A DNA stretch of 35,403 bases from an uncultured Pseudomonadota bacterium (lineage in GTDB: Bacteria; Myxococcota_A; UBA796; SXON01). Each line of letters starts with the position of its first letter. Within the stretch, counting starts at the first letter, position 1. This document shows, in pieces, positions 1 to 35,403 of the stretch. Below the pieces are notes generated by a model, which ran no database searches, was not told the DNA's origin, and saw only the letters and a program-made list of their open reading frames with translations. The stretch spans positions 1-35,403 of the forward strand of contig CAITDR010000547.1 in assembly GCA_903891165.1 (NCBI GenBank), given 5' to 3'. The translations under genes were made by a program, and so were the position numbers.

Positions 1-2913
1 CTTCTGGTCTTCGGTCAGATAGGTGGGGATCCACGACTTCAGGAAGCTCTCGGCCATGTTTTCGTAGGCCTGACCCAGGCGGGTCAGCGAGGCGAGACCC
101 CACTCACCGGCGCCGGTGCTGACGACGTTGACGTAGGTGGCCTCCAGCTCGGCCAGGGCCTTGGTCTTGGCGCGGAGCTGCTCCAACAACATCTTGTCGG
201 CCTGCTTCTGGGGCACCTTCTTGTCGCCGGGGCCGTCGATCTTCAGGTTCATGTAGGCCTGGAACTGCGCTTCCGAGAGGATAAACATCATCTGCGCAGC
301 GCCTTCCATGCCCTCGCTGACATCGGCGCCCTTCTTCTTCTGGTCTTCCAGGAAGGCCAGAGAGTCCTTCCAGTGCTGGTTGACCTTGGCGCCCAGGTTG
401 ATCTTGTCCATCAACAGGCCGTAGCGCAGCCTACAGAACATGATCTCGCCGATGGTGGCGTTGACCGGAGGCTTGGAGTAGAAACCCAGGTACACCTTGG
501 AGGCTTCCGCAAAGCGATCGTGCTTCTCGTAGATGCGCGCGATCTCGATGTTGATGCCGTTGATGTTCGGCTTGTCCGGGTAGGCGGTGATGTACTGCTG
601 GTAGTCCTTGATGGACTGCTCCCACTGGCCGAGCGCCGAGCGGAAGAGGGCCGCCGAGAAGATCGCCGCCGAGGAGCCGGAGTGTTTGGCATCCAGGGCA
701 AAAAGCTTCTCGTACCAGTCGGCGGCCTGGGTGAAGTCGCCGATAGACTCAAAGTCGTAGCCCAGGGCTGCAACCTGATCTTTGTAGTACTTGGACTTGG
801 GGAACTTCCCAATCAGCTCCTGGCGCATGCGCATGGAGTCTTTGGTACGGCCCAGGTCGCGGAAGTAGACCGACGCGTTGTTGAGCGCGAGGTCGGCGTT
901 CTCGGAGGTGGGGAATTCCTGGTAGAAGGCGAAGTAGGCGTCTGCCGCCTTAGACTTGTCCTGCCCCTTGGTGAACTCCACTTCGATCAGCTTCAACGAG
1001 GCATTCTCGTAGATCTTGTAGACTTCCTTCTTGAAGTCCGCATCGCCCAGACCCTGCTGGTCGTAGAAGCCCTTGGATGCCTGCTTCAGGTTCGGCCAGT
1101 CTTCGACCAGGTTGAAGGAGTCGAGGATGAGGTTTGCGGCCTCCATCGCCTTCTTGCTGCCCGGCTCCATCTTGATGACGATCTGGAAGCGGTCGGACAT
1201 CTCCTTGAACATGTTGTGGTCATAGTAGATGTAGCCAGCGCGATAGATGGCCGTTTGTACTTCCTTATCTTCGGGGAAGTACTTGATGAACTGGTCGAGC
1301 GCGGCGAGCAGCTTGCCTTCCCACTCGGAGAGAGGCACTGCATCGGTCTTCTTGGCACCCGGACCGGAGCTGCCGGCGGGTTTGCCAACCTTTTTGATCA
1401 CTTCGTCGGCCGCAAAGATGGCCGAGCGGGCGCAGAAGCGAGAGTACTGGCCCTTGGGGTCGATCTGGACCACCTTCATGTACTGTTCGTAGGCTTCGTC
1501 GAACTTCTTCACCGTGTAGAGCAGCTCCGCGAAGGAGTTGCGCATGGCGTAGATTTCCTTGGACTCGGGGAACTCATCCAGGTACACCCGGAAGGCCTGC
1601 TCCGCGAGGGTGTAGGCCTGGGTGGCCGAAGATCCCGTCTTCAGTTTCTTCGCCTCGGTCAGGTAGTTGAGTGCCACCGTCCGGAGGTTTTTCTCGATGT
1701 ACTCGGAGGCCTGCTTGATGGCGTCCTGGTTGGTGGCGTTGGCCTTGGCCCAGGCAGAGCTCTTCCCGTAGTTCTTCCGCAGGGTGTCGATCGCGTTAAT
1801 CGTTTCCTGCTTGTTGCCGATCTTGGTCCAGGCCTGGACGATCTCGTTCTGATACTCGGGTGCGTAGGCGCCCTGAGGATCTTCGGCGATCAAGCGGCGG
1901 TAGGTGGTGATCGCGGAGTCGAACTTGCCCTGCTCCATGTAGGTGCTGGCCAGACGCTTGATGACGTCCCGGATCAGATCTTTCTTGCCGAGCTTGTTGA
2001 AGTACTGGATGGCTTCATCCAGGTCACCCGCGTCGGCGTAGAAGCGGACCAGATCCTTGAGCGCTTCGTCCATCAGCTGGATAGCGGCTTTCTGGTCGGT
2101 ACCCGTGGTGGTGGTGGTCGAGGAGAAGGTGACCACCGCCTTCATGGTATCGATGGCTTTGGTATACTCGCTTACGTTGTAGTAGCACCAGGCCAGCTTG
2201 TACATGGCGAAGGCGTACTTGTCTGATTCCTTGTAAGCGGCGGCGCGCTGGTAGGCCTGCAGCGCTTTGAAGGCTTCGTTCTTGTCAAACCAGTATTCGC
2301 CGATGAGCACGTAGGCGTCGGGAACGTGCCGCGACTCTGGATAGTTGCGGACCAGATCGCCGAAATACTTGTTCGCTTCGTCGGCGGCGCCGGTGTCGCT
2401 CAGCGCCTGACCCAGGTAAAAGGTAGCATCGTCTGCGCGGGTGTATTGGGGGTAGGCCTGGAGGATCTGCTTGTACAGCTTGATACTCTTGTCCTGCCAC
2501 TCCCGGCTGGAGGTGTTGTTGGGCTGGATCGAGGAGACATCACACTTGGGAGTGTTGAAGCACTCGTCCACCTTCTTCTGGTGTTCGCCCATCTCCCGCA
2601 GGTAGAGCATGCGCCCCTGCTCGAAGTAGAGGTCGGCCAGACGCAGCAACATTTCCGCTTTGGTGTCGCCGCTGGGGTTCGTGGTGGAGATCAGCTCCTT
2701 CAGGCGGCGGATCGACTCCATACGGGCCTCCTCGGCCTGCCGCATCAGCTCCTCGGATTGGGCCTCCTGGGAGCCGACGTCGTCCGCCCGCAGGACCCGA
2801 CGCTCTCCACGCTCTTGCGCCTGTGCCGTTGGCACCAGCACATCCACCAGCTTCGGCAGCCCCATCGTCAGACCCAGCAGCAACGCCGCGGGGGTCCCAA
2901 TCACGCGCTTCAT
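1..2913 (-). CDS. Large periplasmic TPR protein, AgmU/GltD-like (3' end outside window)
   Basis: The minus frame opens with ATG at 2913 and stays open to base 1, so at least 971 residues are encoded and the C-terminus is missing. A signal peptide ends near residue 32 (Ala-Gln-Ala, then Gln-Glu). An Arg/Glu-rich coiled segment follows, then a long run of TPR-type helical hairpins with recurring patterns such as YP-x-Y-x-R-A-D-x-A, FYLGQAL, KLAWCYYN and FA-x-ELLYTVKKFDEAY. It lies 51 bases downstream of another TPR gene and two outer-membrane barrel genes, probably in one transcript. In Myxococcus xanthus, large TPR proteins of this style (AgmU/GltD) belong to the Glt gliding complex. TPR arrays are protein-protein scaffolds. 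The export and TPR nature are visible; the Glt assignment is inferred from neighbours and size, and orthology cannot be settled without alignment. Confidence 0.8.
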   Translation of the reverse strand, partial: MKRVIGTPAALLLGLTMGLPKLVDVLVPTAQAQERGERRVLRADDVGSQEAQSEELMRQAEEARMESIRRLKELISTTNPSGDTKAEMLLRLADLYFEQGRMLYLREMGEHQKKVDECFNTPKCDVSSIQPNNTSSREWQDKSIKLYKQILQAYPQYTRADDATFYLGQALSDTGAADEANKYFGDLVRNYPESRHVPDAYVLIGEYWFDKNEAFKALQAYQRAAAYKESDKYAFAMYKLAWCYYNVSEYTKAIDTMKAVVTFSSTTTTTGTDQKAAIQLMDEALKDLVRFYADAGDLDEAIQYFNKLGKKDLIRDVIKRLASTYMEQGKFDSAITTYRRLIAEDPQGAYAPEYQNEIVQAWTKIGNKQETINAIDTLRKNYGKSSAWAKANATNQDAIKQASEYIEKNLRTVALNYLTEAKKLKTGSSATQAYTLAEQAFRVYLDEFPESKEIYAMRNSFAELLYTVKKFDEAYEQYMKVVQIDPKGQYSRFCARSAIFAADEVIKKVGKPAGSSGPGAKKTDAVPLSEWEGKLLAALDQFIKYFPEDKEVQTAIYRAGYIYYDHNMFKEMSDRFQIVIKMEPGSKKAMEAANLILDSFNLVEDWPNLKQASKGFYDQQGLGDADFKKEVYKIYENASLKLIEVEFTKGQDKSKAADAYFAFYQEFPTSENADLALNNASVYFRDLGRTKDSMRMRQELIGKFPKSKYYKDQVAALGYDFESIGDFTQAADWYEKLFALDAKHSGSSAAIFSAALFRSALGQWEQSIKDYQQYITAYPDKPNINGINIEIARIYEKHDRFAEASKVYLGFYSKPPVNATIGEIMFCRLRYGLLMDKINLGAKVNQHWKDSLAFLEDQKKKGADVSEGMEGAAQMMFILSEAQFQAYMNLKIDGPGDKKVPQKQADKMLLEQLRAKTKALAELEATYVNVVSTGAGEWGLASLTRLGQAYENMAESFLKSWIPTYLTEDQK

Positions 2914-2964
2914 CTCAAATCTCCCTGGTTGTACCCGTAATGTGCGGGTTTCCACCGGTAGCGA

Positions 2965-4833
2965 TCAATTGGACTTGCAGTTCGATTTTTCCGTGAAACG
3001 GTAGTAGCCCAGCTCATCCTGCCAGAACTCACCGTTGAAGGGCCAGAAGATCTTGTCGCGGGATACCGCGAAGTCGATCGTCTCGTCTCCCGTCGCCTCA
3101 AGCTTCACACCCTGCGCCAGCTCAGTGAGCTTGGCACGGTTGGCATCGGCAACTTCGAACTTGATGATTTCTGCCTGGGTCAACAGCTCACCCAGATAGT
3201 TGGTGACGTTGGCCATCTCGCCCAACATCACGCGGCCCGCGCGCTGCTTGAGGCGCTCGCGATCTTCCGCAATTATCTTCAGGAGCTGATTACCAACTTC
3301 ATCTTTCCACTGGGTCTTCTGCTCGGCGATCAGCGCCTCTTCCACTTCCAGCTGGTTGAGGTGGGCCACCAAACCGGACAACTCCTGGTTGCGAAGCAGG
3401 CGCACAAAAAGGGATTTGGGGATTTTCGTGGGCGCCGGATTGCTACCGAAGTAGCGATCGTAGGCTTGATCCGCGAGCTTCCGGCCTTCCTCCGTCGCAT
3501 ATTGCTTCAGGAATTCCTTCATCTCTTCATGTACGGGCTTGTAGTCGCTCTCAAAACCCTTCAGAACGCGGGTGATGTCGTCGTACTGACAGAGGGTGAA
3601 GAAGGTCAGCGCCTTCAGGATCGGCGCTTCGGGAATGAACTCGTTATTCGCGAAGTAGGGGCTCTGGATGGTCAGAAGCTGGCCCAGCGACAGGTTGAGG
3701 TCGTTCCGCATGAAGTTGGACCATGCGCCTTCAAACTGGGCTTCCGGCCAGTAGACGCTGTCGCGCGGAATGTAGCCGTAGTAGGTGTTCGAGTTGTCGA
3801 ACTGCTCAATTCCGTAGTAGATACGGGCGATATTCATCAGCGACAGGTCGCGGAGTCCATTGAGCTGCTCCAGCTCCTGCTGGGTGACTGCCTCGCCACG
3901 GGTCCGCGCCACCTGCGTGAAGGAGCGGACGGCGCTCTTGAGCTTGCCCTGCTTGTTGAAGATGACCCCTTCCAGGTACTGCGCGCGGGTATAGAGCGGA
4001 TCGCGCTCGGACACCTGCTCGAAGTAATTGCGGGCCTCGGCGAGCTTTTCGTCCTGGTAGTACTTCAGACCCAGCAGGTAGTAGAGCTGGTTCTTGGCGG
4101 AGCGGGGGTATTCCTCAGGAGGAATCTTGGCCACGATACGCATCAGGTCAGATTCGTCGCCGGTGTAGCGGGCGATGGTGACCAGCTTAGGCAGGGCATA
4201 CTTGAAGTAGGGGTTCGCCGTGCCCTTCTTCAGCACTTCGATGTAGAAGTACTGGGAGGCATGGTACATCTGCAGCTGGAAGAGGGACTGTGCCAGATAG
4301 TAGAGGATCTTGCTCTCTTTATCCGGGTAAGTCTTGTCCTGGTACAGCTTGAAGAGGATCAGGCTGGCGGTCAGCGGCTTCTTCGCGTTGTACGCGGTGA
4401 TCGCGTCGTCCAGCTTCTCGGGGTCGCGACCCTTGTCCTCTTCTCCACCTTCCTCAGGTAGGTCGCGAAGGGAAGAGCCACCCTTGCCCTTGGTGTCACC
4501 CACAGCTTCGTCATCTTCGAAGCTGGAATTCCCGCCGCCGCGTGCCCGGGTATTTTCGGCAGGCACCACGGGTTCTTCTTTGGGGGCGGAGGTAGCCTGC
4601 ATCCGCGCCTTCACGGCCGCGATCACTTCAGAGGGTGCGCCCTCGTTGGTGAGGCAGCGGAGGTCGTCAGAGCTGAATTCCTCGCCACTCTCGTCGATGG
4701 TCTGCACCACGATGGAGGCGGGGACGTTCACGTTCACCATGTTCATAATTTCGGAGCAGGACAGTGCGTAGGCACTTCCCGACCACAACAAGGCGAGGCT
4801 GGTCACCGGGGCTGCAATGAGCATGCGCTTCAT
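2965..4833 (-). CDS. Periplasmic TPR protein, GltC-like
   Basis: 622 residues starting at ATG 4833, with GGAG seven bases upstream. A signal peptide ends at Ala-Tyr-Ala (residues 21-23). After a short Cys-containing N-terminal part and an acidic/Gly-rich linker (about residues 95-140), the rest is a TPR/helical solenoid (for example YYLLGLKYYQDEKLAEARNY and YLEGVIFNKQGKLKSAVRSF). The C-terminus carries an aromatic motif, FWPFNGEFWQDELGYYRF. It lies 12 bases after a beta-barrel gene and precedes the giant TPR gene. The combination of two small barrels plus an exported TPR protein matches GltA/GltB/GltC of M. xanthus, where GltC is a periplasmic partner of the outer-membrane barrels. Related modules may occur in non-gliding Myxococcota, so the function could be a different envelope complex. 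Confidence 0.85.
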   Translation of the reverse strand: MKRMLIAAPVTSLALLWSGSAYALSCSEIMNMVNVNVPASIVVQTIDESGEEFSSDDLRCLTNEGAPSEVIAAVKARMQATSAPKEEPVVPAENTRARGGGNSSFEDDEAVGDTKGKGGSSLRDLPEEGGEEDKGRDPEKLDDAITAYNAKKPLTASLILFKLYQDKTYPDKESKILYYLAQSLFQLQMYHASQYFYIEVLKKGTANPYFKYALPKLVTIARYTGDESDLMRIVAKIPPEEYPRSAKNQLYYLLGLKYYQDEKLAEARNYFEQVSERDPLYTRAQYLEGVIFNKQGKLKSAVRSFTQVARTRGEAVTQQELEQLNGLRDLSLMNIARIYYGIEQFDNSNTYYGYIPRDSVYWPEAQFEGAWSNFMRNDLNLSLGQLLTIQSPYFANNEFIPEAPILKALTFFTLCQYDDITRVLKGFESDYKPVHEEMKEFLKQYATEEGRKLADQAYDRYFGSNPAPTKIPKSLFVRLLRNQELSGLVAHLNQLEVEEALIAEQKTQWKDEVGNQLLKIIAEDRERLKQRAGRVMLGEMANVTNYLGELLTQAEIIKFEVADANRAKLTELAQGVKLEATGDETIDFAVSRDKIFWPFNGEFWQDELGYYRFTEKSNCKSN

Positions 4834-4845
4834 GGTCCGCTCCGA

Positions 4846-5712
4846 CTATCGGGGAAGGTTGGGGAAGAAGAAGGTCACGCTGCCCTGGGCGATGAAGTTG
4901 TTCTTCATTTCCAGAGTAGAGGAGTTGATGACCTCGACGTAGGTCATCGACTTGCCTTCCAGGCGTACCGCCACGGTGCGATTGAAGGCGACACGAATAC
5001 CCGCACCGATGATGGTGGTGGGGTGCCACTGGTTCTGCGTTGCGACGGCTTCGTCGTCATCCTCGCTGGCGCCCAAGGCGACCAGATCGTCCGAGGTCTG
5101 GACGATACCGGCGCCAAAGTTGCCGAAGATGTCGAAGATAAGGATGGTGCGGAAGATGGCCGCCTTCCCGTAGATCGGGGAGAACATCAGCGAGAGGCTG
5201 CTGTTGAAGGTCAGCTTCGAGATGTCCGGCGCCACCGAGTTTTCTTCCCGGAGGGTCTTGGAGAGCTGCTTCCAGTCCGGATCGTTCTCGCCGCCGGTGC
5301 CGAAGATCGGCGCGTAAGCGAGCTGCAGTTCCACACCGAATACTTCGGTAAAGTGGTAATCAACAATCGCCCCGATGATGAAGCGGTTGAGGAAGGGATC
5401 GTTGACCACCGCGCCAACGGTGGGGCCGATCTCCACACGGCCGACCTTCAAGAAGTTTTTCTTCTGGATGGTCATAATCACCCGACGGCGGGAGCTACCG
5501 TCCGACTCATCCTTCTTGTCCGAACCGCGGCGTACCGCTTCCTGTTCCGAACGGACGGAATCCTCGGGCTCCTCGTCGTCCTGGACGATGCCGTCCAGAC
5601 CCTCAAAGTAGTAGGGGGTTTGGAGGTAGTTGGGGGCGATGATCGGGGCGGGTTCCTCGGCCATTGCCGGGGCGACAAACATACCCGCGAGGGTCAGAAG
5701 CGTCGAGAACAT
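4846..5712 (-). CDS. Outer-membrane beta-barrel protein, GltA/GltB-like
   Basis: 288 residues. A signal peptide ends at Ala-Met-Ala (residue 18). A charged, disordered Glu/Asp/Ser/Arg stretch (about residues 45-75) precedes alternating aromatic/polar strands from about residue 85 (VGRVEIGPTVGAVVNDPFLNR, FTEVFGVELQLAYAPIFG) to a C-terminus ending in an aromatic strand (GSVTFFFPNLPR). This fits the small outer-membrane barrel family common in Myxococcota, to which GltA and GltB belong. It starts 13 bases after the stop of a second, clearly related barrel gene. The two share the N-terminal strand pattern (KKNFLKVGRVEIGPTVGAV versus KKNRFEFGPAFGYV), which suggests an old duplication. Barrel nature is well supported; the role is inferred. 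Confidence 0.85.
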   Translation of the reverse strand: MFSTLLTLAGMFVAPAMAEEPAPIIAPNYLQTPYYFEGLDGIVQDDEEPEDSVRSEQEAVRRGSDKKDESDGSSRRRVIMTIQKKNFLKVGRVEIGPTVGAVVNDPFLNRFIIGAIVDYHFTEVFGVELQLAYAPIFGTGGENDPDWKQLSKTLREENSVAPDISKLTFNSSLSLMFSPIYGKAAIFRTILIFDIFGNFGAGIVQTSDDLVALGASEDDDEAVATQNQWHPTTIIGAGIRVAFNRTVAVRLEGKSMTYVEVINSSTLEMKNNFIAQGSVTFFFPNLPR

Positions 5713-5725
5713 GGGCGATCCTGGC

Positions 5726-6568
5726 CTAGAAGTTGAAGAGGCGAGACTTCATCTTCGGCACGAAGATGGCCAAGCCTGCGGAGGTGACAAAGGGCGCGTA
5801 GAGGCGGCTTTCCGGCGGGGTGTCCCCACCGTAGTCGGGCCCCGGACCCCAGTAGGGGGTGGTGCGTGCGTCCAACTTCAGCGCGATGAACTGGGTCAGG
5901 AAGAAGTTGAAGCCTACCCCAAGGTTGAGGCAGAAATTCCCGCGGCTCACACCTTCATCGACGGTTTCTACCGGTAGATCAGGGTTGGTAGACGACACGT
6001 AGTATTTCGTGTTTACGACCGCCATGCCCAGACCTGCGGTGCCGTAAAAGTCGAAGTTCAGAACGCCTTCGCCGATAAGGTTGATCTTCCCGTAGATGGG
6101 AGCCCAGCGGGCCGAGAAGATGGCGCCCAGAGCGATCCGGTCGGCCGGCTGCTGGAAGTTCTGGTTCCCCGAATCGGCAGCAATCTGCACCAGACGGATG
6201 GTAAGGTTTTTGTAACCCCCATCGATCCCGTAGAGAAAATCCGCTTCGGCGGCGAAGGTTTCCGAGAAGTGGTAGGCGAGGATCAACCCGCCGGACGGAT
6301 TTACCACAAACGCATTGTTCGGCACGTAGCCGAAGGCCGGACCGAACTCGAAGCGATTCTTTTTTAGGAAGAAGCGGTTCTGAATCAGCGGGATTGTTGC
6401 AGGTTTCCCTTGCCGTTCCGCGAGGGCTTGCGCCGCCGGGAAGTCCGCATCATCGGCGGCTGCTGCGTTGGGAGACCAGAGTCCCATCACGCCCACCCAC
6501 AGGATGGCGAGCATCGACATCCAGATGGGAAGAGATTTTTCCTTTGGGCTGGTTGCCTGCGGCATCAT
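5726..6568 (-). CDS. Outer-membrane beta-barrel protein, GltA/GltB-like paralogue
   Basis: 280 residues and the first gene of the minus operon. Two ATG codons are adjacent (6568 and 6565), with GGAG eight bases upstream of the first. The N-region is long and basic (KEK) before a hydrophobic core at about residues 14-32 and an Ala-rich cleavage area near residues 35-38. The mature part reads as amphipathic strands: RFEFGPAFGYVPNNAFVVN, GLILAYHFSETFAAEADFLYG, LNLGVGFNFFLTQFIALKLD. It ends in a basic/aromatic strand (KSRLFNF) with terminal Phe, typical of BAM substrates. Its sibling lies immediately downstream. The pair probably forms an outer-membrane platform with the downstream TPR proteins; substrate or mechanical role is unknown from sequence. 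Confidence 0.85.
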   Translation of the reverse strand: MMPQATSPKEKSLPIWMSMLAILWVGVMGLWSPNAAAADDADFPAAQALAERQGKPATIPLIQNRFFLKKNRFEFGPAFGYVPNNAFVVNPSGGLILAYHFSETFAAEADFLYGIDGGYKNLTIRLVQIAADSGNQNFQQPADRIALGAIFSARWAPIYGKINLIGEGVLNFDFYGTAGLGMAVVNTKYYVSSTNPDLPVETVDEGVSRGNFCLNLGVGFNFFLTQFIALKLDARTTPYWGPGPDYGGDTPPESRLYAPFVTSAGLAIFVPKMKSRLFNF

Positions 6569-6881
6569 TCGATGTTCTCCGGTCGCCCCGTAAAACAGGG
6601 CAGGGGGAAGCGTGGGGGGTCCTCAAGGCGGCGCACCATATCACGGAATCCTGCCCATGCACGGCAATTCGACCAGCCCCGGTGAGGCAAGGTTTTCGTT
6701 GTCCGACGCGGCGCAAGAGTCTCGTGGATATCGTGCTCCCAATGGCGGCAAAGGATCGGGTCTTTGGAAGATCTTGTCAATGGAATACGAGGCTGGTTGT
6801 GGGAATTCCGGGCCTTTGCAGGGAGGAAAGTGGCTCGTCTAAGACTCGTAAAGAATCTCCAGCCCAAGCCCCCATCGGCGC
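6569..6881. other. Intergenic leader region of the barrel/TPR operon
   Basis: This 313-base gap separates the last gene of the TonB operon from the first barrel gene, both on the minus strand. I find no convincing reading frame: those present lack family features and a good ribosome-binding site. It holds one candidate promoter (6752-6780), which would leave a leader of about 175 bases. I recognise no riboswitch consensus and see no GC-rich hairpin with a T-tract after the TonB operon. Confidence 0.5.
6752..6780 (-). promoter_or_regulatory. Candidate sigma-70 promoter for the barrel/TPR operon
   Basis: Minus strand: a perfect -35 TTGACA (6780-6775), a 17-base spacer, then GATCCT (6757-6752), which matches the -10 consensus at only three positions. 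The -35 is strong and the -10 weak. Confidence 0.35.
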
Positions 6882-7739
6882 CTAGCGGATCCGGATGGGC
6901 AGCTCTGCCCAGCCCATGCCCCCGCGCCGGTCCCGCGCAACCACCCACAACGACTGCTCCAGATGGACGGGCAGCTCGGGTGTGGTGTACTCCACCGTCA
7001 CGACGTCCCAGAGGCTATTCGTTTGGCTGAAAGAACCTTCCTGGCTGTACCAGGAGAAGTATGGCTCCTCTTCCCGATCTTCGACCTCTCCGTCCCCGTT
7101 GCGATATTTGTAGCTTTCCACAGCATCATCGGCCAATGCGACCGTCATGCTGTAGGTCTGCTTGCGATCCAGCTCCACACGCACGCCGGAGGCTACTTCG
7201 ATTCCATCCACGGTAATTCCCACCACCGTGGGGTTGTGGTTGGGGGTGGTGGCCAGGCTCACCGGCACCCGCTTGAAGCCGATCTCTGAGCTGTCGATGT
7301 CCCCGCTCAGCAGCTCGTTTGCAGTTTCCGCACTTGCGTCCTGGAGAGCACTGCAGTCCGTGATGGCAATGGTGGTGATGATGCCGGGGACACCCTCTTC
7401 GCGGTCCGCTTCGGGGAGGCCATCCAAAAAGTCCAGGGGTACCTGCCAGACGGGTGGACTGAAGGGCTCAATCCCAAGAAAGCTGCTGGCAAGTGCGCCG
7501 GCGCCGCTATCGCCGGAGAGACCTTCCAGGCCACAGCCGAAGCCCTCCTCCGCAGAACAGCCGACCCAGGCGACACATTCCACAGGACGGTTGGGGGAGA
7601 GGACCAGCGAGCGGAAGCGCACGGTGTCGCCAGGCCGGGGCTCAGCCGGTTCGGCGGCGATGGCCAGAATACGCAGACGGTCGATCTGCCAGGACTCGGA
7701 GACTTCGATTCGGGAGCAAGCAAGTAGGAACAACAACAT
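6882..7739 (-). CDS. Lipoprotein of unknown function, last gene of the TonB operon
   Basis: 285 residues. Translation starts at ATG 7739, whose A is also the last base of the preceding receptor's TGA stop, so the two genes are translationally coupled. The N-terminus is MLLFLLACSR: a lipobox (LLAC) with Cys at position 8 and almost no n-region. The mature protein has an Ig/fibronectin-like start (IAAEPAEPRPGDTVRFRSLVLSP), a Cys cluster (VECVAWVGCSAEEGFGCGLE) and a C-terminal beta-rich half (SQTNSLWDVVTVEYTTPELP, LWVVARDRRGGMGW). I do not recognise a named family. Its position directly after a TonB-dependent receptor suggests a surface or periplasmic partner of that receptor, such as a ligand-capture lipoprotein, but this is inference. 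Confidence 0.75.
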   Translation of the reverse strand: MLLFLLACSRIEVSESWQIDRLRILAIAAEPAEPRPGDTVRFRSLVLSPNRPVECVAWVGCSAEEGFGCGLEGLSGDSGAGALASSFLGIEPFSPPVWQVPLDFLDGLPEADREEGVPGIITTIAITDCSALQDASAETANELLSGDIDSSEIGFKRVPVSLATTPNHNPTVVGITVDGIEVASGVRVELDRKQTYSMTVALADDAVESYKYRNGDGEVEDREEEPYFSWYSQEGSFSQTNSLWDVVTVEYTTPELPVHLEQSLWVVARDRRGGMGWAELPIRIR

Positions 7740-10360
7740 CAGAAGTCCGCCTTGATCTCGAAGCCAGGGCCGGGAATCGTGGGGAGTCCCCGCACGTAGT
7801 CCGACTCGGTGTAGTCGTAATTGTAGATCTCGAACTCCGGGTTCTTCCCACGGATCACGTTGAGTACATCCAAGTAAAGGTCCAGTTGCCAGGTCTTGAA
7901 TGTAAACAGCTTGTCGAGACGCAGCGACACGGTACCGTAGGCGGGAAGGCGCCGATCGTTGTACTCGCTGGTAGAGAAGGCATTATACGTGTCCAGATCC
8001 ACGTCATATACCCCCAGACCGTAGGTGGTGGTGGGGTTTCCGGTCACATATTGAGCTTTGGCGGAGATTTCAAAATCGAAGGGTAGCTTGTAGCCGGCAA
8101 CCGCCGAGAGGATGTGGGTCTGGTCGTAGTCGAAGAGGTAGTAGCGATCATCATCGGGATCGTCTTTTCGTTCGGATCGCGAAAGAGTGTAGCTGATCCA
8201 GCCGAAAAGTGGACCAACGGGGTCATGCCGGAGCAGCACTTCCATCCCGTAGGCGCGCCCGACGCCGCTGTTGACAAAAAACTGGGTATCCAGGCTTTGG
8301 AAGTTCGGATTTCCCACGATCAGGTCGTACATGTGCTTGTAGAAGAACTCCACGTCGGCGTGGATCACCTGACCAAAGTCCTGCTCGAATCCGAGGGTCG
8401 CGGACAGAGATTTCTCCGGCTTCAACTCCACCATTTCGTCGTCGGGGCGGAAGGCCTGGAAGGGCTGGGGTGGCTGGCTGTAGAGCCCCAGCGAGCCCTT
8501 GAGCCGGCTCTGCTCGCGGATGGCCCAGCGGAAGCTGAGGCGAGGGTCGAAAGAGAACTGCTGTAGCTCTCCGGGAATGTTGAGATAGTTGAAGCGCAGG
8601 CCCGGAGAGATCAGGAGCGCTTCCGGATCTTTCAGTGGACGGATTTGTGCCATCACGTACGCATCCGGTCCCCAGCCGGTCTGGGTTTCGGCCACGGAGA
8701 AGGGCTCCCGTTCGGCGAGGGGATCGGTGGAGGCAAAAGAGGATGGATCAAAGGGCAGGATGATCTCGAAGTCGGACCAGCCGCCCAGGAAGTCCACTCC
8801 CGGCACGAGGCGGAAGTGTTCGGATGGCTCCCAGGGCAGCTCGGCCCGAACTTCGGCAACCCACTGGCTGTTGGCAGCCTTCCACGCATTCCCCAGCTTG
8901 AACTCGCCGTAGTCGTTTCCAAAGGATGGAGTAAACCGAAGGTGCAAGCTCTCGGTGATCGGAACTTCCAGATTGACCAGGATCCGGTGGGTGGAGTAGC
9001 GCGTTCCCAGGTCCCCCTGGCCATCCTGGTCGGTGCCTTGAGAGAACCCTGGGGGGGTGGATGCAAAAAGTACATCCTCAAAACCAAACGCCAGCGCGGA
9101 AAACTTGATGGGGGCGTCGCCTTGATAGATATACTTGGCCTGGTAGTCATACCAGCGGGGTTTCGCGACAAAGCCAGTATCGGCGGTGAAGATCGGCAAA
9201 AGGGCGTCGATGTAGGAGCGTCGGGCCGCTACACCGATGCCATGCTGTTTCTTTTTGCCCAGGCTGGCCGTAAAGGTGCCACCGGAGTCCAGGATGTCTG
9301 TACTCCAGGAAATATGGGGACGATCCGGGAATTTTTCCTTGGTGGTAACATCCACAACCCCGCCGGTGCTGCGTCCGTATTGCACCCCGAAGCCGCCAGG
9401 CAGGTAGTCCACGCCCGCCACAAGGTCTGGGTTGATCACCGACTCAAAACCGCCCAGGTGGTAGATCAGGGGAATCCGGATGCCATCCACATAGACGCCA
9501 CTATCTTGCGGATTTGAACCACGGATAATCAAAAGTCCAGTCCCGAAAGGCGAGCGTGCCGCACCCGGCAGGCTCTGCACCACCCGCACCGGATCGCCAA
9601 ATGTCCCAGGTATACGACGGATCTCCTCGATAGAGATACTTCGCTGTGTAACTTCCACCTTCTCGCGCTGGTACGCACCGACGACGCCCGCACTTCCGTA
9701 GGACAAGTTGCGGAGCCAGAGTTTAGCCTGGGTCACCTGACCTTCCGTCAGCGTGACCGTCTCTTCCATTGGCTGAAAGCCTGGGTGAACAATCTTTATT
9801 TTTGTCTCACCGATTGGAACGCCACGCAATTGGTAGCGCCCCTCAGCATCGGTGATGGTCTCCAGGCCGGAGGGCTCCAGGCGCAGGGTTATGTCCGCCA
9901 GTGGTCGGCGGGTCCCCATCTCTACCAGCTGTCCCTCCAGATTTACTGGCAGTTCAACAGGCGCTTCCTCCACAACTTCCTGGGGCACCGCATCGGTGCG
10001 GCTGCTGCTGTCCAGGATAAAGCCGTACTCAAATTCGATGATAACCGGCACCGGCCCGGAGGCATCTTCAGCCGGGGAGAAGCGGAAAAGCTTTGCGGCC
10101 TCTACGGCAGCTTCGTCGAAACCGTACCCGGCTGCTCGCAGCACCTCGACGTTGCGCGCCGCCCCGGTCTCGTCGATCTCGATGGCGAGCAGCACCAGTC
10201 CCTGCACCCCCTCGGCCTGAGCTGCGGGCGGGTAGGGCGCCTGCACAAATTCAAGAAGGACCGGATCTTTCAGAAGTGGCGGCGGCTCCTCCTCGGCGGG
10301 GGGCGGAGGCGGAGGCTGCTGGGCGAAGGCCCCCTGGAGGGAGAGAAGGAGTAGGATCAT
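7739..10360 (-). CDS. TonB-dependent outer-membrane receptor with N-terminal TonB-type domain
   Basis: 873 residues. A short signal peptide (cleavage near Ala13) is followed by a Pro/Glu-rich tract and, at about residues 34-112, a TonB C-terminal-type fold (QAPYPPAAQAEGVQGLVLLA, then ETGAARNVEVLRAAGYGFDE). Next comes a carboxypeptidase-regulatory-like beta-sandwich (PVNLEGQLVEMGTRRPLADI onward). A TonB-box-like stretch (EKVEVTQRSIS) leads into the plug (SLPGAARSPFGTGLLIIRGS, GVYVDGIRIPLIYHLGG, GGFGVQYGRSTGGVVDV). The rest is a 22-strand-type barrel. It is co-transcribed with exbB-exbD-tonB, so energised uptake or export is expected. The substrate is not readable, and I saw no Fur-like box upstream. 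Carrying a TonB-like domain on the receptor itself is the notable feature. Confidence 0.92.
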   Translation of the reverse strand: MILLLLSLQGAFAQQPPPPPPAEEEPPPLLKDPVLLEFVQAPYPPAAQAEGVQGLVLLAIEIDETGAARNVEVLRAAGYGFDEAAVEAAKLFRFSPAEDASGPVPVIIEFEYGFILDSSSRTDAVPQEVVEEAPVELPVNLEGQLVEMGTRRPLADITLRLEPSGLETITDAEGRYQLRGVPIGETKIKIVHPGFQPMEETVTLTEGQVTQAKLWLRNLSYGSAGVVGAYQREKVEVTQRSISIEEIRRIPGTFGDPVRVVQSLPGAARSPFGTGLLIIRGSNPQDSGVYVDGIRIPLIYHLGGFESVINPDLVAGVDYLPGGFGVQYGRSTGGVVDVTTKEKFPDRPHISWSTDILDSGGTFTASLGKKKQHGIGVAARRSYIDALLPIFTADTGFVAKPRWYDYQAKYIYQGDAPIKFSALAFGFEDVLFASTPPGFSQGTDQDGQGDLGTRYSTHRILVNLEVPITESLHLRFTPSFGNDYGEFKLGNAWKAANSQWVAEVRAELPWEPSEHFRLVPGVDFLGGWSDFEIILPFDPSSFASTDPLAEREPFSVAETQTGWGPDAYVMAQIRPLKDPEALLISPGLRFNYLNIPGELQQFSFDPRLSFRWAIREQSRLKGSLGLYSQPPQPFQAFRPDDEMVELKPEKSLSATLGFEQDFGQVIHADVEFFYKHMYDLIVGNPNFQSLDTQFFVNSGVGRAYGMEVLLRHDPVGPLFGWISYTLSRSERKDDPDDDRYYLFDYDQTHILSAVAGYKLPFDFEISAKAQYVTGNPTTTYGLGVYDVDLDTYNAFSTSEYNDRRLPAYGTVSLRLDKLFTFKTWQLDLYLDVLNVIRGKNPEFEIYNYDYTESDYVRGLPTIPGPGFEIKADF

Positions 10361-10405
10361 GGTGCCGTTCTGATCATCCTGTGGGCCGAAACGCTGAGCG
10401 GGAAC

Positions 10406-11158
10406 TTACTGAGTGAGGATCACCTTGCAGCTCTCCGGCACCGCCTGAACGGGGACGGGGACGCCATCCTGCTCGCCCGGCTTCCAGCGGGAGCCCTTCC
10501 AGGCGGTGATGCAGGCTTCATCAGTGCCATAACCCAGCCCCCGTACTACCTTCACGCTGGTCACGCGGCCTTTTTCGTCCAGGTCCAGGCGGACAGTGAT
10601 GGTGCCTTCGATACTGGCCGCACGGGCTTCGTCAGGCACCTCCATCGGCGGCGCGCTGATCAGTTTTGGCAGCTTTCCAACGGCGGTATATGCGCGAGCT
10701 ACCAATGGACCCGTCGCATCTGCCAGCTCCATTTTGTCCTTGGAAGCCGGAACACCCAGGCTGTTTCCGGCATTCACCGTCAGTCCGGTGGTACCGCCGG
10801 GTGCGAAGGAGCTGGCCGATAGCCCCTGTACCCGGCGCACCGTTTTTGGCGGCGTGTCAGGAGGGGGAGGAGGCTGGTTTGGCAGAGGCTTTTCGGCGAT
10901 GTCTTCGAACTTCACCTGCTTGGGCTTCGGCTTGGGAGGCTCCGGCTTGGGAGGCTCCACCTTGGGTGGCTCCGGGGGAGGTGGCGGCTGGGTTTTTTGT
11001 ACCACCACTTCCACCCATTGTTCGGTCTTTTTCCGCACCAAGGGCTGGCTGGCCAGTCCCAGAAGCACCAGCGCCAGCAGTGCCAACGCCCCCGCACCTG
11101 AGCCCCAGCGCAGGTAGCGCTGTGCGGCCGGTTCCGGCGTAAAAGGCGAGAGACTCAA
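10406..11158 (-). CDS. tonB: TonB energy-transducing protein
   Basis: 250 residues. A single transmembrane segment near the N-terminus (about residues 20-37) is followed by a Pro/Lys/Glu-rich periplasm-spanning region (QPPPPPEPPKVEPPKPEPPK) and a C-terminal TonB domain at about residues 165-250 (RAASIEGTITVRLDLDEKGR, VKVVRGLGYGTDEACITAWK). TonB couples the inner-membrane proton-motive force harvested by ExbB/ExbD to outer-membrane receptors. ATG 11158 overlaps the exbD stop by four bases, so the genes are coupled. The dedicated receptor lies 45 bases downstream. TonB box-binding specificity cannot be read. Confidence 0.93.
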   Translation of the reverse strand: MSLSPFTPEPAAQRYLRWGSGAGALALLALVLLGLASQPLVRKKTEQWVEVVVQKTQPPPPPEPPKVEPPKPEPPKPKPKQVKFEDIAEKPLPNQPPPPPDTPPKTVRRVQGLSASSFAPGGTTGLTVNAGNSLGVPASKDKMELADATGPLVARAYTAVGKLPKLISAPPMEVPDEARAASIEGTITVRLDLDEKGRVTSVKVVRGLGYGTDEACITAWKGSRWKPGEQDGVPVPVQAVPESCKVILTQ

Positions 11159-11577
11159 GGAGTGGCCGTCGGCAGAGGGTCAATGTTGATCGCGAATTTC
11201 ACCACCCCCTCCTGCTTGACCATGTCCATGATGTGGGTCACGTCGCCATGGCGGGCGTCTTTGTCACCTGCAATCAGGCAGACCACATCCTTGTTCGCGG
11301 CTTTGGCCGCACGCACCGCCTCTCGAAGGGCGGGTTCGGTGATGGCGTCCCCGTTCAGGGCGAGGTCCCCGTTCGCGCCGACGGTGATTCCCAGCGAGGA
11401 ATTCTCGGTAGGCTCGCCGGTGGCGGCATCAGGAAGGTTTACCTTGATCGCTGGTTTTACGATGTAGGTCGCCGTCACCATGAAGATGATGAGTACCACC
11501 AGGATGATGTCCACCAAGGGCACGATGTTGATATCCGTGACCGGCTCCTCACCCTGGCCTCCCAGCTTCCCGGCCAT
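11155..11577 (-). CDS. exbD: ExbD-family biopolymer transport protein
   Basis: 140 residues with the family layout: a short cytoplasmic N-terminus, one transmembrane helix and a periplasmic domain. The proton-channel aspartate is visible as Asp23 in the motif DINIVPLVDIILVVLIIFMV. The periplasmic half has the usual sheet plus the pattern PALREAVRAAKAANKDVVCL. It starts one base after exbB stops and overlaps tonB by four bases. With ExbB it forms the proton-driven stator that energises TonB. Confidence 0.95.
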   Translation of the reverse strand: MAGKLGGQGEEPVTDINIVPLVDIILVVLIIFMVTATYIVKPAIKVNLPDAATGEPTENSSLGITVGANGDLALNGDAITEPALREAVRAAKAANKDVVCLIAGDKDARHGDVTHIMDMVKQEGVVKFAINIDPLPTATP

Positions 11578-11578
11578 T

Positions 11579-12199
11579 CTAAGCGCCCCCCCGAACGCGG
11601 CTGATGATCAGCGATCCCAGACTTTCCACACGCCCCAACTTGGTCTTCACTTGACGCGTCAAGACGTTGTAGAGCACCACCGCCGGGATCGCGACCAACA
11701 GGCCCACCGCCGTCGCCACCAACGCCTCGGAGATGCCGCCCATGACGGCGTTGGCACTCTCGTCGGTCTTCTGGGCCAGATCGTTGAAGGCCTTGATGAT
11801 GCCGAGCACGGTCCCGAACAAGCCCACGAAAGGAGCGTTCGAAGCCACGGTTCCGATGAAGAGCAGCCCCGACTCCAGCTTCAAGCGCTCAAAGGAGAGG
11901 GTACCGGTAATGGCATCCTCCATCGCATCCGCAGCATTCGCCTCCAGCCCCGCCCTCAAGACCCGAGCTTCTACGCCCTTCATCGAGCTGAGAGCGCCCT
12001 GAAGGTCGGCGCGGCTCCCCCCGGTCAGAAAGCGATGCAGCGCCGCCTGCAATGCGGCCTCGGGGCTGCTCTGCTGGAGGAAATAGACCTGCTTCACTAC
12101 GGCAATCAGGACGGTCAAAGCACCCATCCCGAGGATCAGCCATAGCACCCACTCGGCCCCAAAATATAGGGCAAGCTCCAGAACTTTATCTTCAAGCAT
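11579..12199 (-). CDS. exbB: ExbB/TolQ/MotA-family proton channel protein
   Basis: 206 residues, first gene of the TonB operon. GGAGG sits four bases upstream of ATG 12199. A first transmembrane helix (about residues 15-37) is followed by a cytoplasmic helical region and the paired helices typical of ExbB (FIGTVASNAPFVGLFGTVLG and AVMGGISEALVATAVGLLVA, then IPAVVLYNVL). The conserved Thr/Gly/Pro residues in these motifs are present. It partners the adjacent ExbD. At 206 residues it is a compact family member. Confidence 0.94.
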   Translation of the reverse strand: MLEDKVLELALYFGAEWVLWLILGMGALTVLIAVVKQVYFLQQSSPEAALQAALHRFLTGGSRADLQGALSSMKGVEARVLRAGLEANAADAMEDAITGTLSFERLKLESGLLFIGTVASNAPFVGLFGTVLGIIKAFNDLAQKTDESANAVMGGISEALVATAVGLLVAIPAVVLYNVLTRQVKTKLGRVESLGSLIISRVRGGA

Positions 12200-12280
12200 T
12201 CAGCCTCCGGCGCGGACCCGCCCTCAAAACGCCTGTCGCCCGCTAACCGGCTTCAAGGAACCGGGTGGCGGCGGCTCCGG

Positions 12281-12309
12281 ACCATAGGCACAGACCGCGG
12301 AATGATCAA
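12281..12309 (-). promoter_or_regulatory. Sigma-70-type promoter of the exbB-exbD-tonB operon
   Basis: Minus strand: -35 TTGATC (12309-12304), a 17-base spacer and -10 TATGGT (12286-12281). Transcription would begin near 12274, leaving a leader of about 75 bases before exbB. Each box matches four of six consensus positions and the spacing is ideal. The bases from 12200 to 12280 contain nothing else I can name. Confidence 0.55.
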
Positions 12310-12400
12310 CCGACATTTTGGGCGCCGCGTCGGTTTTTCTGCGGGGCGTAGCGGGGATGCAAAAGAGCTGAAAATCCCCGTGAAGGCGGACCCAGACATG

Positions 12401-12433
12401 AAACAGCCCGCGTTTCCAGAGAAACGCGGGCTG
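12401..12433 (-). terminator. Rho-independent terminator of the tRNA-Cys gene
   Basis: A perfect 12-bp stem (CAGCCCGCGTTT at 12404-12415 with its complement at 12422-12433) and a six-base loop. On the minus strand a short T-run follows (complement of 12401-12403). It starts 10 bases past the tRNA 3' end. Confidence 0.75.
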
Positions 12434-12442
12434 ACAGGGGCG

Positions 12443-12517
12443 AGGCGGCAGCCGGATTTGAACCGGCGAAATAACGGTTTTGCAAACCGTCGCCTTAGAC
12501 CACTTGGCTATGCCGCC
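12443..12517 (-). tRNA. tRNA-Cys (anticodon GCA)
   Basis: 75 bases on the minus strand fold as a complete cloverleaf. The acceptor GGCGGCA pairs with TGCCGCC. The anticodon stem ACGGT/ACCGT encloses the loop TTGCAAA with anticodon GCA. The T-arm is GCCGG-TTCAAAT-CCGGC. The discriminator base is U73, the hallmark of tRNA-Cys. The 3' CCA is not encoded (the next bases are CG), so it must be added after transcription. Confidence 0.97.
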
Positions 12518-12528
12518 GAAGGATCCGC

Positions 12529-12557
12529 TATTTAGCTCTTCGAGGTCGGGCTGTCAA
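12529..12557 (-). promoter_or_regulatory. Promoter of tRNA-Cys
   Basis: Minus strand: consensus -35 TTGACA (12557-12552), a 17-base spacer and TAAATA (12534-12529). The predicted start lies near 12522, about five bases before the mature tRNA 5' end. Confidence 0.6.
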
Positions 12558-12655
12558 GGTGCTGCTCTTCTGCGGGAAAAGGCAGGCGCCTTCAACGGAC
12601 ACGGTAGCGCGAAGGGCAAAGGTCTGCTATCGTGGCGGCTACCTCGGAGAAGGGT

Positions 12656-13813
12656 ATGCGTATTGCTGTGGGACTTCTGTTGCTGGGAATAGGGGTGGGA
12701 GCCACGGGCTGTAAGGGCTGCGAAGACGGGAGTGGGGAGGAGAAGCCCACTGTGGTCAGTGATCCCCCGGATCCCCACGACGTTGGCTCCTGGCTCACCA
12801 TGAAGGCGGACAGCAAGGGCAATCCTGTGGTCGCCTACTACGATCGCACTTCCGACGGGCTTGGCTACGCTGTGGGGAAGGTTTCCGGTTCTGGTGTGAC
12901 CTGGGTTACCGAAGAAGTGGACAGCTATCCCGACGAAAATGGTCTGAATCCTGGTGATGCTGGCCGCTATGCCTCGATGAGCTTTGATAACGAGGCCGTG
13001 CCCTGGATCGTGTACCAGGACACCACAAACGGCACGCTTAAGTATGCTCGCAAAGACGACGGAGGCTGGAGTTCCGCCATGGCCGACGTGGGTGGTGGGG
13101 CCAAGTCCGATGCGGGCTATTGGGCCTCGCTGGCCATCGATAAGGATGGCAACCCCGTAGCTGTACATTATGATAAGGGTAGAGGTGACCTGCGGATCGC
13201 CCGGTGGACCGGGGACAAATTCCAGGGTGCCATCGTGGACGAGGGTAGCGACTACGATCCTGCCGACTCCGGCCTGGAGACCATCCCTGGGAACACCGGC
13301 GAATATGCCAAGATTACCATTGGAGACGACGGGAAAGAGTACATCGCCTATTACGACCGCGCTTGGGGGGCGCTGCGGCTTGCCGTCGGGAATGGGACAT
13401 CCTTCAACATCGTGACGGTGGACGACGATGGTGACGTGGGGCAATGGCCGGATGTGGTGGTTTCTGGCGGGAAAGTGTACATCGCCTACCAGGATGTCAC
13501 CCAGGGCCACTTGAAGCTGGCCGTCGGCAGTGGATCCAGCTTTGAAGTGGAGGTGGTGGATGCTGCCGCCTACACCGGCGCCGACACGGCCCTGTGGGTG
13601 GATGGTTCTTCGCCGGGAATCCTGTACTTTGATGGCGTGAACAACGACCAGAAGCTGGCCCGGAAGGATGGGGCGGCCTGGAAGATCGAGACGGTGACCG
13701 GCTCGGAATCTGCGCGCGGCTACCACAACGAAAGCATCGAGGTCGATGGCAAACGCTTCAGCGCCTGCTACGACTATACCACTCGCGAGATTTGGTTCGC
13801 CGCGCTACCTTAG
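12656..13813 (+). CDS. Lipoprotein with propeller-like repeats
   Basis: 385 residues from ATG 12656, chosen because GGAGAAGG lies just upstream (12646-12653) and the product then begins with a normal lipoprotein signal (MRIAVGLLLLGIGVG-ATGC, Cys19). A GTG at 12632 would add eight residues with no clear site. The mature part repeats a block of roughly 55-65 residues at least five times, each with a W/Y-A/P-S-hydrophobic strand, a D-x-x-G turn and a strand of the form V-A-Y-Y/Q-D (PVVAYYDRTSDGLGYAV, PWIVYQDTTNGTLKYAR, PVAVHYDKGRGDLRIAR, EYIAYYDRAWGALRLAV, VYIAYQDVTQGHLKLAV). This suggests a beta-propeller on the cell surface or in the periplasm. It is the first gene of a five-gene plus-strand operon. 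I cannot name the family; a binding role is plausible. Confidence 0.85.
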   Translation: MRIAVGLLLLGIGVGATGCKGCEDGSGEEKPTVVSDPPDPHDVGSWLTMKADSKGNPVVAYYDRTSDGLGYAVGKVSGSGVTWVTEEVDSYPDENGLNPGDAGRYASMSFDNEAVPWIVYQDTTNGTLKYARKDDGGWSSAMADVGGGAKSDAGYWASLAIDKDGNPVAVHYDKGRGDLRIARWTGDKFQGAIVDEGSDYDPADSGLETIPGNTGEYAKITIGDDGKEYIAYYDRAWGALRLAVGNGTSFNIVTVDDDGDVGQWPDVVVSGGKVYIAYQDVTQGHLKLAVGSGSSFEVEVVDAAAYTGADTALWVDGSSPGILYFDGVNNDQKLARKDGAAWKIETVTGSESARGYHNESIEVDGKRFSACYDYTTREIWFAALP

Positions 13814-13817
13814 CGGG

Positions 13818-14912
13818 ATGCTTGCTTTCCTCTTCAGTCTCATCGCCTGTGGCAGCTCGACGGAGGTCGTTCCGAGCGCGGTAGCTCAGGCGATCCCGGC
13901 GGTGGGCGCGACAACGATATGGTCAGCGCCGACCGGCAATAACCTGCGGGTGGACGTGATGGATGTGGGCCAGGGGGACTCCATCCTGATTCGTACCCCC
14001 GCCAAGACCATCCTCATCGATGCGTCGGAGGGGGTCGCGGACGTAGACGACAGGCTGCGTGCGCTTGGCGTCCAGACGATCGACCTGGCCATCGCGACCC
14101 ATCCGCACGCCGATCATATCGGGGGGATGGACGAAGTTGTCAGGGCGATCCCGATCAAGCTCTACATGGACAACGGGCTGCCGCACGACACGCAGACCTA
14201 TAGTCGCCTGATGGCCGACATCGAAGCCAAGGGGATCCCCTATAGGGCGGCCATGGCCGGAACGGTGATCAACCTGGATCTGGGCGCAAAATTGGAGATT
14301 CTCTTCCCGACGGGCAGCCCCCTGACGGGCACCCGCTCCGATCTGAATGCGAATTCGGTTGTCACCCGACTCAGCTACAAGGACGATTGTTTTCTCTTTG
14401 TGGGTGATTCCGAGGAGCCCACCGAGCGGGCGCTGCTCTCGCGGGGACTCGGCGCATGCGATGTGTTGAAGGTGGCGCACCACGGCAGTGAATATTCTTC
14501 GATCCAGCCTTTTCTGGACGTCGTTCGCCCGGAAATTGCGTTGATTTCGGTGGGGAAGGGCAATACCTATGGTCACCCTGGACCGACCACGCTGAGCCGA
14601 CTTCAGGCGATGGGCGCCCGGATCTACCGCACCGATCTGCAGGGCACCATCACGCTGACGAGCACCGGAAACGGCGTGCGTGTGACGACGGGGACTATCC
14701 CCGGGGTGGCGCCCGCGGCGGGGACCACCGCCAGCACTGGAAGTATTGCTGCTGGGGATTGTCCCTATTTCTCCTCTGGGAATTCGGAAGTCTTCCACGA
14801 GGCAAACTGCGGCCAGGGGGCGCGGATCCTTCCGGACAAGCGGATCTGTTACACCAAGCGGGAAGATGCGATCAAAGCGGGAAAACGCCCGGGCGGCTGC
14901 TGCCTGCCCTAG
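13818..14912 (+). CDS. ComEC-type metallo-beta-lactamase-fold lipoprotein with C-terminal Cys-rich domain
   Basis: 364 residues from ATG 13818, four bases after the upstream stop. Starting here gives MLAFLFSLIAC, a short lipoprotein signal with Cys11. Residues 43-300 match the hydrolase domain of the competence channel ComEC: DVMDVGQGDSILIRTP, the metal motif H95-P-H97-A-D99-H100, LFVGDSEEPTERALL and VLKVAHHGSEYSS. No ComEC membrane channel is present, so the hydrolase is free-standing and probably membrane-anchored outside the cytoplasm. A Thr/Ala/Gly linker leads to a 52-residue end (from about residue 313) with spaced Cys/His (CPYFSS, FHEANC, ICYTKREDAI, GGCC), resembling the small metal-binding Ada-type tail seen on such proteins. 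ComEC hydrolases are thought to degrade one DNA strand; nuclease activity here is inferred. The following DUF3006 gene supports the family call. Confidence 0.9.
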   Translation: MLAFLFSLIACGSSTEVVPSAVAQAIPAVGATTIWSAPTGNNLRVDVMDVGQGDSILIRTPAKTILIDASEGVADVDDRLRALGVQTIDLAIATHPHADHIGGMDEVVRAIPIKLYMDNGLPHDTQTYSRLMADIEAKGIPYRAAMAGTVINLDLGAKLEILFPTGSPLTGTRSDLNANSVVTRLSYKDDCFLFVGDSEEPTERALLSRGLGACDVLKVAHHGSEYSSIQPFLDVVRPEIALISVGKGNTYGHPGPTTLSRLQAMGARIYRTDLQGTITLTSTGNGVRVTTGTIPGVAPAAGTTASTGSIAAGDCPYFSSGNSEVFHEANCGQGARILPDKRICYTKREDAIKAGKRPGGCCLP

Positions 14913-14921
14913 GAGATTTGG

Positions 14922-15173
14922 ATGGGAGCCGACCGAGCAGTGGTGGTGGTGGATCGCATCGAAGGGCCGATGGCGGTTGTGGAGTTTGGTGGCATCTGTG
15001 TGAACATTCCGTTGTTGGCTCTTCCGCCGGGGCTGAAGGAAGGGGATCGTTTGGAGGTCCGTGTACTTCCTCCCCAGGAAATTTCGCAGACTGCGGATAG
15101 CGGGGAAGCTGCAGCGGTGCTGGAGCGTCTCAAGAAGCGTTTTCCACAAGGACCGGATAGCTTCGATCTCTAA
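14922..15173 (+). CDS. DUF3006 family small protein
   Basis: 83 residues from ATG 14922, with AGGAG (14911-14915) overlapping the previous stop. The pattern VVVVDRIEGPMAVVEFGG, then IPLLALPPGLKEGDRLEVRV, is the DUF3006 signature: a small beta-barrel-like fold with the DRIEG and P-x-G-x-x-EGD motifs. There is no signal peptide, so it should be cytoplasmic. DUF3006 genes are commonly found beside free-standing ComEC-like hydrolases, as here. Their biochemical role is unknown to me. A helical tail rich in Glu/Lys follows from about residue 60. Confidence 0.88.
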   Translation: MGADRAVVVVDRIEGPMAVVEFGGICVNIPLLALPPGLKEGDRLEVRVLPPQEISQTADSGEAAAVLERLKKRFPQGPDSFDL

Positions 15174-15183
15174 GGAGTCCCTG

Positions 15184-15717
15184 ATGCGTCGCTTGCTTGT
15201 TCTCCTTCTTGCCTTTTGCCCGCTGCTTGCCTGGGCCGGGTTGATCGACCTCAACGCCGCGACCAGTGCTGAGCTGGAGGGACTGCCGGGGATCGGTGCG
15301 TCCAAAGCCGCCGCCATCATTCAGTACCGGACGGACCACGGGGGCTTCAAGTCGGTGGACGAGCTGGACAACGTGCCCGGCATCGGCGACGCAACAATGG
15401 CCAATCTCCGACCGCTGGTGACGGTGGGTCCCGGAAAAACGGCAAATGGAGCAGAGAAGCCGCCGGAGGGGGGAGCAAGCACCTCCACGGCCGCTGTGGT
15501 GCCCGCAGCACCCGCAGCGGGTTGCCCGGTCAACATCAACGCGGCCGACAGCGCCTCGCTCCAGAACCTCCCGGGAATCGGCGAGTCCAAGGCGGGGGCT
15601 ATTCTGCTCCACCGCCAGGATCACGGTCCCTTTGCCACCTGTGATGCGCTGGACGATGTGCCCGGAATTGGTGCGGCTACGATCGCTGGCCTTCGTGAAT
15701 GTTGTACGGTGAAATAG
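15184..15717 (+). CDS. Exported double helix-hairpin-helix (ComEA-like) protein
   Basis: 177 residues from ATG 15184. AAGGAG (15172-15177) overlaps the DUF3006 stop and fixes this start over an upstream in-frame ATG. A signal peptide ends near residue 18 (LLAWA). Two ComEA-type helix-hairpin-helix domains follow: residues about 20-82 (IDLNAATSAELEGLPGIGAS, then NVPGIGDATMANL) and about 118-177 (VNINAADSASLQNLPGIGES, then DVPGIGAATIAGL). A Pro/Ala/Thr linker joins them. The LPGIG and VPGIG hairpins bind the DNA backbone in ComEA. Normal ComEA has one such pair and a membrane anchor; this protein carries a tandem duplication and looks soluble in the periplasm. The neighbours suggest handling of extracytoplasmic DNA. 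The second copy has extra Cys residues that could form disulfides. Confidence 0.9.
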   Translation: MRRLLVLLLAFCPLLAWAGLIDLNAATSAELEGLPGIGASKAAAIIQYRTDHGGFKSVDELDNVPGIGDATMANLRPLVTVGPGKTANGAEKPPEGGASTSTAAVVPAAPAAGCPVNINAADSASLQNLPGIGESKAGAILLHRQDHGPFATCDALDDVPGIGAATIAGLRECCTVK

Positions 15718-16931
15718 TGTTTTTCATTATTCTTGTTGCCTGTGCTGGCGGTGAGGGGGCGAAGGATTCGGGAAAGGAATCCCAGGCGGTGGAAGACTCG
15801 GAGGGGGGAGGGGACTCGGAGATCCGGGACTCCGTTTCGGATAGCACGGTCGTCGATACTGGAGAATGTACGCCTGGAACTGCAGAGGAAGGCCAGATCC
15901 TGGTGGGAGACATCCAGGGTCGCATCGTGTGGACCGCCGATTTTGACGCTGCGGCAGAGGCCACGGGCAAGACCGACTGCACCTACACTCGCGTGTATTC
16001 CGGAAACCAGAGGATTGACCAGGACTATCTTTGCCCGGACTGTAGCTGGTTGGGGCAGGCCACCGCCGAGATGATCGTCGGCTATGAAGACTGCTACCTG
16101 CAGATCGACGATGCTCCCCAGATCCGCCAGGAAGTGCTGGGTTTGATGGAAGTTGAGGGTGCGCTGCACGTGCTCCGCAGTGGAAGCGTAAATGTCAGCC
16201 CTCGCGATCTGGCCGCCATCGAAGGGGACGCCTCCGAGTTCCAGTTCACCTCCTCCTCCACCTCGGATTCTGACGGGGGAGGGCAGGTAACGCTGACCTT
16301 GAATGGTGGCTTCTTTCTTCGAGAAGACTGTTCCTACGCGGTGGATCCAACGGTTCCCTTGACGGAGCAAAGCTCCTGCGGCTGGCCCCGGAATAACCCA
16401 GGGGGCCCCAACAGCTCCTATGTGCTGACCGAGGGCGAGATCTTCCCCAATGTACGCCTGGAAGACCAGTGTGCGGGGGAGGTGGATCTGTGGGACTTCC
16501 GGGGAAGCTACTTGATCGTTGATATGGCAGCCACAAACTGCGGTCCCTGCCAGCAGATGGCGTCGGAAGCCGAGGCCTTCAAGGCCAAGGCCGAGGAGGA
16601 GGGGCTGGAGGTGGAGCTGATCACGCTGTTGGCGGACAGTCTCTCCACCGTGAATCTCCCCGCAGATTTGGCCACCCGCCAGCTGTGGGTGGACACCTAT
16701 GGCCTTTCTTCGCCGGTATTGGGCGATGAAGGCTTCGCCTATGCCCTTTTCCCGCCCTATTTTGAGGATGGAAGTGCGGGCTACCCCACCTCGGCGGTCA
16801 TCGCGCCGGACGGGCGATTGCTGGGGATGTACTCGGGTTTTGGCTATCGCACCGACCAGGACGGGAATGTCGTCGGCAACACCTACGACGACCTTGCAGA
16901 CATGATCCGTGCGGATATGGCTGCTCAGTAA
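15717..16931 (+). CDS. Lipoprotein with C-terminal thioredoxin-fold (TlpA/peroxiredoxin-like) domain
   Basis: 404 residues if it starts at GTG 15717, which overlaps the upstream TAG by one base and gives (M)FFIILVAC with Cys9. An ATG at 15699 is possible but puts a Glu in front of the hydrophobic core and overlaps the previous gene by 19 bases. An acidic Asp/Ser/Glu linker (about residues 15-45) follows. A beta-rich domain of unknown family with several Cys residues (including CPDCSW) runs to about residue 225. The C-terminal domain is redoxin-like (IFPNVRLEDQCAGEVDLWDF, LIVDMAATNCGPCQQMASEA) with the redox motif C275-G-P-C278 and a late cis-Pro candidate (GYPTSAV). A role in extracytoplasmic thiol-disulfide exchange is likely. 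A hairpin terminator follows the gene. Confidence 0.85.
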   Translation: MFFIILVACAGGEGAKDSGKESQAVEDSEGGGDSEIRDSVSDSTVVDTGECTPGTAEEGQILVGDIQGRIVWTADFDAAAEATGKTDCTYTRVYSGNQRIDQDYLCPDCSWLGQATAEMIVGYEDCYLQIDDAPQIRQEVLGLMEVEGALHVLRSGSVNVSPRDLAAIEGDASEFQFTSSSTSDSDGGGQVTLTLNGGFFLREDCSYAVDPTVPLTEQSSCGWPRNNPGGPNSSYVLTEGEIFPNVRLEDQCAGEVDLWDFRGSYLIVDMAATNCGPCQQMASEAEAFKAKAEEEGLEVELITLLADSLSTVNLPADLATRQLWVDTYGLSSPVLGDEGFAYALFPPYFEDGSAGYPTSAVIAPDGRLLGMYSGFGYRTDQDGNVVGNTYDDLADMIRADMAAQ

Positions 16932-16933
16932 GC

Positions 16934-16960
16934 TGGACTACAGCTATTCCTGGTAGTCCA
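16934..16960. terminator. Bidirectional hairpin between convergent genes
   Basis: An 8-bp perfect stem (TGGACTAC at 16934-16941, GTAGTCCA at 16953-16960) with an 11-base loop, three bases past the plus-strand stop and 25 bases past the minus-strand stop. Only a short T-run (CTTTA) follows, so termination strength is uncertain. Confidence 0.5.
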
Positions 16961-16985
16961 CTTTACAGAACGGATCGATATGGGA

Positions 16986-17753
16986 CTACTGGTTCTCGGT
17001 GACCCAGGCGTCGATCTTCCCAGCGTTCTTGGCCATACTCTGGATCATCATCTGCAGGGCGAAGTTGGTATCGGTGCTGGCGCCCACCACTTTGCCCACC
17101 ACCCAGGTGGCCTGCATGGTGCGCATGCCGTCGCGTGTGGGCATGACGACATTCAGGTAATATTGCCGGTCTACCTTGACGATATTCTCGGGGGTGATGG
17201 TGCAGGGCTCTTCCAGCCAGGCGCGGTAGATGATGGCTGGGCCCCACTCGGTGTCCACCCAGGTCCAGCGGTTCCCGGAATGGGACTCGATCTTGATGAG
17301 GGTGTAGTCCGATAGCGCGTGTACATCCGCTTCAATCGTCGGTTGTTCGCGTCCGGCGAAGGCTTCTTCGTCGCCGTTCCAGTCCCGTTCGTAGCTCACG
17401 TAGGAGCCGCCATAGATCTCCACCTGATCGGCCAGCACCAGCGCGTTAACCCAGCCCTCCACGTCGTTTTCAGAGACAAAACCGACGGCTGAACCCGATA
17501 GTTCGGTGTTGTCCACAGCGCCGTCACCCAAGGCCAGGATGGTCTCTTCTGAGAGGTCCTGGACGGTATAGCCCTCCAGGGTTTCGTCCACCCGATCCAC
17601 CAGCCAGGGCTCCAGGTTGTGCACCCCTTCGGCCAGCGAGGTCTGGTCCTCGTCGGGAATGTGCTCAAAAAGAAAACCCACCAGCTGATCCAGCTCGGTG
17701 GGTGCGGGTTCGGGAGCCTTACATGCAAGGGCGAAGAGGAGCATGAGGTTCAT
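16986..17753 (-). CDS. Lipoprotein of unknown function
   Basis: 255 residues from ATG 17753 (MNLMLLFALAC, Cys11). A second ATG at 17744 gives MLLFALAC with Cys8. No clear ribosome-binding site precedes either, and the predicted transcription start falls at the first ATG. The mature protein begins with a Pro/Glu linker, then an acidic helical part (LVGFLFEHIPDEDQTSLAEG), a predicted sheet (VEIYGGSYVSYERDW, YTLIKIESHSGNRWTWVDTE) and a C-terminal amphipathic helix (FALQMMIQSMAKNAGKIDAW). The sheet plus long final helix resembles lipid-binding SRPBCC/START folds, but this is only an impression of the pattern. It stands alone between a convergent operon and the beta-oxidation terminator, with its own promoter. 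Confidence 0.75.
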   Translation of the reverse strand: MNLMLLFALACKAPEPAPTELDQLVGFLFEHIPDEDQTSLAEGVHNLEPWLVDRVDETLEGYTVQDLSEETILALGDGAVDNTELSGSAVGFVSENDVEGWVNALVLADQVEIYGGSYVSYERDWNGDEEAFAGREQPTIEADVHALSDYTLIKIESHSGNRWTWVDTEWGPAIIYRAWLEEPCTITPENIVKVDRQYYLNVVMPTRDGMRTMQATWVVGKVVGASTDTNFALQMMIQSMAKNAGKIDAWVTENQ

Positions 17754-17759
17754 GGAACC

Positions 17760-17787
17760 ATCATAGAATGTCCGTGAGGGGATACAA
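17760..17787 (-). promoter_or_regulatory. Promoter of the lone lipoprotein gene, possibly leaderless
   Basis: Minus strand: TTGTAT (17787-17782), a 16-base spacer and TATGAT (17765-17760), five of six matches to the -10 consensus. Transcription would start at about 17753, which is the first base of the start codon. Confidence 0.5.
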
Positions 17788-17799
17788 GAGCAATCGTTG

Positions 17800-17829
17800 A
17801 AAAAGAAAGGAGGAGCCGGTGGCTCCTCC
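17800..17829 (-). terminator. Rho-independent terminator of the fadN-fadA operon
   Basis: Minus strand: a 9-bp perfect GC-rich stem GGAGGAGCC/GGCTCCTCC (17829-17821 and 17817-17809) with a 3-base loop, followed by TTTCTTTTT (complement of 17808-17800). It lies 16 bases beyond the thiolase stop. Confidence 0.9.
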
Positions 17830-17845
17830 CCCTTTTCTGATGTGC

Positions 17846-19027
17846 TCAGACCCGCTCGAAGACCGCCGCGGCGCCCATGCCGCCGCCGATGCACATGCTG
17901 ACCACCCCGTAGCGGCCATTGCGACGCGCAAGCTCGCTCAGCAGCGTGGCAGTGAGCTTTGCGCCGGTACATCCAAGGGGATGGCCCAGTGCAATGGCGC
18001 CGCCGTTCACATTCAGGCGGCTGCGATCGATGCCCAGGGTGTCCACACAATAGACAGCCTGCGCCGCAAAAGCCTCGTTGATCTCGAAGAGATCCACGTC
18101 GCCAATGCTGATGCCTGCGTGCGCAAGCGCCTTGGGAATGGCCGCCACCGGCCCGATACCCATCACCTCGGGAGGAACCCCCGCCACCTGATAGGACCGG
18201 AGAACGCCGAGGATTGGCAGGCCGTACTTCTCGGCCGCTTCGCGCGAGGCGATCACCACGGCTGCCGCGCCATCGCTGGTCTGCGAGGAATTCCCAGCGG
18301 TTACACTGCCACCCTGCTTGAAGGCGGGGCGCAGCTTGCCAAGGGCCTCCAGCGTAGTGTCGGCGCGGGGGCCTTCATCCACGGCGAAGGTGATGTCCTT
18401 CCAGACACCATCTACAGAAACCCGCGTAGAAACCGGCACAATCTCGTCGGCAAAGCGGCCCGAGGAGATAGCTGCCACCGCCTTCTGGTGAGAGGCGAAG
18501 GCCAGCGCATCCTGAGCAGCGCGGGTGACGCCGAAGCGATCCGCGACGATCTCGGCGGTGATTCCCATGGGGGTGTAGGCTTCGGGACGGGTGGCCATCA
18601 GACCGGGGTGCGGCGCCGGCTTCTGGCCGCCCATCGCCACCTGGCTCATGCTCTCCACACCACCGGCCAGGACGATCTCCTGCCAGCCCGCGTGGATGGC
18701 CGAGGCACCCTGCGCCAGGGCCTGGAGGCCCGAGGAGCAGAAGCGGTTGATGGTGATCGCGGGCACAGAGTCGGGGATCCCCGCCAGGAAAGAGCCGATA
18801 CGGGCGACGTTCATCCCCTGCTCGGCCTCGGGCATGGCGGTTCCTACCACCACGTCGTCCAGAAGTGCAGGATCCAGGCCCGGAAGACGGGCGAGTGCCC
18901 CCTTCAGGATCTGACCCAGCAGCTCATCGGGACGGGTGTCCCTCAGGCTGCCGCGCCCACTCTTTCCAACTGCGGAACGGACCGCAGCGCATACGACAAC
19001 TTCACGCTTGGAATTTCCGTGGAGCAT
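17846..19027 (-). CDS. fadA: Acetyl-CoA acyltransferase (thiolase)
   Basis: 393 residues, full family length. It removes acetyl-CoA from 3-ketoacyl-CoA in the last step of beta-oxidation. The nucleophilic Cys97 lies in [15 protein letters not shown]. The other catalytic elements are visible: [10 protein letters not shown], the His motif [17 protein letters not shown] and the C-terminal Cys motif [17 protein letters not shown]. The start at ATG 19027 gives the usual opening ([20 protein letters not shown]). It begins five bases after the stop of the dehydrogenase/hydratase gene, so the two subunits of the fatty-acid oxidation complex are co-translated. It is followed directly by a strong terminator. 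Degradative FadA/FadI type is favoured over the biosynthetic type because of this partner. Confidence 0.95.
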
Positions 19028-19032
19028 GGCGA

Positions 19033-21390
19033 TCAGTTCCTCAGAGGCTTGCCTTTCTCCAGCATGTGCTGGATACGGGCCTTGGTCTTTTCAGTGCCGA
19101 GCAGGGACAGGAAAGCCTCCCGCTCGAGATCCAGGATGTCCTGCTCGGTGCGGACGGCGCCAGAGCTGCACTCGCCACCGGTGAGGATCCAGGCCAGCTT
19201 TTTGCCGACCACCGCGTCGTGTTCAGAGATGAAGCCGCCCATCTGCATCTGGTACAGGTAGAGCTCAATCGCTGCACGTCCCTGCGCTCCAGGCAGCTTG
19301 AAGCTGCGCTTCCGCGGGGCGCGGTAGCCACCTTCGGCCAGACCCAGGGCCAACATCTTCGCGTCGTAGATGAGGCGATCCGGATCGACGGTGATGCGGT
19401 CTGAGGCGCGAAGGAACGCCTGATCGCGGGCTTCTTCGCCGGAAGTTGCCACTTTGGCGGTGCCCAGGTACTCAAAGACCTTCTGCACGAAGGGGTTGGG
19501 ATCGTAGGCCACACCGGGAGGAATATCCCCCAGGAAGCGGGCCAACATTTCCTTACAACCGCCACCCGCAGGGATCAGGCCCACGCCCACTTCCACCAGC
19601 CCGGCGTACAGCTCGCCTGCGCCCTGCGTTGCCGCAGAGTGCATGGTGACTTCGACGCCGCCACCCAGGGTAAGTCCCCAGGGAGCGGTCACCACCGGAC
19701 GGCTGTTGTATTTGGCCCGCATCAGCAGATCCTGCATCCGCTTGACGACGGCCTCCAGCTGGCCCCACTCCTCTTGCATCGCGCCCATCAGGATCATCAT
19801 CAGGTTGGCGCCTGCGCAGAAGGCAGGTCCACCCTGGTTTCCGACCACCAGCGCGTCGTAGCGGCCGGAGTCCAGTTGATCCAGGCCCTTCTCGTACATG
19901 TCGAAGACCAGATCGTCCAGCGCGTTCATCTTGGAGTGGAACTCCAGACAGAGCACGCCATCGCCCAGATCCAGCAGAGAAGCGGAGGGATTGCCATCCA
20001 CCTCGCCCCCGTGGGCACGCACATCCGCCAGCATCAGGTGCTCGGCGGAGTCGGGCACGGGCTTGACCAGTCCACCCCAGTAGGTGGAGTCGCCTTCTAC
20101 ACGTGCGTAGAAAGAAGTCCTACCGGAAGCCAGCATCTCCTCGATCCAGGCGGGGATCGTGCGGCCTTCGGCCTTCATCCGCGCCACCGTCTCGGGAACA
20201 CCGAGTGCGTCCCAGCTCTCAAAAGGCCCCTGCTCCCAGGCAAATCCCCAGCGCATACCCCGGTCGATGTTCACCACATCGTCGGCAATCTCGCCCACCA
20301 GGGACGCTGCGTAGAGCAGTGTATCGGCGGTTACATTCCAGGCGAAATGGGCGGCCGCGTCATCGCCATTGACGATGATTTTGACTGCTTCGCCGGTGTT
20401 TTCCGCGCTGCGCGCCGCACCCAGAGATGCGTAGCGCACCTTGGCCTGCGAACGGTACTCCATGGTCTCCAGGTCCAGGACCAGGATCTCCGTAGAACCG
20501 TCGGCCTTCTTCCCTTTCTTATAAAAACCCGCGCCGGACTTCTCGCCCAGGCTGCCGCGCTCGATCAGCGCCTTCAGGTAGGAAGGAAGCTGGAAAAGGT
20601 CGCGCTGAGGATCGGTGGGGCAGTTGTCATAGAGACCCTGGATGACGTGTGCCAGGGTGTCCAGACCCACAAGGTCCGCAGTGCGGAACACGGCGGAGCC
20701 CGGGCGGCCCATGGGCTTGCCCCAGATACCGTCCACCTGCTCCACAGTGAAGCCGCCCGCCTGCATATGCTTCAGGACGGAGAGGATCCCGTAGGTGCCG
20801 ATGCGGTTGGCGATAAAGGCAGGAGTATCCTTGGCATGGACGATGCCCTTGCCCAGAATCGCCTCGCCGAACTTCGCCGCCTCCTCGTAGACCTCCTTCT
20901 TGGTGGTCACACCGGGCACCAGCTCCAACAGGCGCATGTAGCGCACGGGGTTGAAGAAGTGGGTGATGAGGAAGTGGGCGTTGAAGTCCTCGGAACGGCC
21001 TGCCGAGAGCACCTTCAGTGGGATGCCGGAAGTGTTGGAAGCCACGATACTTCCTGGCTTCCGGTTCTTCTCCACCCAGTCATAGACCCGGTTCTTGATG
21101 GTCAGCACTTCGGCGACCGCCTCGATGATCAGGTCTGCCTCTTTCAGGCGGTCGGCGTCGGCCTCATACTCGCAGGGAGTGATGAGGGCGGCGTCCGCGG
21201 CCCGATAGAGGGGGGCAGGCTTGAGCTTCGCGAGGTTCGCGATGCCGGCCTTGGCCACGGTCCGAGGGTCACCACCACCCTTGGGAGGAATGTCGAAGAG
21301 AAGGCTGGGTACACCGGCGTTGGCGAGATGTGCCGCAATTCCCTGGCCCATCACACCTGCACCGAGCACAGCCACCTTGGAGATGCCCAT
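19033..21390 (-). CDS. fadN: 3-hydroxyacyl-CoA dehydrogenase / enoyl-CoA hydratase fusion, FadN-type
   Basis: 785 residues. The dehydrogenase comes first: a Rossmann start with GAGVMG (residues 10-15), SNTSGIPLKVL and THFFNPVRYMRLLELVPG with the catalytic His region, then DTPAFIANRIG. The crotonase domain follows at about residues 480-650, with FCAGANLMM for the oxyanion hole and two conserved Glu-containing motifs (GGGVEVTMHS and AGLVEVGVGLIPAGGG). This dehydrogenase-then-hydratase order is that of Bacillus FadN, opposite to E. coli FadB. It carries out the hydration and oxidation steps before the adjacent thiolase. GGAG lies six bases upstream of ATG 21390. A FadR-like palindrome (21401-21418) sits directly before the ribosome-binding site and over the predicted transcription start, so fatty-acid-responsive repression is likely. 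Confidence 0.93.
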   Translation of the reverse strand: MGISKVAVLGAGVMGQGIAAHLANAGVPSLLFDIPPKGGGDPRTVAKAGIANLAKLKPAPLYRAADAALITPCEYEADADRLKEADLIIEAVAEVLTIKNRVYDWVEKNRKPGSIVASNTSGIPLKVLSAGRSEDFNAHFLITHFFNPVRYMRLLELVPGVTTKKEVYEEAAKFGEAILGKGIVHAKDTPAFIANRIGTYGILSVLKHMQAGGFTVEQVDGIWGKPMGRPGSAVFRTADLVGLDTLAHVIQGLYDNCPTDPQRDLFQLPSYLKALIERGSLGEKSGAGFYKKGKKADGSTEILVLDLETMEYRSQAKVRYASLGAARSAENTGEAVKIIVNGDDAAAHFAWNVTADTLLYAASLVGEIADDVVNIDRGMRWGFAWEQGPFESWDALGVPETVARMKAEGRTIPAWIEEMLASGRTSFYARVEGDSTYWGGLVKPVPDSAEHLMLADVRAHGGEVDGNPSASLLDLGDGVLCLEFHSKMNALDDLVFDMYEKGLDQLDSGRYDALVVGNQGGPAFCAGANLMMILMGAMQEEWGQLEAVVKRMQDLLMRAKYNSRPVVTAPWGLTLGGGVEVTMHSAATQGAGELYAGLVEVGVGLIPAGGGCKEMLARFLGDIPPGVAYDPNPFVQKVFEYLGTAKVATSGEEARDQAFLRASDRITVDPDRLIYDAKMLALGLAEGGYRAPRKRSFKLPGAQGRAAIELYLYQMQMGGFISEHDAVVGKKLAWILTGGECSSGAVRTEQDILDLEREAFLSLLGTEKTKARIQHMLEKGKPLRN

Positions 21391-21400
21391 CCACTGCTCC

Positions 21401-21418
21401 TGAATGAATCCTCATTCA
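21401..21418. promoter_or_regulatory. FadR/TetR-type operator palindrome of the beta-oxidation operon
   Basis: TGAATGAATCCTCATTCA: two perfect 7-base arms around a 4-base centre. It matches the Bacillus subtilis FadR (YsiA) consensus WTGAATGAMTANTCATTCAW as I recall it, except for one central base and the left flanking base. It covers the predicted transcription start of fadN. No TetR-family gene lies in this window. Confidence 0.75.
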
Positions 21419-21445
21419 TTTATCGCGGCCCCTGCGGGGGCACAA
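21417..21445 (-). promoter_or_regulatory. Promoter of the fadN-fadA operon
   Basis: Minus strand: TTGTGC (21445-21440), a 17-base spacer and TAAATG (21422-21417). The -10 overlaps the palindrome edge and the start would fall near its centre (about 21410), the arrangement expected for a repressor site. Both boxes are moderate matches. Confidence 0.4.
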
Positions 21446-21507
21446 GGGGGCGGATGTCGATCCTGGGGTACGGGAGACCGATTCATCCCCCGTCCGTCAA
21501 GGGAAAC

Positions 21508-22734
21508 TTAGAACTCCCCACGACCAAGATAGTTTTCTCCGGCTACCCAAAAGTCGGTGCCGACGATGGAGGCCACATAGAGGGGGGGCACCTCCTCCAT
21601 CCGCTCGGTCCAGTTCTGCCCGCCATCCTCGGTAAGCAGGATAAAGCCGCCATGAGAGGTAGGATAGCGGTGGCCAACAGCGATGCCATGCCGACCATCC
21701 GTCGCAAAAGCAAGGTCGTGGACAACATCCAGGTCACCACCCATCGTCAGCTTGATCCAGCTCTCTCCCCCGTCCTCGCTGCGGTACAGGAAGCCGGAGG
21801 CCACTGAGGAGTAGCGCTGATCGCGCCCCCCGGCCAGCCAGGTCTGCCCGTCGTCGGGGGTGGCCAGCGCCCAGATTTCACCCTGGGCGCGGCTGTCGAT
21901 GGTGTGCGCGTGGAAGTTACTCCAGCTTCCACCGGCATGTTGGGAGGGGCCGAAGAAGACGGGCGGGCTGCTGATGTCGGAACCGGCGCCGTAGTAGTTT
22001 CCACCGACGGCAACCAGGTTGAGGATGTAGTAGTAGGAATAACCACCGGCATCGAGGTTGGCATCCTCCCAGTAGCGCGCTTCCTTGGTCCAGGTCCGGC
22101 CGTCGTCGGTGCTGGTGCTGATGTCGCCGGCGGTCAGGCTGGCCACCACCATGCTGCCATCTCCGGCGGCGGCGACAACGCCACAATTCGAGAGCTGGGC
22201 GGCGGAGGAGTCCTGGTTGTTGTTGCCATAGTGGAGCAGGTCCTCCCATTCTCCGTTCCGGAAGCGGGAGAGCAGGCTGTCATTTCCGTAGTCCCGACCA
22301 CAGACCAATAGGCTGCCGTCGGGATCCAGGGCCAGATCGGTGACGTACAGTTCTCCAGTCCAGGTGTTGGGGTGGCCCTCGACAAAGCTTTCCCCGGCAT
22401 TTTCGGTGCGCCAGAGTCCCTGTCCGTCCCCACAGCCCACCCAGCCCTCCTGGCTGCTTTCAAAGAGCATGGCGTAGGGGTAGCCGGCGTTGGGGCAGGG
22501 GTCGGTCAGCTCCCAGAAATGTACGGGAGGAGGAGGATCTTCGGTGTCCTCCTCGCTGTCGGTGGGAGAGTCAACGGAGCCACTTTCCGTGGACGCGCTG
22601 TCCTGGGGGAGGCCACTCTCTGTAGTGCTGTCCAGGCCGCTGTCGAGCAGGCTGTCGAAGCCGGTGTCGGAGCTGCCGGTGCCGGCGCAAGCGAGAAGAG
22701 AAAGAGAAAGGGAGAGAAAGACGAGGCGGTTCAT
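21508..22734 (-). CDS. Lipoprotein with Asp-box (BNR) propeller repeats
   Basis: 408 residues from ATG 22734, chosen because GGAG lies five bases upstream and the product then starts with a proper lipoprotein signal (MNRLVFLSLSLSLLAC, Cys16). An ATG at 22767 lies upstream of the predicted transcription start and is excluded. After the Cys comes a low-complexity Asp/Ser/Thr/Glu linker (about residues 18-65) and a propeller with Asp-box motifs S/T-x-D-x-G-x-x-W: STDDGRTW, RSEDGGESW, LTEDGGQNW and a degenerate WRTENAGESF. Such propellers resemble the HCF136/Ycf48 and sialidase-like group, but no sialidase active site is evident. It probably binds or caps a surface ligand. It is a single-gene unit controlled by a sigma-54 promoter. 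Confidence 0.85.
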   Translation of the reverse strand: MNRLVFLSLSLSLLACAGTGSSDTGFDSLLDSGLDSTTESGLPQDSASTESGSVDSPTDSEEDTEDPPPPVHFWELTDPCPNAGYPYAMLFESSQEGWVGCGDGQGLWRTENAGESFVEGHPNTWTGELYVTDLALDPDGSLLVCGRDYGNDSLLSRFRNGEWEDLLHYGNNNQDSSAAQLSNCGVVAAAGDGSMVVASLTAGDISTSTDDGRTWTKEARYWEDANLDAGGYSYYYILNLVAVGGNYYGAGSDISSPPVFFGPSQHAGGSWSNFHAHTIDSRAQGEIWALATPDDGQTWLAGGRDQRYSSVASGFLYRSEDGGESWIKLTMGGDLDVVHDLAFATDGRHGIAVGHRYPTSHGGFILLTEDGGQNWTERMEEVPPLYVASIVGTDFWVAGENYLGRGEF

Positions 22735-22762
22735 GATGGCTCCAGATTGCGCACTGGAGAGA

Positions 22763-22779
22763 AGCAAGAACCGTGCCAG
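22763..22779 (-). promoter_or_regulatory. Sigma-54 (RpoN) promoter of the Asp-box lipoprotein gene
   Basis: Minus strand: CTGGCACGGTTCTTGCT, a full match to the -24/-12 consensus YTGGCACG-N4-TTGCW. Initiation would fall near 22752, leaving about 18 bases before ATG 22734, room for the GGAG site. Transcription from such promoters needs an enhancer-binding activator, which is not encoded here. Confidence 0.85.
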
Positions 22780-22802
22780 GAATTAATCGGCGTTGGCCTG
22801 TT

Positions 22803-22860
22803 CGACTGACGAAAAAAGTGTCGAAATTTCGACACCCTTCGTCGACGGTTTCGTCAGTCG
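22803..22860. repeat. Nested inverted repeats at the mqnD 3' end
   Basis: A 12-bp inverted repeat (CGACTGACGAAA at 22803-22814, TTTCGTCAGTCG at 22849-22860) encloses two further palindromes: an 18-base perfect one (22818-22835) and CGTCGACG (22840-22847). The right arm overlaps the last codons and stop of mqnD. The arrangement could fold as a three-way junction. Confidence 0.8.
22812..22835 (-). terminator. Rho-independent terminator of mqnD
   Basis: Minus strand: the self-complementary GTGTCGAAATTTCGACAC (7-bp stem with AATT loop) is followed immediately by six T (complement of 22817-22812). It lies 18 bases past the mqnD stop. Confidence 0.75.
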
Positions 22861-23678
22861 TGGCCACCGACGAAGTCCACCGCGGCGGGGTGGCCAGAGA
22901 GCTGCACCAACTGCCGAATGGCTGCCCGTCCGTCCGTGCCGTAGCTCAGGGTATCGGCGTTGGCATACATCTGAAGGTAGCGATCCACCTGCTCAAAGGT
23001 GGACAATGCCCCCCCGCGCGCCAGAAGCCAACGGATGGCCTCGTCACGATGGGCCAGCCCATGGGCGATACTGCGGTGAACAATACGATCTACCTGGGCA
23101 ATGGTCGATGCGCCCAGAGAGCGCCGCACCACATTGCCGCCCAGAGGCAACGGCAGGCCGGTGTGTGCGTTCCACCACTGGCCCAGGTCCAAGAGCAGCT
23201 CAAAGCCCTCCTGCGCCCAGGTCAGGCGCCCCTCGTGGATCACGACGGCGGCATCCACTTCCCCACTTCGGAGCGCCTCAAACACCCGTGCATGCGGCTG
23301 GATGGGGATCACCACCGGTGTAAAAGTACACACCTGCTTCATGACGAGGTGTGCGGTGGTGGTCAGGCCAGGCACACCGATGCGAAGGCCCTCCAGCTTC
23401 TCCAGCTTTTTCGCCGCGACCAGGGCGGGTCCATAGCCCCGGCCCACTGAGCCACCATGATCGAAGAGCTGATAGTGGGCGGCAACCCTTGGATACCAGG
23501 CGATGGAAATGGCATTAACGTCGGCTCCGTCGCCTGAAGCCATGCGGTTCAAGGCATCGGTATCCGCTGTTTCTACGCGGAAATCCAAGCCCTCGGTGTC
23601 CACCAGTCCTTCGGTGATGCCGCGAAACATGAAGAGATCGTCGGCATCGGGGCTGATGGCACAGCGGATTACGGTCAT
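22854..23678 (-). CDS. mqnD: 1,4-dihydroxy-6-naphthoate synthase (menaquinone, futalosine pathway)
   Basis: 274 residues, normal length for the family. MqnD turns cyclic de-hypoxanthine futalosine into 1,4-dihydroxy-6-naphthoate. Family motifs: the opening ISPDADDLFMFRGITEG, GRGYGPALVAAKK, the binding segment RIGVPGLTTTAHLV, and the diagnostic stretch IHEGRLTWAQEGF followed by DLGQWWNAHTGLPLPLGG and RRSLGA. The periplasmic-binding-protein-like fold lacks a signal peptide, as expected for a cytosolic enzyme. ATG 23678 overlaps the stop of the PP2C gene by four bases, so the two are translated together. No other menaquinone gene is in the window. MqnA is a relative, but the HEGR-to-PLPLGG block favours MqnD. 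Confidence 0.88.
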   Translation of the reverse strand: MTVIRCAISPDADDLFMFRGITEGLVDTEGLDFRVETADTDALNRMASGDGADVNAISIAWYPRVAAHYQLFDHGGSVGRGYGPALVAAKKLEKLEGLRIGVPGLTTTAHLVMKQVCTFTPVVIPIQPHARVFEALRSGEVDAAVVIHEGRLTWAQEGFELLLDLGQWWNAHTGLPLPLGGNVVRRSLGASTIAQVDRIVHRSIAHGLAHRDEAIRWLLARGGALSTFEQVDRYLQMYANADTLSYGTDGRAAIRQLVQLSGHPAAVDFVGGHD

Positions 23679-24886
23679 GGCAGCGCGTTGGTGGTGGACA
23701 CCCGCGCGTTAGTCTGGCGGAGGCGTTTGCCCAGCACCTTCAGGAGCTTCCAAAGCAGGGAGTTACCCAAGACCGGCTCCCGTTGGCAGAACTCCTGCAG
23801 ATCCTCGGCGGTGATGCTGATCGCGCCGCCGAAGGTGACAGCCACCACCGAAGCTGAGCGCGGGAGCTGGTCGGCCAGGGCCAGCTCGCCGAAGTGTTCG
23901 CCAGGTCCGAGGCGGGCCAATTCGACGCCGCTGGCGGTCACCATGACCTCGCCGTCCAGGATCACAAACATCGCGTCGCCGGGAGTGCCTTCGGCGACGA
24001 GGTATTCCCCAGGAGCAAAGTAGTGTTCGCGCAGGATCCGCGATACCTGGAGACGGTTGCCGTAGGGCATGTCCTCGAAGAGGAAGAGGTGTTCCAGCAC
24101 GCGGGCGCGCAATGTCGCTTCGTCCGTGGCGGTGCGACCTTCGGGATCCACCAGGACCACCGTCACATTGTCGGGGCCGCCGGCTTCCAGCGCAGCGTCG
24201 ATCAAGGCACCGGCCGCCGTCTCCGGATCGCCGGTCAAGGTCAGGGCCTGGACCCGCTCCGGTCGGACCACGTCGGAGAGGCCATCCGAGCAGAGAACCA
24301 GGCGATCTCCCGGCATCAAATCCACAGAAGCCAGGGAGGGCTGCACCGTGGGGTAGAGACCGATGGCGCGGGTGATCACATGCCGATGGCGTGATGTTTT
24401 GGCTTCTGCAGCGGTCATTTTGCCCGCGCGGATCAGCTCGTTCACCATGGAGTGATCTTCGGTGAGCTGCTTCAGCTCTTCCATCCGGGCCAGATAGGCG
24501 CGGGAGTCCCCAACGTGGGCGATAAAAGCTGTGGTTCCGGCGAGGAGAATTACCACCACCGTGGTGGTCATCCCCGACTTGCCCTCCGACTCGGCCGTCT
24601 CGTACACTTTCTTGCTGGCGAGCTGACAGGCGTCATCCATCGCCGCAAGCACCGTGTTGCGGGCTGCCGGGGTCGCATTTTCCAGGTAGATACGGGCACG
24701 TTCACGAAGTGTCGCTGAGGCGCTCCGAAAAACGTCAATGCACAGGGCACTGGCCACTTCGCCTGCGGCGCGACCGCCCACCCCATCGGCCACCACAAAG
24801 AGCCCATCTTCAGCCAGCGCGAGGAAGGCATCTTCGTTGTGGATCCGCTTCTTTCCGGGATCGGTTCGGCACGCGACTCTGAGCAT
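23675..24886 (-). CDS. PP2C-type protein phosphatase fused to a cyclic-nucleotide-binding domain
   Basis: 403 residues from ATG 24886 (GGAG six bases upstream). Residues 1-245 are a bacterial PP2C (Stp/PrpC-like) Ser/Thr phosphatase with the metal-binding aspartates in HNED19AF, VVAD34GVGGR, the GDSRAY loop (126-131), SD201GLSD and GGPD239N. Residues about 280-380 form a cyclic-nucleotide-binding domain (APGEYLVAEG, MFVILDGEVMV), with the phosphate-binding cassette FGELALADQLPRSASV (332-347) keeping the Glu and Arg that grip the cyclic phosphate. A short basic C-terminus follows. This suggests a cytosolic phosphatase controlled by cAMP or a similar nucleotide, opposing Ser/Thr kinases, which are abundant in Myxococcota. 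It overlaps mqnD by four bases. Confidence 0.93.
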   Translation of the reverse strand: MLRVACRTDPGKKRIHNEDAFLALAEDGLFVVADGVGGRAAGEVASALCIDVFRSASATLRERARIYLENATPAARNTVLAAMDDACQLASKKVYETAESEGKSGMTTTVVVILLAGTTAFIAHVGDSRAYLARMEELKQLTEDHSMVNELIRAGKMTAAEAKTSRHRHVITRAIGLYPTVQPSLASVDLMPGDRLVLCSDGLSDVVRPERVQALTLTGDPETAAGALIDAALEAGGPDNVTVVLVDPEGRTATDEATLRARVLEHLFLFEDMPYGNRLQVSRILREHYFAPGEYLVAEGTPGDAMFVILDGEVMVTASGVELARLGPGEHFGELALADQLPRSASVVAVTFGGAISITAEDLQEFCQREPVLGNSLLWKLLKVLGKRLRQTNARVSTTNALP

Positions 24887-24912
24887 CAGGTTCTCCAGAA
24901 TGGTCCGGCGCG

Positions 24913-24918
24913 ATTATA
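24913..24918 (-). promoter_or_regulatory. -10 element of the PP2C-mqnD operon
   Basis: A perfect TATAAT on the minus strand, about 27 bases before ATG 24886, with a GGAG site between. No good -35 is visible at 16-18 bases, so an activator may be needed. Confidence 0.5.
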
Positions 24919-24968
24919 GCCTGTTGCCCCCATTGGTGCATACAACGGCCCACCGCGAGATTTTGGTC

Positions 24969-24988
24969 TGTTCAGTCTTGACTGAACA
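24969..24988. promoter_or_regulatory. Operator palindrome in front of the GbsR-family regulator
   Basis: TGTTCAGTCTTGACTGAACA: perfect 9-base arms around TT. Its centre contains TTGACT (24978-24983), usable as a -35 for the rightward operon, with a weak TAGGCG 17 bases on. Bound protein would block that promoter, which suits autorepression by the regulator starting at 25029. It also lies about 50 bases upstream of the leftward PP2C -10 element. Confidence 0.7.
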
Positions 24989-25028
24989 AACTGGACGAAA
25001 TAGGCGGTGGGGCAGGGAGAGAAGGGTC

Positions 25029-25541
25029 GTGCGCGAGTTGACCGCCGAACAACGTTTTGTGGAAGATTTCGGGTTGTTCCTTGAGCAGGTGGGTTTTCCG
25101 AGGATCGCCGGACGGATCTTGGGTCTACTCCTGGTCAACGGGGTGCCGATGCATCTGGAGCAGATCTCGGCCGTGTTGGAGGTCAGCCGGGCATCGGTGA
25201 GCACGAATACGCGCCTGCTGATTGGGGTGATGTTGATCGAACAGCGCACCCAACCGGGGGATCGGCGTACCTGGTTTGTGGTTCGTCCCGATGCCTTTCG
25301 GCGACGTTTTGGCTTCATCATCACCCAATTTGCTTCGATGAGCCAGCTGCTTGATCAGGGGCTGGCTGCGGTGCCACCGGAACGGGAGCCGGCTCGCAAC
25401 CTGCTGGAAGGTGCCGTGGAATTCCACCGCTTTATGGTCCAGGAGATGATCGGCATTTCCCAGCGTTGGGATGCGTTGCATGCGGATCTTCCCGACGAGC
25501 GATGGCGGGAGATCCCTCCCGATCCGGAGGAGAGCCGATGA
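25029..25541 (+). CDS. GbsR/MarR-family transcriptional regulator
   Basis: 170 residues from GTG 25029, with a purine-rich GGGAGAGAAGGG upstream; starting here gives the family's normal N-terminus. The pattern RFVEDFGLFLEQVGFPRIAG, LLLVNGVPMHLEQISAVLEV and SRASVSTNTRLLIGVMLIEQ is the GbsR-type winged helix-turn-helix (about residues 10-90), followed by a helical dimerisation/ligand domain. It lies directly behind a 20-base perfect palindrome. Its stop overlaps the ATG of the next gene (ATGA), so it heads the transport operon and probably controls it. The effector is unknown; GbsR itself senses choline-type compounds, which need not apply here. Confidence 0.9.
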   Translation: MRELTAEQRFVEDFGLFLEQVGFPRIAGRILGLLLVNGVPMHLEQISAVLEVSRASVSTNTRLLIGVMLIEQRTQPGDRRTWFVVRPDAFRRRFGFIITQFASMSQLLDQGLAAVPPEREPARNLLEGAVEFHRFMVQEMIGISQRWDALHADLPDERWREIPPDPEESR

Positions 25542-26779
25542 GCCCAGATGTAGAGCTTGCGGGCTACGCGGAGCTGCGAGGCTCCGTATATATAGGGTCC
25601 GAAGGCTTCCCACTCACGATGGTGGAGCGGGTCCGACCGACCCTGGATGCACGCCCGGCGGAACGGCTGGCAGTGCATGTGGCGGTGGAGGGAGCCCTGG
25701 CGCAGGGGCGGGACAACAGCGCGGTGGCGGCCGACCTGATCGCCAATAGCCCCATCCAGGATGTGCTGGATCAAGGCGGCTGTGTCTACGATCCGCCGCC
25801 CAAATATGCAACGTCGGACAGCTATCTTTCGGTGGAGCGCCTGCACCTTGATTTTCAGCTTCCGGCGGTGGATATCTCCATCGGCCGGCAGGCGGTTACC
25901 TGGGGCTCATCGCTGGTCACCCACCCCACCGACCCCTTCCCGGAGGTGGTGGCCACCGAACCGTGGCGGGAGCGGCGGGGGGTCAACGCGATCAAGGCGG
26001 AGATTCCTATCAAGGCCCACTCCATCACCGCCCTGGTGGCTTTGGATGATGATCTGTCCGAGTTCTATGTGGAGAAGCCGAAGGGGGAGAACATCCCGGT
26101 CACCGGCGCTGTCCGCGGGACCGTGCGCGCACTCGCCACCGACTGGTCGGCCGTCGCCTGGGGGCGGCCGGATGGGCGCTATTTTGCCGGGGTGGACCTG
26201 CGGGGTACCCTGGGGGTGGGCTGGTGGGTGGAGGGCGGCTGGCACGGCGGCCGCGATGAGACCCATGACGAGGCCGCTCCGGTCGAAGTGGTGGCGGGTA
26301 TCGACTACTCCTTCCCCGTCCTCAACATGCTCTATTTTGCGGCGGAATATCGCTACGATGGCACCGGAGAAGACCCCGATCACTACTCCTGGGCCTCGCG
26401 CAGCCTCGCGGGCGAAGTTCCCTACAGCGGCTGCTCCTTTTCGCTGACACCGGATGGAGAGGATCTTCAATCCCGCAGTAGCCTGGGCCGCCACTATGTC
26501 CATGCCACGGCGCGGCTGGGCTTCACTGAAGAATTTGCACTCTCGGGAGTTACGATTGTAAACCTGCAGGATGCAACAGGTTTTGCTTCGGTGGATGCGT
26601 CGCTTCTGGTGGGTAGCCGCTGGACGCTCCATGCCGGAGCCCAAATTCCGTACGGGAAGGAGGGGGAATACCGGCCCCCCGACTCGGTCACCACCCTGCG
26701 GGTTGGCACCAATACTGCTGACCTTTCCCCGCTTCTTTTTGATGCAAACATGCTCGCCTGGGCGCGCTATAGCTTTTGA
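25538..26779 (+). CDS. Outer-membrane-barrel-like protein lacking a recognisable signal peptide
   Basis: 413 residues from ATG 25538, set by a strong GGAGGAG five bases upstream and the ATGA overlap with the regulator. The sequence reads as beta strands throughout: VELAGYAELRGSVYIGSEG, LHLDFQLPAVDISIGRQAV, then WGSSLVTHPTDPFPEVVAT, GWWVEGGWHGGRDE and MLYFAAEYRYDGTG. It ends in an aromatic strand with terminal Phe (LAWARYSF), a BAM signal. The RQAVTWGSS...PTDPF motif recalls DUF1302-type/porin-like proteins. Oddly, the first strand begins almost at the start codon and no signal peptide is visible in any upstream frame. It could be a non-classical substrate, have an error upstream, or be mis-started. 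The neighbours (ABC exporter and LolA-like protein) suggest it is the outer-membrane part. Confidence 0.85.
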   Translation: MSPDVELAGYAELRGSVYIGSEGFPLTMVERVRPTLDARPAERLAVHVAVEGALAQGRDNSAVAADLIANSPIQDVLDQGGCVYDPPPKYATSDSYLSVERLHLDFQLPAVDISIGRQAVTWGSSLVTHPTDPFPEVVATEPWRERRGVNAIKAEIPIKAHSITALVALDDDLSEFYVEKPKGENIPVTGAVRGTVRALATDWSAVAWGRPDGRYFAGVDLRGTLGVGWWVEGGWHGGRDETHDEAAPVEVVAGIDYSFPVLNMLYFAAEYRYDGTGEDPDHYSWASRSLAGEVPYSGCSFSLTPDGEDLQSRSSLGRHYVHATARLGFTEEFALSGVTIVNLQDATGFASVDASLLVGSRWTLHAGAQIPYGKEGEYRPPDSVTTLRVGTNTADLSPLLFDANMLAWARYSF

Positions 26780-26788
26780 GGTACGCCG

Positions 26789-27493
26789 ATGTCTGAGGGA
26801 ACGCCGAAGCTCTGCGAGGTGCAGAATGCCAGCAAGGTCTACCGGATGGGAGACATCACCGTACATGCGCTCTCCGGGGTGTCGGTATCGGTGGGATCCG
26901 GCGAATTTACGGTCTTCTCTGGGCCGTCGGGTTCGGGCAAGTCCACCCTGCTCAACCTGATCGGCTGCCTGGATCGCCCTTCCTCTGGCAAAGTGCTCTT
27001 GGAAGGCCAGGATGTGGCATCCCTGGCCGACGCTGCGCTGGGTCAGGTCCGTGCGCGACGGATCGGCTTCATCTTTCAAAGCTTCAACCTGATACCGGTG
27101 CTTACGGCCTACGAAAATGTCGAGCTGGCGCTGCGTCTGGCGGGGCAGCTTCAAGATGCCGAGTCGCGGGTGCGACAAGCGCTCTCCGATGTGGGGCTTG
27201 CGGACTACCTCGGGCGTCGGCCGAGCCAGCTCTCGGGTGGGCAGCAGCAGCGGGTGGCCATCGCACGGGCCCTGGTCAAGCGGCCGGCCCTGGTCATCGC
27301 CGATGAGCCGACAGCCAACCTGGATAGTAAGAATGGGGCGGCCATCCTGGATTTGATGAAGGAGATGAACCGGCGAGATGGGGTGACCTTCCTCTTCTCC
27401 ACCCACGATCCAATGGTGATGTCGCATGCGCGGCGGATCGTGAGCCTCCGGGACGGCGAGGTGGTGGGCGACACGGTGGGAGAGGGGAAGTAG
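26789..27493 (+). CDS. ABC transporter ATPase, LolD/MacB-type
   Basis: 234 residues with all ATPase motifs: Walker A GPSGSGKST (45-53), Q-loop in FIFQSFNLIPVLTAYENV, signature LSGGQ (148-152), Walker B ALVIADEP (167-174) and the switch His in FSTHDPMV. The QSFNLIPVLTAYENVELAL segment is typical of the LolD/MacB/FtsE group, which works with FtsX-like permeases by mechanotransmission rather than classical import. Two such permeases follow directly, the first starting two bases after this stop. It energises whatever this system moves. Confidence 0.95.
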   Translation: MSEGTPKLCEVQNASKVYRMGDITVHALSGVSVSVGSGEFTVFSGPSGSGKSTLLNLIGCLDRPSSGKVLLEGQDVASLADAALGQVRARRIGFIFQSFNLIPVLTAYENVELALRLAGQLQDAESRVRQALSDVGLADYLGRRPSQLSGGQQQRVAIARALVKRPALVIADEPTANLDSKNGAAILDLMKEMNRRDGVTFLFSTHDPMVMSHARRIVSLRDGEVVGDTVGEGK

Positions 27494-27494
27494 A

Positions 27495-28694
27495 ATGTTC
27501 TTTCTTCTTCGGCTCTCCTTCCGAAATGTGATGCGCAACCCGGGACGCACCATGATCACCTCCGTCGCTGTGGTGGCAGGGGTGGCGCTGATGATCCTGG
27601 GGTGGGGACTGGTCGACGGGGTGGACGAGAACGTCCTCCGTGCCTCTTCCCGCACGGTCACTGGCGATGTCATTCTTCGGCCTGTGGACTTTCCCACCGA
27701 TGGATCCTCTTATCCCCTGGACAAGGCCACCGCTCCGCCGCCCATTTCTGCGACCCTCGCGGAGGTGGCGCCTCGTGTGTTCTTTCAGGGGCGTCTGGTA
27801 GCGGGCGCAGATTCCACCCGGGTGACGGGGATAGCCTACGATCCCGACCTGGATCCTAAGGTTTTTCCGCGGGAATTCTGGCGGATGGAGGGCGGGTGGC
27901 CTGCGGCAGGCGCATTGGAGGCGGTGGTGGGTTCCCGGCTGGCGCGGGTTCTCGGTGTTCATACTGGGGATTCGGTGATTTTGGAGGCGCGGACCCAGGC
28001 GGGGGCCATGAATGCGCTGACCTACCGTGTTTCCGGTTTGGTGACGACCGACAACTCCTGGGTGGACGGTACGGCAGTCTGGCTGCCCATGCCCCTGGCG
28101 GAAGAACTGCTGGTACTTGGCGGACTGCGCACCCATCTGGCCCTCAAGCTGAAGCGGGGCACCGCCGAGGAGGCGCTGGCTGCGCTGAATACCCCGGGCT
28201 GGACAGCGCACACGGTGCGCGAAGAGTGTGCGGACATTCTGGAGTTAAACAATTTTCGACGGCGGGCCATTGTCTTTCTGGTTTTCGTGATTATGGCAAT
28301 CGCGGCGACCGGCATCACCAACTCGGTGCTCATGGGCGCCTTCGAGCGGGTGCGGGAGATTGGGGCTCTCCGGGCCCTGGGGATGGATCGGGTCGGCATC
28401 GCGTCTCTGTTTCTATTTGAAGGATTAATTATGGGTTTGATCGCTGCTCTTATCGGAGCAGCTCTCGGAGCGGGGCTGGTCCTTCGATGGCAGACCAACG
28501 GCTTTGTGCTCAGCGACGACATGATGGAGAACGCCGGCCAGATGGCGGTGGGCTCTGAGATCTACACCCGTTTCTCCTGGGACATGACCGTCGGCTCGGT
28601 GCTTTTCGCCCTGCTCATCGCACAATTGGCTTCTATCTATCCCATGATCTTTGCCACCCGCCTGAACCCGGCGGATGCTGTACGCGCGGAGTAG
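27495..28694 (+). CDS. FtsX/LolC-type ABC permease, first of two
   Basis: 399 residues with the MacB/LolC plan. An N-terminal transmembrane helix (about residues 19-40) follows the basic motif LSFRNVMRNPGRT. A large periplasmic domain (about 45-265) comes next, then three C-terminal helices beginning RRAIVFLVFVIMAIAATGIT. The coupling motif ERVREIGALRALGMDRVGIA is the FtsX signature that contacts the ATPase. It ends ...LNPADAVRAE, the usual family C-terminus. It shares its layout with the next permease, so the pair probably forms a heterodimer as in LolCE. Confidence 0.94.
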   Translation: MFFLLRLSFRNVMRNPGRTMITSVAVVAGVALMILGWGLVDGVDENVLRASSRTVTGDVILRPVDFPTDGSSYPLDKATAPPPISATLAEVAPRVFFQGRLVAGADSTRVTGIAYDPDLDPKVFPREFWRMEGGWPAAGALEAVVGSRLARVLGVHTGDSVILEARTQAGAMNALTYRVSGLVTTDNSWVDGTAVWLPMPLAEELLVLGGLRTHLALKLKRGTAEEALAALNTPGWTAHTVREECADILELNNFRRRAIVFLVFVIMAIAATGITNSVLMGAFERVREIGALRALGMDRVGIASLFLFEGLIMGLIAALIGAALGAGLVLRWQTNGFVLSDDMMENAGQMAVGSEIYTRFSWDMTVGSVLFALLIAQLASIYPMIFATRLNPADAVRAE

Positions 28695-28698
28695 AGCG

Positions 28699-29931
28699 AT
28701 GCCTGTACTCTTTTCGATGGCGGTACGGAATACGATGCGCTCCTGGCGCCGGTCCCTCCTCACCGCGGCCGCGATCACCATCGGCACCGCGCTGCTGAAT
28801 GTGGGCATGGCCTGGCAAGACGGAATCCTGGAGGGGGCCCTGGATTCGGCCTCCGCCATGGCGGGCCATGTGCGGGTGGTAAAACCTCGCTATGCCGACA
28901 AAGAGACGCTCTTTCCGATCTCGGAGAACCTCCCGAACACCGAGCCACTTTTGAAAGCGATTCGCACGGTAGACGGGGTTCGTGGGGTCTGGCCACGCCT
29001 CCAGCTGCCAGCCACGGTCTCGGTGGGCGGGGAGATCGGCGACGTCTTTTCGCTGCTCCAGGGGGCACCCTTAGACTACTATCGGGACATCCTCCATCTG
29101 GATCAGCACATCCTTGCAGGCCGCTTCTTGGAGAAGGACAACGAGGCCATGCTGGGTACGGCCCTCGCGGAAGAAGCCAAGCTGAAGGTAGGGGATGAGG
29201 TGGTCTTCATTGGCCAGACTCAGGACGGATCGCTCTCCCCCATCAAGGCCGAAGTGGTGGGTCTGGTGGACATGGGCAGTCGCCCCCAGAATATGCTGGC
29301 TTATCTGACGCTTGAAAAAGCGAGGTATATGGCAGATATCCCGGAAGGAAGTACGGAGATTATCATTTTCGCCGACCAGCGCGACGACGCGGCGGAGATC
29401 GCCGCCCGGCTCCGTTCTTTGCCCGAGCTGAAAGAACTGGAGGTCAAGGCATGGTCAGAGCGCAAGCCCTGGTCGGAGATGATCCGCCTTATCCGCCCGA
29501 TCACGGCAATTTTTGCCATGGTGATTGTGCTTTTGACCGGGTTGGTGGTCTTTAACACCATGCTGATGAGTGTCCTGGAGCGTACCGGCGAGATCGGCGT
29601 GCTTCGGGCCCTGGGCATGAACCGCCTCCAGACCATTCGTCTCTTTGTGACCGAGGCCATCGGAATTGCCCTGGTCGGTGGTCTGGCGGGTGCGTTGCTC
29701 GGCGGTACCGGGGCCATTCTTTTGGAGATCTACGGGCTGAACTTGGGGGAGGGTGTCAATCGCCTGCCCGCCACCATCCCCATCAATGCGACCGTCCACG
29801 GACGTTTTGATATCGCCAACCTGTTCTATGGAATGCTCCTGGCCTTCGTGATGGCTATTGTCGGCAGCCTGATTCCTGCCATCCGGGCCACCGCGGTGGA
29901 ACCGATCGAAGCTATCCGTCAACGTCGATGA
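28699..29931 (+). CDS. FtsX/LolE-type ABC permease, second of two
   Basis: 410 residues from ATG 28699, chosen because GGAG (28688-28691) sits seven bases upstream; an earlier ATG at 28675 overlaps the previous gene and adds an atypical N-terminus. The topology is as in the first permease: SMAVRNTMRSWRRSLLTAAA leads into helix 1, then a periplasmic domain (about residues 40-260) and three C-terminal helices with the coupling motif ERTGEIGVLRALGMNRLQTI. It ends VEPIEAIRQRR. The periplasmic domain differs clearly from its partner, suggesting distinct roles such as substrate entry versus chaperone docking. Confidence 0.94.
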   Translation: MPVLFSMAVRNTMRSWRRSLLTAAAITIGTALLNVGMAWQDGILEGALDSASAMAGHVRVVKPRYADKETLFPISENLPNTEPLLKAIRTVDGVRGVWPRLQLPATVSVGGEIGDVFSLLQGAPLDYYRDILHLDQHILAGRFLEKDNEAMLGTALAEEAKLKVGDEVVFIGQTQDGSLSPIKAEVVGLVDMGSRPQNMLAYLTLEKARYMADIPEGSTEIIIFADQRDDAAEIAARLRSLPELKELEVKAWSERKPWSEMIRLIRPITAIFAMVIVLLTGLVVFNTMLMSVLERTGEIGVLRALGMNRLQTIRLFVTEAIGIALVGGLAGALLGGTGAILLEIYGLNLGEGVNRLPATIPINATVHGRFDIANLFYGMLLAFVMAIVGSLIPAIRATAVEPIEAIRQRR

Positions 29932-29938
29932 GGAATAC

Positions 29939-30673
29939 ATGCGCTGGTATCTAATTTTCTCCTTTCTTCTGATGATGCCCCGGCTGGCCTTTGCCATGTC
30001 CGTGGATGAGCTCCTGGGGCTGCTCGACAAAAATCTCACCTTCGACACCCGGGAAGCCACGCTGACCATGATGGTCGTCCGTGCGGATCGTACCAAGACC
30101 TACAAGATGCACTCCTACTCCCGTGGCCAGAACGAGTCCGCCATGGAGTACCTGGAGCCCGCTCGCGACAAAGGCACCCGCATGCTGCGGATGGGCAACG
30201 ATCTCTGGATGTACATGCCCTCGGTCGAACGCACCCAGAAGATCTCCGGCCACATGCTGCGCCAGAGTATGATGGGCTCGGACATGTCCTACGAGGACAT
30301 GATGGACGCCGCCTCTTGGAAGGAGCGCTACTCCGGCACCGTGGATGGGGAAGAGGTCCTGGATGGCCGCAAATGCTGGAAGATGACCCTGATCGCCAAG
30401 ACCCCGGACGTGACCTACGCCAAGCGGATCGTCTGGGTGGACCAACAAAGCCATATCCCCCTGCGCCAAGAGCTCTACGCGGTCTCCGGAATGCTCCTGA
30501 AAGTCTGGGCGATGAGCGACGTGCGTACCATCGAAGGGCGCCAGTGGCCCAGCCGCATGGTCATCGAGGACAAGGTGCAGCAGGGATCCCGCACCGAGCT
30601 GATTTTTGATTCCGTGGATTTTTCGGTCGAGCTACAGACCGAGATTTTTTCTACACGTTGGCTGGAACGATAG
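29939..30673 (+). CDS. LolA-like periplasmic carrier (outer-membrane lipoprotein-sorting protein family)
   Basis: 244 residues from ATG 29939, with AGGA upstream. A signal peptide ends at Ala-Phe-Ala (17-19). The mature part is the half-barrel of the LolA-like family sometimes annotated as outer membrane lipoprotein-sorting protein: REATLTMMVVRADRTKTYKM, MEYLEPARDKGTRMLRMGND, LWMYMPSVERTQKISGHMLR, MMGSDMSYEDM, then WVDQQSHIPLRQELYAVSGM. This family binds lipids or lipoproteins between the membranes. It ends the operon, downstream of a LolCDE-like transporter and an outer-membrane-barrel-like protein, so a complete inner-to-outer-membrane route is encoded. Canonical LolA of the cell would be a separate gene. 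Confidence 0.9.
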   Translation: MRWYLIFSFLLMMPRLAFAMSVDELLGLLDKNLTFDTREATLTMMVVRADRTKTYKMHSYSRGQNESAMEYLEPARDKGTRMLRMGNDLWMYMPSVERTQKISGHMLRQSMMGSDMSYEDMMDAASWKERYSGTVDGEEVLDGRKCWKMTLIAKTPDVTYAKRIVWVDQQSHIPLRQELYAVSGMLLKVWAMSDVRTIEGRQWPSRMVIEDKVQQGSRTELIFDSVDFSVELQTEIFSTRWLER

Positions 30674-30681
30674 ATTTTCTG

Positions 30682-30698
30682 TAGTCTATCGCAGACTA
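30682..30698. terminator. Hairpin between convergent operons
   Basis: A 6-bp perfect stem TAGTCT/AGACTA with a 5-base loop (extendable by G-T pairs), nine bases past the LolA-like stop and about 30 bases past the end of the leftward operon. T-tracts are weak, so this is a tentative call. Confidence 0.35.
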
Positions 30699-30729
30699 TG
30701 GTCGGGACTCGGGCTTTGATCTTGACCTG

Positions 30730-32109
30730 TCAACGCTTGATCAGGTAGGCCCTTCCGGCAATCACCCCTTCCTGCGACGCAAAGGGTGCCCCGATCAACA
30801 GCTCGGCGCCCGTCTCTCCGTCTACATCTCCCGCTGCCAGTGCCCGGCCCGCATACTCGCCTTCCGTCGGCGCGTCGAAGTGGGCCATCCCCCCCAGCTC
30901 GGTGATCCCGGCGGTAAAAGGTCCATAGATCAGGTAGGTCCTGCCTGCGTCCACACCGACCCCGTCGTAGGCCCAGGCGCCGATGGCCAGATCCACCTGC
31001 CCGTCGCCGTCCAGATCCTCTCCTCCAACCAGCGCATAGCCCGCCTGGTCGCCCTCTTTTTCCCCGGTCCAGGCGACGGGTGCATCCGCAAGGGAGACCT
31101 GCCCAAGGACCGGACTAGGCCAAAGGTAGACCGTCCCCGTCTGTCCCCCCGCCCCATCGGCCGAAATCAGTAGGTCTGCCTTCCCATCTCCGTCGCTGTC
31201 CCCCGCGCCCCCCACCCGATCGCCCGCATAGTCGGCGTCGTTGGCCCCCCAAAGCACCCCATCGGCGTCGTCCAGGCTCCGGGGCCCGTCGGCAACCGGA
31301 CCCAGGAAAAGACAGGCTTTCCCCGCGTCTACCCCGGCATCGTCGTTGCCGGCTGCTCCCACCAGAACGTCGTCAAAGCCGTCCCCGTTGGTGTCTCCGA
31401 CCCCCGCCAGGGCGTAGCCCACCCCGTCTCCAGCGCCTGGGGTTGCATGGCGCACCGCGTTCTGGCCCGCCCCCACAAAGGAGGAGCCGCTATCGCCCAA
31501 TTTTCCTGAGGAGATCGGCCCGTAGAGCAGGTAGGCTTTGCCTCCGCCCGCCCCCCCCTCGTCGTTGCCGGTCGCGCCGACCAGCAGGTCGTCGTACTGG
31601 TCCCCGTTGACATCTCCCGCTCCCGCAACCCAGGAACCCGCGTAGTCCAGCTCTACCTCCCCCTCCAAAAGAATTGCCGCATCCGCCAGATTTCCGCCCT
31701 CAGCGCCCAGCAGGTAGACCGCTCCGGCCTCCCCCACCGTCACACTCGCCCCGATGGCGCCCACGGCCAGCTCTGCCCGGCCATCCCCGTCCGTGTCACC
31801 CGCAGTCGCGATGGAAAAGCCGGCAAAGTCGTAGGGATCTACCGGGGTGTAGCAGGCCCCGCTGGCGAGCGGCAACTTCCCCTCTGCAGGTGGACCGACA
31901 AAAACACAGGTAGGACCACCCGCATAGGCGGAGGCAGCGAGGTCGCCGATCCCGTCCCCGTTGTAGTCGCCGATCGCGACGGCAGTGCCAAGCGCCTGGT
32001 TCTGCACCCCCACCAGGATTGTCGATGCATCCGGTGTTTCTATCGGTTTTTCCGAAGAGTCATCCCGGACCTTTTCCGGTCCCACACAGGCCAGAAGGAA
32101 AAAAATCAA
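30730..32109 (-). CDS. Lipoprotein with seven FG-GAP (integrin-alpha-like) repeats
   Basis: 459 residues. ATG 32109 overlaps the upstream stop by four bases (ATGA). The N-terminus MIFFLLACVG is an ultra-short lipoprotein signal with Cys8. The mature protein is built from seven repeats of about 60 residues, each with a calcium-loop motif D-x-D/N-G-D-x-x-D/E-L: GDYNGDGIGDLAASA, GDTDGDGRAELAVGA, GDVNGDQYDDLLVGA, GDTNGDGFDDVLVGA, GDSDGDGKADLLISA, EDLDGDGQVDLAIGA and the weaker GDVDGETGAELLIGA. Seven repeats make a complete seven-bladed propeller of the integrin-alpha type, likely calcium-stabilised and used for adhesion or binding. It is the last gene of the cytochrome operon. Confidence 0.93.
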   Translation of the reverse strand: MIFFLLACVGPEKVRDDSSEKPIETPDASTILVGVQNQALGTAVAIGDYNGDGIGDLAASAYAGGPTCVFVGPPAEGKLPLASGACYTPVDPYDFAGFSIATAGDTDGDGRAELAVGAIGASVTVGEAGAVYLLGAEGGNLADAAILLEGEVELDYAGSWVAGAGDVNGDQYDDLLVGATGNDEGGAGGGKAYLLYGPISSGKLGDSGSSFVGAGQNAVRHATPGAGDGVGYALAGVGDTNGDGFDDVLVGAAGNDDAGVDAGKACLFLGPVADGPRSLDDADGVLWGANDADYAGDRVGGAGDSDGDGKADLLISADGAGGQTGTVYLWPSPVLGQVSLADAPVAWTGEKEGDQAGYALVGGEDLDGDGQVDLAIGAWAYDGVGVDAGRTYLIYGPFTAGITELGGMAHFDAPTEGEYAGRALAAGDVDGETGAELLIGAPFASQEGVIAGRAYLIKR

Positions 32110-32942
32110 GGAGCTACCGAAAAAACAAAGGGGAAGAGGTAAGGATCATCGGGCGCGTCCTCCCGTGCCAACTGCACCCAGACCTTCTGAGACCCCGCCA
32201 CGCTGAAGCTGTAGTGAAAGGGAATGTCGGGGCCCGGATATTGGTGGGGCATGTCGTGACCGGGAGGTGCGTTATCCATTCCCGGAAACCAGGCATGGGT
32301 GTGCCCGATCGCGCTTATCGCCGCGTCCGTGGTCACCGCATGGGCGTCGGCGCCCAGCCACTGTACCAAGTTGGTGACCTCAGCTCCGCTTTCTACCTCC
32401 GTAATGTGTACAGTCCAAGATGCTTCATAGCCGACGATCGGCTCCACCTCCCAGCTCAGCTCGGCGCGGAGCCCCCGATCTTCGGCCACATTCACCGGCT
32501 CCAGCCGCGGGCTCTCCAGCGCGGCCGGCTCCCCCTCCACGGTCATCCCCGCTTCGGTGTGCTGGTACTTGTTGCGATGGGCGTAGTCAAATGCGATCCG
32601 ATATTCCGTAGCCAGCTTGGCAGTAATCGGAAAGGAGAAGCTGGCATTTCGAAGGTTATCGGCTGTAATGTCGCCGTAGTCTTCCTGGTGAAGATGCTGG
32701 AAGTCCTCCAGATCGGAGGAGATGAAGATGGCGTGTACCATCCGCTGGTGAGACTGCTGCAGGTCATCGATGGGGCGACCATCCTGATCGGTGATCTGGA
32801 GGGAAAATTGGCCTTCCTGGCCTGCAACCAACGGATCGGGCGCCGTGGACCATTGCACCTCATAGGCGCTGGGGATCGGCTCTCCACTGTCTTCCTTTTC
32901 CGCGCTCTCGGGACCGCCCGAACAGGCCAGCAACAGGAGCAT
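32106..32942 (-). CDS. His-rich lipoprotein, possible metal-binding protein
   Basis: 278 residues. The start at ATG 32942 is fixed by GGAGG five bases upstream; the signal is only MLLLLAC (Cys7). An Ig-like domain starts near residue 27 (EVQWSTAPDPLVAGQEGQFS). Two His-bearing blocks follow: MVHAIFISSDLEDFQHLHQE (68-87), and from about 196 LGADAHAVTTD, IGHTHAWFPG and GHDMPHQYPG leading to IPFHYSFSVAG and VWVQLARE. This order resembles a family of secreted proteins near copper/heavy-metal systems that repeat D-L-x-x-F-x-H-x-H-P and end in FPY-x-F-x-x-x-G-x-Y-x-x-W/F-V-Q. I infer metal or haem-related binding but cannot name the family. It lies 16 bases after the pentaheme cytochrome gene. Confidence 0.82.
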   Translation of the reverse strand: MLLLLACSGGPESAEKEDSGEPIPSAYEVQWSTAPDPLVAGQEGQFSLQITDQDGRPIDDLQQSHQRMVHAIFISSDLEDFQHLHQEDYGDITADNLRNASFSFPITAKLATEYRIAFDYAHRNKYQHTEAGMTVEGEPAALESPRLEPVNVAEDRGLRAELSWEVEPIVGYEASWTVHITEVESGAEVTNLVQWLGADAHAVTTDAAISAIGHTHAWFPGMDNAPPGHDMPHQYPGPDIPFHYSFSVAGSQKVWVQLAREDAPDDPYLFPFVFSVAP

Positions 32943-32958
32943 GGTACCTCCACAAAGG

Positions 32959-34134
32959 CTAACGGAATTCCATTGGGATACGCTGAAGAATTGTCGGTGC
33001 TCCGCCCAGGCTGGACAGAAGTCGAAGCTCCAGGACCCCCTGCCCGGCGGCCCCTTTGCTGGACAGGGTGAAGCTGTGGCTGTCCACCCGCTCCGCGCCC
33101 GGTGCCAGTCGGGTATCGCTCAAAGTCCGGTAAGGAGCGGTACTTTCCACAGTTCTTGCAAAGGAGATCGGGAAGGAGGGCGCGAGTGCCTTTCCGGCGC
33201 TGTCCAGCGGCTGCACCTCGATGGTGTAGGCTTTGTTGGGGTTCCCTGTGGGGAAAGCATGACCCGCCCCGGTATTCTGGGTGGTGACGGTGACCTGCAG
33301 CGGTTGCCCGCGCTGCGCTACGGCCGACGCTGTCCGCACCAGCACGCTGATACCCCGGGCCGCGCTGTTCTTGAAGCCGTGGGAGGGGACCGTACCATCC
33401 GATCCGGGGAGCAGAACCCCCGCAACCGGGGCCATGTGGCAGTCCACACAGCCCACCCCCGCGCCTGCCCACCGCGACGCTTTCCACTCGCCCCAGGTGT
33501 CGTAGTAGGGCTTGTCCGCGCCCGGCCAGCTCAACTGGTGACAGGTGGCGCAGAAGTCTGGGCTTCGAAGCTCTGTACTTACCCGGACCGGGTGGGGCGC
33601 CTGCGGGGCTTCCCGGCTGCCCACCACCACACCATCGCGCACATGGCAGGCAGCGCAGGTGACACCCTCGCCGCGTAAGCCAAGGTCAAAGCTGCTGTTT
33701 TCCTGCATCACCGGGCGGCTGCTGTCGCCATCCACATAGCTGACCGCCAGCTGATCGTGCTGGCTGGCCAGCGGCAGGTGGCAGCCCAGGCACAGGGTGG
33801 AGTCGCCCGCTGCGTGCAGCGCCGTTTGAAAAGTGGGGGAGGACCAGGCATTTGCGTGGCGGCTCTGGCTCCAGGTTTCGTGCGCCGCGTAGTGGCAGGC
33901 GTTGCAGCCCTGCGCCGAGAGCGAGGAAAGCCCCGGTGGCAAGCTGTCGATATGTGCGGGGACACCGTCTGGAAAAAGCGGGGGAGCAGGCGGAGGAGGG
34001 GGGGGCGGCGCCTCCGTGACCACTTCCGGTGCGGGCGGGACGACCGGCTCGGCCTCTCCCTTTTTCCCCCGCGCGAGCGCCAGTCCGGCCATCAGCGCTG
34101 CGATCCCTGCGATGGCCACCACTTTCCGGGTCAT
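32959..34134 (-). CDS. Pentaheme c-type cytochrome, c554-like
   Basis: 391 residues from ATG 34134, chosen because GGAGG precedes it and residues 1-21 then form a clean signal/anchor; an earlier start at 34188 would add a charged stretch. A Pro/Glu-rich linker (residues 27-55) follows. Five CxxCH haem sites are visible: C77-H81, C115-H119, C160-H164, C195-H199 and C229-H233, spaced as in multihaem proteins such as cytochrome c554. From about residue 255 there is an Ig-like beta domain with TGAGHAFPTGNPNKAYTIEV, a motif common in such cytochromes. It probably carries electrons in the periplasm or at the outer membrane. Neighbours are a His-rich lipoprotein and a propeller lipoprotein. No quinol-oxidising membrane partner is in view. 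Confidence 0.93.
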   Translation of the reverse strand: MTRKVVAIAGIAALMAGLALARGKKGEAEPVVPPAPEVVTEAPPPPPPPAPPLFPDGVPAHIDSLPPGLSSLSAQGCNACHYAAHETWSQSRHANAWSSPTFQTALHAAGDSTLCLGCHLPLASQHDQLAVSYVDGDSSRPVMQENSSFDLGLRGEGVTCAACHVRDGVVVGSREAPQAPHPVRVSTELRSPDFCATCHQLSWPGADKPYYDTWGEWKASRWAGAGVGCVDCHMAPVAGVLLPGSDGTVPSHGFKNSAARGISVLVRTASAVAQRGQPLQVTVTTQNTGAGHAFPTGNPNKAYTIEVQPLDSAGKALAPSFPISFARTVESTAPYRTLSDTRLAPGAERVDSHSFTLSSKGAAGQGVLELRLLSSLGGAPTILQRIPMEFR

Positions 34135-34198
34135 CCCTTCCTCCCTCTTCCCACTATCACCTTTTCTTCGCTCCCGGATGCCGACCACGGTCTTGCAC

Positions 34199-34227
34199 TT
34201 GACTTGTCAATAGTTTCTTAGGAAACC
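34199..34227. promoter_or_regulatory. Two small inverted repeats upstream of the cytochrome gene
   Basis: TTGAC-TT-GTCAA (34199-34210) and GTTTC-TTAG-GAAAC (34214-34227) lie side by side in the 94-base gap. Read leftward the first contains a perfect -35 TTGACA (34210-34205), but no good -10 follows at 16-18 bases. The second could be a weak terminator for the upstream gene or an operator. Confidence 0.35.
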
Positions 34228-34228
34228 A

Positions 34229-35403
34229 TCAAAAATTCACGATGGAAGCATCATCTTTCTCTACCTTCATCGGCACCACCACCCGTGCTCCCGGCGGCGC
34301 ATACAGCGCCACATAGGTTGCGTAGTAGCCGGTGACTTTTTTGATGTAGTCCCTGGTCTCCGGGTAGGGGATCTGCTCTACATAGTCATCCATCCGGATG
34401 TCCGCTCCCCAGGGTGTAAGCCAGGAAGACATGTTGTGCGGTCCCCCGTTGTAGGAGCCAACCGCCATGGGAAAACTGCCCCCAAAACGATCCAGCAGTT
34501 GCGATAGGTAGTAGATGCCGTAGCGGATGTTCACCGACGGATTCTCCAGGGACTCCGGGGAATAGTGCGAATCCCCCATCATCGCCGCTACCTTCGCGCC
34601 GGTCCGCGGCATCACCTGCATCAGCCCGATGGCGCCTACCGGGGAAAGTGCCCATTGCTGGTACACACTTTCCTGCCGCATCAGCCCCAGGACCAGCAGC
34701 GGATCCACGGACCACTGCTCCCCATGCCGGTAGATGGCGTCGATATGTGCGGTGGGAAACATGGAGCGTAGTGCCTGCAGGCGCTGCTCCTCGCTGCTGG
34801 CAATTTTTGTCGTACCCCAGGAAAAACGCGCGACATGATGATCGTCCCGCACCAGCAGGAAAATCTCCCGCCACTCCGCCACGCTCATGTCTACATTTTT
34901 GTAGAGGCCAGTCTGATCCGCCTCCATCGCCTGGAACATCCGCGAGACGGCCGGAGCCGCGTCGTCAAAGGCTCCCGCACGCCCCAAATCCGCTGCTCCC
35001 TGGGCCCAAGGGAAAAGCTCCGGTTCCTTTACGCCCAGCTCGTCCAAGAGCTTCCATGCCCCCCCGGGATCCGAGAGGAAGCTGGGTTGGTAGGAGTCCG
35101 GACGCTCTGCCACCGGCACCGGCTCGGGAACGGCAGGAAGTACCTGCCCTCCCGAGTTGGGGCCGCTCCCAAAAGGTGCCCATGCCAGCCGGCTCCAGTC
35201 CACCACGCGCAGGTCTGCCCGGGTCTGCACCAGGATGGGCCCGGCCGTCGGGGGAGCAGTGCCCACGGAAACCAGGGCGGGTAGGGCAGGGGAGGAGCGG
35301 GGTGCGGGCCACCGGCCACTCCGCGCCCGCAGCGGCTCGGTAGGCGCCGCCTCCGCGGTCAGGATCAGCAGGGCGTACCAGGAATTGGGCTCGCTCCCCA
35401 GGA
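34229..35403 (-). CDS. Soluble lytic murein transglycosylase, Slt-type (5' end outside window)
   Basis: The minus frame is open to the right edge, so the N-terminus is missing. An internal GTG at 35266 is unlikely to be the start, because residues before it continue a helical Slt-like text (SEPNSWYALLIL). The last 170 residues are the catalytic domain: the Glu in LGLMRQESVYQQWALSPVGA, IGLMQVMPRTG, SYNGG and a C-terminal ETRDYIKKVTGYYATYVAL. These are the ES, GLMQ, NGG and Y-motifs of family 1 transglycosylases. The enzyme cleaves peptidoglycan glycan strands in the periplasm, forming 1,6-anhydromuramic ends. The upstream part should be the Slt superhelix. It precedes the cytochrome operon by 94 bases and may share its transcript. 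Confidence 0.93.
   Translation of the reverse strand, partial: LGSEPNSWYALLILTAEAAPTEPLRARSGRWPAPRSSPALPALVSVGTAPPTAGPILVQTRADLRVVDWSRLAWAPFGSGPNSGGQVLPAVPEPVPVAERPDSYQPSFLSDPGGAWKLLDELGVKEPELFPWAQGAADLGRAGAFDDAAPAVSRMFQAMEADQTGLYKNVDMSVAEWREIFLLVRDDHHVARFSWGTTKIASSEEQRLQALRSMFPTAHIDAIYRHGEQWSVDPLLVLGLMRQESVYQQWALSPVGAIGLMQVMPRTGAKVAAMMGDSHYSPESLENPSVNIRYGIYYLSQLLDRFGGSFPMAVGSYNGGPHNMSSWLTPWGADIRMDDYVEQIPYPETRDYIKKVTGYYATYVALYAPPGARVVVPMKVEKDDASIVNF

Follow-up and report, generated by a model that had tools for sequence, protein, structure and literature searches.

A conserved ABC transporter, LolA-like carrier and DUF1302-like barrel gene module, with a barrel that lacks a signal peptide, in an uncultured Myxococcota-like family

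What might be carried across the envelope of an uncultured Myxococcota-like bacterium by an ABC transporter that is encoded side by side with a LolA-like carrier and a barrel? The question is raised by a metagenome-derived contig, of which the whole analysed stretch of 35,403 nucleotides is called the window below. An original prediction, made from the sequence alone, had described six packed envelope genes at 25029-30673 and read them as a second, regulated Lol-like route in which the barrel takes the place of LolB. Both the coordinates and the gene set have been borne out by the present computational analysis. The six genes are co-directional on the + strand, with short overlaps or gaps of less than 10 nt between neighbours, and are preceded by a palindrome:

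24969-24988, no strand: putative operator, perfect palindrome, TGTTCAGTC-TT-GACTGAACA, 40 nt before the gbsR start
25029-25541, + strand: GbsR/MarR-type transcriptional regulator, 170 aa, GTG start
25538-26779, + strand: DUF1302-like 18-strand outer-membrane beta-barrel without signal peptide, 413 aa, ends WARYSF
26789-27493, + strand: type VII ABC ATPase (LolD/DevA/MacB-like), 234 aa, ABC_tran
27495-28694, + strand: FtsX-type permease 1, 399 aa, 4 TM, periplasmic domain of about 220 residues
28699-29931 or 28675-29931, + strand: FtsX-type permease 2, 410 or 418 aa, 4 TM
29939-30673, + strand: LolA_like PF17131 periplasmic carrier with signal peptide, 244 aa

The regulator and barrel genes overlap by 4 nt, and gaps of 9 nt, 1 nt and 7 nt separate barrel from ATPase, ATPase from the first permease, and the second permease from the LolA-like gene, respectively. 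A start of the second permease at 28675 gives a 20-nt overlap with the first; a later ATG at 28699, which leaves a 4-nt gap, may be the start instead.

Composition and conservation of the module

The ATPase matches Pfam ABC_tran (E 1.7e-34), and its Walker A, signature, Walker B and H-loop motifs are all intact. Both permeases match FtsX (E 2.9e-16 for permease 1 and 9.4e-18 for permease 2), and each spans the membrane four times, TM1 and TM2 being about 220 residues apart, which is the type VII layout. Together with the intact ATPase, this layout with its large periplasmic domain places the operon among the type VII ABC transporters (the LolCDE/MacB/FtsEX kind). The permease profiles match the LolE and LolF structures over most of their length, and the structural relatives are LolE, LolF, MacB and YtrF.

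The carrier matches LolA_like (PF17131, E 1.7e-59), with LolA itself (PF03548) not among its Pfam matches. Its AlphaFold2 model (pLDDT 84) is closest in fold to P. gingivalis LolA3 (9tp6), NE2245 (3buu) and a DUF1329 protein (4z48), with TM values of 0.72-0.81; classical LolA ranks well behind these, and a weak similarity to MucB/RseB was also detected. For the window barrel there was no Pfam match, and its sequence found nothing in the PDB even at E 10; DUF1302 was matched by 19 of 35 barrel orthologues (best E 1.7e-6), and kinship with this family appears remote. The AlphaFold2 model built on the 35-sequence alignment (pLDDT 91, pTM 0.86) has 18 transmembrane strands, which substantiates the earlier description of a barrel-like protein. 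Foldseek placed the model near the porin-type barrels MOMP, AlgE, OprD and OmpU (TM about 0.5), and neither BamA nor TamA was among the top PDB folds.

In nearly all of 37 neighbourhoods taken from the same taxonomic family and order, the barrel gene is followed by ATPase, FtsX, FtsX and LolA-like genes. Among 57 named loci from GTDB genomes, with record titles that indicate Myxococcota and "Deltaproteobacteria", the set was complete in 45 and cut by a contig end in eight, and the barrel stood without an adjoining transporter in four. Phylum-wide, at least 45 of 98 barrel-profile matches had a PF17131 gene no more than 10 kb away, at a distance that was nearly always 3.3-4.2 kb. Sixteen remote Myxococcota loci were chosen on the barrel and PF17131, the ATPase and permeases being no part of the selection, and every one of the 16 proved to carry the ATPase and the two permeases too, the gene order differing between loci. 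The family of the window organism has a further, paralogous cluster made up of these five parts. The module is also found as TetR-barrel-ABC-FtsX-FtsX-LolA-like in Persicobacter (Bacteroidota) and as LolA-like-FtsX-FtsX-ABC-barrel in Vibrio campbellii, and by annotation DUF1302, MMPL (RND) transporter and LolA-like genes lie together in Haliovirga and Prevotella. This recurrence of the five structural genes across the phylum and outside it is far beyond chance, and the co-occurrence of barrel, LolA-like and transporter genes, proposed as a check together with the prediction, is present throughout the related genomes. As the carrier and barrel adjoin an ABC transporter here and an RND transporter in Haliovirga and Prevotella, they form a unit found with either motor.

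Neighbouring genes point to no pathway. Fatty-acid oxidation genes occur at 17846-21390, a few kilobases from the operon. The genes that flank the operon in the window (of fatty-acid, BNR-type lipoprotein and FG-GAP kinds) are not kept beside it in relatives, and FAD amine-oxidase-type enzymes adjoin the module in only two loci; an assignment of function from neighbour genes was therefore dropped.

Cargo, direction and related systems

Against the LolC/LolE model (NCBIfam TIGR02212, cut-off 362), the two permeases scored 87.7 and 102.6 bits, and the ATPase scored 212.4 bits against LolD (TIGR02211, cut-off 307.75); its best match, at 218.5 bits, was the DevA subfamily, slightly above the LolD score and also under the DevA cut-off. 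A stronger LolCE-type match is present elsewhere in all 22 family genomes (in the window organism on contig C293, under the curated cut-off and split in two pieces), and a PF03548 LolA is present in 21 of the 22, including a copy on contig C253 of the same organism. With scores far below the Lol cut-offs and Lol-type genes elsewhere, the operon thus represents a separate, second system, and the canonical-type lolA and lolCE that the prediction had suggested looking for were found. LolB (PF03550) was absent from all 22 family genomes, with a positive E. coli control, implying that the ordinary Lol route in this family also runs without LolB; the proposed replacement of LolB by the barrel is hence not a specific feature of this operon.

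It appears rather probable that the operon encodes a five-part, ATP-driven trans-envelope system that takes a hydrophobic or amphiphilic ligand out of the inner membrane and on to the outer one. The type VII ABC transporter would lift the ligand from the inner membrane and pass it to the LolA-like carrier, a step whose lifting part is modelled on what is known of LolCDE and MacB; the carrier would shield the ligand while it crosses the periplasm, and the DUF1302-like outer-membrane barrel would receive it and then insert or release it. We infer that the parts form a physical complex. The GbsR-type regulator would control the operon from a single palindrome, presumably when the ligand, or a signal linked to it, is sensed.

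Several known systems share parts of this arrangement. In AmeABCD of Castellaniella defragrans (DUF1302, DUF1329, AmeC and an HAE3 RND pump), which serves monoterpene tolerance (PMC6394551), a DUF1302-type barrel, to which the operon barrel appears remotely related, and a periplasmic partner of the LolA superfamily are combined with an inner-membrane motor; however, the motor is RND there and ABC/FtsX here, the partner is DUF1329 there and PF17131 here, and nothing in the operon corresponds to AmeC. The MMPL (RND) operons of Prevotella nigrescens (locus L205) and Haliovirga (locus L204) are closer in that a PF17131 carrier lies beside the same barrel superfamily, again with RND instead of ABC as the motor. 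The operon thus looks like an ABC-powered counterpart of MMPL/RND, LolA-like and DUF1302 sets, with the same carrier-barrel pair and a different motor. RND sister operons of P. gingivalis and P. intermedia, which carry TetR regulators and are induced by low iron or hemin, are among the strongest responders to such limitation (PMC10434189, PMC10470040), a response that may offer a lead on the ligand of the present module.

For Borrelia BBJ23-29, a computational proposal has a non-polar ligand carried from the inner to the outer membrane (PMC13078400). There, too, a type VII ABC transporter, a LolA-like "outer membrane lipoprotein-sorting" protein and a barrel are found in one cluster without LolB, and the proposed logic is the same. 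The Borrelia barrel is of the Omp85 type, whereas that of the operon is porin/DUF1302-like; in place of two different permeases, the Borrelia cluster has one that forms a homodimer, and it has two TPR proteins, a kind absent from the six operon genes, and the present module differs further in its local GbsR or TetR regulator. LolCDE-LolA-LolB shares with the operon the architecture of permeases and ATPase and the LolA-type carrier fold, but the operon has no equivalogs of it, a different carrier family and a barrel in place of LolB. MacAB-TolC and DevBCA-TolC are likewise type VII ABC exporters; unlike these, the operon has a soluble carrier and a barrel, with neither a MacA/DevB-type adaptor nor TolC, and its ATPase and permeases are separate genes rather than fused as in MacB. 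Literature and plasmid searches found no experimental study of this exact gene set. The original statement that no characterised system is known to have it needs the qualification that close relatives of the arrangement have been published (PMC13078400, PMC6394551).

It is unlikely that the operon is instead a second Lol-type route for sorting lipoproteins, although the permeases resemble LolE and LolF, the carrier has a LolA-type fold and LolB is missing from the family. The permeases and ATPase fall well under the Lol cut-offs, the carrier belongs to PF17131 and not to PF03548, canonical-type lolA and lolCE are already in the genome, and the carrier-barrel pair also adjoins RND pumps. To our knowledge, RND pumps are not known to handle lipoproteins. 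LolA3, the nearest solved relative of the carrier, bound LolB only weakly (PMC13103446), and lolA3 could be deleted in F. johnsoniae with no effect on lipoprotein-dependent gliding or secretion (PMC11885536); both results speak against lipoprotein cargo, the second insofar as the F. johnsoniae LolA3 resembles the carrier. The possible lipoprotein cargo of the original prediction is thus unsupported, with permeases, ATPase and carrier below or outside the Lol models, and it is suggested that many PF17131 proteins may not be lipoprotein carriers. What stands of that prediction is its outline, that of an additional Lol-like route, regulated and including a barrel, without the lipoprotein cargo, GbsR as a core part or a specific replacement of LolB.

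Transport could also run inward, with the barrel admitting a hydrophobic nutrient, the carrier ferrying it through the periplasm and the ABC transporter helping to load it into the inner membrane, which we regard as quite unlikely. Type VII ABC transporters studied to date extract, export or transmit force and do not import. Uptake is conceivable because P. putida needs its DUF1302/DUF1329 pair PP_0765/PP_0766 to grow on Tween 20 (PMC10866462). The fatty-acid oxidation genes a few kilobases off (17846-21390) would also agree with uptake, but in relatives they do not accompany the operon. Since FtsX-type permeases can act without transport and the carrier is weakly MucB/RseB-like, an FtsEX-like mechanotransmission or envelope-stress device might be envisaged, in which the carrier-like and barrel proteins serve to sense the envelope or reshape it and no ligand is moved, but this is very improbable given that a LolA-fold carrier paired with an outer-membrane barrel, and the reuse of this pair with RND pumps, point to ligand transfer.

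Local operator and regulator

The regulator matches MarR_2 at E 2.1e-5, under the Pfam cut-off, and its score of 30.4 bits against choline_R_CudC (NF047500) is so far under the cut-off of 218 that it indicates the same superfamily only and gives no ground for assuming that the protein senses choline. The palindrome TGTTCAGTCTTGACTGAACA is a putative operator of the GbsR-type protein. Its core, TTCAGTCTTGACTGAA, lies at 24971-24986, and a -35-like TTGACT is found inside the palindrome; no sigma-70 promoter was detected before gbsR by consensus. The core is present upstream of gbsR in all ten same-family loci that have gbsR there, two of them with a variant centre, and is missing from all ten same-family loci without gbsR upstream and from all other families. 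One copy occurs in the window, compared with 0.02 expected. Nine family genomes have exactly one copy each, which invariably lies at this operon, and no wider regulon was found in these genomes. Such a distribution is a strong but indirect indication that the palindrome serves as a dedicated local operator.

In seven more distant loci, a TetR gene takes the position of gbsR, directly upstream and in the same orientation, and the Persicobacter module also has a TetR gene upstream; in about half of the family, neither a GbsR nor a TetR gene was detected upstream of the module. Judged by these gene orders, the GbsR-type regulator is apparently an exchangeable local add-on outside the conserved core, so that GbsR-type control, as first proposed, holds for this lineage with its dedicated operator and fails as a core part of the system. 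A single-copy operator and exchangeable TetR regulators would fit ligand-inducible export.

A barrel without a signal peptide

The barrel of each of the 20 same-family loci begins at its mature N-terminus (MSPDVELAGYAELRG in the window) and has no Sec-type signal peptide, as judged by hydrophobicity and in genomes that are all draft metagenome assemblies. This absence had been missed in the first reading of the sequence. In one genus of the family, a Pro/Ala/Glu-rich extension precedes the mature N-terminus. Barrels from the order's other families start with an ordinary signal peptide, e.g., MVTLLWFIGVSQAQ followed by ELSGFAELRG; a non-family barrel (L056) with a low signal-peptide score probably has its true start codon outside those scanned. 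A maximum-likelihood tree of the barrels places the loss of the signal peptide as one change, the group without it being a clade with support of 100/100. A lineage-wide loss of signal peptides was ruled out, since they are present in the LolA-like proteins of the same operons (17 of 17), in the paralogous barrels and in the TolC-type protein (L146) of the window organism itself.

The missing signal peptide does not fit an outer-membrane barrel and is a puzzling and potentially important anomaly. On this point alone, it is quite possible that export of the same-family barrel has been given up in favour of a role inside the cell, or that its gene start has been misread, as would agree with the consistent absence of a Sec-type signal peptide from all 20 barrels and with the draft state of the metagenome assemblies behind them. 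With regard to the start, however, in-frame stops lie 1-7 codons upstream in five genomes, by which a missed start is excluded there, and a scan of the three upstream frames and of all in-frame starts gave no consistent hidden signal peptide. With regard to an intracellular role, the same-family barrels are under purifying selection (dN/dS 0.09-0.15) with intact frames, which rules out a pseudogene. They also keep the WARYSF-type C-terminus (beta-signal) and the hydrophobic belt (strands out 1.67, in -0.97, vs 1.59 and -0.86 in relatives), and retention of all three features argues against a barrel that stays inside. Exactly two cysteines are found in 18 of 18 same-family sequences; in other families the pair is either present (12) or absent (5) as a whole, never single, and the topology of the model puts both cysteines in extracellular loops. 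The cysteine pattern therefore argues for a disulfide, as expected of an oxidising compartment, and hence for export. That one whole Myxococcota-like family sends the barrel to the outer membrane signal-peptide-free, by an undescribed route that followed a single ancient loss, is a tentative and somewhat doubtful idea. The puzzle would lead either to a signal-independent outer-membrane route or to a porin-like barrel put to a new intracellular use.

Taken as a whole, the operon appears to belong to a widespread, uncharacterised envelope module, a carrier-barrel pair with an ABC or RND motor in Myxococcota, Bacteroidota, Vibrio and Fusobacteriota, and provides a concrete shared role to test for proteins that are annotated as "outer membrane lipoprotein-sorting protein" and "DUF1302".

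N-terminus of the barrel

The DUF1302-like barrel of the window (start at 25538) has no signal peptide, as judged by hydrophobicity, and the same holds for all barrels of its GTDB family (loci L034-L044, L061-L065, L068, and L069). Orthologous barrels of other families have one, and on the tree the absence corresponds to a single loss. In one genus (L033, L042, L043, and L069), the barrel is preceded by an N-terminal extension, tens of residues long and rich in Pro, Ala and Glu, and likewise lacks a signal peptide.

Barrel orthologs with a signal peptide and without adjoining transporter genes were also found (L049, L050, L053, L066, L091, L093, L096, and L100).

Paralogous cluster and distribution of related genes

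A paralogous cluster, comprising an ABC ATPase, a large FtsX permease (~700 aa), a second FtsX, a LolA-like protein and a barrel with a signal peptide, is present in L167, L168, L170-L172, and the genome of the window itself (L169, contig C625), where the copy is interrupted by the contig end.

The phylum search returned 13-18 matches to the LolA-like family PF17131 per genome in certain members (G131, G167, G188, G180, and G081), in which, going by these matches, this family is much expanded. The Myxococcota-type operon was also detected in GenBank records whose titles name Klebsiella pneumoniae or Bifidobacterium breve (L072, L073, L075, L083, and L122), which are evidently metagenome bins under a wrong label.

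Genes surrounding the operon

Other genes of the window include:
7739-10360 and 10406-12199, minus strand: TonB-dependent receptor with a fused N-terminal TonB_C domain, adjoined by TonB, ExbD, and ExbB genes
17846-21390, minus strand: fatty-acid oxidation genes, close to the operon, for thiolase and 3-hydroxyacyl-CoA dehydrogenase/enoyl-CoA hydratase
23675-24886, minus strand: fusion of a PP2C phosphatase with a cyclic-nucleotide-binding domain, oriented divergently to the operon
32959-34188, minus strand: multihaem-cytochrome-like protein, which weakly matches models of MtrC/MtrF-type and class III cytochromes

The position of the fatty-acid oxidation genes near the operon is not conserved. 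In L035 and L072, the operon is followed downstream by a gene similar to the multihaem-cytochrome-like one. The PP2C fusion gene is kept next to the operon in several genera of the same family (L034-L038). The putative operator palindrome is located between this gene and the operon, and could act on both divergent units.
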